The position numbers were made by a program, and so were the translations under genes. This document shows, in pieces, positions 1 to 64,000 of a stretch of 64,000 nucleotides of DNA. Below the pieces are notes generated by a model. That model searched no databases, was not told the origin of the DNA, and saw only the letters and a list, made by a program, of their open reading frames with translations. Origin of the DNA: Fontisphaera persica. Its GTDB lineage: Bacteria; Verrucomicrobiota; Verrucomicrobiia; Limisphaerales; Fontisphaeraceae. The stretch is from assembly GCF_024832785.1 (NCBI RefSeq), contig NZ_CP116615.1, forward strand, positions 1,860,001 through 1,924,000, read 5' to 3'. Every line of letters starts with the position of its first letter. Positions within the stretch are counted from its first letter, which is position 1.

Positions 1-1036
1 CACTGAGGTAATCGCCATTGAGATTCAGCGTGGCAATCACATCAAAGTCCTCCGGCCGGGTGAGCACCTGCTGCAGGGTGATGTCCGCAATGGCATCCTT
101 AATCAGGATTTTGCCGCCCGCCAGGGCCTCTTTTTGCTCTTGATTGGCAGCCGTTTCGCCGGCGGCTTTTTTCGTACGTTCCCACTGGCTCCACGTGTAC
201 ACGCGGTCCCCATAGCAACGCTCTGCCAGCGCGTAACCCCAGTCGCGAAACGCCCCTTCGGTGAATTTCATGATGTTGCCCTTGTGGACCAACGTCACAC
301 TGCGCCGCTTCTGGCGCAGGGCATATTCAATGGCCGCGCGCACCAGCCGCTCCGTGCCCAGGCGCGACACCGGCTTGAAGCCCACGCCCACACACACTTG
401 CGTGTCCTCCGCCGTGGGAGTACCGCCGGCGGTTTTCAGGTATTGTTCCGCGCGAGCAGGCGTGCCAAAGCGGATTTTGGCAAAGTCCTTGGGGAATTCA
501 CGGGCCAGAAAATCGAGCACCTTTTGCGCCTCGGGGGTGCCGCCGGCATACTCGATGCCGGCATAAATGTCCTCCGTGTTTTCCCGGAAAATAACCATGT
601 CCACTTTTTCCGGGTGCTTCACGGGGGACGGCACGCCGGTGAAGTATTGGACAGGCCGCAGGCAAACATAGAGGTCCAGCAACTGGCGCAAGGCCACGTT
701 CAACGAGCGAATGCCTCCGCCCACGGGCGTGGTCAAGGGCCCCTTGATGCCCACCAGAAATTCCTTGAACGCCTCCACCGTATCATCCGGCAGCCAATTA
801 TTGAAGCGTTTGAAGGCTTCCTCGCCCGCAAACACCTCAAACCACGCAATACGCCGCTGACCGCGATAAGCCCGGGCCACCGCCGCATCAAACACGCGCT
901 GGCTGGCCGCCCAGATATCCGGGCCGGTGCCATCACCGCGGATGAAAGGAATGATGGGCTGGTCCGGCACTGACAATACGCCGTTGTGGATGGAGATTTT
1001 GCCGCCGGGAGGCGGAGTCACGTCTTTGTACGCCAT
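1..1036 (-). CDS. icd: NADP-type isocitrate dehydrogenase (3' end outside window)
   Basis: Oxidatively decarboxylates isocitrate to 2-oxoglutarate in the TCA cycle, in the cytoplasm. About 345 residues are visible, reading leftward from an ATG whose complement is at 1034-1036; the C-terminal ~70-80 residues lie beyond the window. The translation follows the bacterial homodimeric NADP enzyme closely: [14 protein letters not shown] near the N-terminus, the substrate-binding stretch [13 protein letters not shown], the [17 protein letters not shown] block, and [17 protein letters not shown], then LNGDYLS at the window edge. The serine in IRSLNV is the position phosphorylated by AceK in E. coli; no aceK is seen here. 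It lies 38 bases downstream of dxs on the same strand and could be read through from it. Confidence 0.93.
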
Positions 1037-1074
1037 AAATGATTCAATAAAGCTTTGCTAATGAACCGTGAGGC

Positions 1075-3081
1075 TCAAGCCAAGGCAATGCTTTTTTGTG
1101 GCATGGCTTGCGGGGCCGCCGTCTGGGAGGACAAAACGGCGCGCACCTGGGCCACGGCGCGTTGCGGGGTAAGTCCGTATTTTTCGCGCAAATAATCCAC
1201 AGTGCTGGCATGTTCGATGAATTGATCCGGCCAGCCGATGCGGACCACCGGCGTGCTGATGCGCCGGTCAGCCAGCAACTCCAGCACGGCGGAGCCATAC
1301 CCGCCCATCAATACATGGTCCTCAAAAGTGACCACCACATCGGCGGCACGCGCGAAATATTCCGTGACGCCCGCGTCCAGGGGCTTGGTGAAACGCGGGT
1401 TGATCAACGCATAATCATAGCCTTCGGCCGCCAGCATTTCCGCAGTTTTACGGGCCATGGACTGCATGTTTCCCAGGCCAAATAAAGCCACCTTCCGCCC
1501 ACCGTTATTGGCAAAGTGCTCCACCACTTCGGCTTTGCCAATTTCCAACATCTGCGGCTGGTCCTTGATGGGCACCCCCTCCGCCGTGCCGCGGGGATAG
1601 CGGATGAAACAGGGGTGTTTCTGGTGGGTGGCGGTGAACATCATGTCCACCAGCTCATCCTCATCCTTGGGAGCCATGGCGATGACATTGGGCAGGCACC
1701 GCAGGTAGGCAATATCAAACAAGCCATGATGGGTGGGGCCGTCGTTGCAGGACAAACCGGCGCGGTCCATGCAGAAAATTACCGGCAAGTCCTGCAAACA
1801 CACGTCGTGATGAATGCAGTCAAAGGCCCGCTGGAGGAAGGTGGAATAGATGGCCACCACCGGGCGGAATCCCATGGTGGCCATGCCGGCGGCAAAAATG
1901 ACCGCGTGCTCCTCGGCAATGCCGACATCGTAGTAACGATCGGGCATGGCCTTCTCCAGGAATTTCAATCCCGTGCCGCTGGGCATGGCCGCCGTGATGC
2001 CCACCAGGGTGTTATCCCGCTGGCACAAGCGCACCAGGGCCTGCCCAAACACATCCTGATAAGCTGGCGCCGCCCCCGGCTTGGGCGGGGGTGGGTCACC
2101 CGTGAGCACATCATAGGGGCCGGTGCCGTGAAATTTTTCCGGATATTTAACCGCCGCTTCAAAGCCCTTGCCTTTCTTGGTCAATACATGAAGCACCACC
2201 GGCTGATCACAGGTCTTGGCAAACTCCAGGCAGGTGATGAGCATTCCCAAATCATGCCCATCAATGGGCCCGAGATAGCGGAGGCCAAACTCCTCGAAAA
2301 TAAGGCTGCTGCCGAAACCGCCGCCGCGCCCATCGCTCTCGGCAGTATCCACATGCTGTTGCTCCAGGGAGATTTTCGTGATGAAGCCCTTGATGGCTTC
2401 CTCCGCCCGCCGGCCCAGACGCTCGCCCAAGTCTCCCTTCAAAAATCGTTTGGCCCATTGCGCAAAGTCGCGCTGAAACTGGTTATACCGGGGATTGGTA
2501 ATCAGGCGGTTCAGGTAACTGGCAATCGCCCCCACGTTTTTCGCAATGCTCCATTCATTGTCATTGAGAATGCCAATAAAACGTTTGGTGGTATGGGCGA
2601 TGTTGTTCAGCGCCTCATAAGAAATGCCGTTGGTCAGCGCCGCATCACCAAAAATGCAAACCACGTGCTCGTCGCTGCCCCGGCGGTCCCGCGCCGCGCA
2701 CATGCCCAGCGCCGCCGACAGTGCCGTGCCGGCATGGCCCGCGCCATAGCAGTCGTGCGGGCTTTCACTGCGCAAGGCAAAGCCGTTCAGCCCGCCGGTG
2801 GTGCGGATGGTGTGAAAGAGGTGTTTGCGACCGGTGAGCAATTTGTGAACGTACACCTGATGGCTGACGTCCCAAACAAACTTGTCCTTGGGGGTGGAAA
2901 AGACCGTATGCAGGGCAATCGTCAGTTCAACCACCCCGAGATTGGGTCCCAGATGGCCCCCGTGCCGGGCAAGCGTGCGAATGAGTTCCTCGCGGATTTC
3001 CTCCGCCAGTTTCAAACGTTGTTCGGGCGTCAATTTCTTGACGTGTTCAGGACTGTCCACCATGTCCAGATATCGGCTCAT
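1075..3081 (-). CDS. dxs: 1-deoxy-D-xylulose-5-phosphate synthase, divergent form
   Basis: Condenses pyruvate and glyceraldehyde 3-phosphate to DXP, the first step of the MEP isoprenoid pathway, using thiamine diphosphate. The 668 residues show the expected order: TPP-binding domain (GHLGPNLGVVELTIALH, DVSHQVYVHKLLTGR, GAGHAGTALSAALGM), the YLGPIDGHD segment, the transketolase-like pyrimidine domain (EEHAVIFAAGMA, DRAGLSCNDGPTHHGLFD) and the C-terminal domain. The usual GDG of the TPP motif is GDA here (GDAALTNG, near residue 142) and DVGHQ is DVSHQ, so this is a divergent branch. I chose the ATG at 3081 because GATGGA precedes it; another in-frame ATG lies six codons upstream. It follows xseB by 64 bases, and the xseB-dxs pairing is common in bacteria. 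Confidence 0.9.
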   Translation of the reverse strand: MSRYLDMVDSPEHVKKLTPEQRLKLAEEIREELIRTLARHGGHLGPNLGVVELTIALHTVFSTPKDKFVWDVSHQVYVHKLLTGRKHLFHTIRTTGGLNGFALRSESPHDCYGAGHAGTALSAALGMCAARDRRGSDEHVVCIFGDAALTNGISYEALNNIAHTTKRFIGILNDNEWSIAKNVGAIASYLNRLITNPRYNQFQRDFAQWAKRFLKGDLGERLGRRAEEAIKGFITKISLEQQHVDTAESDGRGGGFGSSLIFEEFGLRYLGPIDGHDLGMLITCLEFAKTCDQPVVLHVLTKKGKGFEAAVKYPEKFHGTGPYDVLTGDPPPPKPGAAPAYQDVFGQALVRLCQRDNTLVGITAAMPSGTGLKFLEKAMPDRYYDVGIAEEHAVIFAAGMATMGFRPVVAIYSTFLQRAFDCIHHDVCLQDLPVIFCMDRAGLSCNDGPTHHGLFDIAYLRCLPNVIAMAPKDEDELVDMMFTATHQKHPCFIRYPRGTAEGVPIKDQPQMLEIGKAEVVEHFANNGGRKVALFGLGNMQSMARKTAEMLAAEGYDYALINPRFTKPLDAGVTEYFARAADVVVTFEDHVLMGGYGSAVLELLADRRISTPVVRIGWPDQFIEHASTVDYLREKYGLTPQRAVAQVRAVLSSQTAAPQAMPQKSIALA

Positions 3082-3145
3082 AATTCCATCGCCAGGCATT
3101 GGGAAATGCGCCAGGAGCGCATCATGCGCAGGGTCAGGCCGGAGT

Positions 3146-3436
3146 TCAAGGCGCCTCCTCCGGCACGTTCACAGGATTCAAGGCAGGCGTTCCGGCAAGC
3201 GTCTGCTCCAATTGCCGGATTTTCAATTCAGCTTCCGTCAATTTCTGCTGGCATATCCGCGCCAGTTCCACGCCCTCGGTATAATGGCGCAACAAGGCTT
3301 CCAAAGGCAATTCTTCGCCTTCCAGCCTTTGCACCACCTTCTCCAGGCGGTCCATGGCCTCTTCAAAAGCCAGGTCTTGCGCCACCTGAGGGGAGGCGGC
3401 ATCGGCAGCAGCACGATGGTTTGCAGCCTTCGACAT
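3146..3436 (-). CDS. xseB: Exodeoxyribonuclease VII small subunit
   Basis: Small subunit of exonuclease VII, which degrades single-stranded DNA in both directions together with XseA. The 96-residue product has the diagnostic XseB core: LAFEEAMDRLEKVVQRLE, then LPLEALLRHYTEGVELAR, then a helix ending KIRQLEQ, followed by a short proline-rich tail. This length is normal for the family. I chose the ATG at 3436; a GTG three codons upstream is also in frame. The large subunit gene xseA is not in the window. It lies between the TonB-like group and dxs on the same strand. Confidence 0.9.
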   Translation of the reverse strand: MSKAANHRAAADAASPQVAQDLAFEEAMDRLEKVVQRLEGEELPLEALLRHYTEGVELARICQQKLTEAELKIRQLEQTLAGTPALNPVNVPEEAP

Positions 3437-3487
3437 CGCCCTCACTTTAGCCGAGCTTCGGCGAATCGTCCAGCACCCTTATGCGGC

Positions 3488-3712
3488 CTAAAATTCAATT
3501 TCATCGTTCATGGTCTGGCAATGGGGGCAGGGGGAGCGGTCCACATCATTGTCATCGGTGTACACCAGCCCGCACTGGCGGCAGCGAAATATATGGTCCG
3601 TGCTGGGCGCCGGGGTGAATCGCCGACGCCGGCGCTCAGCATACAACACCAACAACGCCATGACCAATAGGCCCAGCCCCACGTATCCCGCAATGAGGTT
3701 CTCCGTGGTCAT
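3488..3712 (-). CDS. Small membrane-anchored zinc-ribbon protein
   Basis: I do not recognise a named family. The 74 residues consist of one N-terminal membrane helix (about residues 7-24, LIAGYVGLGLLVMALLVLY), an arginine-rich cytoplasmic stop (ERRRRRF), and a C-terminal zinc ribbon made of two CxxC knuckles (CRQC and CPHC) separated by about 16 residues with several aspartates. The topology implies a cytoplasmic metal-binding tail. Its ATG overlaps the stop of the TonB-like gene by four bases (ATGA), so it is translationally coupled to the exbB-exbD-tonB set and may belong to that complex; that role is inference. Confidence 0.7.
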   Translation of the reverse strand: MTTENLIAGYVGLGLLVMALLVLYAERRRRRFTPAPSTDHIFRCRQCGLVYTDDNDVDRSPCPHCQTMNDEIEF

Positions 3713-4485
3713 GGCGCAGCCGCAGGCACCGTGGAAGGCACGGTATTGGTCGCCGCTTGGACCTGCCAGACCACCACCAGCCGGCCACTCACCAGGCCTG
3801 GGGAAGCGGCAGGTTGGAAATCCAGTTGCCGGGCCAGTTGCACCGCCAGCTCATCCGCCGCCGGCAGGCCGCTTTCCCCCAAAACGAGGGCCGAGAAAAC
3901 ATGCCCGCGTTCATCCACCATCAGCTCCAATATGGTGGGTTTAAGCACTTCTTTGTGCGCCAGCGTGGGCGCAGCCGGCAGCGGCGTTTTCAAACGCGCC
4001 GCCAAGGCCCCTTCGAGCTGCAACCGGGAGCGGGCCGGCGCCCAATCCATGACCAAATCGGTCACCAGCGGCGACAACACCGGCTCCGCCTTGCGCGGCA
4101 TGGGGGGAGTTGGTTCGGTCAGCAACCGCACATGCTGGATAAAAGTCTGGCCCAATTGGTCCACCGGCAGGGGCAGCCAGCGCTGTTCATCCATCCATTC
4201 ATGGTATTCATGCGCTTGGGCCTTCGCGCGCAACCAGCCCGAGCCGGAGAAGCCGCGCGGTGAAGGCAAGGCAAAAACCTGGGGGTCATCATAATCCGGC
4301 AGGCGCGCGGCCAAGGGCGCCAAATTCTCAGTTAGAACAGTCCGAAAAACATCTGTTTCAGGAGACGGGAGGCGGGGGCGCTCTCCCAGGAGCCATATCA
4401 CCGCCAGGTGCGCTGCAAAAGAAACGCCCAGCCAGAACCACAACCGCCGGCCCGGCATGCCGTGCATGGAAAGCATGGGCTTCAT
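3709..4485 (-). CDS. TonB-like energy-transducer protein
   Basis: The 258-residue protein has one N-terminal membrane helix (about residues 14-33), a long periplasmic middle with many prolines, and a C-terminal part that resembles the TonB C-terminal fold: ILELMVDERGHVFSALVLGESG, then a helix (AADELAVQLARQLDFQP) and a last strand (GRLVVVWQVQ). TonB proteins carry energy from an ExbB-ExbD motor to outer-membrane transporters. It overlaps the ExbD-like gene upstream and the zinc-ribbon gene downstream by four bases each, so the set is one operon. The match is by pattern and gene order; sequence identity to classical TonB is evidently low, and TolA-like roles are possible. Confidence 0.65.
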   Translation of the reverse strand: MKPMLSMHGMPGRRLWFWLGVSFAAHLAVIWLLGERPRLPSPETDVFRTVLTENLAPLAARLPDYDDPQVFALPSPRGFSGSGWLRAKAQAHEYHEWMDEQRWLPLPVDQLGQTFIQHVRLLTEPTPPMPRKAEPVLSPLVTDLVMDWAPARSRLQLEGALAARLKTPLPAAPTLAHKEVLKPTILELMVDERGHVFSALVLGESGLPAADELAVQLARQLDFQPAASPGLVSGRLVVVWQVQAATNTVPSTVPAAAP

Positions 4486-5183
4486 GGACTCAGCAGGTAA
4501 GGCGGGGGCCGTGTGGCCAGCAGCACCTGGCGCACGCCGGCGGCGCGCGCTGCGGCCCCCGCCCGCACCACCCGATCATAAGGCACCTGGCGATCGGCCA
4601 AAATCAACAGGGTCAACGGTTGCCGTGAATTGGCCACCAGGGTCTGTAACTCCCGCTCCAGAGCGGCCTCACTAATAATCTGGTTTTTATAATACATCTG
4701 GCCGGCAAGATTGATGGCCAGGCTCACCATTGGATTGGTCACCAGCACCAGACTTCCGGAAACCGGCAGGTCCAGCCGCCCGCCGGGCAAATCCACACCC
4801 AGATTCAAATCCCGCGCCAGTTCCACCACCTGCTGCACCACATTATTGGAAACCGCGGGGTCCACTTGCACACTCAGCCAGCGCAAGGCGCGGTTGGTGC
4901 GCGCCTCTTCCCGCAGCCGCAATTGGAAAGCCTGCCAACTGCCCAGCGTTTCACGCCCATAACGAAATACACTGCCTTCCTCCAGCCTCACGGCCTTCAC
5001 CTGCTCCGGCCGCACCGGCAATCCTTGCGCATCCAGTTCCATGGGCAACCCGGGCAGGTACACCAGCCAGGTGGGAAAGGTGAGAAAGATGAGCAACAAT
5101 AAAAAAACCGCGGCAAAGGGCGCCGCCTGGAATTGGCCGCGAAAAACCTGATGCTTGCGTGGAAATTGAAAAAGCCGGTTCAT
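4482..5183 (-). CDS. ExbD/TolR-like protein lacking the conserved membrane Asp
   Basis: ExbD/TolR proteins have one N-terminal helix and a periplasmic domain, and work with ExbB/TolQ to turn proton flow into motion. This 233-residue protein has that layout: cytoplasmic lead, helix at about residues 22-40 (APFAAVFLLLLIF), and a periplasmic domain ending in the ExbD-like pattern LTLLILADRQVPYDRVV. In the family the helix begins PLxDVVxxLLxFF, and the Asp (residue 25 in E. coli ExbD) is required for proton use. Here that position is Ala25 and the helix has no acidic residue. The protein is also longer than the usual ~140 residues. The ATG at 5183 overlaps the exbB stop (ATGA); a GTG three codons upstream is less likely. 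Confidence 0.75.
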   Translation of the reverse strand: MNRLFQFPRKHQVFRGQFQAAPFAAVFLLLLIFLTFPTWLVYLPGLPMELDAQGLPVRPEQVKAVRLEEGSVFRYGRETLGSWQAFQLRLREEARTNRALRWLSVQVDPAVSNNVVQQVVELARDLNLGVDLPGGRLDLPVSGSLVLVTNPMVSLAINLAGQMYYKNQIISEAALERELQTLVANSRQPLTLLILADRQVPYDRVVRAGAAARAAGVRQVLLATRPPPYLLSP

Positions 5184-5788
5184 TTTTCCCACAACATGTG
5201 CAGCACCTCCCCTGCCGCCCGTTCCATATCATGCACAATCGCGTCCACCCGCCGCACCAGATAGTTGTAAGCCGCGTAATTGAGAATGGCGATGGCCAGC
5301 CCCAGGGCGGTCGAGCTGAGGCCGGCATACAAGTGCCGCGCAAAATCGTAGGGATGAATCGCCATGCCCTGGCCGCGCATCACCCCCATCATGCCAATAA
5401 GCGCCAACACCGTGCCCAACAACCCCATCAGTGGCGCAATCTGGGCCACCGTCGCCAGCACACTCAGCCGCTCCTCCAGACGCGGCACCTCATTCCGCCC
5501 GGCTTCGTCCAGCAACTGGCGCACGGTTTCCCGGTCTTTATCCCGATGTTTGATGGCCAGTTTGACCAGGTCAGGCACCGGTCCGGGCGTGGCATCACAA
5601 ATGGACAGAGCCTCCACCACATTATCCCGGCGCAGCACGGTGCGCACCCCGTTGAGGAATTCAGCACAATTAATCTGGGCACGGTGATAGGTCAGGAGAC
5701 GTTCGATAAACACCACCAGGGCCGCCGCTCCCACCAGCAGCAGCAACCACGTCATCGGCCCACCCGAGCTCAACAAGGTCGGCAACAT
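5180..5788 (-). CDS. exbB: ExbB/TolQ/MotA-family proton channel protein
   Basis: Inner-membrane channel subunit of a TonB/Tol-type motor. The 202 residues show three membrane helices in the family order: helix 1 near the N-terminus (MTWLLLLVGAAALVVFIERLL), a cytoplasmic helical domain, helix 2 (LATVAQIAPLMGLLGTVLALIGMM, about 107-133) and helix 3 (LSSTALGLAIAILNYAAYNYL, about 155-177). The threonines in GLLGTV and SSTALG correspond to the polar pore residues conserved in the family. It is the first gene of an operon with exbD-, tonB- and zinc-ribbon genes joined by ATGA overlaps. The channel subunit looks intact, unlike its ExbD partner. Confidence 0.85.
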   Translation of the reverse strand: MLPTLLSSGGPMTWLLLLVGAAALVVFIERLLTYHRAQINCAEFLNGVRTVLRRDNVVEALSICDATPGPVPDLVKLAIKHRDKDRETVRQLLDEAGRNEVPRLEERLSVLATVAQIAPLMGLLGTVLALIGMMGVMRGQGMAIHPYDFARHLYAGLSSTALGLAIAILNYAAYNYLVRRVDAIVHDMERAAGEVLHMLWEK

Positions 5789-6069
5789 GCGCTTATTCTT
5801 ACGCCAAAAAGCATGCCAAGTCCAAACGTTAAAAACGCATCGCCATTCCCAGGGGCGTCCTGTTCTTATGCTGGCTGGGCTTTCCGTCAGGTCTGCCCGC
5901 AGGCCCCCGGCACGATACCCAGCACGATATATAGAGGCTCATTCCTTCAAGCCAGGACTCGGGGTTGGGAGCCGTGATTTATATGTGCTGGAAGCAATAA
6001 AGACAGCTTACTGCGCCTGCATCATTATTAAACATATTACGCAGCACTAACTTCCAACCGTGCACCACG
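5789..6069. other. Gene-free stretch upstream of exbB
   Basis: This 281-base gap lies between the start of exbB (minus strand) and the stop of the cytochrome gene (also minus). It should hold the exbB promoter and any terminator of the cytochrome-to-ABC transcript. I see no convincing coding region, no strong hairpin with a T-run, and no promoter I can defend. It is more AT-rich towards 5990-6050 than its surroundings. Confidence 0.5.
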
Positions 6070-6930
6070 CTAGGGTGAAACATGGGCCGGCGGCGTCGGA
6101 GGAGCGTTGGTGGCCGATGGTTGCCGGCATCCCCGCAGGAACAGCCACAAATCCACCAAATCCTGCACCGTCACGCTTTGTTGCAAGCCGGCAGGCATAA
6201 TCGAGACCGGCACCTGGCGGCGTTGTTTAATTTGAGCCTTGGATATCACGATTTCATTGTTTTTGGCATCCCGCAGCGCCAACACCTGCTCCGTTTCCCG
6301 GGCCAACACCCCCACATGCTCATTTTCGTCGCGGTCCACCACCAGCCAGGTTTCATAGCCCGGGGTGATGATGGCACTGGGGTCCACCAGGCTCTCCAAC
6401 AAAGTTGCCGCATCCATCCGCAGGCCGATATCCGACAAATCTGAACCGAGCGCCACGCCCTCGCCGTTCAAACGGTGGCAGCCAATGCAGTTCAAATCGG
6501 GGTGTTTGAAAAGCGTTGCCCCCCGCGCAGGATTACCCTGGAGGGTAAAGAACTTGCCAAGGGGCGGCAATGGCTGCTGGTGCTTGTCCAAATACGGCGG
6601 CAACATCTCCCATGCTTGTGAACGGATGTTAGGCCAAGGTGCGTGCGCCAGCTCCAAAGTAAGCACCGGTCGCAAGTCGTTGGACAATACCCCAAGGCTC
6701 ACCCAATGCAACAGTTGGGCGGCTCCTGCTTGATTGGTGGCCAAAGCGGAGACAGCCAGGCGGCGATTCGCCAGACTTTCCTGGGCGTTAGTGACCGTTT
6801 CCTGAAGGAATTTTCGCTTTAACGGCTCGGCGGCAGGGGGAGGGGGAGGCTTCTTGGAGCACCCCATAATGCACAGGCCAAAAAGTCCCATCATTGTTGC
6901 GCAGAAGATTGATGTGGCCCTGGCGCGCAT
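6070..6930 (-). CDS. c-type cytochrome lipoprotein (PVC style)
   Basis: A probable periplasmic or outer-membrane electron carrier. The N-terminus is a lipoprotein signal with the lipidated cysteine at about residue 24 (IMGC, followed by SKKPPPPP). A helical stretch follows (about residues 40-125), and then a single cytochrome c domain with one haem site CIGCH near residues 146-150 (NCIGCHRLNGEGVALG). The typical PVC tail comes next: SLVDPSAIITPGYE, an all-beta segment, and SIMPAGLQQSVTVQDLVDLWLFL, in which the Met of the MPxGL motif is the likely distal ligand. In larger PVC proteins this module is fused to propeller or HEAT domains; here it stands almost alone, possibly with a short HEAT-like remnant. 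The electron partner is unknown. Confidence 0.75.
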   Translation of the reverse strand: MRARATSIFCATMMGLFGLCIMGCSKKPPPPPAAEPLKRKFLQETVTNAQESLANRRLAVSALATNQAGAAQLLHWVSLGVLSNDLRPVLTLELAHAPWPNIRSQAWEMLPPYLDKHQQPLPPLGKFFTLQGNPARGATLFKHPDLNCIGCHRLNGEGVALGSDLSDIGLRMDAATLLESLVDPSAIITPGYETWLVVDRDENEHVGVLARETEQVLALRDAKNNEIVISKAQIKQRRQVPVSIMPAGLQQSVTVQDLVDLWLFLRGCRQPSATNAPPTPPAHVSP

Positions 6931-6973
6931 CAGGAATTCATTATCAAAACCTCCGCCGGCACATCAAGCGTGA

Positions 6974-8284
6974 TCACTTGTTACCCCCCTGCCCCGCCAG
7001 TCGCAAACCGTACTTGCCAGCCAGGGCCGCGCACGCAGGCGCCAGCCGTTCAATATCCGCAGGCGAAAGCAAAGATGGATTGGGACGCCATTGCAGCGGG
7101 GCAAGGTCACAAGTCCAATTCTGACCTGCGGCGAGGGCTTGTTCACGCAACCATTCGTTTAATTTGCGCGAGCTGTCCTGACAGGTGATTTGCGCGTCCA
7201 GCGCCCATGCCCTGGGTTGTAAAAGATGGGCCTCCTCCACCAAGCGCTGCATATCCTCCGCCAGATGATTTTCCCTGAGCCAACGGCCAGTTTGAGCGTT
7301 CAGAAACTGCGCGGAGCCGATATGGGCCCCCTCCATTAGTCCAACAGGAGTATCAGCCAACAACGATTCGGCCACCACCACACAAGCGCCTTCCCGCCTG
7401 GAAAGCACTACACTGGCACGGGCGCGACACAAGGTTTCGCAAACCTCGGCATGCGGCACGCTTTCCCTCAAAGTAAAACGATCACCCACCCCAAAGGCTT
7501 GCGCTTCGGCCACAACATCCTTTGCGGTGCGGCGGCCCTCATGCTGGCCAATCAACACCACTCGCCATGAGCGCGGCAGCCGGCGCAAGGCATGGAAAAA
7601 GGCTGCATGGCGCTTGAAGACGGCAAAATTGGCCACCATGACCAAATCAATATCACGCTCATTTTTAGGCCGGGGCACAAAAGCGTCCGGATTTACCCAA
7701 TGCGAAGGCATCAAAGGTACCACCCGATAACGGGACGAAAGTTGGGGCAGCCATTGCGCGTCTAAGGGGTGGCTGATTTGACAATAAACCGGCACCGGCC
7801 AGATATGAGGGAAATAAAAATTGAACACACTGTGAGGCGGACTCCAGGAGGGGGCCAAAACCAGGGTGTAATGGCGCGCGAAATCCTCCCGCAAAGCTGG
7901 GGGCAACGAAAGCAACCGGAGCCATTGGTATTCAAAAGCAATGTACAAGACTCCCGGCTCCAGCGGCGAAATGGGCGGCTTCAGCAAAACAGCCTTTTCC
8001 AACTGTAGTGAGGCGCCACGCCCATCAAAAAAAACCGGCTCCAAGGGTGTCTTCAACCGGGCCAGCCGCCGGGCCGCCTCCGTCACCCAAAGGCGAGCCG
8101 GGGCAGACTCGGGCATTAACCGAATGGCCCGGCAAAAACAGTCCATGGACTGGGCCACCTTTTGCGGGTCCTCACCCGGCGTGAGGCGGCCACGCCACGC
8201 CCAATACCACGCGGCAAGCGGCCGCCACCAGTGAGTGCCGCGCACGCAATCCTTGGCCAATAGATAAAATGCCCGGGGCGACAT
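6974..8284 (-). CDS. Glycosyltransferase, GT4-like
   Basis: The 436-residue protein has a poorly conserved N-terminal half and a GT-B C-terminal half. The latter shows DIDLVMVANFAVFKRH (start of the second Rossmann domain), WRVVLIGQHEGRR, and the donor-site pattern SRREGACVVVAESLLADTPVG, equivalent to the E-x7-E motif of GT4 enzymes. A short helical N-terminal segment (residues 1-60) may be a membrane-associated or TPR-like addition. It is the last gene of a minus-strand set (Wzm, Wzt, glycosyltransferase, sugar dehydrogenase) and starts four bases after the dehydrogenase stop, so it probably adds a sugar to the exported polysaccharide. Donor and acceptor cannot be read from the sequence. Confidence 0.75.
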   Translation of the reverse strand: MSPRAFYLLAKDCVRGTHWWRPLAAWYWAWRGRLTPGEDPQKVAQSMDCFCRAIRLMPESAPARLWVTEAARRLARLKTPLEPVFFDGRGASLQLEKAVLLKPPISPLEPGVLYIAFEYQWLRLLSLPPALREDFARHYTLVLAPSWSPPHSVFNFYFPHIWPVPVYCQISHPLDAQWLPQLSSRYRVVPLMPSHWVNPDAFVPRPKNERDIDLVMVANFAVFKRHAAFFHALRRLPRSWRVVLIGQHEGRRTAKDVVAEAQAFGVGDRFTLRESVPHAEVCETLCRARASVVLSRREGACVVVAESLLADTPVGLMEGAHIGSAQFLNAQTGRWLRENHLAEDMQRLVEEAHLLQPRAWALDAQITCQDSSRKLNEWLREQALAAGQNWTCDLAPLQWRPNPSLLSPADIERLAPACAALAGKYGLRLAGQGGNK

Positions 8285-8288
8285 GGCC

Positions 8289-9611
8289 TCAACCGGTTAA
8301 CCGCTCGTAGCGGGCGGGCGTGACCACCGGCCGCCGGCGCGCCGGGGTCAGGTCCAACAAGATTTGCGCCGGGCCAAGTTCTTGGAGCAGCGGCTCGAAT
8401 TCAGGCAGGGCAGTGCCCAGAATCACCAACTCGGCGTGCCGTAGGACGTGCTGCGGCTGATTCGCCATCAACCGCGCTAGATGCGGAATTCGCTCCTGAA
8501 TAAAACGCCGGTTGGCGCCAATCAAACGGCTTAGGGAAACGTGCGGGTCATATAATTTCAACCGGCAACCCTTGCCCAGCAGCATTTCCATCAAGGCCAC
8601 CATCGGCGATTCCCGCAAATCATCCGTGCCCGGTTTGAAGGCGAATCCCAGGATGCCGATGCGTTTTTTGCCGGTGTCCAACACCCATTCCGCCGCGCGC
8701 TGGATCAGGCGTTGATTGCTTTCCGCAATGGCTTGCAACACTGGTGTGGGCACCTCCTGCTCCCGCGCTACCCGCGTCAGGGCACGCAAATCCTTGGGCA
8801 GGCAGGAACCGCCGAAAGCAAAACCCGGCCGCAAATAGGCCGGCGACAAGTTCAAGCGCGTATCTTGGCAAAAAATCTCCATCACCCTGCCGGCGTCCAC
8901 ACCCAATTGCCGACAAAGGAGGCCTATCTCGTTGGCAAACACCACTTTCAGCGCATGAAAGGTGTTGTCGGCGTACTTGACCATCGCCGCGGTCTTCAAG
9001 TCGGTCAAAAACCGCGGCGCCTTGAGGCCGCGATACAGGCTGGCCACCCGCGCCGCATCAGTTTTTCTGGTGCTGCCGATGACCGTCTTGGGGGGGTGAA
9101 AGAAATCCTCCAAAGCCGTCCCCTCCCGGAGAAACTCGGGATTAATCGCCACGCCAAAATCGCGCGGCGTTTTCAGGCCGGACGCCTGCTCCAGCACCGG
9201 AATGACGTGCTGCTCCACCATGCCGGGCAAAACTGTGCTCCGCACCGCCACTACATAACGCCGTCCTTTCTCGCGCTGGCGCATGCCCTCCCCGATGGAT
9301 TGCGCCACCCGCACCAGGGGCGCCACGTCCAGCCCCCCATTGGGCAGCGAAGGCGTGCCCACACAAATCATGGCCATTTCGGAGCGCCCCACGGCCTCGG
9401 TGTGATGACAGGTGGCTTCAATGCGTCCAGCGGCAACCCCCGCAGCCAGCATCGCCTCCAGCCCCGGCTCCACGATGGGCGAGCGGCCTTTGCGCACCAG
9501 GTCCACTTTGTAGGCATCCACATCCACGCCAATCATGTGATGCCCGCGGCTGGCCAGGGCCGCCATCACCACCGCCCCCACATATCCCAATCCATAGACA
9601 GCAATAACCAT
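8289..9611 (-). CDS. UDP-glucose/GDP-mannose 6-dehydrogenase family (AlgD-like)
   Basis: NAD-dependent four-electron oxidation of a nucleotide sugar to its uronic acid. The 440 residues contain the Rossmann start IAVYGLGYVGAVVMAALA, the sugar-binding stretch INPEFLREGTALEDFFHPPKTVIG, and the catalytic cysteine in FGGSCLPKDLRAL. The C-terminal domain begins RIGILGFAFKPGTDDLRESP. The sequence runs closer to GDP-mannose dehydrogenase (AlgD) than to typical Ugd, and a manA gene occurs later in the window, but substrate is not certain. I chose the ATG at 9611, three bases after the upstream glycosyltransferase stop; longer in-frame openings have no family support. The product would feed uronic acid to the surface polysaccharide made by this cluster. 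Confidence 0.88.
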   Translation of the reverse strand: MVIAVYGLGYVGAVVMAALASRGHHMIGVDVDAYKVDLVRKGRSPIVEPGLEAMLAAGVAAGRIEATCHHTEAVGRSEMAMICVGTPSLPNGGLDVAPLVRVAQSIGEGMRQREKGRRYVVAVRSTVLPGMVEQHVIPVLEQASGLKTPRDFGVAINPEFLREGTALEDFFHPPKTVIGSTRKTDAARVASLYRGLKAPRFLTDLKTAAMVKYADNTFHALKVVFANEIGLLCRQLGVDAGRVMEIFCQDTRLNLSPAYLRPGFAFGGSCLPKDLRALTRVAREQEVPTPVLQAIAESNQRLIQRAAEWVLDTGKKRIGILGFAFKPGTDDLRESPMVALMEMLLGKGCRLKLYDPHVSLSRLIGANRRFIQERIPHLARLMANQPQHVLRHAELVILGTALPEFEPLLQELGPAQILLDLTPARRRPVVTPARYERLTG

Positions 9612-9613
9612 AA

Positions 9614-10849
9614 TCAAGCGATGAGTTGTGCCGCATAGTCCGCCAGAATCCCGGCCGCCTGTGTCCAACTGGCGTGATGTCGCACCCAATGCTGCCCCGC
9701 TGCGGCCAGGCGGGTGCGCTTCTCCGGCTCCTGCAACAAAGTCACCACGGCGGTGGCCAAAGCCTCAGGGGTATCGGCCAGCACGATGTTTTCACCATCC
9801 CGCAACGGCAAGCCCTCAGCCCCCACCCGCGTGGAGACCACCGGCAAGCCGGCCGCCATGACCTCGTAGATTTTGATTCGCGTGCCGCCGCCCGCCCGCA
9901 AGGGCACCACCACCACCTGCGCCTGCGCCAAATGCGGCCGCACGTCCGGCACGGTGCCGGTGACCTGGACGGAGGCGTCACGCTGCGGCAAACCCGCCAC
10001 CGCAGCCGGCGGATTCCGGCCAATGATGCTGAAGGAAGCGCCAGCATGGCGTTGTTTCACCAACGGCCAGATTTCATTCATCCACCACTGCACTGCGTCC
10101 ACATTGGGCATCCAGTCCATGGACCCCAAAAAGGCGATTCTTCCAGGCACCGGATGCAACCGTGTCTGGCCAAAGTACTCCACATCCACGCCGGTAGGCA
10201 CACTGCCCAACACGTTGGTTAAACCGTAATCCTGCCGGAAGCGGGCGGCGTCTGTCTCAGAAACCGCCGCCACCCCATCGCACGCGGCGCACAACCGCCG
10301 TTCCCACGCCCGCAACCGCTGCCATTGCAAGCGAAAATACCACTGTTGCAGGGGATTCCGCTGCTGCTGCCACATGCGCTCCCAGATTTGAGCTTCCACG
10401 TTGTGTTGAAATAGCAGCACTTTCAAGCGCGGGCGCGGCCGCCCGCGCGCCAGGGGGAACAGATTGACGGCGGGGGTCAGGAAATCACACACCAGGACGT
10501 CATGGCGGGCGGCATCGTCTTCCTCCTGAATTTCGAGGCGCATGTTTTCCGAGCGATAGCGGGCCAGCACGTAAGGGAGGGAGGAAAATACATTGCGCCC
10601 CAAAGCCGCATAGAAGGCCAAGGACCCTTTGCGCGGAGCGGACCACAGTACCCACAACGCATGCCGGCAGTAAGCAGACGCCTGCTGTTTAATTTCCGGC
10701 GGCGTGTCCGGTTCGCAAAGCGCCAAATAAGTCACCTCATGATGGCGATGGAGTTCGCGCAGAAGATGGTAAGTGCGCAGTTTGCCGCCGGTATCCAGCG
10801 GATGCAACGGGCCGGTCTTCAGCCACAAGATGCGCAGCGGACGATTCAT
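9614..10849 (-). CDS. Glycosyltransferase, GT4, sugar transferase of exopolysaccharide type
   Basis: The 411-residue GT-B enzyme starts RILWLKTGPLHPLDTGGK, a pattern typical of exopolysaccharide sugar transferases (the group annotated as PEP-CTERM/EpsH1-associated has the same DTGGK lead). The second domain has RIAFLGSMDWMPNVDAV, the donor-site residues in PLRAGGGTRIKIYEVMAAGLP, and a helical C-terminus. I start at the ATG at 10849, which overlaps the stop of the Wzt-like gene by four bases (ATGA). It belongs to the minus-strand polysaccharide operon and presumably extends the repeat unit or adaptor in the cytoplasm. No PEP-CTERM sorting gene is visible in this window. Confidence 0.8.
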   Translation of the reverse strand: MNRPLRILWLKTGPLHPLDTGGKLRTYHLLRELHRHHEVTYLALCEPDTPPEIKQQASAYCRHALWVLWSAPRKGSLAFYAALGRNVFSSLPYVLARYRSENMRLEIQEEDDAARHDVLVCDFLTPAVNLFPLARGRPRPRLKVLLFQHNVEAQIWERMWQQQRNPLQQWYFRLQWQRLRAWERRLCAACDGVAAVSETDAARFRQDYGLTNVLGSVPTGVDVEYFGQTRLHPVPGRIAFLGSMDWMPNVDAVQWWMNEIWPLVKQRHAGASFSIIGRNPPAAVAGLPQRDASVQVTGTVPDVRPHLAQAQVVVVPLRAGGGTRIKIYEVMAAGLPVVSTRVGAEGLPLRDGENIVLADTPEALATAVVTLLQEPEKRTRLAAAGQHWVRHHASWTQAAGILADYAAQLIA

Positions 10850-12084
10850 GAGGTGATTTGCGCCTCCACATCGTGCTCCAAAACCACCAGCCCCCGGTAG
10901 GCGGGTTTGTAGGGCACCCGACCATCCACCGGGGGCGCGGCGGCCACATGCAAGGCCGCCACATCCAACACATCCGCGTAATAACCTTGATAACTGTAAA
11001 AGACGCCGAGGCGGTAATCCCCTTCCACCAAAGGCAGCCGCCGTATGCAACCCGTCAGGGTTAATTGCTGCCCAGGTTCCATGAGGTAGCCGTGGCCGGT
11101 GGGTTGACGCAAGTCCAGCATGGCCACCCGCACTCCCAGCGCCGAAAAAATGAGTATTTGTAAATCGGTGAGCCGCGCCGCCTCGTGGGCCTTCACCGCC
11201 AATTGGAAACGAACCCCCTGCCCACTGACCACCGGGTTAGGCTCCAAATGCAAATACCGTAATACCAGCGACGGCCCCAAACCCAGGTTAAGGTCTTCCT
11301 CCCCCTCATGGGGTTTACGCATCTCGTCCAAGTATCTTGCCACCTGTTCCTCGACCGGCCCCAGGCCCCTCACCCTTCCCCGATGCAGCCACAACGCCCG
11401 CCCGCACAGCGCCTGAACTGCACCCATGTTGTGACTGACAAACAACACCGTGCGCCCGCTGCCATGCGTCACTTCGCGCATTTTTCCCAGGCATTTTTCC
11501 TGAAAGGCGACATCCCCCACCGCCAACACCTCGTCCACCAACAATATTTCCGGCTCCAAATGCGCTGCCACCGCAAAAGCCAGTCGCACGTACATACCCG
11601 ACGAATAACGTTTGACCGGCGTATCCAGGAATTCCGCCACCTCGGCAAAGGCCACAATTTCATCAAATTTTCGGCGTATCTCGGCCTTGCTCATCCCCAA
11701 AATGGCGCCATTCAAGTAAATGTTTTCGCGCCCGGTCAATTCGGGATGAAAACCAGTACCCACCTCCAACAGGCTGGCCAGCCGGCCTCGCACGCGGGCC
11801 TCGCCTTCCGTAGGCTCGGTAATCTGGCTTAACACCTTCAGCAACGTGGATTTGCCTGCCCCATTACGGCCAATAATCCCCAACACCTCCCCTGCCCCCA
11901 CGTCAAAGGAAACTTCCCGCAAGGCCCACAACTCCTGCACCGGCGGCCTGGGCGTGCGACGCCAGAGCCGTCCCGCCAGATGCGTCAAGTGGTCGCGCAA
12001 GGTATCCTGCGCCAGGGTGGCGCCCAGGCGGTATCGCTTTCCCAAACCGCGCACGCTGATGATGGAGTCTGATGGGTTCACCAT
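10846..12084 (-). CDS. Polysaccharide export ABC transporter ATPase with Wzt-like C-terminal domain
   Basis: The nucleotide-binding subunit of an ABC exporter for lipid-linked polysaccharide (Wzt/TagH/KpsT group). Walker A is GRNGAGKST (about 72-80), the signature is YSSGM (160-164), Walker B is ILLVDE (180-185), and the switch histidine is in VSHNM. After residue ~265 there is a second, all-beta domain of about 145 residues, placed like the Wzt carbohydrate-binding domain that reads the chain end in O-antigen export. At 412 residues it is the length of a full Wzt and not of the short KpsT. The permease gene is immediately upstream (6 bases), and glycosyltransferases follow downstream with ATGA coupling. 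Confidence 0.88.
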   Translation of the reverse strand: MVNPSDSIISVRGLGKRYRLGATLAQDTLRDHLTHLAGRLWRRTPRPPVQELWALREVSFDVGAGEVLGIIGRNGAGKSTLLKVLSQITEPTEGEARVRGRLASLLEVGTGFHPELTGRENIYLNGAILGMSKAEIRRKFDEIVAFAEVAEFLDTPVKRYSSGMYVRLAFAVAAHLEPEILLVDEVLAVGDVAFQEKCLGKMREVTHGSGRTVLFVSHNMGAVQALCGRALWLHRGRVRGLGPVEEQVARYLDEMRKPHEGEEDLNLGLGPSLVLRYLHLEPNPVVSGQGVRFQLAVKAHEAARLTDLQILIFSALGVRVAMLDLRQPTGHGYLMEPGQQLTLTGCIRRLPLVEGDYRLGVFYSYQGYYADVLDVAALHVAAAPPVDGRVPYKPAYRGLVVLEHDVEAQITS

Positions 12085-12090
12085 GCGCTT

Positions 12091-12945
12091 TCAAATGACA
12101 TCCGCAAAGGTCCGTTCCATCTGCCGGAAATACATAACGCCAGTCACCAGCAGCAGCAGGACGATGCCCATGCTTACCATGAATCCCGGCCAGTAAGGCT
12201 CGAAAGCCGGTCCCAAAACGCACCACCGAAAGCCGTCAATAACGCCAACCATGGGATTCAAATTGTACCAGAACCGCCAGGTCTCCGGCACGGCCGACGA
12301 GACGAAGCCCACCGGGCTGACATACAGCCCCATGCGGACAATAAAGGGCACCACGTATTTGACATCGCGGTAACGCACGTTCAACGCGCTTGCCCACAAT
12401 CCCACGGCCAGCGCCGCCAGCACCGCCGCGCCAAAGAACAAGGGCAGCAACCACAATTGCCAGTGACAGGGCAGGCCAAAGCCCAGCATCATGGCCCCCA
12501 AAATCAGCGCCGCGACCAGGAAATCCACTCCCCCGCTCAGCACGGCGCTGGCGGGAATAATCAGCCGGGGGAAATAGACCTTCGTAATCATGCGCTCACT
12601 GGCCACCAGCGAGCCGCTGCATTCGGTCAGTGCATTGGCAAAAAATTGCCACGGCATCAGACCAGCAAACACCAAAACCTCATAGGGCGCCGCCCCGGGA
12701 CTGGGAAACCGGCCCAGCGTGCGAAAAACAAAGGTTAAAATGACCATCATCAACAACGGCTGCAATGCCGCCCACGCCACCCCCACATACGTCTGCTTGT
12801 AACGCACCAAAATATCCCGCCAGGCCAGAAATAAAAAAAGCTCCCGGTACGCCCATAACTCCCGCCAGTCCAAGGCCAGCCAGCCGCGGCGCGGACGCAG
12901 AATGCGCTCGCGGCCAACCATCGCTTCGGCAGTTGCGTGATTCAT
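12091..12945 (-). CDS. Polysaccharide export ABC transporter permease (Wzm/TagG-like)
   Basis: Membrane subunit paired with the Wzt-like ATPase. The 284-residue protein has the ABC-2 layout: a cytoplasmic amphipathic lead (LWAYRELFLFLAWRDILVRY), then six hydrophobic segments (among them LLMMVILTFVFRTLG, GLMPWQFFANALTE, LWLLPLFFGAAVLAALAVGLWAS, and FMVSMGIVLLLLVTGVMYF near the end). The motifs RDILVRYKQTYVGVAWA and LNPMVGVIDGFRW are characteristic of O-antigen/teichoic acid exporters. I chose the ATG at 12945 (MNHATAEAM); longer openings extend to 13002. It is the first gene of the minus-strand polysaccharide operon and faces the GldA-like gene across about 170 bases. Confidence 0.87.
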   Translation of the reverse strand: MNHATAEAMVGRERILRPRRGWLALDWRELWAYRELFLFLAWRDILVRYKQTYVGVAWAALQPLLMMVILTFVFRTLGRFPSPGAAPYEVLVFAGLMPWQFFANALTECSGSLVASERMITKVYFPRLIIPASAVLSGGVDFLVAALILGAMMLGFGLPCHWQLWLLPLFFGAAVLAALAVGLWASALNVRYRDVKYVVPFIVRMGLYVSPVGFVSSAVPETWRFWYNLNPMVGVIDGFRWCVLGPAFEPYWPGFMVSMGIVLLLLVTGVMYFRQMERTFADVI

Positions 12946-13115
12946 GTATTCTGTTTGCGTTGCGCCCTGCATGATGCCTGCAAGCCGCCACGGCATCAAC
13001 ACCAGAGGTGAAAACGCTTTTTCGGGTGCTTCCCCCTCAGGGCAGGCGGCTTCCCGCCGTATCTTTTTGTTGTCGCCGGAAGGCCAATGTCATTAAACTT
13101 TGCCTCGCACGTCAG
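12946..13115. promoter_or_regulatory. Divergent intergenic region between Wzm- and GldA-like operons
   Basis: Two long operons are transcribed away from each other from this 170-base gap, so it should carry both promoters. There is no strong Shine-Dalgarno sequence before either chosen start, and I could not fix -35/-10 boxes with confidence. An AT-rich patch at about 13058-13075 (ATCTTTTTGTTGT) and another at 13092-13101 are the best candidates for the rightward promoter. Confidence 0.3.
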
Positions 13116-14078
13116 ATGACTGCCGGGCCGATGATCGAAGTTCAAAACCTGACCAAGCGCTATGCCGGACGGCTGGCGGTGGACCGCCTGAATTTTACCG
13201 TCCAACGCGGCGAAGTCGTGGGTCTGCTGGGCCCCAATGGGGCCGGCAAATCCACCACCATGCGCATTCTGGCCTGTTTCCTTCCCGCCAGCGAAGGCAC
13301 CGCCCGCGTGGCGGGGCTGGACGTGTACACCCAGGCGGATGAGGTGCGCCGGCGCATCGGCTACATGCCCGAACATAATCCCCTGCACCACGATATGCGG
13401 GTGCGGGATTACCTGAAATTCCGCGCCCGTCTCAAAGGACTCAGCCGCGCCGCCTCACGCGAGCGGGTGGATGTGGTCATGCAGCAATGCGGCCTGACCG
13501 AGGTGCACAAACGCATCATCGGCCATCTTTCCAAAGGCTACCAGCAACGGGTGGGATTGGCGGATGCCCTGGTGCACGAGCCGGAGCTGCTGATACTGGA
13601 CGAACCCACCATCGGCTTGGACCCCAACCAAATTCGTACCGTCCGCCAGATGATTAAAGACCTCGCCGCCCGCCACACAGTTTTGCTTTCGAGCCATATC
13701 CTGCCGGAAGTGGAAATGACCTGCGGACGGGTGCTCATCCTGGCCAATGGGCGCATCCTGGCCGCGGATACGCCAGCCAATTTGCAGAAACGGCTTGGAG
13801 AAAGCGGCTTGGTGGTGGCGGAAATTGCCGCCCCCGAAACAGAACTTAAGGCGTGTTTCGATAGTCACCCGGAAATCCTGCGATATGATCTGGCGCCAGC
13901 CGAAGGGAAATACTGGCGCTGCACCTTTTCCGCGCCGCCCGGGGTGGATTTGCGCCCCGTCCTGTTTGATCTGGTGCGCCAACATCAATGGGCTTTGCGG
14001 GAGCTGACCCGTGACCGGCTTTCGCTCGAGGACATCTTTGTCCGCCTGACCCGTCCGGACCGGGAGGAGGAGAATTGA
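13116..14078 (+). CDS. ABC transporter ATPase, GldA-like
   Basis: The 320-residue ATP-binding subunit starts MTAGPMIEVQNLTKRYAG. Walker A is GPNGAGKST, the Q-loop region reads RRIGYMPEHNPLH, the signature region is LSKGYQQRVGLADAL, Walker B is LLILDEPTIGLD, and the switch region is LLSSHILPEV. A C-terminal domain of about 90 residues follows, as in GldA/CcmA-type ATPases. The next genes encode a GldF-like permease and a GldG-like partner, so this is the motor of a GldAFG-type system. In Bacteroidota GldAFG is linked to gliding; outside that phylum the role is unclear. The start could be 13131 (MIEV), which is where the family alignment begins; neither start has a good ribosome site. Confidence 0.85.
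   Translation: MTAGPMIEVQNLTKRYAGRLAVDRLNFTVQRGEVVGLLGPNGAGKSTTMRILACFLPASEGTARVAGLDVYTQADEVRRRIGYMPEHNPLHHDMRVRDYLKFRARLKGLSRAASRERVDVVMQQCGLTEVHKRIIGHLSKGYQQRVGLADALVHEPELLILDEPTIGLDPNQIRTVRQMIKDLAARHTVLLSSHILPEVEMTCGRVLILANGRILAADTPANLQKRLGESGLVVAEIAAPETELKACFDSHPEILRYDLAPAEGKYWRCTFSAPPGVDLRPVLFDLVRQHQWALRELTRDRLSLEDIFVRLTRPDREEEN
14063..14070 (+). promoter_or_regulatory. Strong ribosome binding site for the GldF-like permease
   Basis: GGAGGAGG lies seven bases before the ATG at 14078. It decides that start over an in-frame TTG at 14075 and sits inside the end of the upstream ATPase gene. Confidence 0.7.
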
Positions 14079-14830
14079 TGCGCGCCTACCTGCTGCTGGT
14101 CCGCCGGGAGATGGGCACGTTCTTCGTATCATGGACGGGCTATATGGTCATTGCGGCCGTCCTGTTCATCATGGGACTGAGTTTTGCGGGTATTCTCCAG
14201 GCATTAAACACCGAGCCCTTGACCTTGACGCTCAACGAATTGTTTTACGAGAGCGTGGCCTTCTGGCTGGTGCTGCTGGTGGCCACGCCGGTGATTACCA
14301 TGCGCCTGTTTGCCCAGGAAAAGCAAACCGGCACCTTTGAAACCCTGATGACCACCCCGGTGAGTGATTTACAGGTGGTGCTGGCCAAATTCACGGCCGC
14401 CCTGCTCTTCTATGCCTGCATGTGGCTGCCTCTGATTGTCATCACCCTGGCCCTCCGCCATTATACGCGGCAGCCGGCGGCGGTGGACCTCGGCGCGCTC
14501 TCCGGGGCCATGGGGGGAGTTTTCTTGATTGGCATGCTGTATGTGGCCATCGGTTGCCTGGCCTCGGCGCTCACCCGCAGCCAGGTGATTGCCGCCATGT
14601 TGAGTTTCGTGGCCGGGCTGGCCATTTTCCTGGCGGGATACCTGGCTTATGCCGTCCCGCCGCAACTGGGCTGGCCCCATGCCGTGCTCAACCAGATGAA
14701 TCTCTACCAACACCTGCAAGATTTCAGCCGGGGTGTGGTGGATACCCGGGCGGTGGTCTTTTGTTTGTCCACCACCTTTTTGTTTCTGTTTTTAACGCTG
14801 CGCGCGGTGGAAAGCCGCCGATGGAAATGA
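14078..14830 (+). CDS. ABC-2 type permease, GldF-like
   Basis: The 250-residue membrane protein has six predicted helices: GYMVIAAVLFIMGLSF (about 19-34), SVAFWLVLLVATPVI (about 54-68), ALLFYACMWLPLIVITLAL (about 108-126), GGVFLIGMLYVAIGCLAS (about 146-163), a segment ending FLAGYLAYAVP, and VVFCLSTTFLFLFLTL near the C-terminus. The stretch RLFAQEKQTGTFETLMTTPVSD between helices 2 and 3 is the ABC-2/GldF signature. The start overlaps the ATPase stop by one base (TGATG) with a strong ribosome site. It forms the membrane pore half of the GldA-F-G set. Confidence 0.83.
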   Translation: MRAYLLLVRREMGTFFVSWTGYMVIAAVLFIMGLSFAGILQALNTEPLTLTLNELFYESVAFWLVLLVATPVITMRLFAQEKQTGTFETLMTTPVSDLQVVLAKFTAALLFYACMWLPLIVITLALRHYTRQPAAVDLGALSGAMGGVFLIGMLYVAIGCLASALTRSQVIAAMLSFVAGLAIFLAGYLAYAVPPQLGWPHAVLNQMNLYQHLQDFSRGVVDTRAVVFCLSTTFLFLFLTLRAVESRRWK

Positions 14831-14843
14831 GCCAGTCCCAGCC

Positions 14844-16364
14844 ATGAGCAAGGCCGCTGTGACCTCTCCCAGTTTCTCGTTCAGCCGGCGCCTCGGCGCA
14901 GGGGTGGAGGTGCTCATTGCCTGCCTTTCCGTCCTGGCGCTGGTGGTCATGGTCAATTACCTCGCCGTCCGCCATTACTGGCGCAAAGATTTTAGCGCCA
15001 GCCAGCGCTGGACGCTCTCCCCCCGTACCCTGAAGGTGCTGGAATCACTCCCCGCTGGCGTCAAGGTGCTGGTGTACTATCACCAGGACGACCGCCTTTA
15101 TTCGGAAGTAACCGATTTGCTGCGCGAATACGCCGCCCGCAACCCCCGCCTGCGCCTGGAACTGGTGGACCCCAACCGCCAGCCGGTGGAGGCCAATCTG
15201 GCCCGCACCCGCTACAATCTGGCGGCTTTGAACCAGCGCAATCTCATTCTCTTTGATTGCAACGGCAAAATTAAAACCGTCTATCAGCAGGATTTGGGCG
15301 ATTACGACCTCGAACCCACGGCCGAGCTTTCTGAAACTGGCCAAACCGTTTTCCGGCGGCGCGCCAAAAATTTCAAAGGTGAGCAGCTTTTCACCTCGGC
15401 GCTTATCCATGTCATCAGCCCGCGCGTGCTGAAAGCCTATTTTGTTCAAGGCCACGGGGAACATGACCCCGCCAGCACCGATGAAATCATGGGCTATTCC
15501 AAATTCGCCCATTTATTAAGGGAAAATGGGCTGGAAACCGCCACTTTGACTTTGTTTGGCACCGCCGAGATTCCCAACGACTGCCATCTGCTAATCATTG
15601 CCGGCCCGCGCACGCCTTTGACCCAGGATGAACTGGAAAAAATCGCGCGCTACCTTAATCAGGGAGGACGGTTGATGGTGTTCTTAAACTATCGCTCCTT
15701 TGGCCGCTCCCTGAATCTGGAGTCCTTAATGGCCGCCTGGGGAGTCATGGTGGGCGAACGCTTCGCCCTGGACCCCGCCAACGCCACGCCCACCTCACAA
15801 TTTCAGGATTTGGTCGTGCCCATTACTGAGCCGCATGCGGTGACTCGCCCGCTGCTCATGGGCTCGGCGCATCTGCTCCTGCCCCGGGTCGTTTCCGCCA
15901 TCAAATCCAGCGGACGCGCCGCTGAGACGCTGAAGGTGGACGAAATCCTTCATACCTCCAATGAAGGCATCCTGGTCAAGGACGTGGAGAATGGGCGGCC
16001 GGTCATTAATCCGGCCTCCAATCCCCGGGGACGATTTTCCCTGATGGTGGCCGTGGAGAAAGGCGCCGTGCCGGGAGTGCGCGCCGAGCGCGGTTCCACG
16101 CGGCTCATCGTAGGCGGGGACTCCATGTTTCTGAGCAACCAGTTGATTGAATCGCGCAACAATCGGGACCTGGGCGGCCATTGTCTGAATTGGCTGGTGG
16201 ACCAGACTTACCTGCTGGCCGGCATCGAGCCGCGTCCCCTGCAGGAATACCGGCTGGACTTAACCCGCCGCCAATTGCTGACGCTTAATGCCTTATTGCT
16301 GGGCGCGTTGCCGGGCAGTGTGTTGCTGCTGGGCACCCTCGTCTGGTTGCGCCGCCGCAAGTGA
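14844..16364 (+). CDS. GldG-like ABC-associated protein
   Basis: The 506-residue protein has an N-terminal membrane helix (about 20-40, VEVLIACLSVLALVVMVNYLA), a large periplasmic region and a C-terminal helix just before the stop (LLLGALPGSVLLLGTLVWL followed by RRRK). The periplasmic start has the GldG/DUF7088 pattern (LSPRTLKVLESLPAGVKVLVYY and DLLREYAARNP). Next comes the ABC-type uncharacterised transport domain (KAYFVQGHGEHDP, NDCHLLIIAGPRTPLTQDE, LNQGGRLMVFLN). This layout is that of GldG and its relatives outside Bacteroidota. It lies 13 bases after the permease and 6 bases before the DUF4340 gene; the proteins probably act together in the envelope, substrate unknown. Confidence 0.83.
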   Translation: MSKAAVTSPSFSFSRRLGAGVEVLIACLSVLALVVMVNYLAVRHYWRKDFSASQRWTLSPRTLKVLESLPAGVKVLVYYHQDDRLYSEVTDLLREYAARNPRLRLELVDPNRQPVEANLARTRYNLAALNQRNLILFDCNGKIKTVYQQDLGDYDLEPTAELSETGQTVFRRRAKNFKGEQLFTSALIHVISPRVLKAYFVQGHGEHDPASTDEIMGYSKFAHLLRENGLETATLTLFGTAEIPNDCHLLIIAGPRTPLTQDELEKIARYLNQGGRLMVFLNYRSFGRSLNLESLMAAWGVMVGERFALDPANATPTSQFQDLVVPITEPHAVTRPLLMGSAHLLLPRVVSAIKSSGRAAETLKVDEILHTSNEGILVKDVENGRPVINPASNPRGRFSLMVAVEKGAVPGVRAERGSTRLIVGGDSMFLSNQLIESRNNRDLGGHCLNWLVDQTYLLAGIEPRPLQEYRLDLTRRQLLTLNALLLGALPGSVLLLGTLVWLRRRK

Positions 16365-16370
16365 GTTCTC

Positions 16371-18194
16371 ATGCACTCTCGCTCCACATGGTTCTGGTTC
16401 GGCCTGGCCGCGGCGCTCTTCCTGTTCATTCTGTTTTTTGAACGCCATTGGCAAAAGCCGCTTCCTGAGAGTGGCGCCGCCGGGCCCTTGTTGGCGGGTT
16501 TTCAACCGGATGCCGTCACCCGTCTGGAAATCCGGAGCAGCAACTATGTCGCCCGCCTCCAACGCGAAGGCGATTATTGGCGGCTCCTCGCCCCCGTCGC
16601 CTACCCCGCCAATCCGGTGGTGGTGCAAAACTTGTTCCAGCATCTTGCCCGCCTGGACCGCCGAATTTTGATTCGTACCGAAAATTACCGCGACTTCGGC
16701 CTGGCTCCCGCCCTGGCCACCATCAGGTTGCAGCAGGATACTCAGCAAATCGTGCTTGAGGTGGGGTTGCCCTCTCCCACCGGCGATCAGGTGTACGTGC
16801 GCCTGCCCGCGCAGCCGGGGATTTACCTGGCTGACATTGCCCTTCTGAAAGAAGCGCTGCCCCCGGAAGCCGACCGCTGGCGCAGCTTTGCGCTCCTGGC
16901 TTCGCCCACAAACTTTGTCTTTGACCGATTCGAAGTCCGCAGCGCCACACGCGGCCTGGGTTTTTCCCTGCAATATCAGCCCACCAACCGGACCTGGCGG
17001 CTCAGCAAACCGATGACGGCCCGCGCGCATCAACAGCGCGCCAACCAATTGGTGCTGGCGTGTCTGGAAGCGCGTGTCGCACGTTTTGTCACCGATGATC
17101 CAGCCGCGGACCCTGAATTGTTTGGGTGCTCGCCGCCAGAACTTGAACTGGCTCTGGGAACGGGCACCAATGACCAGCTCGTTGTGCAATTTGGCTCCAG
17201 TCCCACCAACGACCCCGCCCTGGTCTATGCGCGCTGCCTGGCCCATACCAACGTCGTGCTGGTCAGCCGCGACCTGGTGGACCGCCTTCGCACTCCCTAT
17301 AAAGAACTGCGGGACCGCCATTTATTCACTTTTGACCCCACCCAGGTTCAAATGGTCGAAGTCTCCGGGGCCAACCCCTTCCTCGTCCGGCGTCTGACCA
17401 ACGGCTCCTGGCGGCTCACCCAACCGGAGGATTACCCCGTTGACCCTGTCTTATTAAAAGAATTGATGGGAGACTTGTATTCCTGGGAAGTGGCGGATTT
17501 TGAAAAGGATGTGGTTACCGATTTTACCGCTTATGGTCTGGCGCCGCCCTGGCGCGAGGTCACTTTGCGGGCCTCTGCCACCAACGGCAGCCCGGCCTCG
17601 GCCCCCGTCCTGGCCCAAGCCTCCCTGAGCACCAATGTAGCGGGGAAATTTTATGCTCGCCGCAGTGACGAAAACAGCGTCTTCACCATAGAAGAAGCCA
17701 CGATTTACCGGCTCCCGCAATTTGGCTGGCAACTGCGCGACCGCCATCTCTGGTCTTATCCGCTGACCAACGTGGTGCGTGTCACCTTGCGGGAAGGCGC
17801 ACGGGTCAACCAGCTTATCCGCGTGGATACCAACCGCTGGTCTTTCGGCCCCAACTCTCAGGGCATCATGAATGAGTTTGCGGTTGAGGAAACCGTTTTC
17901 CGGCTGGGGGACTTGAACGCCATTTACTGGGTGGACCGCGGAGAAGGGGCGCGCGCGCGACACGGCTTCGGCGCTGACAGTCCGCGATTGGAAATTGAAG
18001 TGCGGACACCCGGCAGCGACCGATTTCAGACTTATGCGCTGGAATTTGGGCCGCCCCGCAAGCAGGGAGTGCCGCTGGTTTGTGTCACTTTGGAGGGACA
18101 ACCGTGGATTCTGGAGTTCCCTGCTCCGCTGTATCACCTGCTAATGCGTGAACTGCCCTGGCCGCGCTCGCCCGCCGCAGCCGCCACCCCTTGA
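16371..18194 (+). CDS. DUF4340 domain protein
   Basis: The 607-residue protein has one N-terminal helix (about 4-22, TWFWFGLAAALFLFILFF) and a long periplasmic part holding repeated beta-rich units of the DUF4340 kind: VTRLEIRSSNYVARLQREGDYWRL, and later VQMVEVSGANPFLVRRLTNGSWRLTQ, with YGLAPP and YTL-type strand pairs between. Repeats of this type start with a short strand, a polar turn and a W-R-L strand; at least two clear copies and a more diverged third (VVRVTLREGARVNQLIRVDTNRW) are visible. DUF4340 genes commonly follow gldG-like genes. The function is not known; the context suggests a periplasmic partner of the ABC system. Confidence 0.8.
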   Translation: MHSRSTWFWFGLAAALFLFILFFERHWQKPLPESGAAGPLLAGFQPDAVTRLEIRSSNYVARLQREGDYWRLLAPVAYPANPVVVQNLFQHLARLDRRILIRTENYRDFGLAPALATIRLQQDTQQIVLEVGLPSPTGDQVYVRLPAQPGIYLADIALLKEALPPEADRWRSFALLASPTNFVFDRFEVRSATRGLGFSLQYQPTNRTWRLSKPMTARAHQQRANQLVLACLEARVARFVTDDPAADPELFGCSPPELELALGTGTNDQLVVQFGSSPTNDPALVYARCLAHTNVVLVSRDLVDRLRTPYKELRDRHLFTFDPTQVQMVEVSGANPFLVRRLTNGSWRLTQPEDYPVDPVLLKELMGDLYSWEVADFEKDVVTDFTAYGLAPPWREVTLRASATNGSPASAPVLAQASLSTNVAGKFYARRSDENSVFTIEEATIYRLPQFGWQLRDRHLWSYPLTNVVRVTLREGARVNQLIRVDTNRWSFGPNSQGIMNEFAVEETVFRLGDLNAIYWVDRGEGARARHGFGADSPRLEIEVRTPGSDRFQTYALEFGPPRKQGVPLVCVTLEGQPWILEFPAPLYHLLMRELPWPRSPAAAATP

Positions 18195-18197
18195 ATT

Positions 18198-21100
18198 GTG
18201 CCGTCCGCCGGCTCCCAAATCTCCGCCGCCCCGCCCTCCCGCATACGGGATTTGTGGACGCGGGTCCGGCGCGGTTTTCGCTGGTTCCGCATTCTGGCCT
18301 TGCTCTCGGTGCTCGCGGTGGCCGGATTTTTGTTTTACTGGCACCAAACCGGCCTGCCGGATTTTGTGAAAAACGCCCTGCTGCAGGCGCTGCGGCATCG
18401 CGGCCTCGACCTGCAATTTGCATCCCTGCATTTTCGTTGGGACCGCGGACTGGTGGCGCATGATGTCAGCTTTGGCCGCGACCAGCTCATTGCCGGTCCG
18501 CAATTAAGCGCCCGCGAGGTGCAAATCGTGCTGGACGCCGCCGCCGCGCTGCGCGGCCAGTTGCAGGTGAACCTCTTGCGTTTGCGAGACGGCCGAATTG
18601 TGTGGCGTTTCGCCAACGGCCCCCATGTCACACCTCCCCTGGAAATTTCCCGGCTCCAGACCGAAATGGCCATTCACGATGCCGTCTGGGAATTAAGACA
18701 ATTCAACGGCGAATTTTTGGGCGCCGAGTTCCGTATTCACGGCCTGATTTCCAATGCTCTGGCCTTCTCGCGCCAGTGGGCCGAAGCGCAAACCCCTTCT
18801 ACTTCCGGCCCCTCGGCTGCAGCCCGCGCAAATCTGTTCATGCGGGACCTCGCCCAGGCCCTGACCAACTATCATTTCAGCGGCCCGCGTGCCGCCGAGC
18901 TTTCCTTTCATCTGGATGCGCTCGACTGGAATGCCGCCCGTTTGGAATTGCGCGCGCAGGTGGAAAGCGCCCAAACCCCTTGGGGGCATGGAGAACACCT
19001 CACCGTGCTGGCTCGGCGGGTCCCCGAAGCCCAAACGCCACCCCAAGCACGGGTGGAGCTGGACATCACGGCTGCCTGGCTCAGCAACCGTTGGGGCAAG
19101 GTAGAGAAAGGCCATTTGACCATCCGTGCCCCCACCGCCACCAATGCCTGGTGGACCACCAACCTCCAGGCCACGCTCAGGGCCGGTCATCTGGCCACTT
19201 CTGCTCTGCAGGCCAGCCAGGTCCAAGCCACTCTTCAGTTCTCGCCGCTGCAAACCAATCTGGCCTGGCAAAGCTCATCCCTCCATTCTCCCTGGGCCAC
19301 CAGCGGGCCAGTGAAATTATTGCTAATGTCGCCCCTTGCCTCGTCACAAAATCCCCCGCTTTGGAAAGTGGAAAGCCATATCGAATCACTGGACCTTCTC
19401 CATGCCGGCCGCGCCCGGCAGTGCCGCATTACGGGTGAAGTCGAATTGGCCGCTGCCTGGCCGCCCACGCCGCAAGTGGTGCAGGGTCAGAGCCGCATGG
19501 AAGAGTGGCATGCTGGTCAGTCAGCCACCGGCATGCTGGCCTTGGCGGAATGGAAGGCTTGGTTGGCAACGAACGCATGGGAATCGCTGGCCAACACCAA
19601 TTTGCTCTGGGGGCAGCGCGCAGCCCCCCTGGAACTGCAATGGCATGTCACGCTGGCGACCAGCAGGCTGGATCAGTTAACCGTCGCGTGGCTTGACCAC
19701 CACGGCGCATGGAAATACCCGTTGCTGACCATCACCAATCTTCAAGCGCGCCTGGCTCAAGGCGAACTAACGGTCTCAGGGGACTGGAACGTGGGAAAGC
19801 GAATCTTGCAGGCCCATCTGACTTCAACCTGCGATTTACATGAGTTTGCCGGTTATCTGCCGCCCGACTGGCAGAAGGAGCTTCGCGCAATCCAGTGGAA
19901 TACCCCACCCAGGCTGGCAGCGTCTTTCACCACCACGTTGCCGGACTGGCCAAAGCCGCCCACCAATGCTCTGGCCAATCTCGCGCCTGCAACCACCGGC
20001 CATTTTTCTCTGCAATTGGGTCCGGCCCAATGGCGCGATCTTGCTCTGTCCGCACTTGCAGCCAGGCTGGAATGGGACGGACAACATCTCCGTGTGCCTA
20101 CCTTCGAGGCACGTGCAGGCGATAATCTGCTTAAAGGCACACTGGAATTGGCGCCTGAGGGCGACCTCCAAATGCAAGTGGATTGGAAGGGCTTGCCCAA
20201 CGCTTTGATTCCTTTGCTACCCCCAACCGCCCCGCGAGCCTTGGCCATGTGGAAATGGGAACATCCGCCAGAACTGCAACTTGAACTCCGTGGCAACTGG
20301 CGCAAAGCGGACTCTTGGCAGGCCACGGGGGAGGTTCGTACCGCGCGTTTTGTCTTTCGCGACGTGCCCATTGAGGCCCTGGAAACCCGTTTTTCCTATG
20401 CTTCCAATGTACTCTGCTTTTACCAACCGCGCCTGCGACAAAAAGAAGGCCAGGCCACCGCCAAAAAAGTGGAAGTGGATTTCAATGCGCACATGGTCTT
20501 TCTGCAGGAAGCCCGTGGCACGGTGAATCCGATGCATGTGGCCCAGGCCATCGGCCCGCATGTGGTGAAAACTTTGGCTCCCTACCGCTTTGCCGGGCCG
20601 GTCAAAGCCGAAGTTTCCGGAGATATTCCGATGCATGGCGAGTTGGGCGCACGGGTGGATTTTCAAATCGCTGGCTCGCCTTTTACCTGGTGGCGATTTA
20701 ATGCCAGCAATGTAACCACCACCATCCTCTGGCGCGACGAATCCGTGACCCTCACGAACCTCTGGGCCGATTTTTATGGGGGACGGCTCCGCGGTGATTT
20801 ATCTCTGGATTTCTCTTCCCACCAGGACACCGCCATGGACCTGCGCTTCAGCCTGAGCCAGGTTCAGTTTGCCGGACTCATGGCCGATATCAGCGACCGT
20901 ACCAACCGCGTCGAAGGTTTGCTCACCGGCCATCTCAATGCTCAGGCCCGCGCCAATGACTGGAAAAGCTGGAACGGCTTTGGCAACGTCTCCCTTACCG
21001 ATGGCTTGATTTGGGAAATTCCCATTTTCGGTTTGTTTTCCCCCGTGCTCAATGCCATTTCCCCCGGCCTGGGCAACTCCCGCGCTCGTGAAGCCCACGG

Positions 21101-21500
21101 CTCGTTTGTGATTCGCGACAGCGTCATCCGTACGGAAGACCTGGTCATCCAGGCTGCCGGTTACAACCTTAAATACCGTGGGACGGTCAATTTTGATTAC
21201 GAAGTGGACGCGCGCGTGGAAGCTGAAGTCCTGCGCGAGACCAAAATGCTGGGGCCTGCATTGAGCCTGTTTTTCAAGCCCTTTACCAAGCTCTTCGAGT
21301 ACCGCGTCACCGGCACCCTGGCGCACCCCAAAACCAAGCCCGTTTATATTCCAAATATCTTGATGAAACTCCTCACGCCCTTTCGCAGTCTGCGTGAGTT
21401 GTTCCAATCCGACTCTGAAGTTCCTACAACTCCCTTGCCTGCTCCGCCCTCCACGCCCTCCAGACCACCAGAAAAGCCCACGGAGCAGCCGCAATCTTGA
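18198..21500 (+). CDS. AsmA/TamB-like large envelope protein
   Basis: The 1100-residue protein has an N-terminal helix (about 32-50, FRILALLSVLAVAGFLFYW) followed by a long beta-rich periplasmic body. The lead after the helix (ALRHRGLDLQFASLHFRWDRGLVAHDVSFG) and the C-terminal region (DLRFSLSQVQFAGL, GLLTGHLNAQARANDW, GNVSLTDGLIWEIPIFG, then DSVIRTEDLVIQAAGYNLKYRGTVNFDYEVDARVEAEVLRE, given here in parts) fit the AsmA-like C-terminal domain. AsmA/TamB relatives bridge inner and outer membrane and move lipids. The GTG start at 18198 lies three bases after the DUF4340 stop, the last gene of the operon. A proline-rich tail ends the protein. The link of an AsmA-like protein to a Gld-like ABC exporter suggests envelope assembly; that is inference. 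Confidence 0.75.
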   Translation: MPSAGSQISAAPPSRIRDLWTRVRRGFRWFRILALLSVLAVAGFLFYWHQTGLPDFVKNALLQALRHRGLDLQFASLHFRWDRGLVAHDVSFGRDQLIAGPQLSAREVQIVLDAAAALRGQLQVNLLRLRDGRIVWRFANGPHVTPPLEISRLQTEMAIHDAVWELRQFNGEFLGAEFRIHGLISNALAFSRQWAEAQTPSTSGPSAAARANLFMRDLAQALTNYHFSGPRAAELSFHLDALDWNAARLELRAQVESAQTPWGHGEHLTVLARRVPEAQTPPQARVELDITAAWLSNRWGKVEKGHLTIRAPTATNAWWTTNLQATLRAGHLATSALQASQVQATLQFSPLQTNLAWQSSSLHSPWATSGPVKLLLMSPLASSQNPPLWKVESHIESLDLLHAGRARQCRITGEVELAAAWPPTPQVVQGQSRMEEWHAGQSATGMLALAEWKAWLATNAWESLANTNLLWGQRAAPLELQWHVTLATSRLDQLTVAWLDHHGAWKYPLLTITNLQARLAQGELTVSGDWNVGKRILQAHLTSTCDLHEFAGYLPPDWQKELRAIQWNTPPRLAASFTTTLPDWPKPPTNALANLAPATTGHFSLQLGPAQWRDLALSALAARLEWDGQHLRVPTFEARAGDNLLKGTLELAPEGDLQMQVDWKGLPNALIPLLPPTAPRALAMWKWEHPPELQLELRGNWRKADSWQATGEVRTARFVFRDVPIEALETRFSYASNVLCFYQPRLRQKEGQATAKKVEVDFNAHMVFLQEARGTVNPMHVAQAIGPHVVKTLAPYRFAGPVKAEVSGDIPMHGELGARVDFQIAGSPFTWWRFNASNVTTTILWRDESVTLTNLWADFYGGRLRGDLSLDFSSHQDTAMDLRFSLSQVQFAGLMADISDRTNRVEGLLTGHLNAQARANDWKSWNGFGNVSLTDGLIWEIPIFGLFSPVLNAISPGLGNSRAREAHGSFVIRDSVIRTEDLVIQAAGYNLKYRGTVNFDYEVDARVEAEVLRETKMLGPALSLFFKPFTKLFEYRVTGTLAHPKTKPVYIPNILMKLLTPFRSLRELFQSDSEVPTTPLPAPPSTPSRPPEKPTEQPQS

Positions 21501-21611
21501 AATAGGTACATGGGCTGGCAGAATTGGCGGCATTGGGGCAAACCCGGTCCCCAAGGTTCTTCAATACCTGAATTAACAGGCTGTATAACAAGAGGTTAAA
21601 GTCCGTGGGCT

Positions 21612-21640
21612 GCAAGCAAGACTTTATCGTTAAAGCTTGC
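21612..21640. terminator. Possible terminator hairpin between convergent genes
   Basis: GCAAGC at 21612-21617 pairs with GCTTGC at 21635-21640, with an inner CTTTA/TAAAG match around a TCGT loop. A T-rich stretch (GTTTTTTGTTTTC) begins about ten bases further on. It lies between the convergent AsmA-like and RND genes, where a terminator is expected. The T-run is offset, so this is a weak call. Confidence 0.35.
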
Positions 21641-21692
21641 CTCAGTATATGTTTTTTGTTTTCACTTGCCTCATTTTTTGTTCAATCGTATA

Positions 21693-24494
21693 TTATGTAC
21701 GGGTAGAGGGTTTAACCTCGGTTCCTCCCGGCCCAGTGTCGCTCGGTGCATGGACGATGCTGGGCTTTTTTATCAACCAATGCTCCCGGCCCTTAAGCTG
21801 CAAGAACCGTAAAACTGCCGGCAAAACCACCAAGCCCACCACCATGCACGTGACTACTCCCACCGACATCACGTAACCCAGGCTGGCAATGCCTTGATAC
21901 TTGGCCGGAATCAAACTGGCAAATCCCGCCACGGTAGTGAGGCCGGAGACCAACACGGCTTTGCCCGTACTGCGGCTGAAGACACTGGCGTCTCGTTCTT
22001 CCATAAAACGATTAAGCACGTGGATGCCATTGGTGACGCCCACGCCAATGACCAATGGCAGGGTCATGATGTTGGCCGGATTGAACATGATGTCGTTCCA
22101 TCCCATCCATCCCATCAACCACAAAGCTCCCACTCCCACCGGCAACAACCCCAGCACCAATGCAATGAACGAGCGAAAATGGAGGAAGACCAGCATGGCA
22201 ATGGCCACCAGCGCATAACGCGCCGCCTGCAAATAGCTGTCCAGCAAAAGGGTCACATACTCGTACAACTGCACCGGTGTGCCGGTCACATTGGGGTCCA
22301 CCGTGCGCAACTGCTGGACAAACTCCTCCTGGGGTTCACGCTCCCAAACATCCTTGCGTGGGTACACCATCACCAGCAACTTGCCGGTCCTGCCCACAAA
22401 GCGATGGCGCAATGCCGGGGGCAAATCCTCGACTCGCAGGCCCTCGGTATTGTCCTGTTGCCGGATGTTTTCAAACGTGTCCAGGACATCCTGAAAGAAA
22501 GCCATTTGATAAGCCGCCAATTTCACCGCAGTCACGGCACGGTCTCCCCGCAGCATTTCCCGCCGGAAATCCTGCACGGTTTGGCGCAGGGATTCCAGGC
22601 GCGCCCGCAACGGTGGGTCGTTGTTGCCAATTTCTTCCAGCGCCAGTCCCAGGTAGCCCGAGAATGACCACAGGACCTGGCTCAATTCGTCCACGTTGAC
22701 AGGTTGGGCGTCCGGTGGAGTAAAGCGCACGGATTCCAACAGGCGTTTGATGTCTCCGACCAGCGCCAGTTTGTGGGCGGACTGGTTGCTCAAAAATGGC
22801 GCCACACTGTCCACCGAGGCCACCGCCGGAAGCTGTTTGGCTTTGGCTTCCAATTCCAGGGCGTGCTCCAGATTGGTGGCTACCAGCGCGCAGTACAATA
22901 CGGATTTGCCCGCTGAGCGGATGAGTTTCATCTCATATTCCACCGCGGACAGTCCAGCGCTTTGCATGTGGAGCAAATTGTAATCGAAATGAATGCGATT
23001 GAGCTGGGTGGCAGCCAGGCCACAGAGGGCTCCAGCCACGGCGAGGGTAAGACCTGGCCGCGCCAGCCAGCATCGCTCGATGCGCTGCCGCGGGTCGGGT
23101 TTGCCGGCCATGGCATGATCCAGCACATTCTGCCTTCCGCGCAACAGCAAGACCGGCAGTAAGGTCATCATGGGCACCAGGCAAATCAGCAGGCCGCCGC
23201 CGCAAATAATGCCCATCTCCTGGATGCCCTTAAAATCCGTCAGGCCAATGGCCAGAAAAGCCCCGGCCGTGGTGAAACAGCCGGTGAAAATGCCGGTGCC
23301 GGTGTGAACCATGGCCGTCTCCAGCGCGTGCAACTCACTGTGGCCATGGCGCACCTCCTCCTCATAGCGGCTGATGAGGTGCACCCCAAAATCAATGCCC
23401 AGACCGATAAGAATCGGCACAAAGGTAATGGTAAGCAGATTGAGATGGCCCACCACCAGCGTGGTATATCCCAAGGTGTAAACCACCCCCACCAACAAAC
23501 ACGCCGTGGCTTTCAAGGGGCGCCCCGTCTCGCGGTAGGCATAGATGAAAATAATGGCACAGACCAATAGGGAGATGATGGTAGCCTTGGTGGTGTCCCG
23601 CTGGGCTTGCTCCATTTCATCCAGCTCCAGCACCAGCTCACCGGTTAAACCCACGTTCACCCCGGGTACTTCGCGCTCCACCTCACCCATCAACTGGCGC
23701 AACCGCTCCAGCGCGGCCGGCCCCACCTCCTCGGCGCGCGGTCGCGCCGTCACCAGGTAGATGCGGCCTTGATTAAAGGTGATATAAAGCCTTTGCTCGG
23801 CTTCTTCGCTGCTGCCAAACAGGGCATTCAAACCGGGGGATACCGGCATGCCCGAGCGGCGCAGGCTCTCAATCCCTTGCTGCAAGAGCCGCTCCAGCAC
23901 AGGCAGGGCGTTCAGCAGCGCCGCATTTTCAGCATTCGTCTCCCGTTTGGCCGTGCGCATCTGGGTGTTGACCAGCTCGAACAAACGGATGAAATTCGTG
24001 GCGCGGGTGAAGTGTTGAATCACCGCCCGGCTCTCCTCCAAGGTGCGTTTTAATTCGGTCAGTTCTTCATCCGGGATGAACAACAGGGCCTTGCGGCCCA
24101 GCATTTTCAAGTCCCCCTTGTAAAAGACGTCCACAAACAGATTGGTCTCGGCCTCCAGCCGCGCCCCCAACCGCTCCACAAACTGGCGGTTCTTCTCCAG
24201 ATTCTCGCTCTCCACCACCACCACCATGTCATCCTGAACAGGAAACTCGGCTTTGAGCCGCAGGAAATTCTGATGATAAACCTTGTCGGCCCCCACCAGA
24301 GCGTCGCGGCTGGTGTGGATTTCCAGTCGCAGGACCGTGAACAACAGGCACGCCAGAAACAGAACGGCCTGCGGATAAAAAAACAAGCGCGGATGCCGGT
24401 ACACGGCCTGCGCCAATGCCCGCAAGACGCGCTCAACGAGCCGCTCCGGCTTTGGCTGGGATGCTGCGCCCATGTTGCGTGCCTGCCCGCCCAT
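21693..24494 (-). CDS. RND/MMPL-family transporter, HpnN-like
   Basis: The 933-residue inner-membrane protein has the RND duplication: helix 1 near residues 40-57, a periplasmic loop of ~250 residues, a cluster of helices holding GIDFGVHLISRYEEE and TAGAFLAIGLTDFKGIQEMG, a second helix and long loop, and a second cluster with GVGVTNGIHVLNRFMEE and TVAGFASLIPAKYQGIASLG. The paired G(I/V)G-x-(D/N)-(F/G) signatures and the length match the MMPL/HpnN group, which moves hopanoids and other lipids to the outer membrane. No hopanoid genes are adjacent, so the substrate is open. The start could also be seven codons in (24473). It converges with the AsmA-like gene. Confidence 0.82.
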   Translation of the reverse strand: MGGQARNMGAASQPKPERLVERVLRALAQAVYRHPRLFFYPQAVLFLACLLFTVLRLEIHTSRDALVGADKVYHQNFLRLKAEFPVQDDMVVVVESENLEKNRQFVERLGARLEAETNLFVDVFYKGDLKMLGRKALLFIPDEELTELKRTLEESRAVIQHFTRATNFIRLFELVNTQMRTAKRETNAENAALLNALPVLERLLQQGIESLRRSGMPVSPGLNALFGSSEEAEQRLYITFNQGRIYLVTARPRAEEVGPAALERLRQLMGEVEREVPGVNVGLTGELVLELDEMEQAQRDTTKATIISLLVCAIIFIYAYRETGRPLKATACLLVGVVYTLGYTTLVVGHLNLLTITFVPILIGLGIDFGVHLISRYEEEVRHGHSELHALETAMVHTGTGIFTGCFTTAGAFLAIGLTDFKGIQEMGIICGGGLLICLVPMMTLLPVLLLRGRQNVLDHAMAGKPDPRQRIERCWLARPGLTLAVAGALCGLAATQLNRIHFDYNLLHMQSAGLSAVEYEMKLIRSAGKSVLYCALVATNLEHALELEAKAKQLPAVASVDSVAPFLSNQSAHKLALVGDIKRLLESVRFTPPDAQPVNVDELSQVLWSFSGYLGLALEEIGNNDPPLRARLESLRQTVQDFRREMLRGDRAVTAVKLAAYQMAFFQDVLDTFENIRQQDNTEGLRVEDLPPALRHRFVGRTGKLLVMVYPRKDVWEREPQEEFVQQLRTVDPNVTGTPVQLYEYVTLLLDSYLQAARYALVAIAMLVFLHFRSFIALVLGLLPVGVGALWLMGWMGWNDIMFNPANIMTLPLVIGVGVTNGIHVLNRFMEERDASVFSRSTGKAVLVSGLTTVAGFASLIPAKYQGIASLGYVMSVGVVTCMVVGLVVLPAVLRFLQLKGREHWLIKKPSIVHAPSDTGPGGTEVKPSTRT

Positions 24495-24524
24495 CCTCCC
24501 GACCTGAAATGGAGGGAGAAGAGG

Positions 24525-25247
24525 TTAAACTTCGGCCGTGGTATAGACTTCTTTTACATCGTCATGGTCCTCGAGGGCTTCCACGAACTTTTGCAAACTG
24601 GCCACGGCCTCCGGTGCATTAACAGGCGTGGGCACCAAGGGCAGTTGCGTGACCTCTGCTGCTTCGCACTTGATGCCCTTGCTCTCCAACGCCTTGTGCA
24701 CCGCCTCGAAGTGAGCAGGGTCGGTCAGGATTTCGTAGCCTTCCTCGGAAGATTTGAAATCCTCGGCCCCCGCCTCCAAGGCCACCTCCATGACGGTATC
24801 CTCGGGCGCGGCTTCGCGGGAAATGATGATTTGGCCTTTGCGCTGAAACAGCCGGCTCACAGCGCCTTGCGACGCCATCGAGCCACCGTGCTTGGTGACC
24901 AGACTGCGGATTTCCGCGGCGGTGCGATTGCGGTTGTCCGTGCTGATTTCCACCAGCACTCCCACACCGCCGGGCGCGAAGATTTCATAGGTCAAATCCT
25001 CGTAATTGACCGGCTCGCCCTGGCCTGTGCCCCGTTTGATGGCGCGCTCGATGTTGTCGTTGGGCATGTTGGCGGCGCGGCATTTGAGCAACACCATGCG
25101 CAGCCGTGGATTCATGTCAGGATCACCGCCGCCCAACTTGGCGGCGATGCTGATTTCCTTGCTCAGCTTGGCAAATATCTTGCCGCGTTTGGCGTCAATG
25201 GCGCCCTTGAAATGCTTGACCTTTGCCCATTTGCTATGGCCTGCCAT
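24525..25247 (-). CDS. yebC: YebC/PmpR family regulator
   Basis: The 240-residue protein begins MAGHSKWAKVKHFKGAIDAK, the hallmark of the YebC family, and continues with LSKEISIAAKLGGGDPDMNP, NMPNDNIERAIKRGTG and the later GGVGVLVEISTDNRNRT. Length and order are standard. Members were described as transcription regulators, and some of them help ribosomes translate proline stretches. It sits between a YbjQ-family gene and the RND gene on the same strand; no regulatory link to either can be read here. Confidence 0.93.
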   Translation of the reverse strand: MAGHSKWAKVKHFKGAIDAKRGKIFAKLSKEISIAAKLGGGDPDMNPRLRMVLLKCRAANMPNDNIERAIKRGTGQGEPVNYEDLTYEIFAPGGVGVLVEISTDNRNRTAAEIRSLVTKHGGSMASQGAVSRLFQRKGQIIISREAAPEDTVMEVALEAGAEDFKSSEEGYEILTDPAHFEAVHKALESKGIKCEAAEVTQLPLVPTPVNAPEAVASLQKFVEALEDHDDVKEVYTTAEV

Positions 25248-25254
25248 ACCTCAA

Positions 25255-25632
25255 TTAAACTCCTGATGTTCCCGTCACCGGCGGAGGCGCCGGCGCGAGG
25301 CTTTCCACATAAACCGCTGTGCCGTAACACAAGACCTCGGTGATGCCGGGGCCAATTTCCGTCGCATCATAACGCACCCCAATCACGGCATTGGCCCCCA
25401 GCTCGCCGGCATGCGCCAGCATCTGCTGAAACGCGTCCGCGCGCGCCCGCTCGCACAAGGTGGTGTACACCGAAATGTTGCCGCCAATCAAGGTTTGCAA
25501 ACTGGCAGCCATGTTGCCCACGATGGAACGCGAACGCACCACAATCCCGCGCACCACGCCCAACGAGCGCACCACGCGATAACCCGGCAGCTCAAAGGCC
25601 GTCGTTGTCAACGGATGTGTTTGATTCGACAT
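25255..25632 (-). CDS. YbjQ/UPF0145 family protein
   Basis: A small cytoplasmic protein of the YbjQ (UPF0145) family, which forms ring-shaped oligomers and is often labelled heavy-metal binding. The 125 residues contain the family features [19 protein letters not shown], a middle segment with [19 protein letters not shown], and the core motif [16 protein letters not shown] followed by [15 protein letters not shown] short proline-rich tail is not part of the fold. I chose the ATG at 25632, with a second ATG three codons upstream. The next gene, yebC, starts seven bases beyond its stop. Confidence 0.88.
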
Positions 25633-25746
25633 CCCCCCCATTGAACAACAACCTGCCGCCGCTCACTAGTAAATAATGAACGCACGAAAAGCGGCAGAAC
25701 GGCACCCGGCCAAGGCTGCAATGCTCCGCGAAAAACCGAATTGAAT

Positions 25747-25839
25747 TGGCGGAAGGGGGGAGATTCGAACTCCCGGTGCCGGTTGCCCAGCACGCCTGAT
25801 TTCGAGTCAGGTGCCTTAAACCACTCGAGCCACCCTTCC
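25747..25839 (-). tRNA. tRNA-Ser (anticodon CGA)
   Basis: The reverse complement folds as a class II tRNA of 93 bases. The acceptor GGAAGGG pairs with CCCTTCC, the D-arm reads GCTCGAGTGGTTTAAGGC, and the anticodon stem CCTGA/TCAGG encloses the loop CTCGAAA with CGA at 34-36. A long variable arm (about GCGTGC to GGCACC) is typical of serine, and the T-arm is GGGAGTTCGAATCTCCC. The 3' CCA is encoded in the DNA (complement of TGG at 25747-25749). It reads UCG codons. Confidence 0.95.
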
Positions 25840-26015
25840 GCCCATGATGGCCGGCTGCCTCCCTGCTGAAACGCAGCCGCCAACCTGACAAAATCTGGCC
25901 TTTTACCGCGCCAAACGCAAGCGGATTTGCGGCCTCTTATACCGGTTGCTTGTGCTGATTTACGTGAAGTTCTGGATAACCCTATACTTGCCGAAACGAG
26001 GCGGCTGTTTTTGGG
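25840..26015. other. Gene-free stretch upstream of tRNA-Ser
   Basis: The 176 bases between the tRNA 5' end and the ZIP gene stop should carry the tRNA promoter on the minus strand. No open reading frame with family support lies here, and I see no strong hairpin. The 107 bases on the other side of the tRNA (25640-25746) also show nothing clear. Confidence 0.4.
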
Positions 26016-27008
26016 TCACTTTGGCTGCACGGCCGCGGGCTGGTCTTGCTCATGCTCATGGTCATGCCCGTGACCATGATCATGGCCACCGGCCTCGAAA
26101 GCCCCAATCAGAAAAGCCAGTCCCAATCCCGCCAGCATGGCCAGGGAAAGTTTGATGCGATCATGGGAATGAAATTGCAGCTCGGGCAACAGGTCACTGG
26201 CGGCGATGCACAAAAACGTGCCGGCAGAAAAGGCCAGCGCGGCCCCAACGTATTCGGGATGGCTCTCGGCCACCTGGCTTGCCCCCAGATAGAACAGCCC
26301 CACCCCCACTGGGATCATCAACGCAAACAGGACGTTCACAAAATGGCGGGCAGCGCGGGACCACCCGCCCGCTGTCATCAAAGTGGTGATGGTCAGGGCA
26401 TCAAATGGTTTGTGCAAAAAAATCACCAGAAAAGTGGCCAGTCCCGCGAGGCCGCCATGAAAATGGCCATTGCTTTCGGCGCGGACGCTGGCCGCCAGCG
26501 CCATGCCATTGATGACGGTGTGAATGGTCAGCCCCAAGGCAGCGCCACCCCAGGAAAGCTGGCGGGCAGATTTATCAGCCAAGGTATGTTGGTGCGGATG
26601 GTGATCGTGGTGTTGGCAGGCGGATGGTGGCACTGCGGGAGCCGCTGATAAATTCAGCGATAAGGGTTTACCCTCCGCCAGGGCACTGCCGCAGGCCTCG
26701 GGGTCTTCGTCGGGCACGTCATGATGATGAAAATGCAGGAAGCGTTGAACAAAAAACATGACCAGAAAACCGGCCAGCATCCATTGCATGACCCTATCCA
26801 GGGAGCCCATCTGAAACGAGGCGTGGGGGAGCAGATGCAGCACGCCCACTCCCAACATCAGGCCGGCCACGAAGCTGGTGGCCAACTGCATGCGGGTGTG
26901 GGTCAGGCGAATCCACAGCGGCACCGCCCCGCCCACCAATGAGCTGAGCAGAATCAGCGCGCAATAAATAACCAGCAACACTCCCGGCGGCCAAGCAACG
27001 TCATCCAT
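26016..27008 (-). CDS. ZIP-family metal transporter
   Basis: ZIP proteins move zinc or other divalent metals into the cytoplasm. The 330-residue protein has about eight helices. The metal-site helices are recognisable as LGLTIHTVINGMALAAS (helix 4, HxxxN) and FLVIFLHKPFDALTITTL (helix 5, HKxxD). Histidine clusters lie in the loop after helix 3 (HFHHHD at ~96, then HHDHHPHQH at ~140) and near the C-terminus (HDHGHGHDHEHE), as in ZIP carriers that sense metal. The ATG at 27008 has AGGAG six bases upstream (complement at 27015-27019), which decides the start. It faces the sulfatase gene divergently. Confidence 0.88.
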   Translation of the reverse strand: MDDVAWPPGVLLVIYCALILLSSLVGGAVPLWIRLTHTRMQLATSFVAGLMLGVGVLHLLPHASFQMGSLDRVMQWMLAGFLVMFFVQRFLHFHHHDVPDEDPEACGSALAEGKPLSLNLSAAPAVPPSACQHHDHHPHQHTLADKSARQLSWGGAALGLTIHTVINGMALAASVRAESNGHFHGGLAGLATFLVIFLHKPFDALTITTLMTAGGWSRAARHFVNVLFALMIPVGVGLFYLGASQVAESHPEYVGAALAFSAGTFLCIAASDLLPELQFHSHDRIKLSLAMLAGLGLAFLIGAFEAGGHDHGHGHDHEHEQDQPAAVQPK

Positions 27009-27154
27009 ATCCAACTCCTAATTTGGCGGGGGTGCTCCGTCGAGTCTAGAGAAAAGGATGGCCCCAGGAAACCGGCGGCCAGCCATTGCCTTCATCCTAG
27101 TGTTGAGCCTGATGGGTTGCGGCGTTAGAGTGAAGCCGCACCAGTTTTGGATTT

Positions 27155-29383
27155 ATGCAAAAGTCCTTCCTGACCGCCTGGTTTTATTGGTTGGCCATTG
27201 GAACAACATGCTGGCAATTAATTGCCAGCCCAGCCCTGGCAGCTACCAAGGCCGCGCCGCCGCCCAGGCCCAACATCGTCATCATCCTGTCCGATGACAT
27301 GGGATATTCAGACATTGGCTGCTTTGGGGGGGAAATCAACACCCCCCATCTGGATGCCCTCGCCGCTCAAGGTTTGCGCTTCACGCAGTTTTACAACTCA
27401 GCGCGCTGCTGTCCCACCCGGGCTTCGTTATTAACCGGCCTGCACCCGCATCAAACCGGCGTGGGACACATGATGGAAGACCGCGGACATGATGGCTATC
27501 GCGGCCGGCTGAACCGCCGCTGTGTCACCATCGCAGAAGCGCTGAAACCGGCCGGCTATAGAAATTACGCGGTGGGCAAATGGCATTTAACGCCCGGGAA
27601 CAATGCCAAAGAATTGGCAGACACCAGCGACTGGCCGCTGCAACGGGGATTTGACCGTTTTTACGGCACCATCCACGGCGCCGGCAGCTATTGGGACCCC
27701 AGCTCGCTGGTGCGGGACAACCGCCTCATCACCGCATTTAATGACCCCGAATACCAACCCCCGGTTTATTACTATACCGATGCCATCAGTGATCATGCCG
27801 TGCGTTTTGTGCATGAGCACACCCGCCAGCATCCGCAGCAACCCTTTTTCCTCTACGTGGCCTACACCGCCGCGCACTGGCCCATGCAGGCCAAGGAGTC
27901 CGACATCGCCCGGTACCGCGGCCGTTATGATGCCGGTTTTGCTGCCATTCGAGAAGCACGGTGGGCCAGGCAAAAACGCCTGGGGGTGGTGGACGCCCGC
28001 TGGCAGCCGGCGCCCATCGTGGGGGATTGGGAGAAGGTTAAAGACCGGACCTTCGAGGCGCGTTGCATGGAGGTTTATGCCGCCATGGTGGATTGCATGG
28101 ACCAGGGTATTGGACGTCTGTTGCAGGCCCTGCGCGATACCGGCCAATGGGACCATACGCTTCTGTTCTACCTGCAGGACAACGGCGCCTGGGCCGAAAA
28201 CATCGGGCGTGGCACCAATGTGACTCCCTCCACAACTCAGCCAATGTATCCGCCCATGACTGTGGATGCCCTACAACACGGCAGTATTCCCCGGCAAACC
28301 CGTGATGGCTGGCCCGTCCGCCAGGGCTATGGGGTGATGCCCGGTGGAGCGGATACCTATGTCGCTTATGGACGGGAGTGGGCCAACGTGAGCAACACCC
28401 CATTTCGCGAATACAAACACTGGACCCATGAAGGCGGCATTGCTACACCGCTGATTGTCCACTGGCCGACAGGCATCCCGGCTTCACGGCGGGGCCGGTT
28501 GGAAAAACAACCCGGACAATTGATGGACATCATGGCCACCTGCCTGGACGTGGCAGGTGTGCCCTACCCCTCCGAATACCAGGGAGAAAAAATTACCCCC
28601 TTGGAGGGCGTCAGCCTGCGGCCGGCTTTCACCGGCAAAACCATCCGCCGCCAGCAGCCGCTGGTTTGGGAACACGAAAGCAACCGCGCCATTCGGGAGG
28701 GCAAATGGAAGTTGGTGGCCAAGGAAAACCAACCTTGGGAATTGTACGACATGGAAAAGGACCGCACGGAGATGAACAATTTGGCTGCGCAATACCCACG
28801 CCGCGTCCAAGAAATGTCCGCCGCCTGGGAAGCATGGGCGGCACGGGCTAATGTGCTGCCCTTGGGGACTTGGAGAGGCAAAACGGCCACCCAAACCGGC
28901 ACGCCTGCGGGCAGCAATAAAAAACGCTTTGAATTAAAACCAGGCGACGTCCTCGCTCGCGCTCAGGCTCCTGCCATAGCGGGTCAACCTTTCCGTATAA
29001 CGGCTCAGTTTGAGGCCAAGCATGGTGAAGAAGGCGTCCTGCTCGCCCAGGGAGGCAACACCTTGGGGTACGCGCTGTACCTTAAAGAGGGTCAATTGCA
29101 TTTCACCGTCCGCACCCAGCGCGGCCGTGTGACCACAGCGAGTGTGCCCGCCGGGCCAGGCAGCCATTCGGTAGTAGCCATTTTGAACAGCAAAGGCGAA
29201 TTATCGCTGACATTGGACAACCTGCCCCCCAAAACCGTGCAGGGTCAGGGACTTGTCACCGCCATGCCTGTGGACGGTCTGGAGGTGGGCTCTGACGAAA
29301 ACGGCGCCGTGGGCCATTACACCGCTCCTTTCCGCTTCACCGGTAAAATACCAGGCGTGACCTTGGAAATACTCCCGCCCTGA
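27155..29383 (+). CDS. Secreted sulfatase (arylsulfatase family)
   Basis: Hydrolyses sulfate esters, probably on polysaccharides, outside the cytoplasm. The 742 residues start with a signal peptide (cleavage near ALA at 27-29). The metal-site DD comes next (SDDMGYSDIGCFGG, Asp47/48), and then the type I sulfatase motif Cys85-Cys86-Pro-Thr-Arg89 followed by ASLLTG. Cys85 would be turned into formylglycine. Other marks are GKWHL, the HWTHEGGIATPLIVHWP block and a C-terminal subdomain. After about residue 590 there is an extra all-beta domain of about 150 residues, lectin-like in outline (GNTLGYALYLKEGQLHFTVR). No formylglycine-generating enzyme lies nearby. Sulfatases are abundant in marine and freshwater Verrucomicrobiota. 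Confidence 0.92.
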   Translation: MQKSFLTAWFYWLAIGTTCWQLIASPALAATKAAPPPRPNIVIILSDDMGYSDIGCFGGEINTPHLDALAAQGLRFTQFYNSARCCPTRASLLTGLHPHQTGVGHMMEDRGHDGYRGRLNRRCVTIAEALKPAGYRNYAVGKWHLTPGNNAKELADTSDWPLQRGFDRFYGTIHGAGSYWDPSSLVRDNRLITAFNDPEYQPPVYYYTDAISDHAVRFVHEHTRQHPQQPFFLYVAYTAAHWPMQAKESDIARYRGRYDAGFAAIREARWARQKRLGVVDARWQPAPIVGDWEKVKDRTFEARCMEVYAAMVDCMDQGIGRLLQALRDTGQWDHTLLFYLQDNGAWAENIGRGTNVTPSTTQPMYPPMTVDALQHGSIPRQTRDGWPVRQGYGVMPGGADTYVAYGREWANVSNTPFREYKHWTHEGGIATPLIVHWPTGIPASRRGRLEKQPGQLMDIMATCLDVAGVPYPSEYQGEKITPLEGVSLRPAFTGKTIRRQQPLVWEHESNRAIREGKWKLVAKENQPWELYDMEKDRTEMNNLAAQYPRRVQEMSAAWEAWAARANVLPLGTWRGKTATQTGTPAGSNKKRFELKPGDVLARAQAPAIAGQPFRITAQFEAKHGEEGVLLAQGGNTLGYALYLKEGQLHFTVRTQRGRVTTASVPAGPGSHSVVAILNSKGELSLTLDNLPPKTVQGQGLVTAMPVDGLEVGSDENGAVGHYTAPFRFTGKIPGVTLEILPP

Positions 29384-29421
29384 ACACCCCCCTTCGCGTA
29401 CAAGGATTGCGAATCCGCTGG

Positions 29422-29808
29422 TTAGTTTCTTTTCTCAGCGCTGGCAGTGATTTTATTCTTGGGTGATAGCCCCGGCACGGGCAGGCCCCGGCGTTGAAAC
29501 TCTCCCGCCAGACTGCCGCAGACGTGGTGGCACAATTCGATAATAGCCTCATCACCAATTGAATAATAGACACTCACCCCTTCACGTTGGCGGGTCAGGA
29601 TGCCGGCCTCGGCCAGGGCCTTGAGCTGCCGGGAGACATGCGCCTGGGATTTGCCCGTAAGGGTGACCAGTTCATTGACAGTACGCCGACGCTCGCGGAG
29701 TACATGAATGAGTTTCAGGCGCGTGGGTTCTCCGAGTATCCGGAAACGAGAGGCAATAATCTCCAACGCGGCATCCGACAGCGCAACCATGGCCTGCGAC
29801 TTCCCCAT
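29422..29808 (-). CDS. ArsR-family winged-helix regulator
   Basis: The 128-residue DNA-binding protein has the ArsR winged-helix core: RFRILGEPTRLKLIHVL, RTVNELVTLTGKSQAHVSRQLKAL (recognition helix), and GILTRQREGVSVYYSIGD (wing). There is no classical metal-binding ELCVCDL motif in the recognition helix; cysteine/histidine residues in ELCHHVCG after the wing could bind metal. It is transcribed away from larB across a gap of about 190 bases, so it may control the nickel-cofactor genes. The sulfatase upstream on the other strand converges with it. The effector is not known. Confidence 0.85.
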   Translation of the reverse strand: MGKSQAMVALSDAALEIIASRFRILGEPTRLKLIHVLRERRRTVNELVTLTGKSQAHVSRQLKALAEAGILTRQREGVSVYYSIGDEAIIELCHHVCGSLAGEFQRRGLPVPGLSPKNKITASAEKRN

Positions 29809-30000
29809 GAGCAGGGCTAATTACCTAAAATGCCCATGCTTGGCAATCTTTCTCTTGGCAGAGGAAAACTGGCCCCGACATCGGCCGGCAAGGCGGACAA
29901 TGACCTGAAAAAGTGCAATCAAGATTTTCCGGGGCCCGGCTCCTCCGCCCTGGCGCAATTCCGGTTGCCGTTCGCCCATGAGCAAGGCAAACTTAGGCGC

Positions 30001-30759
30001 GTGACGGCAAAAGAAGCAGCGAATTTGTTGGATCAATTTCAAGCGGGCCGCATCTCCCGCGAAGACGTGTTACGGGCGTTTCAACGGGCGCCCATTGCCG
30101 ATCTGGGGTACGCGCAGGTGGATACCCACCGGGCCTTGCGCAAGGGTTTTCCCGAGGTCATCTATGGCGCAAGCAAAACGCCGGCGCAAGTGGCCGGCAT
30201 CGCCGCCAAGCTGGCCACACAGGAATCCTGCCTGCTAATCACACGCATTACCGAAGCCCATTACCGCGCCGTAAAACGCAAGTTGCCGAAGGCGGTCTGG
30301 CACGAAACTGCGCGCTGCATCACCTATGAACGCAAGCCTTTGCCCAAGCGCCCAGGCCTGGTGGCTGTGCTTGCGGCGGGCACCAGCGATTTGCCGGTGG
30401 CCGAAGAAGCCGCCATTACCGCCAGCATCATGGGCAATCACGTGGAGCGTTATTACGACATTGGCGTGGCGGGATTGCATCGTCTGCTGCGGCCGCTGCC
30501 GGAGCTGCAAAAAGCGCATGTCTTGGTGGTGGTAGCTGGCATGGAAGGCGCGTTGCCCAGCGTCGTGGCGGGGTTGGTCGCGCGGCCCATCATTGCCGTG
30601 CCCACCAGTGTGGGCTATGGCGCCAACCTGGGCGGCTTGAGCGCGCTGCTGGGCATGCTCACCAGTTGCGGCAGCGGGGTGACGGTGGTCAACATTGACA
30701 ACGGTTTTGGCGCCGGTTACGCCGCCAGTCAAATCAACGCGCTGGCAGCCGGGGAATAA
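30001..30759 (+). CDS. larB: Nickel-pincer cofactor biosynthesis protein LarB
   Basis: LarB carboxylates and hydrolyses nicotinic acid adenine dinucleotide to give the precursor of the nickel-pincer nucleotide used by lactate racemase-type enzymes. The 252 residues show the AIR-carboxylase-like fold: PEVIYGASKTPAQVAGI near 40-55, LVAVLAAGTSDLPVAEEA, VVVVAGMEGALPSVVAGL, and PTSVGYGANLGGLSALLGML. I start at the GTG at 30001 because family similarity begins there; an open frame back to an ATG at 29830 adds 57 residues with no family match. larC follows after two bases. larE and larA are not in the window. Confidence 0.9.
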   Translation: MTAKEAANLLDQFQAGRISREDVLRAFQRAPIADLGYAQVDTHRALRKGFPEVIYGASKTPAQVAGIAAKLATQESCLLITRITEAHYRAVKRKLPKAVWHETARCITYERKPLPKRPGLVAVLAAGTSDLPVAEEAAITASIMGNHVERYYDIGVAGLHRLLRPLPELQKAHVLVVVAGMEGALPSVVAGLVARPIIAVPTSVGYGANLGGLSALLGMLTSCGSGVTVVNIDNGFGAGYAASQINALAAGE

Positions 30760-30761
30760 CC

Positions 30762-32129
30762 ATGAAAATCCTTTATCTGGACCTGTTAAGCGGGCTTAGT
30801 GGCGACATGTTCCTGGGGGGGCTGCTGGCCTTGGGGGTGGAACTGGAGGAACTGGAGCGGGAACTCGCCAAACTGGGACTGCAGGGGTACCATTTGCATG
30901 CCCATAACCGCTCCGCCTGGCAAATCCGGGGCATTAAATTGGAAGTGCACCTGGAGGACCATTCCCACCCCCATGAAGACCACCACCACGCCCCCCACGA
31001 GCACAGCCATGCTCATGTTCACTCTCACCATCATCCCCCTCACTCCTCACATCAGCATGGCCCGCATTCTGGCCACAATTCAGACCATGAGCATGAGGAA
31101 CGCACTTTTGCTCAAATTCGCGATTTGATTGAAGCCTCGCGGCTCTCCCCCTGGGTGCGGCAAACAGCCGTGGCAATTTTCCGCCGCCTGGCCGAGGCTG
31201 AGGGTAAAATCCACGGGATGGCGCCAGAAAAAGTGCATTTTCATGAAGTTGGGGCGGTGGATTCCATCGTGGACATTGTGGGCGGTTGTATCGGTTTGGA
31301 ACTGCTGGGACGCCCGCGCGTCCTTGCGTCCCCCGTGGTCGAAGGCCGCGGCTGGGTGGAATGTGCCCATGGCCGTTTTCCCGTGCCTGCGCCGGCGACG
31401 CTGGAAATCTTGGCAGCACGGGGAGTTCGGCTGGAGCAGTGCGAAGAGCCACACGAAATGCTTACACCCACCGGGGCGGCGATTCTGGCGGAGCTGGCCG
31501 AGCAATTTGGCCCCCTGCCCTCCATGAAAGTTAGGCGGGTGGGATACGGTCTGGGCACGCGGTCCTTGCAAACCCGCCCCAACTGTGTCCGCATGATTCT
31601 GGGTGAAGCCGCATCTACCAAGCCGGAGGCACCGGCGGATTGGGAAATGGACCAAGTGGCGGTGTTGGAGACCAATGTGGACGATTTGAACCCGGAAATT
31701 CTGGGGCATTTTGTGGAAAAAGCGCTCAACCAAGGGGCGCTGGATGTGTTTTACACGCCAGTCACCATGAAAAAAAACCGCCCGGGCGTGTTGTTGACCT
31801 TGTTGTGCCCTCCGGATGAAGCCGACGCTTTCATGGCGCTAATCATGCGCGAAACCTCGGCTTTTGGGGTAAGATGCCATCTGGCTTCGCGCCGTAAATT
31901 GCGCCGCAACTTCGCCGAAGTCGAAACACCTTGGGGCATGGTGCGGGTCAAGCAAGGATGGCTGAATGGCGAATTGCTGCACAATGCCCCGGAATATGAA
32001 AGCTGCCGGCAGTTGGCTGAAGAAAGAGGGGTGCCGGTGCGTCAAGTTTATACAAGCGCGTTGGCCGCAGGCCAGCAAGGGGCGCCCAGCCGGCGTCCCC
32101 GCAAAAAAACGGCGCGGAAAAAAGTTTAG
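30762..32129 (+). CDS. larC: Nickel-pincer cofactor nickel chelatase LarC
   Basis: LarC inserts nickel into the pincer nucleotide using CTP. The 455 residues are one uninterrupted chain; in lactobacilli the gene is split and needs a frameshift. The start (MKILYLDLLSGLSGDMFLGG) and the blocks VHFHEVGAVDSIVDIVG, HGRFPVPAPATLEIL, MLTPTGAAILAELAEQFG and ETNVDDLNPEILGHFVEKAL are diagnostic. A histidine tract from residue 67 to 111 holds 21 His in 45 residues and probably binds or stores nickel. It overlaps nothing but is only two bases from larB, so they are one operon. A basic tail (RRPRKKTARKKV) ends the protein. Confidence 0.93.
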   Translation: MKILYLDLLSGLSGDMFLGGLLALGVELEELERELAKLGLQGYHLHAHNRSAWQIRGIKLEVHLEDHSHPHEDHHHAPHEHSHAHVHSHHHPPHSSHQHGPHSGHNSDHEHEERTFAQIRDLIEASRLSPWVRQTAVAIFRRLAEAEGKIHGMAPEKVHFHEVGAVDSIVDIVGGCIGLELLGRPRVLASPVVEGRGWVECAHGRFPVPAPATLEILAARGVRLEQCEEPHEMLTPTGAAILAELAEQFGPLPSMKVRRVGYGLGTRSLQTRPNCVRMILGEAASTKPEAPADWEMDQVAVLETNVDDLNPEILGHFVEKALNQGALDVFYTPVTMKKNRPGVLLTLLCPPDEADAFMALIMRETSAFGVRCHLASRRKLRRNFAEVETPWGMVRVKQGWLNGELLHNAPEYESCRQLAEERGVPVRQVYTSALAAGQQGAPSRRPRKKTARKKV

Positions 32130-32165
32130 CTTCCGTCGCGGCGCAGACCGACCGCTTTTAAGCGC

Positions 32166-33521
32166 ATGTTTTTGCTCAATGCCATATTGGTGGGATTCAA
32201 GGAAATCTGGGCGCATAAATTTCGCTCCTTCCTGACCATGTTGGGCATTGTCCTGGGTGTCTCCAGCCTGATTGCCATGTCGGCCACCATTAAAGGCATG
32301 GAAAACGGCATGAAGGAGGCGCTGATGGCCATGGGGGGGCTCGACAAGGTGTTGACCCGTGAACAAGATGTGCCGCCCGAGCAGGAACACAAGGCCGACC
32401 AGGCCCCCGGCCGCACCATCACCGATGTGTACGCCTTGAAACAAAGCGCCCCACTAATCCGAGTCGTCTCGCCGGAGATGGCCTTGTTTGGCGCCGTCAT
32501 CAGCCGTGGCAACAAGGCCGTGCGCCCCAGCGAATTGGTGGGCGTCTGGCGCGAAGTGCTGGACATGAATCTGCACGTGCTGGAGCACGGGCGCTTTTTC
32601 AATGAACTGGATGAAGAGGAAGCGCGCAATGTTATCGTCATTGGCACCGGCATCCGCAATGAACTCTTTGGCTCGCCGGAGGAGGTGGGCAAAGAGATTA
32701 TTCCCCTGGGGGAGACCGTGTATGTGAATGACCAGCCCTTCATTATCGTAGGCATGTTGCAGCACTACGAAGGCGAGCTGGAAAAGAAAAAACGCGAGTT
32801 GCAACAACAAGGACGGCTGGAGGAGAAGAAAACCATGGTGGAACGCCGGCGTGGCTTCGGCCGGCCCAACTGGGCCTTTCAACGCAAGAATTACACCGCC
32901 TACATTCCGCTGAACACCATGTGGCTGAGATTCCGGGCCTCCGCCGGCTCGGGCAATGTGCCGGACCCGCGATTGACAGACCTGGACATCAAGGTGGCGG
33001 GATTAAACCGGATGGATGCCGCGCTGCAGCAGGCGCGCAATGTCTTGATGATGACCCATCGTGGCATTGAGGATTTTTCGTTCCAAACCCAGGAAAACAA
33101 CGTGGAAAACATCAACCGCACCATCAAAAATGCGCGGTTGAGCGGTGGTTTCATCGCCGCAATCAGCCTGCTGGTGGGCGGCATTGGCATCATGAACATC
33201 ATGCTGGCCAGCATCACGGAGCGCGTGCGGGAAATTGGTTTGCGCAAGGCCATTGGCGCCACGACCTTTGCCATTTTTGCCCAAATCGTGGTGGAAAGCG
33301 CCGTGATTTCCGTGCTGGGCGGCGCGGTGGGCCTGGCCGCAGCGTGGGGGTTGGTGGCGATTCTGGAACATTTGACGCCGCAGGCCAATGCGCCCGTCAT
33401 CACGACCGGGGCCATGGCTCTAGCCCTCGGCTTTAGTGTCATGGTAGGGGTCATTGCGGGTTTAACCCCCGCCTTCAAAGCCTCGCGGTTGGACCCCATT
33501 ACCGCACTGCGCTACGAATAA
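32166..33521 (+). CDS. MacB/FtsX-like ABC permease without adjacent ATPase
   Basis: The 451-residue permease has the MacB/LolC layout: one N-terminal helix (FLTMLGIVLGVSSLIAMSA), a periplasmic MacB_PCD domain, and three C-terminal helices (FIAAISLLVGGIGIMNIMLAS; AVISVLGGAVGLAAAWGLVAI; AMALALGFSVMVGVIAGLTPA). The mark GIMNIMLASITERVREIGLRKAIGA is the FtsX-like signature. Within the periplasmic domain, residues ~200-233 form a highly charged helix (EGELEKKKRELQQQGRLEEKK), longer than usual. No ABC ATPase gene lies beside it. It follows larC by 36 bases and precedes manA by five, so co-transcription is likely; a role in metal or cell-wall stress efflux is only a guess. Confidence 0.82.
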   Translation: MFLLNAILVGFKEIWAHKFRSFLTMLGIVLGVSSLIAMSATIKGMENGMKEALMAMGGLDKVLTREQDVPPEQEHKADQAPGRTITDVYALKQSAPLIRVVSPEMALFGAVISRGNKAVRPSELVGVWREVLDMNLHVLEHGRFFNELDEEEARNVIVIGTGIRNELFGSPEEVGKEIIPLGETVYVNDQPFIIVGMLQHYEGELEKKKRELQQQGRLEEKKTMVERRRGFGRPNWAFQRKNYTAYIPLNTMWLRFRASAGSGNVPDPRLTDLDIKVAGLNRMDAALQQARNVLMMTHRGIEDFSFQTQENNVENINRTIKNARLSGGFIAAISLLVGGIGIMNIMLASITERVREIGLRKAIGATTFAIFAQIVVESAVISVLGGAVGLAAAWGLVAILEHLTPQANAPVITTGAMALALGFSVMVGVIAGLTPAFKASRLDPITALRYE

Positions 33522-33526
33522 CCGCC

Positions 33527-34507
33527 ATGAGCAGTCTCTATCCGCTGGTGTTTGCGCCGCGTTTCAAAGAACGAGTCTGGGGAGGGCGCAATCTGGAACG
33601 GCTTTATGGGAAAGCTCTGCCCCCGCAGGCGCTCATCGGCGAGTCCTGGGAAATCAGCGACCGGCCAGGCGATGCCAGTGTGATTGCCAATGGCCCCCTG
33701 GCAGGCCGCGACCTGCGCTGGCTCATGGAGCATCACGCCCGGGACCTCCTGGGCGCCGCCGCGCCTGCCCCCTCCGGACAATTCCCCTTGCTGGTGAAGA
33801 TTTTGGACGCGCAACAGGACCTCTCCCTGCAAGTGCATCCGCCGGCGGACCGCGCGGCTGCGCTTGGCGGTGAACCCAAAACGGAAATGTGGTTCTTCAC
33901 GGATTGCCAGCCGGGAGCCTGTATATACGCTGGCCTCAAGGCAGGTGTCACGCGCGAGGACTTCTCTCGCCGCCTGGCGGATGGTACTGTGGCAGATTGC
34001 GTGCACCGCCTGCCCGTTCAGGCGGGGGACGCCATGTTTTTGCCCAGCGGCCGGCTGCATGCCCTGGGGGCGGGTTGCGTGCTCTTCGAGATTCAGCAAA
34101 ACAGCGACACCACGTACCGCGTGTTTGACTGGAACCGGCCCGGCCTGGACGGACGGCCCCGCGAGTTGCACGTCCGTGAATCCCTGGCCTGCATAGATTT
34201 TGCGGATGTGGAACCGCCATTAATTGCTTCCCGCTACTCGCGCAGCCCCAGCGTGGCCGTGCGTTATCTGGTGGATGCGCCGCCGTTCATGGTCAATGCC
34301 TGCCGCGTGCGGCGCGGCCAGAGGTTTTACCTGCGTTTCCAGAGCGCGCAAATCATCGGGGTGGTACAAGGGCGCCTGCGCCTCGGCACGGGGGCGATGG
34401 CTCAGGAACTGAAAGCCGGTGATTTTTGCCTGCTGCCCGCTGCGCTGGAAAGAGTGGCCCTCGAAGCACTCACCCGTGTGGAGTACCTCCTGGCAGAGCC
34501 CAAATGA
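33527..34507 (+). CDS. manA: Mannose-6-phosphate isomerase, class I
   Basis: Interconverts fructose 6-phosphate and mannose 6-phosphate, supplying GDP-mannose for surface sugars. The 326-residue cupin enzyme has the zinc-site pattern KILDAQQDLSLQVHPPAD (Q-x-H), EMWFF (Glu ligand), and the catalytic-site stretch FLPSGRLHALGAGCVLFEIQQNSDTTYRVFDW. Length fits the short bacterial class I enzymes. It starts five bases after the MacB-like gene. The product could serve the AlgD-like dehydrogenase at 8289-9611 and mannose-containing glycans. It converges with the cupredoxin-like gene, 19 bases between stops. Confidence 0.9.
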   Translation: MSSLYPLVFAPRFKERVWGGRNLERLYGKALPPQALIGESWEISDRPGDASVIANGPLAGRDLRWLMEHHARDLLGAAAPAPSGQFPLLVKILDAQQDLSLQVHPPADRAAALGGEPKTEMWFFTDCQPGACIYAGLKAGVTREDFSRRLADGTVADCVHRLPVQAGDAMFLPSGRLHALGAGCVLFEIQQNSDTTYRVFDWNRPGLDGRPRELHVRESLACIDFADVEPPLIASRYSRSPSVAVRYLVDAPPFMVNACRVRRGQRFYLRFQSAQIIGVVQGRLRLGTGAMAQELKAGDFCLLPAALERVALEALTRVEYLLAEPK

Positions 34508-34526
34508 GTCGTACCCGCCTCCCTGT

Positions 34527-35264
34527 TCAGGGTTGGGGTTTCCACGGAGAAATATACTCAAATCGCAGGAATGGCGTTGCCCCTTCCTTCACCTGAAGGA
34601 CTTGTGATTGTTTGCCCAGTTTTTGGTGCACTGTCTCCAGCACGTACTCCCCCGGCGGAAGTCCCTCAGGCAGGCGAAATACGCCGTTGGTATCCGTCAC
34701 CGCGAAGAAGGGATGCTCTACCACCCCCACATAGGCAAATTCCCAAGGGTGGATTTCGCATTTGATGCGCAGCAGGATTTCCTGCTTGTCGAACTTGAAT
34801 CGCGCGCTGGTATGGGGAGGCTGGGCGATGTTGAAGCCCTTGTTGGTCAATGCCACCGCATGCACGGTCTCCATGTATGGCTCGGAGTTTTTGATGCGCA
34901 GCACCTGGCCGGTTTGCACCCCGAGCATGTAAGGATGAAAACCGCAGTGGTATTGGTCTAACACCACTTCATTGGTGGAAATGGGAAAACTGCGTCCCTG
35001 CAGCCCCTCCCGAATGAAGACGAACACATTGGCCAGCCCGCCATTGGTGCCCACCACATAGTGGCGGGTGGTCAGCGGCTCCTGGCGCACGCTGCGGCAA
35101 TCGGGAAAGTTGCTCAAATCCACCGGTACTTCTGGCGGTGGTGTGCCACGCAACCGAACCTCGCCTTCGACGCGCGCGGCCACCGCCGGAAGCGATGCCG
35201 CCAGCCAGACCAGTAAAGCCGTTAGCCCTGTCCGGCCATTCAGGGTGAATGATGCGCCATTCAT
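34527..35264 (-). CDS. Secreted cupredoxin-like protein with carboxypeptidase-regulatory-like tail
   Basis: The 245 residues start with a signal peptide (hydrophobic core GLTALLVWLAASLPAVAA, about 13-30). A first beta domain follows (VEGEVRLRGTPPPEVPVDLS), then a cupredoxin-like region containing a potential copper site: His of QYHCGFHPYM, and the CEIHPWEFAYVGVVEHPFFAVTD stretch, in which C-x2-H and a downstream His recall type 1 copper motifs. The last part (TDTNGVFRLPEGLPPGEYVLETVHQKLG) is a carboxypeptidase-regulatory-like beta sandwich. Proteins of this kind are common and uncharacterised in planctomycetes and verrucomicrobia. It is the last gene of a three-gene set with an MBL hydrolase and an aminotransferase. 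Confidence 0.65.
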   Translation of the reverse strand: MNGASFTLNGRTGLTALLVWLAASLPAVAARVEGEVRLRGTPPPEVPVDLSNFPDCRSVRQEPLTTRHYVVGTNGGLANVFVFIREGLQGRSFPISTNEVVLDQYHCGFHPYMLGVQTGQVLRIKNSEPYMETVHAVALTNKGFNIAQPPHTSARFKFDKQEILLRIKCEIHPWEFAYVGVVEHPFFAVTDTNGVFRLPEGLPPGEYVLETVHQKLGKQSQVLQVKEGATPFLRFEYISPWKPQP

Positions 35265-35272
35265 ATACTATC

Positions 35273-36115
35273 CTAAGGCAGGGCAAATTCCCACCGCGTG
35301 CCCGCATGCGGCACGAAACAACGGCCGGGAAACCGGCTGTGTAAAGTCGCCGCAGCGGCAAATCCCGTGCAATGCGCGGCTCCCAATTGCTGCACGTGGT
35401 ACTGCTCGAATGCCTGCATCGTCGCCTCCAGCCGCGAGCCACTGGCATGCAACAAATGCATGCCCCCCCATACCGCATGCACGAGCGGGCGCCCCAGCAG
35501 CGATGAAAAATGCTGGAGCGTATTGACCACGCCGGCATGAGCGCAACCCAGCAGCACCACCAGCCCGGCGCGTGTCATCATGCCCAAGGCCATGTCATCC
35601 ATCAGAGGATCCGGCGACTTCCCCTCGGCATCCAGGTAAAAAGGCCCGCCCACATCCTCAAAATCATTGAGCCGTGGAATGGGGCCGCTGAGCCACAAGC
35701 CAGGCGCGATTTCCCACGGTTCCCTCACCATCCTCACCCGCCCGCCCTGGCGCTTCAGCCAAGCCCGCGAGGCCTCCGGCATGCCGATGTCACGCGCCAC
35801 CGTCTTGGGGGTGACGGAATATTTCGGGGAAAATGCGTCAGGGTGCACAAAAACTTGCGCTTGTTCTGGCAATTGGCCCAGGGCGGGAAGCCCCCCCGTA
35901 TGATCATAATGGCCGTGGCTGAGAATCACGCCGTTGAGCCGATCCAGTTTCACCCCCAATCTTTGAGCGTTCTGAAGCCACAGGCCGGTCTGGCCGGTGT
36001 CAAAAAGAAACGTCTGCTCGCCCCACTCAATCCACACACTCCAGCCGTGCTCGGCTTGCAACCCAGGCTGATGGGTGGAATTTTCCACCAAAATTGTGAA
36101 TCGAAGTCTGGTCAT
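35273..36115 (-). CDS. MBL-fold hydrolase, dihydropterin-synthase-like group
   Basis: The 280-residue metallo-beta-lactamase-fold enzyme carries SHGHYDHTGG, the HxHxDH metal motif (near residue 68). The start LRFTILVENSTHQPGLQAEHGWSVWI and the later VLLGCAHAGVVNTLQH block (third His ligand) resemble the archaeal 7,8-dihydropterin-6-methyl-4-(beta-D-ribofuranosyl)-aminobenzene-5'-phosphate synthase group. That label covers many enzymes of unproven function. Its ATG overlaps the stop of the aminotransferase gene by four bases, and the cupredoxin-like gene follows after eight bases. Cytoplasmic, with no signal peptide. The substrate is unknown. Confidence 0.83.
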   Translation of the reverse strand: MTRLRFTILVENSTHQPGLQAEHGWSVWIEWGEQTFLFDTGQTGLWLQNAQRLGVKLDRLNGVILSHGHYDHTGGLPALGQLPEQAQVFVHPDAFSPKYSVTPKTVARDIGMPEASRAWLKRQGGRVRMVREPWEIAPGLWLSGPIPRLNDFEDVGGPFYLDAEGKSPDPLMDDMALGMMTRAGLVVLLGCAHAGVVNTLQHFSSLLGRPLVHAVWGGMHLLHASGSRLEATMQAFEQYHVQQLGAAHCTGFAAAATLHSRFPGRCFVPHAGTRWEFALP

Positions 36116-37284
36116 TTTTGTCCTCTCAGGATTTCGAGCAGCCGGTGCAGTTCGGCTTCGGTGTTATAAAAATGCGGCGACAGGCGCAGGTATTGCCGCC
36201 GGGAGCGGTCAGTACGGAGGGAGGTCACGAAACCATCCCGGGCCAGCCGGGCATGAAGCTCGGCCAGGTTGCAGTCCGGCCGCCAGAGGGAAAGGATGCC
36301 ACTGGCATTGGCCGCTGGTGCGTCGGCATGCAGCACTTCCCACCCGCAGCGCGCCAGTTCCGGCAGCAGCCAGGCGCGTTTGCGCAATATTTCCGCCGCG
36401 ATGTTTTCCACCCCCACTTCGAGGAGCAGCTCCAAGGCCGCGTTTAATCCCACCACGCCGGAAAGATTCACCGTGCCCACTTCATAACGCCGCGCGTCCG
36501 GACGGAACTCCAACCTTTCCTGCGCAACAAAGTCTGGACACCGCAAGTTGTGCCAGCCAAACACAATGGGACGCATCAACCCCTGTAACTCGCGGCGCAC
36601 GTAAAGCAGACCCGCGCCAGAAGGTCCCAGCAGCCACTTATGAGCATCGGCAGCCAGAAAATCTACACAGCCTGCCACAGACAAGGGAAAAGCGCCCAGG
36701 GTTTGAATGGCATCCACACAAAACCAGATGCCCCGCTCGCGCAGTTGGCGGCCCAGAGCTTCCACCTCCAGACGCCAGCCGGCGACAAAATGGCAGGAAG
36801 CCAGCGCCACCAGCCGGGTGGACTCGTCCACCTGTCCCATCACGTCCATGGGACGAATGCGCCCGAGGGAACGCGTATTGAGCAGCCGCACTTGGACGCC
36901 TTTTTCGGTCAGAGCCATCCACGGGTACACGTTGGCGGGGTAATCATCAAAATAAATGACGATGTTTTCTCCCCTCTTGAAAGGCAAACCGCCGGCCACA
37001 TAACTCAAGGCCAGTGAAGTGGGCCCAACCAAGGCGATTTCTTCAGAGCTCGCCCCTAGGAGTTCTGCCACTCGATGGCGGGTTTGCTGTATGATTTCGT
37101 ATCCCACCACGGCCTCCTGGTCGTCCTCCATGCCGGCCTGCGCGGCGCGGACCATGGCTTCGGCCACCCGACGTGGCAAAGGGGAAACCGCCGCATGAGC
37201 GAGAAAAACTTTGCTGGCGGCCACCGGAAACTCATGACGGCGCAATTCCTCGTTTTTCAACAAAACTTCCACACTTAGCGGCAT
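36112..37284 (-). CDS. Class V aminotransferase (cysteine-desulfurase-like fold)
   Basis: The 390-residue PLP enzyme has the class V order: FLAHAAVSPLPRRVAEAM near the N-terminus, the helix-strand unit SSEEIALVGPTSLALSYVAGGL, VALASCHFVAGWRLEVEAL, and the PLP-lysine stretch ADAHKWLLGPSGAGLLYVRREL. C-terminal domain: RYEVGTVNLSGVVGLNAALELLLEVG. It does not show the cysteine-loop typical of IscS, so it is more like a SufS/isopenicillin-epimerase-type relative. I chose the ATG at 37284. It heads a minus-strand set with the MBL hydrolase (ATGA overlap) and cupredoxin-like protein. Substrate is not known. Confidence 0.85.
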   Translation of the reverse strand: MPLSVEVLLKNEELRRHEFPVAASKVFLAHAAVSPLPRRVAEAMVRAAQAGMEDDQEAVVGYEIIQQTRHRVAELLGASSEEIALVGPTSLALSYVAGGLPFKRGENIVIYFDDYPANVYPWMALTEKGVQVRLLNTRSLGRIRPMDVMGQVDESTRLVALASCHFVAGWRLEVEALGRQLRERGIWFCVDAIQTLGAFPLSVAGCVDFLAADAHKWLLGPSGAGLLYVRRELQGLMRPIVFGWHNLRCPDFVAQERLEFRPDARRYEVGTVNLSGVVGLNAALELLLEVGVENIAAEILRKRAWLLPELARCGWEVLHADAPAANASGILSLWRPDCNLAELHARLARDGFVTSLRTDRSRRQYLRLSPHFYNTEAELHRLLEILRGQK

Positions 37285-37312
37285 GACCCAATTGTAGGGA
37301 AACACCCGCTCC

Positions 37313-37350
37313 AAAAAAGAAAAAACGGCGGACGGTTTCCCGTCCGCCGT
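37313..37350 (-). terminator. Strong intrinsic terminator of the giant gene
   Basis: A perfect 11-base-pair stem (ACGGCGGACGG at 37325-37335 with CCGTCCGCCGT at 37340-37350) around a TTTC loop. On the minus strand it is followed by TTTTTCTTTTTT (complement of 37313-37324). It starts about 18 bases after the stop of the giant gene and shields the aminotransferase gene that follows. Confidence 0.9.
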
Positions 37351-37367
37351 GGTGAGTTGTTTAACCG

Positions 37368-40300
37368 TTACGGATTAATCCGCAAGGTGAAGGTCTGCGG
37401 GTCACTGGTATTGACTCCGCCGTTAAGCGTGCCGCCGCTGTCCACCGCCGTAATCGTGAGGGTCACGGCCACTGAAGCGGTGGTCGGCTTGGTGCGAATG
37501 ACCAGCCCGCCCGTCAGCGGGTTGATGGTTGGCGCTGACACGAACGGCGCAGGGTCGCTGGGCACCACCCTGAATTGCTGGAACCTCTGCGGCGCCAGCG
37601 GTGCCGGCGGATTCACTTCATTGGCCGGCCCGAGCAGCGCATTGGAGGCGGTGATGTCCACCACCACATTGGTGCTGGCATGACCGTTGGTGCTGGCGAT
37701 GTCGAGACTCGTGCGGGTCAGCACGAAGTTCGGCTTGTCATTCACCGGCTGGACAATCAGGCCCACTGTGCGGCTGGAGGTGTTGGTGCCGTCACTCAGG
37801 ACCACCGTCAGCATCGTCCGCCCGAAGGCATCCGCTGCCGGAGTCACGTTCAGGGTCACCTCCCACAGGTTGGTGCCCGGCACCAGCGCCTTGGTATAAT
37901 TCCAGTGCGCCGGATTGTTCGGGTCAACCAAGCCCGTGTTGGTGGACAACAGGCTCACCGTGAGACTGTTGATGTCGCTGTCAATATCCCGGACGTTGAA
38001 CCTCCAAGAGACGTTGCCGTCTTCATTGATGGTGCGAGCGTTGAGGGCCAGCGGATTGACGAAGACCGGCGCGTCATTGACATTAGTGATGCGGATGATG
38101 AACACCTGCGTCACCGTTGTATCCTGCTCGCCGTAAGGCCGCATATCCGGATTGTTGGTCTTCACGCGGCCGCTGTCCTTGGCCCACAACTCGACCAGGG
38201 TCTCGCCGAAGGCGTTGTTCGTCGGCGTGAAGAACAGGGTCAGGTTGGTGGTGGCAATGCGCGGCAGGCCGGCCTTGCCTTTGAACAGGGTCGGATCCGC
38301 CGGTTTGAAGAAGTAGCTCAGGCGCTGCTTCTCCTCGCCCCATGGACCGGCCCAGGCATAGGTGATGAAGTTCGTCCATTTCACCGGCACGTCTTCCGCT
38401 GCCTCCACCGTGCCCATGTTGCCCACCGCCGTCTGAATAACCGGCTGGTCATTCACCGGCAGGATGTTAATGCTCAACATGGCCCACTTGGAGGTCTTCA
38501 CGCCGTCAGAAACGTAGTACTTGATGAGGTCACGCCCGAACCGGTTGGTCAGCGGCGTGTACTTCAACACCGGGTTGGTGGTCAGGTTGAGATAACCCAG
38601 ACCATTGCTCGGGTCGAGCACGCCGTTGGTCGGCCACACCGTGATGTAGTAATCCAACGGGCCATAGCTGCCACCCAGCACGATGTTGGTCGGCATGTCC
38701 TCGACGAACACCAGTTTCTGGTTGTAGGCCTTCGGCGCCCAGTTGTTCAGCAGGATGGAGACATTCTGCGCTCCCCAGTTGGCCACCGCCAGATCAGGCA
38801 GTTTGTCGGCATTGTAATCGCCAGAGGCCAAGGAGACTGGCATGTCCTCCACATCGCTGATCATGCCCGGGTCGCCCCAGTAGAAGTTCAACACCGGCAA
38901 TGGCGGCACATTGGTCAGGCTCTTCATGCCGTTGCCATGCATCACCAGCACTGCATCGGCACCCATGAGCGCAATAGCCACGTCCACCAGTTTGTCGTTG
39001 TTGTAATCGCCAAAGGCCAGGTCACGCGGCTGGAAGCCCGCCGCCATGCCCACGCCAAAGCTGCCCGCCGGGGCGAAGCGCATGTCATTGCGGACTTTCG
39101 GATTGGAGGCATTGGTCCAGACCGTGAGGTCATCGGAACCCATATTGGCCACCAGGATATCCGGCAGTTTGTCGAGGTTGATGTCCACGACACCCACCGC
39201 CGCCGGCATGTCGCCTACTGGCAGATTAGTCACCACCGTCAGGGAGGTGCCCACCAGCGTGAGAATGCTGACGTTGTCATTCCCAGCGTTGGCCACCACC
39301 AAGTCCGGTTTATCCAGCGCCGTCGGCGTGCCGAGCAACCCAGCAGCAATCGCGCTGGGTGAGCGGCCCACCTGGACGATTTCAGTGGCATCAAAGACCG
39401 GCGCATAAACCATGCGCTGATGGTAGAAGACTTCCACCGTGCCGGGGTCCGTCCCGTTGCCGGCATCCACCACCACCAGATCCACGAACAAGTCCTTGTT
39501 CAAATCGGCGGCGATGAAGGCCACCGGGTTGTTGCCCGTGAGCGGGATATTGGTCACCAGCGTCAGAGCACCGGCGAGATCGTTCACCCCGTTGTTCTGC
39601 CAGATCTGCACCACACGGTCGCCCGCGCAGAGCACGGCCAAATCAGGGCGACGGTCATAGTTGAAGTCACCCAGAGTCAAGGCAATCGGGTTGTTGCCCA
39701 CCACCAGGTCAAACCGGTTGGTGAAATCACCCTTGCCGTTGCCCTTGAGGAGGGCCACCACGTTGCTGGCCGGGATGGCCACTGCCAGGTCAAGTTTGTT
39801 GTCCTTCACAAAGTCCGCCGTCACCACCGCACGCGGCGGCGCGCCCATGGCCAGCGGCAGGCTGTTAGTGAAGGCATACGGACGGGTGGCGGCGTCTTCC
39901 ACCATGGTCACCGGGACGTTGATAGTGAGGACTCCAGAAGCAATCCCATTTTCAATCGCCCGGTAGGTGAAAGTATCCAGACCGTTGAAGTTTGGATCGG
40001 GGATATAGATCAACTGGCCGCCCTGCACAAGGACCTGGCCGTGAGCCGGCCCGGACACAATCTCGTATGTGCGATTCCCAGTGTGCCCAGGCACGTTAAT
40101 GGTGGCCATGCTGTCCTCGTCAATTGCTGCCACGGTGGTCACAAGCTCGGCTGGAACCACCAGTTGGACTTGGAAGTCTTGGTAGGTGGCGATGGTGTAA
40201 TCATTGTTATTCACCGCCGACGAAGCCAGGCCCACGTTCAACAGGGTGGGCAGGCCGTCGTTGTACTGACCATTGGCCACCCAGGTTGTGCCGTCAAGAC

Positions 40301-43300
40301 TGTGGAAGGCATAGAACATGCCATTGGAGCGCATAAGTTTCACCCAGACATTCGGATACGGCAACGGCGGCACACCCGTGCGGCCACCGGTAGGATACGT
40401 ACGGAGCGCTTCTGTTGAGCCACCGCCGAACCCATCGCGGTAGGTCATCTGGATCGCGTTTTCACCACGGTTCAAACCGGTGTCGAAAGCCGGCGTGGCC
40501 AGAATGGCCCGCTGGCGCTCATGAGCGGCCAGCCCCGGACGCGCCATCAGACCCGCCTTGGTCCAGTTGCCTGCATTGCGCAGGCCAAGGATGCGGACAG
40601 TAGCCACGAAATCACCGTTGATTTCGCGATAAGTGAAGTTCATGGCGTCATAGCTGCCCCAAATATCGGAACCGGCCACCCAAGCCTGGATGGTGTTTTC
40701 GTCACCCATGACATTCCAACCATAGGTCCCCGGCCAGTTGGCACTCGGGTTGGTGGCACTGCCAGCCACCATTTCGGAAGAATTGGCATGTTTCAACCCG
40801 CGCGGCGTCACGGTCACTGCCGACGGCGTCATGTAATTACCATTCAAGTCAGCCAAACCGCTCACCTGGACCTCGAACGGCCCATTGATGGCAGACGACA
40901 AGGTTAGCTGAATCGTATTGGTCTCACCGCGATTCAATCGGGCATCTACAACCGTAACGGCTGCAGGCTGTTCAAGCAACTCAACCTCGCCAATCTGCAT
41001 CGAGTTGGCCGCAGGAGCGTTGGCCACATTCGGGAAGGTAACCCGATAGTAACCATACGCGGTGTTATTGGGTACAGGCACCAACTGCGACCAACCGCGG
41101 GACTGGAATGCCGCCAGCGGCGAATTGGTAATCACCGTCCAGCTTGAACCGTCATTGGACCCTTCGAGGATGAAGTCAATCGGGTCACGCTCGGGCGCGT
41201 CGTTCGCCGAGGTGAAGCGCACGGCCTTCACCACCTTGGCGCCTGCGCCGAGCTGCACGATGAAGCCGGTGTTGAGCTTGCCGAAGTTCAGGTACTTCGT
41301 GCGCAACAAGCCGTCCACCGCCAAGCCCGGATGCTCATTCCCCGGCCAGGTGCCGCCGAAGCCGGTCACCACATCACCAGCCCCGGTCACCGGCCGCATA
41401 TCCACCGGCGAACCCAGCGTGTTAATCTGAATTTGGGCCAGGTTGGTCAATGTACCGATGGCCACGGCATCATTGAACACCAAGCCTACCACTTTGCCGT
41501 TGAGGCTGTGACCGCGCTGCAACACCAGCGGATTGCTTTCCGTGGGGTTCACGTTAATCACAGCAGTTTGGGACACTTGCGCGCCGTCGCTGCGCACAAT
41601 CAAGCAGCGATACTGAACGCCATTGTCCAGGAAGGACAGCGCCGGGGTGGTATAGGAATCACTTCGCGCTCCCAGGATATTCACGCCATTGCGCTGCCAT
41701 TGGTACAGAGTGTAGAACGGTGAACCTGAAGCAGCGACCGACAGAGTAACCGTCGCGCCGACATTGGTGGTCACGCTCTGCGGCTGGGTGGTAAGGGTGA
41801 TTGCTGGATTGATGAATCCATATTGATAAACCATCGTGCGTGGGATGCGCACCGCTGCGCCGCCACTCAGCACTGAGGCCCCCGTGGTGTAACCCACTTC
41901 CAAGTAGTCACCACCACCACCTTCCTTGACCATGGCTTCCCAGTAATACGGGAATCCGGCAATCAAGAATTTAACCGCCTGGTCATTGGGCAGGGTATTA
42001 GCCCCGTCATTCCATCCGTCGTTGCAGCAGCCGCGGAAGGCTACAAACTGACGGCTGCTGTAATCCATGGTCGTGCCCAAAAAGGCACCCGCATCATCGT
42101 CGTTGCGCAGCCAGAACTTGTAGTTGCCGGTCGTAGGCGGCACAAAGACGCCCGACATCAAGGCGCCATAATTGTCCATGCTGGGGCGATAATTGGCATC
42201 GCCCAAGATGCTGCGGAAACTGGGGTTGTTGGGGAAGTTCACGTTGTTCGTCAACGCCGGCAGGGTCGTGCCGCCGAAGCCGTCATAACGCCGCAGGTAA
42301 ATGCCGTCTGCGTAAACCGCATTAGTATAAGTCGCAATGTTGGGGCTGACAGCATTCGCATTTTCACTAGCATCACGCACATTATTCAGTGTCAGAGTAT
42401 AGACCGCGCCCGGCTCCTGCGGCGTGGTGGTCAAGATGGCAGTAATGGCATCCGGCATGAGGCTTGCCCCAAGCACCGGCACCACATTGTTGAGCGCATC
42501 GGTCAGGGTGTAGGTCCCCGCCGCCACCGAGGCAGCATCCATGCGCTCGCTGAAGCGCACCATGATTTGCTGGTAATTCACCGAGCCGCCAATGTAAGCC
42601 ACGGTAGGCGGGGTGGTATCCGCCAAAACCGTCACGGTGGCCACTGCACTGGTGGCCGTGGTGCCATCCACGAAGGTGGCGACGCAGCGATACTGGGCAC
42701 CCTGATCGGTGGATGGACGCATAATCTTGGTGTAGGACGCATTGGTTGCACCCGCTACATTCTGCCAGGCAGTACCATCAAACCTCTGCCACTGATAGGT
42801 GGCCGGCTGCGCATATGGATGCACTGCTGCCACCACTGTTCCTGGATTGCCGTCCGAAACCGTGATATTGACGGGTTGCAAACCAAAGTATTTGTAGTCC
42901 GGCACCAATGCCCAGGCGATGAACTGATTGGTGAAATTGCCGCGGTTGTCCGTGTCGCGGTATAATCCTGGAGCTGTCTGATAATTGGCGTTATTGCGGA
43001 AGGCCAAACTCACGTAGTCGCCGCCACCGCCTTCCTGCATCAGCAGTTCGAAGTAGTACGGCACGCCGCCCACCAGCGACACAGGGCCGCTCCAGTTGCC
43101 CGGCTCATTGCAAGCCGCGCAACCACCCTCCAACCGGATTACGGTGGCTGCATTGGCCGGATGGGCCGGATGGACCGGCGACAGGCTCATGAGCAGCCAG
43201 GCGGAGTCATCCGCCTCGGCGCGGAAGTTGTACACTGCAGTTTCCGGCGGGATGAACCAGCCAATCATGCGGATACTGTAGTAGTCACCGTAATTCTTCG

Positions 43301-46300
43301 GCGAATAAGCGGTATCCATCATCGTCACCGAATCCGGGAAGTACGGGAACTTCGAGTTGTTGGTAATGATGGTGAAGTTGTTGGCCGCGCTTGAATTGCC
43401 GGTGAAGACCTGCCGTTGCACAAAACCGGGCTGCGTGTGCCAGCCGGTAAAGGTCAGGTTGGTGGTCTCCAACAGGTTAAAGCCCTGGTCGTACACATTT
43501 TCCACTCGCAAGGTGTACTGTTGATTGGCATTCAGGCTTACGCCACTGAAGGTAAGCAGGAAGCCGGTAGTGTCACCCAAATCCACGACTTCCACTGGAT
43601 TGTAACTGTTGGCACCATCCATCAGCGTATACGCGCTGGTGCTGTCCCACCCATACGGAACAGCCTCCCCAAACCGCACCAACACCTTGTTCGGCACCGG
43701 GGTGGCGCTAACGCTTTCCACCGTCGGCGGCACCGAGTCCACGAGCACGGTCAGGGTGGCAACGGCGCTCACTCGCTGCGCCATGTTACCGCCTGGATTA
43801 TATACCAGGCAGCGGAATTGCGTACCATTATCAGCCAACGTGAGCACAGGTGTCTGATATGTGGAGGAAACGGCGCCAGGAATCATCAACCAAGTGCCTC
43901 CGCGCAAAACTTGCCATTGATAACCCACCTGGCTGGGGTTGCTGCCCTGGGCCACGCAGGTGAAGGTGGCGCGGGCATTTTCATAGCCAGTCCTATCTTG
44001 AGGCTGCGTGGTGATGGTCACGGTGGTTGGACCCGCAGTCACTGGGAACAGACCCCAGCCAATCATGCCAGGGCTGCCATTGCCCGGTTGCGAGCCCTCG
44101 GGGGCCATGGCCACAGCAATATGGTCACCTCCGCCGCCTTCCTTCATGATGGCCTCCGCATAATAGAGCTTGCCCCCTTCCAAGGCGATGGCCTCTGAGC
44201 GGGCGCTGGGGTAGGTGCCACCCCCGCGCGAAGTTTGCCATACATCATAAGCACGATAATCTGTCCATCCATACAGGTTGGCGCGCATGGTCTTGTTGGC
44301 CGGATTGTCATCGGTGCTGAGGTAGAACTCCGAATCATCATCGCTGGCCATGTAGAACCGATAGTTGCCATTGGTGGGCGGGATGATGAAAGCGGACAGC
44401 CGGCGCCCATAGTTATCCATGCCTTCATCCGGCACATCAAAACCGCCACGATACCCCACTGTATCCGGCTGGTTATTAATGTATTTCGAGTTGTTCTTCA
44501 AATCGTTGATGCCGGAACCGCCAATTCCCGTGAATGCCTCATCCTTCACCTTGCCGGGTATCAGCATGAAACTGGTGAAGTTGGCGGTGGAATTGGGCGC
44601 AATGGCTCCACTCAACGGCGAGAAGTCATCCACATTGTTCACCGTCAAGGTGTACTGGGTGGCGATGTCCTGAAGTGAGGTGTCCAAAATCACCACCGAG
44701 CCGTCGCCCGTGCGAGCGGCACTCAAGACGGTGATTCCACCACTGATCGCGTAGTTGGCAGGGTTTTCCGCAGTGGTAGGCTCCACCGGCTCGCTGAAGA
44801 CCACCCGCACCTTGCGGAAGCCTTGATATGCTTCGGCCGACAGGAGCACAGGGGCAATGGTGTCTTCCTGCACCGTCAACGTTGCCACTGAGCTAATTGC
44901 CTGGGCCAGGGATCCTCCGAGGTTCACTGCCACACAACGATATTGCTTGCCATTATCCGACATGGACAATACCGGCGTCTGGTAGCTGGCAGCGTTGGCG
45001 CCCGGAATATTGGTCCAAGCTCCCACCCCACCACTTTGCCACTGGTAAACGATGGGGCCGGTGGGATTGGCTCCAGTTGCGGCAACGGTAAAGGTCACCC
45101 GCAGACCGGCGTATTGATTGGTATTCTGGGGGTGCTGCGTGAAGGCAACGGTCGTCGGACCGCCCGGCTGGGCTCCGTAAGCGATTTCCTGCCCTTGAAT
45201 CGGGCCCGTCGGCAAATCATCTCCGGTGTTATAACCCACAGAAACGTGGCCGCCGCCGGTGCCATCACGGAAGAGCACTTCCGCGGAATAGGCCATGCCG
45301 CGATACAACTGAACCGGAGCCGAACGGGCATTCGGGTCAGCACCACCTTCACCCCCTTGGAACTTGTTGTAGTTGCGGAAGCCCGTCCATCCGCTCTGCC
45401 GCGTCAGCAGCACGCGATTGGCCGGATTGTCATCCGGGCTGAGCCAGAACTCATTGTCATCGTCCCCCACCGCGTAGAACCGATAGCTGCCAGAGGCGGC
45501 CGGCACAATCCACCCTGTAATAATGGCTTGGAAATTATCACGCCCGTCATCCGGGTATTCAAACCACGGAACGAAGTTGGCCGCCGCCGGCGGGTTGTTC
45601 GCTGCATAGATTTTCAAATCAGCCAGGCTCCGATCGTTATCATACCGTTTGCTCAACACATAACCCGGGATGGAAATCGGGGTCGTGAAATTGAGCGGGG
45701 TGGGCACCATGTCGGCAATGTTCTGCACTGTTACCGTGTAGCTGGTCACCGGGTCTTGCATCGTGGTGTACAACAGCACGTCGGTCCCATTCGGCATCAC
45801 GGTGGCCGAAATGACATTCACCCCGTTGTTGACCGTGTAGTTCGCCGGATTCTGGGCATTGGCCAAGTCGCCCGCCAAGGCTTGGTTGAACGAAATCAGG
45901 ATGCCGCGCAAGCTGACATTGCCGCGCGCGCTCAAGGCCTGCATGGGGCCCACCGTGCGCGTAAAGATGGGGCTGCGCAAATCATCATTAGAAAGGTTGG
46001 AGAACATGTTATTACCGTCATTGTCCTGCAAATCAATGCCCACCGTCGGGTCAAATTCCACGAAATAGGGGTGACCGATTGCGATGTTATAATTCACATA
46101 ATTCAAAATGATACGCGTCCGGTTGTTGGCCAATGAGGCTGTGGTAAAGGCAGCCGGAAGATTGCCCGGCGCACCAATGACGGCCACCTGACTTGGCGGG
46201 GCGTTGGAGAAAAGATAGCAATAATTGGGAATCTGGGCCACCGCATCGTCCACGCTTTGCAGGTTGGCCAATGGCTTGTTCAAATCAATGAACAGCACAC

Positions 46301-47366
46301 CGTAACCCGGATTGCTGACGGCGGCGATGCGCGGGCCTTTGGTGGCGCGCACTTCGGCGTTGGCGCTGGTGGCCACCGTGCCGTTGTAGGTGTTGCTCAC
46401 CACGCAAGTCAGGATATTGGTCGAATCAGAAGCCCCCGGTGCAGTAAAGGTATAAGTGGTGTTGGTCGCGTTCGGAATGTCCACCCCGTTCAATTTCCAC
46501 TGATAAACCAGATAGACCGGCCAGCCCATCGCCACGGTGCGCAAGGTCACGCTGCCGCCGGGCGAGGTCACGCTCACCGGTGCCGGTTGCACGGTAATAA
46601 TCACTGGATCCTCGGGGTTGTCGTAAATCTGGGTGGTGGCGGTCTCATTGCCAGTTTCCCCGGCGCAACCATGACGGCTGCCCGCGATGCCTACATAAAT
46701 GGTATTGGGGAACGGGTCGTTGTCGTTGCCGCCCACGGTGCTGGGCCAGTTGTAAGTGTCCTGGGTTTGCGGCCCCACCCAGTTCACGCCGTCCATGCTG
46801 GCGTACCCCCGAAACACGCTGCCCACCCGTTGCAGGCGCACCCATTGATAGGTCGGATGATTGCCGTCCCCCGGCACAATGCGGTCCTCATGCTGACCGC
46901 CATTGCCGGCTTCGCCCGCCCTCCATGTGCGGTACATGAGCGACAAGTCACCCACGCCCTGGCTTTGGCCGCAATTGCTGGTCGGGTTGCCATCATTCCC
47001 CACAATTGGACCTGATGGCGTCGCCTTGGAGAACACCATCTTGCTGGAAACATCCAGCGAAGGACGCGCCATGATGCCCGCCTTGGGCCAGCGGGCGGTC
47101 ACCTCCATGGAGGCGACGCGTATTTTGATGTCGAAGTCCCCAGTTACCTGCAGATAAAGAAAGGTGAATTCATCCTGCATGTCCCAGATGTCGTTGCCCG
47201 CGGCATAGAGCGTGATGTGATTGGGGGCATTGCTGACCACTGATCCCACAGGGTTACCGCCCACGTGGGCCAGCGTGAATGGCACCTGTGCCACCTGAGC
47301 CATGGCCGCCCAACCGGTGAATACCGCGGCAGCCGCCAGTGTTTTGAGCATTTTAGGGTACGTCAT
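37368..47366 (-). CDS. Giant secreted modular protein (3332 residues)
   Basis: Signal peptide (about 1-23, ending AMAQ). Modules from the N-terminus: a concanavalin/DUF1349-like domain (around 50-250, AGNDIWDMQDEFTFLYLQV), an Ig-like domain, then four tandem units of ~374 residues, each an SbsA/Ig-like strand bundle, a PA14-like domain (GSYRFYAVGDDDNEF type) and an Ig-like domain (YQWQ...YRC type). Next are an F5/8-like discoidin domain (~1990-2135), a second concanavalin/DUF1349-like domain (~2200-2400, AGSDIWGSYDAMNFTYREI), a cadherin-like repeat, an FG-GAP propeller with seven DxNxDxxxD-type repeats (~2510-2870) and tandem cadherin-like repeats (VNDQP, VNDAP, VNDKP). No enzyme domain, transmembrane tail, LPxTG or PEP-CTERM ending was seen. 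It is probably a secreted or surface-bound adhesin or glycan-binding protein. Start: ATG at 47366 with AAGGA six bases before. Confidence 0.85.
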   Translation of the reverse strand: MTYPKMLKTLAAAAVFTGWAAMAQVAQVPFTLAHVGGNPVGSVVSNAPNHITLYAAGNDIWDMQDEFTFLYLQVTGDFDIKIRVASMEVTARWPKAGIMARPSLDVSSKMVFSKATPSGPIVGNDGNPTSNCGQSQGVGDLSLMYRTWRAGEAGNGGQHEDRIVPGDGNHPTYQWVRLQRVGSVFRGYASMDGVNWVGPQTQDTYNWPSTVGGNDNDPFPNTIYVGIAGSRHGCAGETGNETATTQIYDNPEDPVIITVQPAPVSVTSPGGSVTLRTVAMGWPVYLVYQWKLNGVDIPNATNTTYTFTAPGASDSTNILTCVVSNTYNGTVATSANAEVRATKGPRIAAVSNPGYGVLFIDLNKPLANLQSVDDAVAQIPNYCYLFSNAPPSQVAVIGAPGNLPAAFTTASLANNRTRIILNYVNYNIAIGHPYFVEFDPTVGIDLQDNDGNNMFSNLSNDDLRSPIFTRTVGPMQALSARGNVSLRGILISFNQALAGDLANAQNPANYTVNNGVNVISATVMPNGTDVLLYTTMQDPVTSYTVTVQNIADMVPTPLNFTTPISIPGYVLSKRYDNDRSLADLKIYAANNPPAAANFVPWFEYPDDGRDNFQAIITGWIVPAASGSYRFYAVGDDDNEFWLSPDDNPANRVLLTRQSGWTGFRNYNKFQGGEGGADPNARSAPVQLYRGMAYSAEVLFRDGTGGGHVSVGYNTGDDLPTGPIQGQEIAYGAQPGGPTTVAFTQHPQNTNQYAGLRVTFTVAATGANPTGPIVYQWQSGGVGAWTNIPGANAASYQTPVLSMSDNGKQYRCVAVNLGGSLAQAISSVATLTVQEDTIAPVLLSAEAYQGFRKVRVVFSEPVEPTTAENPANYAISGGITVLSAARTGDGSVVILDTSLQDIATQYTLTVNNVDDFSPLSGAIAPNSTANFTSFMLIPGKVKDEAFTGIGGSGINDLKNNSKYINNQPDTVGYRGGFDVPDEGMDNYGRRLSAFIIPPTNGNYRFYMASDDDSEFYLSTDDNPANKTMRANLYGWTDYRAYDVWQTSRGGGTYPSARSEAIALEGGKLYYAEAIMKEGGGGDHIAVAMAPEGSQPGNGSPGMIGWGLFPVTAGPTTVTITTQPQDRTGYENARATFTCVAQGSNPSQVGYQWQVLRGGTWLMIPGAVSSTYQTPVLTLADNGTQFRCLVYNPGGNMAQRVSAVATLTVLVDSVPPTVESVSATPVPNKVLVRFGEAVPYGWDSTSAYTLMDGANSYNPVEVVDLGDTTGFLLTFSGVSLNANQQYTLRVENVYDQGFNLLETTNLTFTGWHTQPGFVQRQVFTGNSSAANNFTIITNNSKFPYFPDSVTMMDTAYSPKNYGDYYSIRMIGWFIPPETAVYNFRAEADDSAWLLMSLSPVHPAHPANAATVIRLEGGCAACNEPGNWSGPVSLVGGVPYYFELLMQEGGGGDYVSLAFRNNANYQTAPGLYRDTDNRGNFTNQFIAWALVPDYKYFGLQPVNITVSDGNPGTVVAAVHPYAQPATYQWQRFDGTAWQNVAGATNASYTKIMRPSTDQGAQYRCVATFVDGTTATSAVATVTVLADTTPPTVAYIGGSVNYQQIMVRFSERMDAASVAAGTYTLTDALNNVVPVLGASLMPDAITAILTTTPQEPGAVYTLTLNNVRDASENANAVSPNIATYTNAVYADGIYLRRYDGFGGTTLPALTNNVNFPNNPSFRSILGDANYRPSMDNYGALMSGVFVPPTTGNYKFWLRNDDDAGAFLGTTMDYSSRQFVAFRGCCNDGWNDGANTLPNDQAVKFLIAGFPYYWEAMVKEGGGGDYLEVGYTTGASVLSGGAAVRIPRTMVYQYGFINPAITLTTQPQSVTTNVGATVTLSVAASGSPFYTLYQWQRNGVNILGARSDSYTTPALSFLDNGVQYRCLIVRSDGAQVSQTAVINVNPTESNPLVLQRGHSLNGKVVGLVFNDAVAIGTLTNLAQIQINTLGSPVDMRPVTGAGDVVTGFGGTWPGNEHPGLAVDGLLRTKYLNFGKLNTGFIVQLGAGAKVVKAVRFTSANDAPERDPIDFILEGSNDGSSWTVITNSPLAAFQSRGWSQLVPVPNNTAYGYYRVTFPNVANAPAANSMQIGEVELLEQPAAVTVVDARLNRGETNTIQLTLSSAINGPFEVQVSGLADLNGNYMTPSAVTVTPRGLKHANSSEMVAGSATNPSANWPGTYGWNVMGDENTIQAWVAGSDIWGSYDAMNFTYREINGDFVATVRILGLRNAGNWTKAGLMARPGLAAHERQRAILATPAFDTGLNRGENAIQMTYRDGFGGGSTEALRTYPTGGRTGVPPLPYPNVWVKLMRSNGMFYAFHSLDGTTWVANGQYNDGLPTLLNVGLASSAVNNNDYTIATYQDFQVQLVVPAELVTTVAAIDEDSMATINVPGHTGNRTYEIVSGPAHGQVLVQGGQLIYIPDPNFNGLDTFTYRAIENGIASGVLTINVPVTMVEDAATRPYAFTNSLPLAMGAPPRAVVTADFVKDNKLDLAVAIPASNVVALLKGNGKGDFTNRFDLVVGNNPIALTLGDFNYDRRPDLAVLCAGDRVVQIWQNNGVNDLAGALTLVTNIPLTGNNPVAFIAADLNKDLFVDLVVVDAGNGTDPGTVEVFYHQRMVYAPVFDATEIVQVGRSPSAIAAGLLGTPTALDKPDLVVANAGNDNVSILTLVGTSLTVVTNLPVGDMPAAVGVVDINLDKLPDILVANMGSDDLTVWTNASNPKVRNDMRFAPAGSFGVGMAAGFQPRDLAFGDYNNDKLVDVAIALMGADAVLVMHGNGMKSLTNVPPLPVLNFYWGDPGMISDVEDMPVSLASGDYNADKLPDLAVANWGAQNVSILLNNWAPKAYNQKLVFVEDMPTNIVLGGSYGPLDYYITVWPTNGVLDPSNGLGYLNLTTNPVLKYTPLTNRFGRDLIKYYVSDGVKTSKWAMLSINILPVNDQPVIQTAVGNMGTVEAAEDVPVKWTNFITYAWAGPWGEEKQRLSYFFKPADPTLFKGKAGLPRIATTNLTLFFTPTNNAFGETLVELWAKDSGRVKTNNPDMRPYGEQDTTVTQVFIIRITNVNDAPVFVNPLALNARTINEDGNVSWRFNVRDIDSDINSLTVSLLSTNTGLVDPNNPAHWNYTKALVPGTNLWEVTLNVTPAADAFGRTMLTVVLSDGTNTSSRTVGLIVQPVNDKPNFVLTRTSLDIASTNGHASTNVVVDITASNALLGPANEVNPPAPLAPQRFQQFRVVPSDPAPFVSAPTINPLTGGLVIRTKPTTASVAVTLTITAVDSGGTLNGGVNTSDPQTFTLRINP
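38750..39840 (-). repeat. FG-GAP/VCBS propeller, seven repeats
   Basis: Inside the giant protein (about residues 2509-2872), seven units carry an aspartate-rich calcium loop followed by a short strand: DFVKDNKLDLAV, DFNYDRRPDLAV, DLNKDLFVDLVV, TALDKPDLVV, DINLDKLPDILV, DYNNDKLVDVAI, DYNADKLPDLAV. The fourth is shortened. Seven such units are what a seven-blade propeller needs. Confidence 0.8.
41540..45960 (-). repeat. Four-copy ~1.1 kb super-repeat (SbsA/Ig + PA14-like + Ig)
   Basis: The PA14-like tyrosine of the Y-R-F-Y motif falls at residues 628, 1002, 1379 and 1749 of the giant protein, a spacing of 374, 377 and 370 residues. Each copy has the same order: SbsA/Ig-like strands (FSEPVEPTT, FGEAVPYGW, FSERMDAAS type), PA14-like, KEGGGGD-type loop, then Ig-like with a YRC cysteine. 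Copies are diverged at DNA level, so they are old duplications. Confidence 0.8.
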
Positions 47367-47664
47367 AGGAGTTCCTTGGATGGGGGACTTGACCAACGTT
47401 AAAATCTTGTGCGCCGACACGACACCACAATTGTTTTTCATGGCAAAAAACTTCGCCAACATACGGTGTATTTGGGTTGTAATCAGGTTACCGGCGCATA
47501 GAAGTAGCGTATTAGCCCTTGGGGCGCAAGACTTTTTTTCAAAAATTTTTCCTGTCCGTCACCGGTCCGCTGGCCGGGTTTGCATTCCTTCCCAAAGCGT
47601 GTTCCCAGCTTCGTTGAAAGAAGGATTGAGCCGGAGGCTAAAACCGGCTAAGCTGGCTGGCGTG
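47367..47664. promoter_or_regulatory. Divergent intergenic region of the giant gene and DUF4197 operon
   Basis: This 298-base gap separates the giant minus-strand gene from the DUF4197-SpoIIM-RDD-nagA-cytidylyltransferase operon on the plus strand and should hold both promoters. A ribosome site AAGGA for the giant gene is the complement of 47373-47377, six bases from its ATG. I see no clear -35/-10 pair. The stretch 47520-47560 is AT-rich with a run of T (GACTTTTTTTC) and could be part of a promoter or of a weak terminator-like element. Confidence 0.45.
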
Positions 47665-48567
47665 ATGGCCTTGAATATGTCGCGAAAATCCTTCTTCACC
47701 CTGGCCTGGCTCGCTGCCATGGGTCTGCAACTCCCTTGGGCACTGGCCCAAAATCCGCCGGCCGTGCTGGATGTCAAACCCGCCTTCATGCTGGTCACCA
47801 CCAACGTGGAAATCAAAACCAATATGGTCATTGTGACCAATTTCGTGGTGGTGACCAACATCACCCGCGTCACTAATTACTATAATGCCGCCGGCCAGTT
47901 GCTCACCCCAGTAACCCCGCAAGCCCTGCCCGCCCTGCCACCGCCGCCCGCCGCCAAACCTGCCACCCCGGACCTGGCGCAAGTGAGGGCAGCCCAACTG
48001 CAGGCCATACGTGATTTGCTGACGCAAGGAATCACCGCAGCTTCCAATGTGTTGTCCAAACCGGGGGCTTTCACCAGCAACGCCGCACATCAAATTGCCA
48101 TTCCCGCCGGCGTGACGGTATTTGACCGCAAACGCGGCGAAGCCCTGCTGCAAGCCATGAATCTCACCGCCGAGCGAGCAGTGCCAGAGGCGGCAGGTCT
48201 GCTCCTCAAATACGCGGGAGCGGTTCAGCACAGCAATCCTGTGGAGGTCATTCGCGGCGAGCCAGATGCGGCCACCCGCCTGTTGCTTAGCAGCCAAGGG
48301 GAGGCGCTTTCCCAAGGCTTGGTCGAAATCGTGGAGCGGGCCGGCCGTGAGTCCAAGTTGCAGGAGGCTTACGCCAATGCCATGTTGCGCGGCGGCGGCC
48401 TGCTGGGCGCGGTGCTGGGCACGCAACCCCAGGGCAACGTGGAATCCCATGTGGCACAGGGCCTTTTGCGGGCCTTCGCCGAATATCTGGTGCGAGAGGA
48501 AAAACTGGTGCGCACCAATGCCGCCGCCCGGTCAACCCCCGCCTTGCGCCAGGCTTTTGCGCCATGA
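47665..48567 (+). CDS. DUF4197-family secreted protein with Thr-Asn hexapeptide repeats
   Basis: The 300-residue protein starts with a signal peptide (about 1-26, SFFTLAWLAAMGLQLPWALAQ). It has a proline-rich linker (ALPPPPAAKPATP) and then a DUF4197 domain from about residue 110: LLTQGITAASNVLSKPGAF, IPAGVTVFDRKRGEALLQAMNLTAERAVPEAA, IRGEPDAATRLLL, and FAEYLVREEKLVRTNAAARST. Between signal and linker, residues 46-71 carry Thr-Asn pairs at exactly six-residue spacing (46, 52, 58, 64, 70), with hydrophobic residues between. The function of DUF4197 is unknown. It leads a five-gene ATGA-coupled operon. An ATG at 47677 is an alternative start. Confidence 0.8.
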   Translation: MALNMSRKSFFTLAWLAAMGLQLPWALAQNPPAVLDVKPAFMLVTTNVEIKTNMVIVTNFVVVTNITRVTNYYNAAGQLLTPVTPQALPALPPPPAAKPATPDLAQVRAAQLQAIRDLLTQGITAASNVLSKPGAFTSNAAHQIAIPAGVTVFDRKRGEALLQAMNLTAERAVPEAAGLLLKYAGAVQHSNPVEVIRGEPDAATRLLLSSQGEALSQGLVEIVERAGRESKLQEAYANAMLRGGGLLGAVLGTQPQGNVESHVAQGLLRAFAEYLVREEKLVRTNAAARSTPALRQAFAP

Positions 48568-49577
48568 TTATTGACCTCCAGCGCTTCTTGGAGGCCGAAC
48601 AGCCCTGCTGGCGCGAATTGGAGGAACGTCTGCGGCGGCTGGAACACACCGAGGCTGAGGCCATCAGCTTGATGGAGTTGCAACGGCTCCATTACCTCTA
48701 TGAGCGCACGTCCTCGGACCTGGTGAGATTGCGCACTTACGCGGCGGAGCCGGAAATCCGGCAATACTTGGAGAGCCTGGTGGCACGGGCTTACGCGGAA
48801 ATCCACGAAACCCGCAGCCGCAGTCGCGTATGGCATCCCTGGCGTTGGCTCACGCAAACGTTCCCGCTGACTTTTCGCCAGCATTGGAACGCATTTCGGC
48901 TGGCTCTGCTCATTACCCTGGCGGGAGTGCTCCTGGGCGGGCTGGCGACGGTGTTGGACCCGCAATCGCGCTTTGTCACCATGCCCTTTGGCCATGACCA
49001 ATGGCGTCCAAGCGAACGGGTGGCGCGCGAGGAATCGGGAGAGTTGCAGAACATTGCCGGCAGTCACATGACGTTTTCCTCCTATTTAATCGCCAATAAC
49101 ACCAAGGTCGCTCTGTTCACCCTGGCCCTGGGCATGACCTACGGGCTGGGAACCGTGGTCTTGCTCTTTTATAATGGCGTGGCCCTGGGCGCCATCACGG
49201 TGGATTACCTCCAGGATGGCCAGGCGGCTTTTCTTTTGGGTTGGCTGCTGCCCCACGGCTCCGTGGAAATTCCGGCCATACTCATAGCCGGCCAGGCCGG
49301 CCTGGTGCTGGCGGGCGCCTTGATTGGACGCGGCCGCCGTGAGCCGCTGGCCCGGCGCGTACGGGCTGCCGGACCGCAAGTGCTTACCCTGGCCGGCGGC
49401 GTCATTCTGCTGTTGATTTGGGCTGGCTTGGTGGAGTCCTTCCTCAGCCAATACCATCAGCCATATATGCCTTATGCGCTGAAAATTGCTTTTGGCATGG
49501 TGCAATTGGCCCTGTTAATGGTCTTTCTGGCCCGCAGCGGACGAAAGCCGGCCAAGGAGGCAAACCCTGCCACATGA
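48564..49577 (+). CDS. SpoIIM (stage II sporulation protein M)-family membrane protein
   Basis: The 337-residue protein has a helical cytoplasmic N-terminal part (about 1-100, rich in Glu/Leu/Arg) and five or so membrane helices: FRLALLITLAGVLLGGLATVL, KVALFTLALGMTYGLGTVVLLFYNG (given in part), AAFLLGWLLPHGSVEIPAILIAGQAGLVLA in two segments, VLTLAGGVILLLIWAGLVESFL and a last one near 310-325. The GSVEIPAI stretch is the SpoIIM/UPF0182-neighbour signature. In non-sporulating bacteria these proteins occur with RDD proteins and MoxR-type ATPases; the RDD gene follows with an ATGA overlap, but no MoxR ATPase is here. Role in envelope assembly is inferred. Confidence 0.83.
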   Translation: MIIDLQRFLEAEQPCWRELEERLRRLEHTEAEAISLMELQRLHYLYERTSSDLVRLRTYAAEPEIRQYLESLVARAYAEIHETRSRSRVWHPWRWLTQTFPLTFRQHWNAFRLALLITLAGVLLGGLATVLDPQSRFVTMPFGHDQWRPSERVAREESGELQNIAGSHMTFSSYLIANNTKVALFTLALGMTYGLGTVVLLFYNGVALGAITVDYLQDGQAAFLLGWLLPHGSVEIPAILIAGQAGLVLAGALIGRGRREPLARRVRAAGPQVLTLAGGVILLLIWAGLVESFLSQYHQPYMPYALKIAFGMVQLALLMVFLARSGRKPAKEANPAT

Positions 49578-50383
49578 ACGGGTCCATGGCCATTCAACAG
49601 CTCTGGATTAAAACACCGGAAGGTGTCGCCTTTAGTTTGCCGCTGGCCAGTCCCCTGCCCCGCATGGTGGCCTGGATGCTGGATGGCCTGGTGATTTTGG
49701 CGGCCACTGCCGCCCTCCTCAAAATCATCGCCATCCTGGGATTGTTTTCGCCAGACTTCGGGCAGGCGCTGCGCATTCTGAGCTGGTTGGTCGTATCCAC
49801 TGGCTACGGCATGGTTTTGGAATGGTTTTGGCGCGGACAAACCCTGGGCAAAAAAATCCTGCGCCTGCGGGTCGTGGATGCCCAGGGATTGCGTCTGCAA
49901 TTTTACCAGGTCTTCCTGCGCAACGTCTTGCGGGCGGTGGACTCCCTGCCGTTGTTCTATCTGTTGGGCGGGCTGGTGTGTCTTTTATCCCCCCGCTATC
50001 AGCGCTTGGGGGACATGGCCGCAGGCACGGTGGTCATTCGCACTCCCAAGTTTTCGCAACCGGACCTGGAGCAAATCCGCACCGGCAAGTTTAATTCCCT
50101 GCGGCGTTATCCCCATTTGCTGGCCCGCTTACGCCAGAAAACCACCCCCAGCGAGGCCGCCCTGGCCTTGCAGGCTGTGTTGCGGCGGGAGGAATTTACG
50201 CCAGAACAAAGGGTGGAACTGTTTCGCGAATTGGCAGCGCATTTTGCCCAGAAGGTCTCCTTCCCAGCGGAGGTCTGGGAAGGTTTGAGCGACGAGCAAT
50301 TCATTCGCAACGTGGTGGAGGCGCTGTATCGGGCGGAAGTGAAAACCACGCCGGCGGCGGCCGCCACCCCCCAAAAGGCATGA
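49574..50383 (+). CDS. RDD-family membrane protein
   Basis: The 269-residue protein has two or three membrane helices near the start (RMVAWMLDGLVILAATAALLKII; ILSWLVVSTGYGMVLEWFW; LPLFYLLGGLVCLLS) and the RDD pattern around them (SPLPRMVAWMLDGLVI, GQTLGKKILRLRVVDAQGL, FLRNVLRAVDSLP). The C-terminal 120 residues are cytoplasmic and helical (LQAVLRREEFTPEQRVELFRELAAHF). RDD proteins are often paired with SpoIIM, as here. The ATG at 49574 overlaps the SpoIIM stop by four bases (ATGA), and the gene ends in an ATGA overlap with nagA. Confidence 0.85.
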   Translation: MNGSMAIQQLWIKTPEGVAFSLPLASPLPRMVAWMLDGLVILAATAALLKIIAILGLFSPDFGQALRILSWLVVSTGYGMVLEWFWRGQTLGKKILRLRVVDAQGLRLQFYQVFLRNVLRAVDSLPLFYLLGGLVCLLSPRYQRLGDMAAGTVVIRTPKFSQPDLEQIRTGKFNSLRRYPHLLARLRQKTTPSEAALALQAVLRREEFTPEQRVELFRELAAHFAQKVSFPAEVWEGLSDEQFIRNVVEALYRAEVKTTPAAAATPQKA

Positions 50384-51573
50384 AAAACCCCCGGCTTTTC
50401 CCAACCCGCGGCAGTGTGGTGGCACGGCACTACCGCCGGGGCGTGTGCTGGCGGCTTTCGTGGGAAAACGGCCTGATTACTGAAAGCGAATGCGTCAAAA
50501 AGGGGGGACATCCCGAACTTTACCTTGCGCCAGCCTTGTTTGACCCGCAGGTCAACGGTTACGCAGGCATAGACTTCCAGCAGGACGGGTTAAGTGTTGA
50601 GGCGCTGTTGGAAGCTGCCCGCCGTCTGCGACGGGACGGTTGTGCCCGTTTTCTGTTGACGTTGATTACGGATGCCTGGCCCGCCCTGGTCCGGCGTCTG
50701 CGGCATTGCGTGGCGCTGCGGCGCAGCCAGCCCGAGCTGCAGGCAGCCATTGCCGGCTGGCATATCGAAGGCCCTTTTCTCTCAGATAAGCCCGGCTTTT
50801 GCGGGGCGCATCATCCCGCGTTGATGCTGGACCCCTCGCCGGAGATGCTGGCCGAGCTGCGCCGCCTGACTGAGCCTGACCCCCTGGTGGTGACGCTGGC
50901 CCCGGAACGCGCCGGAAGTTTGACCGCCATTCGCAAAGCCGCAGGAATGGGCATCCGCGTCAGTCTGGGGCATACCGATGCCAGTGCGCGCCTGCTCGAC
51001 GCCGCGCTGGCCGCAGGCGCGGTGGGATTTACCCATTTGGCCAACGGCTGCCCCCGGCAACTGGACCGGCACGACAACATTCTTTGGCGGGCGCTTTCCA
51101 GCTCCCTGGCGCGTCCCGCCCCGCCAGGGGTGGAGCGTTACGTGGGTTTGATTGCGGATGGCGTGCATGTCAGCCCGGCGCTGTTCCGCCTGTTGCACCA
51201 ATGGCTGCCGCCCGGGCGGATTTATTACACCACCGACGCCATGGCTGCGGCGGCCGCTCCGCCGGGCAAATACACATTAGGCCAATTGCAGGTGGAGGTG
51301 GGGGAGGACCTGGTAGTGCGCCTGCCCGGCACTCCTTATTTTGCTGGCTCGGCCCTGCGGCCCATTCTGGCCGTGCAGCGAGCCGCACACATGCTGCAAG
51401 CGCCCTGGGCCGAAGCCTGGTTGCGTGCCTCGCGGGTCCCTGCGGCATTCGCCGGCTTGAAAGCGGATTTAATCCCCGGACAACCGGCGAATTTCTGCCT
51501 GGTGCGATTGACCCACGAAGGCATTCCGCAAATCGAGCAAACATATTTCCACGGCAAACCTTGTTCCCCATGA
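50380..51573 (+). CDS. nagA: N-acetylglucosamine-6-phosphate deacetylase
   Basis: Deacetylates GlcNAc-6-phosphate to glucosamine-6-phosphate, for use or recycling of amino sugars. The 397-residue amidohydrolase shows DPQVNGYAGIDFQ (the QxNG start of NagA), the metal Glu in WHIEGPFLSDKPGFCGAH, His in SLGHTDASARLL, HLANGCPRQLDRHDN, catalytic Asp in YYTTDAMAAAA, and FAGSALRPI. It sits between the RDD gene and the cytidylyltransferase with four-base overlaps both sides. Its pairing with a sugar cytidylyltransferase, and not with nagB, suggests supply of an activated amino sugar for surface glycans; that is inference. Confidence 0.9.
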   Translation: MKNPRLFPTRGSVVARHYRRGVCWRLSWENGLITESECVKKGGHPELYLAPALFDPQVNGYAGIDFQQDGLSVEALLEAARRLRRDGCARFLLTLITDAWPALVRRLRHCVALRRSQPELQAAIAGWHIEGPFLSDKPGFCGAHHPALMLDPSPEMLAELRRLTEPDPLVVTLAPERAGSLTAIRKAAGMGIRVSLGHTDASARLLDAALAAGAVGFTHLANGCPRQLDRHDNILWRALSSSLARPAPPGVERYVGLIADGVHVSPALFRLLHQWLPPGRIYYTTDAMAAAAAPPGKYTLGQLQVEVGEDLVVRLPGTPYFAGSALRPILAVQRAAHMLQAPWAEAWLRASRVPAAFAGLKADLIPGQPANFCLVRLTHEGIPQIEQTYFHGKPCSP

Positions 51574-52307
51574 AAGTGGTGGCCATCATTCAAGCACGCA
51601 TGGGCAGCACCCGGCTGCCCGGAAAAGTCCTGCGGACGTTATGTGGCCAACCGGTGCTGCGCCATGTCTGCAACCGGGTACGTCTTGCCCGGCGGCTGGA
51701 GAGTCTGTGGGTGGCCACCTCCACCCGCGCCGCAGATGATGCCATCGCCCAGGCCTGTGCAGCATGGAATGTCCCTTGTTACCGCGGCAGCGAAGACGAC
51801 GTGCTTGCGCGCTTTCATGGCGCGGCCGCCGCAGCGGGGGCGGAGGTGGTCGTGCGCATCACCGCCGATTGTCCGTTGTTTGATGGCTGGCTGTTGGACG
51901 ATATGCTAAGAGTCTTCCTGGAGGCCAATACCCCGGAAATACGGGTGGATTATCTGAGCAACGTCCTGGAGCGCCGCTACCCACGGGGTTTGGATGCCGA
52001 GATTTTCACTTTTGCGGCGCTTGACCAGGCCCACCGTGAGGCTCACCTGCCCCGGGAGCGGGAGCATGTGACGCCCTATCTCTACCAGCACCCTGAAAAA
52101 TTCCGGCTCCATTCTTACCGCGCCCCCGAAGACTGGTCACAGTATCGCTGGACGCTGGACACCCCCGAAGACTGGGCATTGATTGAAGCGATTTATCAGG
52201 CCTTATATCGGACGGAACAACCCTTTACTACCCGCCAGGTTCTGGAATGGCTTCAAGCCCGCCCTGACCTGGCACAGCTTAACGCGTCCGTCCGGCAGAA
52301 AGAGTGA
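51570..52307 (+). CDS. SpsF-type cytidylyltransferase
   Basis: The 245-residue nucleotidyltransferase starts KVVAIIQARMGSTRLPGKVL, the signature of the SpsF/acylneuraminate cytidylyltransferase family, and continues with YRGSEDDVLARF, VVRITADCPLFDG, and SNVLERRYPRGLDAEIFTFAALDQAHREA (in parts), all typical. Such enzymes activate nonulosonic or related sugars with CTP. The ATG at 51570 overlaps the nagA stop (ATGA). Downstream, after 166 bases, lies a sugar cluster with a WbpG amidotransferase trio and a methylase of the pseudaminic-acid-associated group. No NeuB-like synthase is seen in the window, so the sugar is undetermined. Confidence 0.85.
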   Translation: MKVVAIIQARMGSTRLPGKVLRTLCGQPVLRHVCNRVRLARRLESLWVATSTRAADDAIAQACAAWNVPCYRGSEDDVLARFHGAAAAAGAEVVVRITADCPLFDGWLLDDMLRVFLEANTPEIRVDYLSNVLERRYPRGLDAEIFTFAALDQAHREAHLPREREHVTPYLYQHPEKFRLHSYRAPEDWSQYRWTLDTPEDWALIEAIYQALYRTEQPFTTRQVLEWLQARPDLAQLNASVRQKE

Positions 52308-52351
52308 GGCCTTTTCAGTTTCGCCGAACCCACTTCGCCGCAAGTCAGGCC

Positions 52352-52416
52352 CCGCCCTCTAAAAATTTCATGGCGCCATGAAGCGGGCTTTGGTTTAGTA
52401 CTGCGCCAGAGGGCGG
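52352..52416. repeat. Nested inverted repeats in intergenic DNA
   Basis: CCGCCCTCT (52352-52360) and its exact complement AGAGGGCGG (52408-52416) enclose a second, perfect 16-base palindrome TTCATGGCGCCATGAA (52367-52382). The structure lies between the cytidylyltransferase stop and the methylase start. It could be a regulator site, an RNA fold or a remnant of a mobile repeat. Confidence 0.6.
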
Positions 52417-52473
52417 CAATTTGCCAGCACGGTGTGGCAATCATGAAGCCGCCAGGCGAGAGACAACATCATC

Positions 52474-53112
52474 ATGTCCGGGTATCAAACACCCCAGGAA
52501 GCCTTTTGGGCGGGCGCCTTTGGCAGCGATTATACACAACGCAACCAGGGCGAACGGCTGGTGGCCAGCAACGCCAGCCTGTTTCAGCGGTTGCTGGCCA
52601 AAGCCAGCCCACCGGCGAGCATATTGGAACTGGGCGCCAACATCGGGTTGAATCTGGTGGCCTTGCGGCAACTTCTGCCCGAGGCGCATCTGGCTGCCGT
52701 GGAAATCAATCCCGAGGCGGTCTCCCACCTGCGGCGCCTGCCCGAGGTGGAGGTATTCCACGAGTCCCTCCTGGAGTTTCAACCCCCGCGAGCCTATGAT
52801 TTGGTCTTCACCAAAGGCGTCCTGATTCATATTGCTCCCGAGCAACTGCCCAAGGTGTATGATTTGATGTACCGGGCCAGCCGCCGTTATGTGGCGCTGG
52901 CAGAATACTACAATCCGACCCCGGTGAGCGTGCCCTATCGCGGTCACCTGGATCGCCTGTTCAAGCGGGATTTTGCCGGGGAATTGCTGGACCGGTTTCC
53001 TGACTTGCGCCTGGTGGATTATGGATTTGTTTATCGCCGGGACCCGGCGCATCCACAGGATGATTTAACCTGGTTCCTGCTGGAGAAAACCGCGGGGAAC
53101 ACCGCGATTTAA
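52474..53112 (+). CDS. SAM methyltransferase, pseudaminic-acid-biosynthesis-associated type
   Basis: The 212-residue class I methyltransferase starts GYQTPQEAFWAGAFGSDYTQRN, a lead found in the group called pseudaminic acid biosynthesis-associated methylases. The SAM site is ILELGANIGLNLVALRQLLP, followed by AHLAAVEINPEAVSHL, and YDLVFTKGVLIHIAPEQL. The next gene is a WbpG-type N-acetyl sugar amidotransferase, which in other bacteria makes acetamidino sugars. The start follows a 166-base gap with nested inverted repeats and so begins a new transcription unit. The methyl acceptor is not known. Confidence 0.82.
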   Translation: MSGYQTPQEAFWAGAFGSDYTQRNQGERLVASNASLFQRLLAKASPPASILELGANIGLNLVALRQLLPEAHLAAVEINPEAVSHLRRLPEVEVFHESLLEFQPPRAYDLVFTKGVLIHIAPEQLPKVYDLMYRASRRYVALAEYYNPTPVSVPYRGHLDRLFKRDFAGELLDRFPDLRLVDYGFVYRRDPAHPQDDLTWFLLEKTAGNTAI

Positions 53113-53130
53113 TAATGGTTCAGAGAGTTT

Positions 53131-54282
53131 ATGTTGAGGTACTGCAAACGTTGTGTCATGCCGGACACCAAGCCGGACTTGTTTCTGGATGAAGAAGGCG
53201 TCTGCAACGCCTGCCGCAGCTTCGAGCGTCGCAAGGCCATTGACTGGGACGCCCGGAAAAAAGAGCTCCTGCAAATCCTGGACCGCTATCGCTCGAAAGA
53301 CGGGCGGAACTGGGATTGCCTCATCCCCGTCAGTGGCGGCAAGGACAGCACCTTCCAGGTGGTGCGCATGAAGCAGCTTGGTCTGAACCCGCTCTGCGTC
53401 ACCGCCACCACCTGCGACCTCTCGGACATCGGCCGTAAAAACATCCAGAACCTGAAAAACCAGGGGGTGGACTATGTGGAGTTCTCCCCCAATCCAGTCG
53501 TGCGGCGCAAACTCAACCGCATCGGTTTGATGCAGGTGGGCGATATTTCGTGGCCGGAGCATGTGGGCATTTTCACCATCCCGGTGCGGGTGGCCGTCCA
53601 GATGAACGTGCCCCTCATCATCTGGGGGGAAAACTCCCAAAACGAATACGGCGGGCCAGCCTCTGCAGCCGAAAACAACACGCTGGACCGCCGCTGGCTG
53701 GAGGAATTTGGCGGACTGCTGGGGCTGCGCGTATCGGATTTAATCGGATTGGAAGGTTTGCAAGCCCGCGACCTGATTCCCTACACCTATCCCTCGGATG
53801 AAGACCTGAAGCGCGTGGGTGTCACTGGTTTGTTCCTGGGCTATTACCTGCCCTGGGACGGTTATTCCAATGCCCTTCTCTCGCAGGCCCATGGCTTCAC
53901 CACCTACCACACGACTGTGGAAGGCAGCCTGGTGAATTACGAGAACCTGGACAACCACCAGACGGGCATCCACGATTATTTCAAGTTCCTGAAGTTTGGT
54001 TTTGGCCGGGCCACGGATCTGGCCTGTCTGCACGTGCGCCGCGGGCGCATCTCCCGCCAGGATGCCATCGAACTGGTGCGGATGCACGACGGCAAGTTCC
54101 CCTGGAGCTACCTCGGCAAGCCGCTGGAAAAAATCCTCGAACCGCTGGACCTGACGGTGGAGGAGTTCATCAAGATTTGCGACCGTTTCACCAACAAAAA
54201 ACTCTTCCTCAAGGACGCCCATGGGAATCTAATCAAGGATAAACACGGCAACCTGACCAAGATTAATTACGACAACCCTTGA
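53131..54282 (+). CDS. N-acetyl sugar amidotransferase (WbpG/PseA-like)
   Basis: Converts an acetamido sugar to an acetamidino sugar using ammonia supplied by a HisH-HisF pair. The 383 residues have a zinc-binding N-terminus (Cys5, Cys8, Cys25, Cys28), the PP-loop SGGKDST (68-74) for ATP, and WGENSQNEYGGPAS, LFLGYYLPWDGYSNALL, and GSLVNYENLDNHQTGIHDYFKFLKFG (in parts), all WbpG/PseA-family blocks. The hisH2 and hisF2 genes follow with overlaps, matching the wbpG-hisH2-hisF2 arrangement known from Pseudomonas aeruginosa LPS. It lies 18 bases after the methylase. Confidence 0.92.
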   Translation: MLRYCKRCVMPDTKPDLFLDEEGVCNACRSFERRKAIDWDARKKELLQILDRYRSKDGRNWDCLIPVSGGKDSTFQVVRMKQLGLNPLCVTATTCDLSDIGRKNIQNLKNQGVDYVEFSPNPVVRRKLNRIGLMQVGDISWPEHVGIFTIPVRVAVQMNVPLIIWGENSQNEYGGPASAAENNTLDRRWLEEFGGLLGLRVSDLIGLEGLQARDLIPYTYPSDEDLKRVGVTGLFLGYYLPWDGYSNALLSQAHGFTTYHTTVEGSLVNYENLDNHQTGIHDYFKFLKFGFGRATDLACLHVRRGRISRQDAIELVRMHDGKFPWSYLGKPLEKILEPLDLTVEEFIKICDRFTNKKLFLKDAHGNLIKDKHGNLTKINYDNP

Positions 54283-54908
54283 AGGCGCTGGTCATCAATG
54301 TCGGCATGGGCAACCTCGGCAGCGTCCGCCGGGCCTTGGAGGAATGCGGCGCCGAGGTCCGGCTCTCCACCCGCCCAGAAGAGCTGGACTGGGCCGACCG
54401 CATCATCCTGCCGGGCGTGGGCGCTTTTGCCACCGGCATGGGCCGTTTGCAGGAAGGCGGCTGGGTGGCGCCCCTGCGCCAGGCGCTGGCCAATCCGCGT
54501 GTGCGCCTGCTCGGTATTTGCCTGGGCATGCAACTGCTGGCCGACAGCGGAGAGGAGGGCGGCCTGACTTCAGGTCTGGGATTTATTCCCGGCCACGTCA
54601 CCCGCTTAAAAGTCCAACCGCCACGCGAACGGCTGCCGCATGTCGGCTGGAATGCAGTCCACCCCGCTCGCCCGCATTGGTTATGGGAAGGCATTCCCCA
54701 CGGCACGGACTTTTATTTCGTGCATAGTTACCATCTGGCTGCTGCCCAGGACGAGACGCGGCTGGCCACCACACCTTATGCGGGCGGGTTTGTTTCCGCT
54801 GTGGGCACACCCAACATCTTGGGGGTTCAGTTTCATCCAGAAAAAAGCGGCCGGCCGGGCTTTCAGTTATTAAGGAATTTTTTGGCCTTCCCCTCCGAAA
54901 ATGCTTAA
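54279..54908 (+). CDS. hisH2: HisH-like glutamine amidotransferase (HisH2)
   Basis: Releases ammonia from glutamine for the sugar amidotransferase. The 209-residue class I glutaminase has the Cys81 nucleophile (GICLGMQLL) and the His185/Glu187 pair (GVQFHPEKSG), so the triad is intact. The TTG start at 54279 overlaps the WbpG stop (TTGA). The rest of the histidine pathway is absent from the window, and the gene is flanked by WbpG and HisF2; this argues for a sugar-modification role and not for histidine synthesis. The C-terminus overlaps hisF2 by eight bases. Confidence 0.9.
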   Translation: MKALVINVGMGNLGSVRRALEECGAEVRLSTRPEELDWADRIILPGVGAFATGMGRLQEGGWVAPLRQALANPRVRLLGICLGMQLLADSGEEGGLTSGLGFIPGHVTRLKVQPPRERLPHVGWNAVHPARPHWLWEGIPHGTDFYFVHSYHLAAAQDETRLATTPYAGGFVSAVGTPNILGVQFHPEKSGRPGFQLLRNFLAFPSENA

Positions 54909-55668
54909 AGCGCGTGTCATCCCCACCCTGCTGTGGAAAGGCGCCGGCCTGGTGAAAGGCGTGGCCTTCGACAGTTGGCGGCGCGTGGGCACGGTCTTGC
55001 CCGCCATCAAGGTGTATAACACCCGCGAAGTGGATGAACTGGTGCTCCTGGACATCACCGCCACCCGCGAACAGCGCGAACCGGATTATGAGTCGGTGGC
55101 CGAATACTCGGCGGAATGTTTCGTCCCGTTGACCGTGGGCGGCGGCGTGCGTGCCTTGGAACACATGCAGAAATTACTGGAAGCCGGGGCCGACAAAGTC
55201 GCCATCAATTCGGCCGCTTATGACCACCCGGAACTGGTGCAACAGGGATCACGGCAATTCGGCTCACAATGCATTGTCGTTTCGGTGGATGTGCGCCGCC
55301 ATCCAGATGGTCGCTATGAATGTTTCCGGCATTGCGGTCAGACGCCCACCGGCCAGGAACCGGCGGTCTGGGCGAAACATCTGGAGGCGCTGGGCGCCGG
55401 TGAGATTCTGCTCACGCGAGTGGAACGCGATGGAAGCTTTGAAGGGTATGATTTGGAACTGGTCGAGCTGGTGGCCCGTGCCGTGAACATCCCCGTCATC
55501 GCCAGCGGCGGGGCCGGTACTTACGCGCACATGCTCGCCGCCCTGCAAAGAGGAGCTGCGGCAGTGGCCGCGGCCAGCATGTTTCATTTCACCGAACAAA
55601 CGCCCAAGGAAGCCAAGGCCTTTTTGGCCAGCCACGGCATCCCGGTGCGGCAGACCACACCCCTATAG
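54901..55668 (+). CDS. hisF2: HisF-like cyclase subunit (HisF2) with altered active site
   Basis: The 255-residue (beta-alpha)8 barrel is clearly HisF-like (FVPLTVGGGVRAL, LEAGADKVAINSAA, GAGEILLTRVERDGS, IPVIASGGAGTYAHML). In histidine synthesis two aspartates do the cyclase work: Asp11 and Asp130 in Thermotoga numbering. Here residue 11 is Leu (RVIPTLLWKG) while Asp130 is kept (VVSVDVRRH). The same change at position 11 is characteristic of HisF2 proteins that only form the ammonia channel for WbpG. It overlaps hisH2 by eight bases. So this is a specialised paralogue and not the IGP synthase. Confidence 0.9.
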   Translation: MLKARVIPTLLWKGAGLVKGVAFDSWRRVGTVLPAIKVYNTREVDELVLLDITATREQREPDYESVAEYSAECFVPLTVGGGVRALEHMQKLLEAGADKVAINSAAYDHPELVQQGSRQFGSQCIVVSVDVRRHPDGRYECFRHCGQTPTGQEPAVWAKHLEALGAGEILLTRVERDGSFEGYDLELVELVARAVNIPVIASGGAGTYAHMLAALQRGAAAVAAASMFHFTEQTPKEAKAFLASHGIPVRQTTPL

Positions 55669-55679
55669 CCCCTTGGCTT

Positions 55680-57062
55680 ATGCCTTCCGCGCCCGCTCAA
55701 CCGTGCGTCGTCTTGCTGGTGGACAGCAAGGTCAGAGATTTACCCGTGGCCGCCCTGCTGGCCCATCACCTGGAAAAACACGGCCTCAACGCGCGGCTGG
55801 AGCCGTTGGAGGCCTACCAGGGAGTCCTGGCCGCCCACCGGCCGCGCATGATTGTGTTCAATCACCTTACCGCCAGCCATCTGGCCGCTTATTCCCGGCG
55901 GCTCCATGCCCTGGGCGTTCTCACCGCGGTCCTGCCAAATGAGGGCATCTTTTACAACCACGATGATTTGGTGTTCAACTCTGGCAGGTATCATGCCCAG
56001 GCGCACATTGACTGTTTCTTTTGCTGGAACCATGTGCATGCCCAAGCGCTGCGCGAGCATGGCGGTCAGGCGCAGACCCGCATTGAGGTCATTGGCGTGC
56101 CGCGCTTCGATTTTTATTTCGAGCCCTGGTCGCGTCTCTACGCCCCACTGCCCCGCCCTCCCGGCCAGCGTCCTGTGATTCTCCTATGCACCAATTTTGC
56201 CACCGCTCATTATTGGGAGCTTCCCCGCAGTGAAGGCGACAAATTCTTTGCCGCCTGGAAAGACCGCATCCCGTTGTACCGCAACTATTGGCAGGCCATT
56301 GAGGCCCATTTCAAGGGCCGCCAAAAGGTGCTGGCTTTCCTTCAAGCCCTCCTGGAAAGGGATGCTTACGAAATCGTGCTTCGTCCGCATCCGCGGGAGG
56401 ATGCCTCCTTTTACCTTCGCTGGCTGGGCACCTTGCCGGAGCACTGGCAGCGCCAGGTGCGCGTGGACGCCTTGAGCAACATCACTTCGCTAATCCTGGG
56501 GTGCGACGTGGAAATTTCCTGCGAGACCTGCACCACCGCCTTGGAAAGTTGGATTGCCGGCAAACCCACCATTGAATTGCTGCTGGAACAAAACCCGCTT
56601 TGGTATTGCGCGGAACCCTCCGCTTGCAATGTCCATTGTTCCCACCCCGCCGATCTGCCAGCGCTGGTCAACGCGGCGCTGCAACAGGGGGTGCCAGAGG
56701 AACTGAAAGCCAAACGACGCGCCCACCTCGCCAAATGGTGTCATTCCCCGAATGGACATTCGGCGGAAACGCTGGCCCGGTTGATAGCGGAAACGCTGGC
56801 CCGTGCCTCTGAACCAGACTGGACACAACTGGACTGGACAGACCGCCGCCGCGCCTGGAAATGGAAGCTTACCCACGCCCTGGATCAACCCTACCATTAC
56901 GACCCTTCCCTGGTCGTCAAACATTGGCTGTGGCCCGGGCGCTACCGCGTCAAATACTTCAGCCAGTGCAAAGGCATCCGCCCTTCCGAGGCTCAACAAA
57001 TGCGCCAAAAAATTGCGGCGTGTTTGAACGGGCAAATCGAAGCGCCTGCACCATCCCCTTGA
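55680..57062 (+). CDS. Surface carbohydrate biosynthesis protein, function unassigned
   Basis: The 460-residue protein resembles the uncharacterised surface carbohydrate biosynthesis proteins found in LPS and capsule loci, which may have a GT-B-like fold. Visible features are a start CVVLLVDSKVRDLPVAALLAH, RMIVFNHLTASHLAAYSRRLHALG, and LPNEGIFYNHDDLVFNSGRY. Further on come RIEVIGVPRFDFYFEP, YEIVLRPHPREDASFYLRWL, and SWIAGKPTIELL in a C-terminal half similar in plan to CDP-glycerol/glycosyltransferase domains. A family name cannot be fixed without a search. The position, 12 bases after hisF2 and before methyltransferase and glycosyltransferase genes, ties it to the same glycan. Confidence 0.65.
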   Translation: MPSAPAQPCVVLLVDSKVRDLPVAALLAHHLEKHGLNARLEPLEAYQGVLAAHRPRMIVFNHLTASHLAAYSRRLHALGVLTAVLPNEGIFYNHDDLVFNSGRYHAQAHIDCFFCWNHVHAQALREHGGQAQTRIEVIGVPRFDFYFEPWSRLYAPLPRPPGQRPVILLCTNFATAHYWELPRSEGDKFFAAWKDRIPLYRNYWQAIEAHFKGRQKVLAFLQALLERDAYEIVLRPHPREDASFYLRWLGTLPEHWQRQVRVDALSNITSLILGCDVEISCETCTTALESWIAGKPTIELLLEQNPLWYCAEPSACNVHCSHPADLPALVNAALQQGVPEELKAKRRAHLAKWCHSPNGHSAETLARLIAETLARASEPDWTQLDWTDRRRAWKWKLTHALDQPYHYDPSLVVKHWLWPGRYRVKYFSQCKGIRPSEAQQMRQKIAACLNGQIEAPAPSP

Positions 57063-57073
57063 ATAAAGACCCT

Positions 57074-57712
57074 ATGCACATTCCCGACCCACGCGAACGA
57101 GAGGTTGCCCGGCGCTACTTTGCCCCCTTCCTTAAACACTTCCAGGGCCGGAAGTCGGTCGTGGACATCGCCTCCGGCCAGGGCCATTTCCTTGAACTTC
57201 TTAAGGAAGCGGGCATCCCCGGCACTGGCGTAGAGCTGGATGTCGAACTGGCGCAAGCTTGCCGTCAACGCGGTCTCCAGGTTGTGCAAGGCAACTTTTT
57301 TGAATACCTGAAAACTGTGTCCCCCGGCACTTATGATGCCGCGCACGTTTCCCACATCATTGAACATTTCACACCAGTTCAGGTGGAAGAACTCTTTGCG
57401 CTGCTGCACCGCGTGTTGCCGCCCGGCGCGCCCATGGTCATCCTGACCCCCAACATTGCCAATATCCGCCGGGCCGTCGGAGATTTCTGGCGCGACCCCA
57501 CGCACGTGCGGCCCTATCCCATCTCCGCCGTCTCCAAATTACTGCGCCGCACCGGCTGGGAAGTCGTGGAATCAGGCGAACATACGGACCGCAAACCCTC
57601 GCTGGTGCGCCGTCTCAGTTACGCCTTGCGCAACGCGCTTTTTGGCCGCTATTGGGTGGGGGACGATGTTTATGTAATTGCCCGGCGCGCAGAAAACACT
57701 CCCCCAGCCTGA
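57074..57712 (+). CDS. Class I SAM methyltransferase
   Basis: The 212-residue enzyme has the motif I VVDIASGQGHFLELLKEAG and the following acidic residue in GTGVELDVELAQAC, then DAAHVSHIIEHFTPVQVEELFALLH and APMVILTPNIANIRRA. The extension after 150 (SKLLRRTGWEVVESGEHTDRKPSLVRRLSYAL, in parts) is like that of methyltransferases in O-antigen loci. The start is the ATG at 57074, twelve bases after the preceding stop; longer frames open upstream but overlap that gene. It probably O- or N-methylates a surface sugar. The glycosyltransferase follows after seven bases. Confidence 0.8.
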   Translation: MHIPDPREREVARRYFAPFLKHFQGRKSVVDIASGQGHFLELLKEAGIPGTGVELDVELAQACRQRGLQVVQGNFFEYLKTVSPGTYDAAHVSHIIEHFTPVQVEELFALLHRVLPPGAPMVILTPNIANIRRAVGDFWRDPTHVRPYPISAVSKLLRRTGWEVVESGEHTDRKPSLVRRLSYALRNALFGRYWVGDDVYVIARRAENTPPA

Positions 57713-57719
57713 AAAAGTC

Positions 57720-58817
57720 ATGGCCAGCCACGTCATCTTTCTGCAAAGGCGCACGCACCGCGCCGGCGCGCAAACCTGCCTGGCCCGCCTGCTCCGCCAT
57801 CCTTCGATGCAAAAATGGCGCCCCGTCCTGGTTTGCGAAGACGAAGGCTGGCTCGCCCAAACCTGCCGTGCAGCGGGCGTGCCCGTCATTGTGAATCCCT
57901 TTCCAGGGGCGCGCACCCTGGCCGGACGCCTCTGGCGGAATGAAGCCTTTGCCGGACAGGTCGCCAGCCAGTTGCGGCGGCTGGGCTTCCACCCCCAACT
58001 GGTCCATGCCAATGATCACTGGGATGCCCTGCTGGCATTAACCCTGGCCCGCCGCCTCCATACGCCGGCCGCAGTGTTTCTCCGCTCCCCAGGGATGCGG
58101 GCCGAGGACTATGATAAATACGGCTGCCGTGAGTTTGATTTGGTCATTGCGGTGGGGGATGAGTTGCAACAGCGTGTGCAACACTGGGACATGGGCCGTG
58201 GCGTCCTGCTCATCCATGATGGCCTGGAAGCCGCGGAGCAGTGCCCGCCCAAACCTCGCCCGGCGCAATTTCCCCCAAAAGTCCTGGTGCTCGGCAGTCC
58301 CTTGGACTGGAAAGGCTGGGCGGACCTTACCGAAGCTCTTTGGTTGCTGCAACAAGCCGGCCACCTCCCGGCCCTCCAATGGGATTTTACTGGCGACCGC
58401 CCGGACCCAGCCCGCAATAACCTGCGGCTGGAGCGATTAAGCGGCGGCCAGTTTCGCTTTCTGGGACGGGTGGAGCAATTCCGCGATCTGGTCCGCCAAT
58501 ACGATCTGGCCGTCCAAACCAGTTGGCATGAAAGCTTCGGCATGGCCGCCCTGGAAACTTTATTTGCCGGCGTGCCGCTGCTCAGCACTCGCGTCGGCGT
58601 CATTGAGCAAGTCCTCGAATCCCCGGCCTTTCTGGTACCCCCCCGCCAGCCCCAGCTCCTGGCGCAAGCCCTGCGGCGGCTGATGTCCGAATGGGGTACT
58701 CTGGATGCAGGCGTTGAAAAGGCTCAGCAACTCATTCGCGCGCGCTTCCTCATTGACCAGACGGTGGACAAACTCCAGCGGGCTTACGAGGAAACCTTGG
58801 GACTCCTGCCTGCCTAG
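57720..58817 (+). CDS. Glycosyltransferase, GT4-like
   Basis: The 365-residue GT-B enzyme starts ASHVIFLQRRTHRAGAQTCLARLL; the acceptor half has PQLVHANDHWDALLALTLA. The second domain reads PPKVLVLGSPLDWKGWADLTEALWLLQ, with the donor-site pattern QTSWHESFGMAALETLFAGVPLLSTRVG, where the two glutamates are spaced as in GT4 enzymes. I chose the ATG at 57720; an earlier in-frame ATG at 57678 overlaps the methyltransferase. It is the last gene of the sugar cluster and probably adds the modified sugar to a lipid or polymer. Donor and acceptor cannot be told from the sequence. Confidence 0.83.
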   Translation: MASHVIFLQRRTHRAGAQTCLARLLRHPSMQKWRPVLVCEDEGWLAQTCRAAGVPVIVNPFPGARTLAGRLWRNEAFAGQVASQLRRLGFHPQLVHANDHWDALLALTLARRLHTPAAVFLRSPGMRAEDYDKYGCREFDLVIAVGDELQQRVQHWDMGRGVLLIHDGLEAAEQCPPKPRPAQFPPKVLVLGSPLDWKGWADLTEALWLLQQAGHLPALQWDFTGDRPDPARNNLRLERLSGGQFRFLGRVEQFRDLVRQYDLAVQTSWHESFGMAALETLFAGVPLLSTRVGVIEQVLESPAFLVPPRQPQLLAQALRRLMSEWGTLDAGVEKAQQLIRARFLIDQTVDKLQRAYEETLGLLPA

Positions 58818-58889
58818 CGCCGCGGCCCCTTTTCCCCGGCGCCCTATTTTTTTCGTGGCTCTTCGTTCAAGTGCGCTATACTGCATTCC

Positions 58890-60170
58890 GTGAAACCGAC
58901 GGACCTACGGGGCATTCTACAGTACATCCCGCAGTTTCGGGAAAAGACCTTCGTCCTGGCGGTGGATGGCGCCATCGTGACGGACGAAAATTTTGCCAAC
59001 CTGCTGCTGGATGTGGCGGTCTTGCGCTCGCTGAACATCCGCGTGGTGCTGGTCCATGGCGCGGCGGCGCAAATCCGCGAGCTGGCGGCCGAGCAGGGCA
59101 TCACCCCCAGTGACCTGGAAGGCTCAGGCATCACGGATGGCGCCACCTTGCGCCTGGCTCTCACCGCTGCCAACCGGTTGACCCACGAAATTTTGGAAGG
59201 CCTCGCCACACACGATTTGCGGGCCGCCTGTCCCAACGCCCTGGTGGCCCATCCACTGGGCATTTTGCAGGGCGTGGATCATCAATTCACCGGCAAGATT
59301 GAGCGGGTGGATGTGGACCTGCTGCAAACCTTGCTGGCGCAGGGCATCATTCCCGTGCTGCCGCCGCTGGGCTTCGATGGTGACGGTCACACCTTCCGGG
59401 TCAACAGCGACCAAGTGGCCTCGGAGGTGGCCACCGCGCTCAAGGCGGTCAAGCTGGTCTTTCTGACCACCACCGACGGCTTGATGATGCGCGGCCAGCT
59501 CATAAGGCAAATGCCCGTGGCGGATCTGGAAAGCATCCTCGCCTTACGCAAACAGGACGTGGCGCCCGAATGCCTCTCAAAGGCGCTCTTCGCCGCTCAG
59601 GCCTGCCGGCAGGGCATCCCCCGCGTGCACATCATCAACGGCCGGGTGGATGAGGGATTGCTGGCCGAGGTCTTTTCCAACGAAGGCATTGGCACCCTCA
59701 TTTACGCCAATGAATATCAGCAAATCCGGCGGGCCATGAAGAAGGACGTGCGCGCCATCCTGCTGTTGACCCGCAAATCGGTGGAGCTGGAAGAGCTGGT
59801 GAAACGCACCCGGCCCATGATTGAGAAACAACTGGGCGACTATTACCTGTTCGAGATTGACGGCAACCCGGTGGCCTGTGTGGCGCTCCATGTTTATGAG
59901 GAGCAGAAAAAAGGGGAACTGGCCTGCCTGTGTGTCAGCCCCTCCCATGAAAACCAGGGCATTGGCCGCAAACTCATTCAGTTTGTGGAAAACCGCGCGC
60001 GCGAGCTGGGGCTGGAGGAACTCATCGCCCTCTCCACGCAGGCCTTTGCTTATTTCCAGTCCAAGGCCGGATTCCAGGAGGGCACGCCCGACGATTTGCC
60101 GCCGGCTCGGCGCGAAAAATATGAGCAAAGCGGACGGCGCTCAAAAATCCTGCGCAAGAAGTTGCGTTGA
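58890..60170 (+). CDS. argA: N-acetylglutamate synthase
   Basis: Acetylates glutamate from acetyl-CoA, the first step of arginine synthesis. The 426 residues join an amino-acid-kinase-like domain (1-290: LAVDGAIVTDENFANLL, VVLVHGAAAQIRELAAEQG, VNSDQVASEVATALKAVKLVFLTTTDGLM) with a GNAT acetyltransferase domain (300-426: FEIDGNPVACVALHVY, CLCVSPSHENQGIGRKLI, the CoA-binding Q-x-x-G-x-G/A). This is the classic ArgA architecture. It has a GTG start at 58890 with a weak ribosome site. No other arg genes are in the window. HU follows after 155 bases. Confidence 0.93.
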   Translation: MKPTDLRGILQYIPQFREKTFVLAVDGAIVTDENFANLLLDVAVLRSLNIRVVLVHGAAAQIRELAAEQGITPSDLEGSGITDGATLRLALTAANRLTHEILEGLATHDLRAACPNALVAHPLGILQGVDHQFTGKIERVDVDLLQTLLAQGIIPVLPPLGFDGDGHTFRVNSDQVASEVATALKAVKLVFLTTTDGLMMRGQLIRQMPVADLESILALRKQDVAPECLSKALFAAQACRQGIPRVHIINGRVDEGLLAEVFSNEGIGTLIYANEYQQIRRAMKKDVRAILLLTRKSVELEELVKRTRPMIEKQLGDYYLFEIDGNPVACVALHVYEEQKKGELACLCVSPSHENQGIGRKLIQFVENRARELGLEELIALSTQAFAYFQSKAGFQEGTPDDLPPARREKYEQSGRRSKILRKKLR

Positions 60171-60239
60171 TCCCGGCATTGACACCGGAGGGAAGCAGGC
60201 TTTATGCGGCAAAACCTTGAAAAAACCGCGATTTTTCCC

Positions 60240-60267
60240 TTGCGTCCCCCGCCTAAAAGCGTTTAAT
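60240..60267 (+). promoter_or_regulatory. Candidate sigma-70-like promoter of the HU gene
   Basis: TTGCGT at 60240-60245 and TTTAAT at 60262-60267, with a 16-base spacer. The -10 box matches 5 of 6 positions, the -35 box 3 of 6. It stands about 60 bases before the HU ATG. The leader is A- and C-rich. Confidence 0.4.
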
Positions 60268-60325
60268 AGCGCCGAGTCAAGACGACAGAGACACAACAAC
60301 CAAACACAATTAAACTCGCATCACT

Positions 60326-60613
60326 ATGGCTAAAGCACTTACCAAGTCGGCGTTGGCGGCGGCACTCGCTGAAAAGGCGGGCATCACCAAAAAGCAAGCG
60401 AACATCGTTTTGGTGGAGCTGGCTCAACTGGCGTACAAAAACGCCAAGAACACCTTCACCCTGCCGGGCATTGGCAAGTTGGTGCTGGTCAATCGCAAGG
60501 CGCGGCAGGGCCGCAATCCGGCCACCGGTGAGGTCATCCAGATTCCGGCCAAGAAAGTGGTGAAGTTCCGCGTGGCCAAGGCGTGCAAGGACGCGGTGCT
60601 GGGCAAGAAATAG
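60326..60613 (+). CDS. HU-family DNA-binding protein
   Basis: A small histone-like protein that bends DNA, working as a dimer. The 95 residues follow the HU/IHF fold: a helical start (KALTKSALAAALAEKAGITKKQANIVLVEL) and three strands carrying the DNA-insertion arm RNPATGEVIQIPAKKVVKFRV with its conserved proline, then a C-terminal helix (AKACKDAVLGKK). It has an extra N-terminal lysine and is a little longer than E. coli HU (90). The leader has no evident Shine-Dalgarno sequence. An intrinsic terminator follows. Confidence 0.95.
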   Translation: MAKALTKSALAAALAEKAGITKKQANIVLVELAQLAYKNAKNTFTLPGIGKLVLVNRKARQGRNPATGEVIQIPAKKVVKFRVAKACKDAVLGKK

Positions 60614-60631
60614 TTTTCCCGCCCTTTTACC

Positions 60632-60662
60632 GGCGCTCTGTGTTGGCACAGGGCGCCTTTTT
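60632..60662 (+). terminator. Intrinsic terminator of the HU gene
   Basis: GGCGCTCTGTG (60632-60642) pairs with CACAGGGCGCC (60647-60657), with one T-G wobble, around a TTGG loop, followed by TTTTTCG. Confidence 0.9.
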
Positions 60663-60721
60663 CGTTTGGCCCGCGCCGGTTTCAAGCGCAGCAGGGCGCG
60701 GTTTGTCACGCTGATTTGGTC

Positions 60722-61708
60722 ATGAAAGCCGCTGTTGTCGGTTGTGGTGCGGTCGGCAGCTTCTACGGAGGGCTGCTGCATCGCACGGGGGTGGAGACGC
60801 ATTTTCTCCTGCGCAGCGATTTTGCCGTAGTGGCCGCCCAGGGCGTGCACATCCAAAGCGTCCAGGGCGACTGGAGTTTCCACCCGCACGCCGCCCGGCG
60901 TCCCGAAGAAATCGGCCCCTGCGATTTGGTGGTCATTGCGCTCAAAGCCACCGCCAACCGTGAAGCCTATCCGGCGTTGCTCCCTCCCCTGCTGGGGCCG
61001 GATACGTTGCTGCTCACCCTGCAAAACGGCCTGGGCAATGTGGAAGCCCTGGCCGCGCTGGCCGGCCCGGAAAAAGTGCTGGGCGGACTCTGCTTTGTCT
61101 GCCTCAACCGCATCGCCCCCGGCATCATTCGCCATCTGGCTCACGGCCGCGTGATGCTGGGTGAGTTTCAGCGCCCCGCCCTGCCCCGCACGCATGCGCT
61201 GGCCGCGCACTTTCGTCAGGGCGGCGTCCCCTGCGAAGTCATTGATGATTTGAATCTAGCCTTGTGGAAAAAACTGGTCTGGAACATTCCCTTTAATGGC
61301 CTGGGTGTGGCCGCCGCGGCCGGTTATGAGGCGGTCATTCATGGCCATTGGGATTCCTCCCGTCCCTTGGGTTCCTGCCTGCCCACGCGGCCACTCCTGG
61401 AGGACCCGCGCTGGCTGGCGCTGGTGAGGGAATTGATGCTCGAAGTTATTCACGCCGCCCGCAAACAGGGGCTCGACATTCCTGAAAGCTGGGCCGACGA
61501 AAACATCGAGCGCACCCGAGTGATGGGCGATTATTATGCCAGCACCCTGCTGGATTTTGCCCAGGGGCGCCCGCTCGAATTGGAGGCTCTTTTTCTGGAG
61601 CCTTATCGCCGCGCCTGTGCTGCCCGTGCCGAGTGCCCGCGGCTGGGCGCGCTCTGCCGGCTGTTGCAACAGTTGGAGGCCGCGCGGCAGCCGCCGGCCA
61701 CCTTTTGA
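60722..61708 (+). CDS. panE: 2-dehydropantoate 2-reductase
   Basis: Reduces 2-dehydropantoate to pantoate with NADPH, on the way to coenzyme A. The 328 residues carry the dinucleotide motif VVGCGAVGSFYGGLL at the N-terminus, the middle TLQNGLGNVEALA, and the catalytic lysine region LALWKKLVWNIPFNGL (about residue 185). The helical C-terminal half follows (VMGDYYASTLLDFAQGRPLELEAL). I chose the ATG at 60722 with an in-frame TTG two codons upstream. The gene ends three bases from the stop of the convergent RmlD-like gene. Confidence 0.9.
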   Translation: MKAAVVGCGAVGSFYGGLLHRTGVETHFLLRSDFAVVAAQGVHIQSVQGDWSFHPHAARRPEEIGPCDLVVIALKATANREAYPALLPPLLGPDTLLLTLQNGLGNVEALAALAGPEKVLGGLCFVCLNRIAPGIIRHLAHGRVMLGEFQRPALPRTHALAAHFRQGGVPCEVIDDLNLALWKKLVWNIPFNGLGVAAAAGYEAVIHGHWDSSRPLGSCLPTRPLLEDPRWLALVRELMLEVIHAARKQGLDIPESWADENIERTRVMGDYYASTLLDFAQGRPLELEALFLEPYRRACAARAECPRLGALCRLLQQLEAARQPPATF

Positions 61709-61711
61709 AAA

Positions 61712-62554
61712 TCAGCCCGCCGGCGGATGGGCGGCCAACCACGTTGAGAATGCTGGCAAGGCAAAAGGCAGCAGCGCTTGCAGCCGCTCACAGGTAAGCG
61801 ACAAATCCGGTGGCCGCGGCGGACCCACCCATTCCTGCAGGGTGGCGGGTTGAATTAAGGACAAGGCCCCCGGCACGCGCTGCGCCAGCAACTGGCCAAT
61901 CTCCCATCGCGATAATCGCTCAGCGCCTGCCAGATGATAAATCCCTTGTGCCCCGGGTTCAGCCGCCAGCACCCACAAGGCTTGGGCCGCCACCGGCGCC
62001 GGAATGGGACAACGGTATTCATCCGTGAACAACCGCAGAGTTTCCCCCCGCCGCCAGCGTTGTTCCCATTCCTCATTAAACGCGCGTTGGCCGCCACGCG
62101 AATGCCCATAAGTCAGGGCCAGCCGCACCACCACATTTTGCGGGCGAGCCAGCACATGGCGCTCGGCCTCGGCCTTGGTCTGCCCATACACATTGATGGG
62201 GCACACTGGGGCATTCTCGGCATAGGGTCCACTGCGCCCGTCGAAGACCTGCTCACTGGAAATAAATATCAGCCGCCCCTCTCCCATCAGGTCTGCCAGG
62301 AGCGCTGTGACCCCCACATTCACCGCCCAGGCACGGTCCGGGTCACCCTCACAGTCCCGCGGACGACTTAGGGCCGCTGCATGAATGACCAGGTCCGGAC
62401 GTTCGCGCTTGAAAGCCTCCCGCAACGCCCGGTAATCGGTCAGCTCCAATTCCTCATGCGTCCACCCGCGCACCTCCCAATCGGGCGCGGGCGGCCCAAA
62501 CGCCATGAGGGCCTGGCCCAATAACCCTCCGGCTCCGGTAACCCATACTTTCAT
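61712..62554 (-). CDS. dTDP-4-dehydrorhamnose reductase-like SDR protein
   Basis: The 280-residue protein of the extended SDR family has VTGAGGLLGQALM (NAD(P) motif) at the N-terminus, VIHAAALSRPRDCEGDP, LIFISSEQVFDGRSGPYAE, and the catalytic YGQTK pair Tyr-x3-Lys (NVYGQTKAEAE). This order is that of RfbD/RmlD reductases. No rmlA, B or C gene is close by. It overlaps the upstream amidase gene by four bases (ATGA), so the two are co-translated. The role could be sugar reduction for a surface glycan, or another SDR reaction such as NAD-dependent reduction of a different substrate. Confidence 0.75.
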   Translation of the reverse strand: MKVWVTGAGGLLGQALMAFGPPAPDWEVRGWTHEELELTDYRALREAFKRERPDLVIHAAALSRPRDCEGDPDRAWAVNVGVTALLADLMGEGRLIFISSEQVFDGRSGPYAENAPVCPINVYGQTKAEAERHVLARPQNVVVRLALTYGHSRGGQRAFNEEWEQRWRRGETLRLFTDEYRCPIPAPVAAQALWVLAAEPGAQGIYHLAGAERLSRWEIGQLLAQRVPGALSLIQPATLQEWVGPPRPPDLSLTCERLQALLPFALPAFSTWLAAHPPAG

Positions 62555-63453
62555 GCTCCTTCCCCAAAACGCTGCGTGATGGGGCCGTAACTATCAATGC
62601 GGCGATCCCGCAAAAATGGCCAGGCCGTGCGGATTTCATCCAGCCGCGCCAAATCCACTGTGACCAACAAGTTTTCAGGCTTGTCCACCGCGGCCCGCGC
62701 CAACACCGCGCCGTCGGGTCCGGCCACAAAACTTTGCCCCCAAAACTCCAGCCCGTCACCGCCCGCGGGCCGCTCATGGCCCACACGATTCACGGCCGCC
62801 ACATAGCAACCGTTGGCAATGGCATGGGCGCGTTGAATGGTTTCCCACGCCTCATGCTGCTGCCGGCCCACCGCCGCTTTCTCGGCCGGGTGCCAGCCAA
62901 TGGCGGTGGGATAAAATAGAATTTCCGCGCCTTGCAGCGCCGTAAGCCGGGCGGCTTCGGGATACCATTGATCCCAGCAAATCAGCACTCCAATTTTGCC
63001 ATACCTGGTTTTCCATGCGCGATACCCCAAATCCCCCGGCGTGAAGTAGTACTTCTCATAATACAACGGGTCATCAGGAATATGCATTTTGCGGTAGCAC
63101 CCCAAACAGGCGCCGTCAGCATCCACCACCACGGCCGTGTTGTGGTACAGCCCCGGAGCGCGCCGCTCAAACAAGGATGCCACCACCACCACTCGCAGTT
63201 GCCGCGCCAGCCGTTGCCAGACCTCGGTGCTGGGGCCGGGAATAGGCTCGGCCAGCGCAAAATGACGCGCGTCCTCGCTCTGGCAGAAATATTGTGAGCG
63301 ATACAATTCTTGCGTGCAAATGATTTGGGCCCCGGAGCGCGCCGCCCGCCGCGCTGCAGCCAGAGTCGTCTCGGTGTTTTCGCGGGGGTCAGGCGAGCAG
63401 GCCGTTTGAATGAGCCCCAGCGTGACGGTGTGGGCAGGGGATGTTTTTTTCAT
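62551..63453 (-). CDS. aguB: Carbon-nitrogen hydrolase, N-carbamoylputrescine amidase-like
   Basis: The 300-residue nitrilase-superfamily enzyme has the Glu-Lys-Cys triad: CTQELYRSQYF (Glu), CYRKMHIPDDPLYYEKYYFTPGD (Lys) and VLICWDQWYPEAARL (Cys). The last two blocks, including the PLYYEKYYFTPGD stretch, are specific to N-carbamoylputrescine amidases, which make putrescine from agmatine. The start is the ATG at 63453. No agmatine deiminase gene (aguA) is seen here, though it may lie outside the window. It shares a four-base overlap with the RmlD-like gene and lies 31 bases downstream of the kinase. Confidence 0.88.
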   Translation of the reverse strand: MKKTSPAHTVTLGLIQTACSPDPRENTETTLAAARRAARSGAQIICTQELYRSQYFCQSEDARHFALAEPIPGPSTEVWQRLARQLRVVVVASLFERRAPGLYHNTAVVVDADGACLGCYRKMHIPDDPLYYEKYYFTPGDLGYRAWKTRYGKIGVLICWDQWYPEAARLTALQGAEILFYPTAIGWHPAEKAAVGRQQHEAWETIQRAHAIANGCYVAAVNRVGHERPAGGDGLEFWGQSFVAGPDGAVLARAAVDKPENLLVTVDLARLDEIRTAWPFLRDRRIDSYGPITQRFGEGA

Positions 63454-63483
63454 GCGCCGTGAAAACCAAACGCCCCGGTCTGA

Positions 63484-64000
63484 TTAGAGCCGGGTGGGGA
63501 ATTTATCCGAGCGATCCACCACCATTGTTACCGCCGTGTCGCTGGCCGGGGAAGGCGGCGCCTGCCCAAACAACTCACGGATGTAGCGGCCAATGGTCTC
63601 ATTCGTGGGCCCGTAACCGGTGTGGTAAATGAAATGTTCGAGGTCATAGAGCAACTCGTCCGCCGTGGGATAACGCTGAGACAAGTCACGGGCCAGGGCC
63701 CGATGCAGAATATCATTCAGCCGGTCATTGATGCGCGGGTCCAGCTTGCGAAAATCCGGGATGGGCATTTTCAGCACCTTCTGGCGCGAAGCCTCCGGAT
63801 TTTCGCCCTTGAAAATGTTATAGCCCAGGAGGAGCTGGGCCAGGACGATGCCCGCGGAAAAGATGTCCGACCGCTTGTCGGTGATCTTGAAATCCGCCTG
63901 CTCAGGGCTCATGTAATCGGCCTTGCCGGCGATGACCTCGCCCTCGTTGTCCGTCAAAAAACCGCGCGCCTTGGCAATGCCAAAATCGCTGAGCTTCACA
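63484..64000 (-). CDS. Serine/threonine protein kinase, C-terminal part (5' end outside window)
   Basis: The open frame runs to the window edge, so only the last 172 or so residues of the kinase are visible. It starts inside the activation segment: KLSDFGIAKA (the DFG metal site), a loop with YMSPEQADFKITDKRSDIFSAGIVLAQLLLG, and the C-lobe ending in RDLSQRYPTADELLYDLEHFIY. A short tail of about 55 residues follows, ending in PPSPASDTAVTMVVDRSD. This is a Hanks-type (PknB-like) kinase. Its N-lobe and any sensor domain are not in the window. Substrates are unknown. Confidence 0.88.
   Translation of the reverse strand, partial: VKLSDFGIAKARGFLTDNEGEVIAGKADYMSPEQADFKITDKRSDIFSAGIVLAQLLLGYNIFKGENPEASRQKVLKMPIPDFRKLDPRINDRLNDILHRALARDLSQRYPTADELLYDLEHFIYHTGYGPTNETIGRYIRELFGQAPPSPASDTAVTMVVDRSDKFPTRL

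Follow-up and report, generated by a model that had tools for sequence, protein, structure and literature searches.

What would a bacterium do with an exported protein of 3,332 residues in which the same three-domain block recurs four times? The question is raised by a minus-strand gene of Fontisphaera persica, in the window analysed here (the whole stretch of 64,000 nucleotides at positions 1,860,001 to 1,924,000 of NZ_CP116615.1). We read its product as an adhesin or extracellular-matrix protein that is exported by the Sec route and binds glycans multivalently and in a calcium-dependent way, with a probability of roughly 0.6. All of its parts are known; their arrangement is new.

The open frame running from 47366 to 37368 encodes 3,332 residues plus a stop codon, exactly the length given in the original prediction of a secreted protein, and lies on the minus strand. 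By eye, AAGGA precedes the ATG at 47366, and the first 23 residues read as a signal peptide, MTYPKMLKTLAAAAVFTGWAAMA followed by Q (end AMA, then Q). An alternative in-frame ATG at 47462, 32 residues earlier, would extend the product to 3,364 residues, and the sister species also has a 3,364-residue frame; we prefer the later start as the probable one because the signal peptide follows it. The whole protein contains 14 cysteines in its 3,332 residues. The gene and its borders are as follows.

37368..47366, minus strand: whole gene, secreted mosaic protein of 3,332 residues (open frame; same-genus counterpart)
47298..47366, minus strand: signal peptide, residues 1–23 (by eye)
37325..37350, minus strand: intrinsic terminator, 11-bp stem with nine G-C pairs and a T tail (sequence)

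The stem of this terminator starts 17 nt past the stop codon, so that the strong terminator expected after the gene is indeed there. The gene might also be highly expressed, as had been proposed from the terminator; promoter-like sites are at chance level (5 found versus 4.9 expected) and therefore give that proposal no support.

The gene is genuine and under purifying selection. A genome of the same genus carries a full-length counterpart; across 3,328 aligned residues it shows 87% identity and six internal gap columns, and the comparison yields a dN/dS of 0.089 (dN 0.088, dS 0.99). The same aminotransferase follows the gene in both species (sequence starts matched by eye), and the divergent genes preceding it are of similar length in the two. 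This counterpart was the only other full-length match among 39 genomes, own included, queried with the first 2,955 residues and with up to seven candidates scored per genome; 23 of the 39 gave some match at 1e-20. The protein is known from only two genomes, two of the three sampled in its family, and a plasmid search returned no near match to it.

The four-fold block occupies the middle of the protein, and each copy carries a pair of consecutive Asp residues considered below.

44847..45926, minus strand: unit 1 (S-layer-type Ig, PA14, Ig), residues 481–840 (pairwise alignment, Pfam, calcium motif)
43728..44846, minus strand: unit 2, residues 841–1213 (pairwise alignment, Pfam, model, structure matches)
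42597..43727, minus strand: unit 3, residues 1214–1590 (pairwise alignment, Pfam, calcium motif)
41532..42596, minus strand: unit 4, residues 1591–1945 (pairwise alignment, Pfam, calcium motif)
45459..45464, minus strand: Asp635-Asp636, presumed calcium motif of unit 1 (alignment)
44337..44342, minus strand: Asp1009-Asp1010, presumed calcium motif of unit 2 (alignment)
43206..43211, minus strand: Asp1386-Asp1387, presumed calcium motif of unit 3 (alignment)
42096..42101, minus strand: Asp1756-Asp1757, presumed calcium motif of unit 4 (alignment)

The Tyr of a Y-x-F motif recurs at residues 628, 1002, 1379 and 1749 (spacing 374, 377 and 370), precisely where it had been placed. Local alignment of the four units in pairs, using 375 residues of each, gives scores of 260–678 with 107–147 identities per pair, against best scores of 57–80 in 200 shuffles per pair, which upholds the proposed four-fold super-repeat. 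Pfam, run on ten pieces of the protein, matched PA14 and Ig_3 in each unit, in part below threshold (Ig_3 never reaches its cut-off in a single piece); Big_5 was matched in units 2 and 4. On the whole protein PF07691 reaches 70.3 bits over four stretches, against a cut-off of 24 bits; on single units, 1 and 3 pass with 24.4 and 26.0, and 2 and 4 fail with 18.1 and 18.9.

Unit 2 is the sole unit modelled, with the four window units alone as input. Its model has a mean pLDDT of 73.5 (47–62 for the other four models) and a pTM of 0.67, with pLDDT below 50 in loops 196–211 and 255–260. Comparison by VIA-align relates model residues 1–94 to the S-layer domains of SbsC/SbsB (Z 14–15, 1.4 Å over 86–90 residues, 22% identity) and residues ~94–268 to PA14 domains (Z 10–14), including those of a clostridial anti-sigma protein, RTX adhesins, Flo1/Flo5, Epa1/6/9 and Cea1 and, about equally (Z 10–14), those of GH3 and GH31 enzymes and of anthrax protective antigen. 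Foldseek also listed SbsB, Epa, Flo, a beta-glucosidase and 6qdi for this model; its top rows were Ig chains with low TM-scores (about 0.2). A 27-row profile of the unit matches Ig chains at positions ~264–357 and, in its PA14 part, 6qdi, Epa1, Epa6, Flo5 and Flo1 (best 60 of 129 matches), so the last third of the unit appears to be Ig mainly on the strength of its sequence rather than of the model. Collectively, these comparisons assign the unit to an S-layer-type Ig, PA14 and Ig fold family, in the order originally named (SbsA/Ig-like, PA14-like, Ig-like). The units align with one another and the unit 2 model follows that order, which argues against unrelated folds.

A PA14 fold alone does not imply sugar binding, because the unit 2 model matches the anti-sigma, GH3/GH31 and protective antigen domains about equally, and the protective antigen PA14 is described in PMC3325183 as having no sugar site. 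In PA14 lectins, two consecutive Asp residues joined by a cis peptide are reported to hold the sugar-contacting calcium (PMC8092209, PMC6650083). Such a pair is present in all four units and is invariant across 27 aligned units. When the set was enlarged to 86 rows covering both motifs, which reduce to 70 distinct cores, Asp-Asp was retained in 66 (the rest being Ala-Asp twice, Asp-Glu and Asp-Asn), and Glu or Asp directly preceded the Gly-rich motif in 69. HMMER places the pair in register with 6qdi, Epa1 and Epa9, and one residue off in an ungapped match to Flo1; it aligns the Glu before the Gly-rich motif with the second Asn of the Epa1 Asn-Asn pair, an Asn that we take to be a calcium ligand. 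The presumed third ligand is thus Glu or Asp here, versus the Asn reported for yeast PA14 lectins (PMC6218569). A calcium site in the units is likely, because the Asp-Asp pair is kept and in register with PA14 lectins and because the Asp-Asp-Glu trio is as modelled for TraA. From this we infer that the units may bind sugars, and the occurrence of the pair in all four favours, at the level of sequence, the proposal that the protein could engage several glycans at once.

Beside one of these motifs the two species of the genus diverge strongly.

45330..45428, minus strand: loop beside the unit 1 calcium motif, residues ~647–679, unlike that of the sister (two-species windows)

In 30-codon windows along the protein (n=3,298), DNA identity between the two species averages 0.80 (sd 0.07). 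It is lowest, at 0.44, in the window of residues 650–679; all 20 windows below 0.55 cluster around that one, the next separate minima being at 0.56. The latter lie at 40878–40967 (residues 2134–2163), the end of the discoidin-like domain, and at 40068–40157 (residues 2404–2433), the start of a cadherin-like domain. Window 650–679 is 14–43 residues past Asp635-Asp636, and in Cea1 the ligand-touching loop L3 is reported 35–38 residues past the Asp-Asp pair (PMC6218569); judged by spacing, not structure, the divergent stretch of unit 1 probably holds an L3-type loop.

The sister's unit 1 loop is instead similar to unit 2, with DNA identities of 0.83, 0.77 and 0.61 to unit 2 of F. persica in the windows at 635, 647 and 658, with 0.33–0.74 in the other windows of the unit, and of 0.75, 0.69 and 0.61 to the sister's own unit 2 in the same three windows. 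The near-random identity between the unit 1 loops of the two species points to probable replacement, not point mutation, in the F. persica lineage; among the units compared, no donor of the loop was found. The sister's loop is at least as close to unit 2 of F. persica as to the sister's own unit 2, which speaks against a conversion of unit 1 by unit 2 within the sister's lineage. The likeness of unit 1 and unit 2 loops may stem from an exchange before the species split, or may have been retained since the two units were duplicated, with later change in the F. persica lineage alone.

Outside the units, the protein carries the following domains.

46611..47291, minus strand: likely concanavalin-type domain 1, residues 26–252 (weak DUF1349 match; resembles domain 2)
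40965..41369, minus strand: discoidin-like domain (F5/8 type C), residues ~2000–2134 (Pfam, sub-threshold; stretch conserved in relatives)
40140..40784, minus strand: likely concanavalin-type domain 2, residues 2195–2409 (resembles domain 1)
39951..40136, minus strand: cadherin-like domain (Big_9), residues 2411–2472 (Pfam)
38652..39899, minus strand: FG-GAP repeats (propeller), residues ~2490–2905, with five DxNxDxxxD-type loops (Pfam)
37371..38651, minus strand: cadherin-like and terminal domain, residues 2906–3332 (Pfam; shared C-terminal matches)

This agrees with the module order anticipated from the sequence, cadherin-like and propeller parts included, and the 17 Pfam families matched across the whole protein at E up to 1 include no enzyme family, in keeping with the earlier statement that no enzyme is visible. 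The concanavalin-type pair had been described as similar, and the two do resemble each other in pairwise alignment; their fold can be called likely and no more, because DUF1349 is matched only below threshold and the model (pLDDT 43) is too poor for a fold search. DUF1349 and GH43_C2 are likewise matched below cut-off in a relative, and no relative of known structure turned up with a profile of the pair. The discoidin assignment is sub-threshold in this protein; of six relatives of the stretch concerned, one exceeds the threshold.

Residues 2490–3332 (~840 residues, comprising propeller, cadherin-like and terminal domain) have counterparts at the C-terminus of other proteins. Alignment of this base reaches the final residue of a protein of 3,466 residues in the own genome, of the sister species' copy of that protein, of three proteins from genome G004 and of one from G013. 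With a 1,502-residue protein and the sister species' copy of it, the alignment breaks off 20 query residues early, with 19 residues left there. Another four proteins, three from G004 and one from G334, themselves come to an end where the query is at residue 717 of the 843 in the base. Against this pattern, one G004 protein has an internal base block followed by 284 residues, and a 1,145-residue protein has 237 residues after one base copy and 13 after another. In the 3,466-residue sister protein (L044), the base is preceded by a CotH kinase domain, lamin-tail domains in six stretches, CBM_4_9 and a PA14 that narrowly misses its cut-off, from which we infer a common fitting that would carry different heads. 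The original prediction of a protein with no anchor stands for the known tags searched, but its last ~840 residues are the end of other proteins too.

Several routes of export and retention were weighed at this end of the protein. A conserved C-terminal sorting signal was rejected: the end resembles a general cadherin-like (tandem-95) repeat, which is why we claim a shared base and not a signal, though several proteins align to the stop. NCBIfam returned neither a C-terminal sorting tag family nor a MYXO-CTERM-type match in the protein, and there is no hydrophobic C-terminal tail (past residue 3200, the best mean over 19 residues is 1.09); for that reason we go no further than proposing that the base might attach the protein to the cell surface. 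Type IX export, which had been suggested as worth searching for, was dropped, as Por_Secre_tail (TIGR04183) is absent from the protein (E up to 1) and from the genome (control matched 2 of 14); SprA had no match in the own genome, and its control likewise matched nowhere. PEP-CTERM/exosortase export was dropped as well, with no tag family and no hydrophobic tail despite four exosortase matches in the own genome. Pfam hits of the protein include no SLH and, at E up to 1, no RTX repeat family; together with the signal peptide (by eye), the latter is at odds with type I export of the RTX kind. Separately, several relatives built of the same modules (loci L043, L045, L047, L048, L056, L061 and others) have another ending, a short stretch like ‘FYRV...P’ at the stop (by eye), which may serve this group for sorting or capping.

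A model of the unit (362 positions) was searched in 116 genomes of the order, own included, with up to 17 candidates scored in each, and matched in 66 of them at 1e-55, so that the search for the module in Limisphaerales proposed at the outset was positive. Near-full matches (position ≤10 to ≥350) occur in at least 37 of the 116, the rest being partial, often PA14 plus Ig. With the base found in five of the 116 order genomes at 1e-25, own included, it is far rarer than the unit. Across a phylum sample of 288 genomes (own included, up to seven candidates scored in each), 42 had a unit match at 1e-30. Among the matches listed, those outside the own genome were mostly PA14 alone or PA14 plus Ig, and none spanned position ≤20 to ≥340, the nearest covering 43–356. 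On this basis the full unit looks typical of the order.

Tandem arrangement was scored as neighbouring matches of at least 250 positions each, 300–450 residues apart (a preset range), in loci that represent best matches rather than a random sample. Twenty proteins qualified, this one and 19 others in 19 genomes including the own, with a spacing of 302–412 and a median of 373 (26 frames, six of which are repeat counts of the same places); the predicted spacing is therefore found in homologues. A 3,968-residue frame of the own genome has four units spaced by 367, 378 and 379. A tree built from 27 units joins unit 1 to unit 2 with firm support (100/99) and gives units 3 and 4 no firm link to this pair or to each other. 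Each unit is nearest its sister-species counterpart, so the four-unit array predates both species. A common in-place origin is evident for units 1 and 2 only; with units 3 and 4 outside the firm group, the tree gives no support to a single in-place four-fold duplication.

Modules of this protein are also matched in 18 other open frames of the own genome (48 matches at 0.001). Outside the window, at G000:C1 ~958,900–1,021,556 (L106–L109), lies a 20,890-residue open frame with a PA14 match, of which 20,518 residues were read stop-free and whose end has RTX-like Gly/Asp-rich repeats by eye. Frames of 5,790, 6,810 and 5,573 residues, at G000:C1:83711, 2020568 and 2685325, match PA14 or modules of the protein. 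The genome is rich in giant secreted-type proteins.

Twenty chosen frames of the neighbourhood were scanned for families, four of them giving no family match at 1e-5. Upstream, on the other strand, DUF4197, SpoIIM and RDD genes are followed by a surface-glycan-type group at 51084–58814 (cytidylyltransferase, methyltransferase, glutamine amidotransferase plus HisF-like pair, glycosyltransferase). Downstream lie the aminotransferase, a metallo-beta-lactamase-type gene and, later, a sulfatase. None of these genes reveals the function of the protein. Elsewhere in the window, the five named relatives of a gene at 30762–32126 comprise four Verrucomicrobia-type records, among them a Pedosphaera and one labelled Akkermansia, and one of Actinomycetota at 39%.

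In the mechanism that we favour, four PA14 lectin-like heads would stand in series, spaced by S-layer-type Ig and Ig domains, and two likely concanavalin-type domains and one discoidin-like domain would add further binding. The propeller-cadherin base, reused by sister proteins with other heads, would serve as a common attachment or export part. Many weak sites combined could then produce firm binding to polysaccharide, whether of the own matrix, of other cells or of plant or algal origin, and the protein may in this way bind cells.

The resemblance of the first third of the unit 2 model to SbsC/SbsB (Z 14–15), together with the surface-glycan-type group ~4–11 kb upstream on the other strand, would also suit a structural surface-layer or sheath protein, that is, an Ig/cadherin-like lattice or fibre in which PA14 only holds to the own surface polysaccharide. 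We consider this rather unlikely: Pfam matches no SLH in the protein, the glycan genes lie at a distance from it, and in place of one dominant gene 18 other own-genome frames share the modules. Glycan-degrading systems commonly contain domains of the discoidin, concanavalin and PA14 types. The presence of such domains here, a sulfatase gene 8 kb away and the own-genome sister protein with CBM_4_9 are consistent with substrate capture, in which plant or algal glycan would be held near the cell for separate enzymes. However, the 20 scanned frames (four without a family at 1e-5) contain no glycoside hydrolase, lyase or importer family, and such a role seems improbable. Highly improbable, in our view, is self or kin recognition in the manner of TraA, where like heads on two cells would meet and the PA14 loops would set the partners. 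It draws on the PA14 of TraA, with a modelled Asp-Asp-Glu calcium site whose trio is the same here (PMC3325183), and on the one loop beside a calcium motif that is wholly different between sister species while the rest is conserved; yet two species are compared and one of four loops has changed, and the protein has few cysteines (14) and no MYXO-CTERM-type match.

The reading as a multivalent glycan-binding adhesin or matrix protein matters beyond this locus, as the S-layer-Ig/PA14/Ig unit is widespread in one bacterial order, often in tandem, and the group abounds in giant secreted-type proteins. One unit of ~365 residues offers a single testable fragment for asking which ligands are bound, and the unit 1 loop may be a natural example of how a lectin head exchanges the loop with which it binds, all within one gene. 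A bolder and, to us, doubtful extension would see the protein as a rack of interchangeable lectin heads whose specificity evolves by replacing the calcium-side loop, from a neighbouring repeat or another unit, on a constant scaffold, and would see the propeller-cadherin base as the mount of different racks. One event in two species cannot establish such a habit of loop replacement.

In the open literature we found no description of a tandem unit of this order, of the reuse of such a C-terminal base or of the loop replacement. The closest bacterial likeness is to the PA14 heads of RTX adhesins (MpIBP/MpPA14; 6m8m, presumably the MhLap RTX adhesin domain), which are alike in fold (Z 12–13), in the Asp-Asp pair and in belonging to a giant exported chain with beta-sandwich spacers; the present protein differs in its signal peptide in place of type I secretion, in having four heads in series and in lacking an RTX repeat family. 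The yeast flocculins and epithelial adhesins Flo1/Flo5, Epa1/Epa6/Epa9 and Cea1 are alike in fold (Z 10–13) and in profile matches, but have Asn as third ligand (PMC6218569) and a GPI anchor, whereas four heads stand in series here. TraA shares secretion, a PA14 domain and the Asp-Asp-Glu trio (PMC3325183); in contrast, the present protein has four PA14 units and is without cysteine-rich repeats or MYXO-CTERM. SbsB/SbsC, finally, resemble the first domain of the modelled unit (Z 14–15, 22% identity), whereas here no SLH-type anchor was found and that domain alternates with PA14 and Ig.
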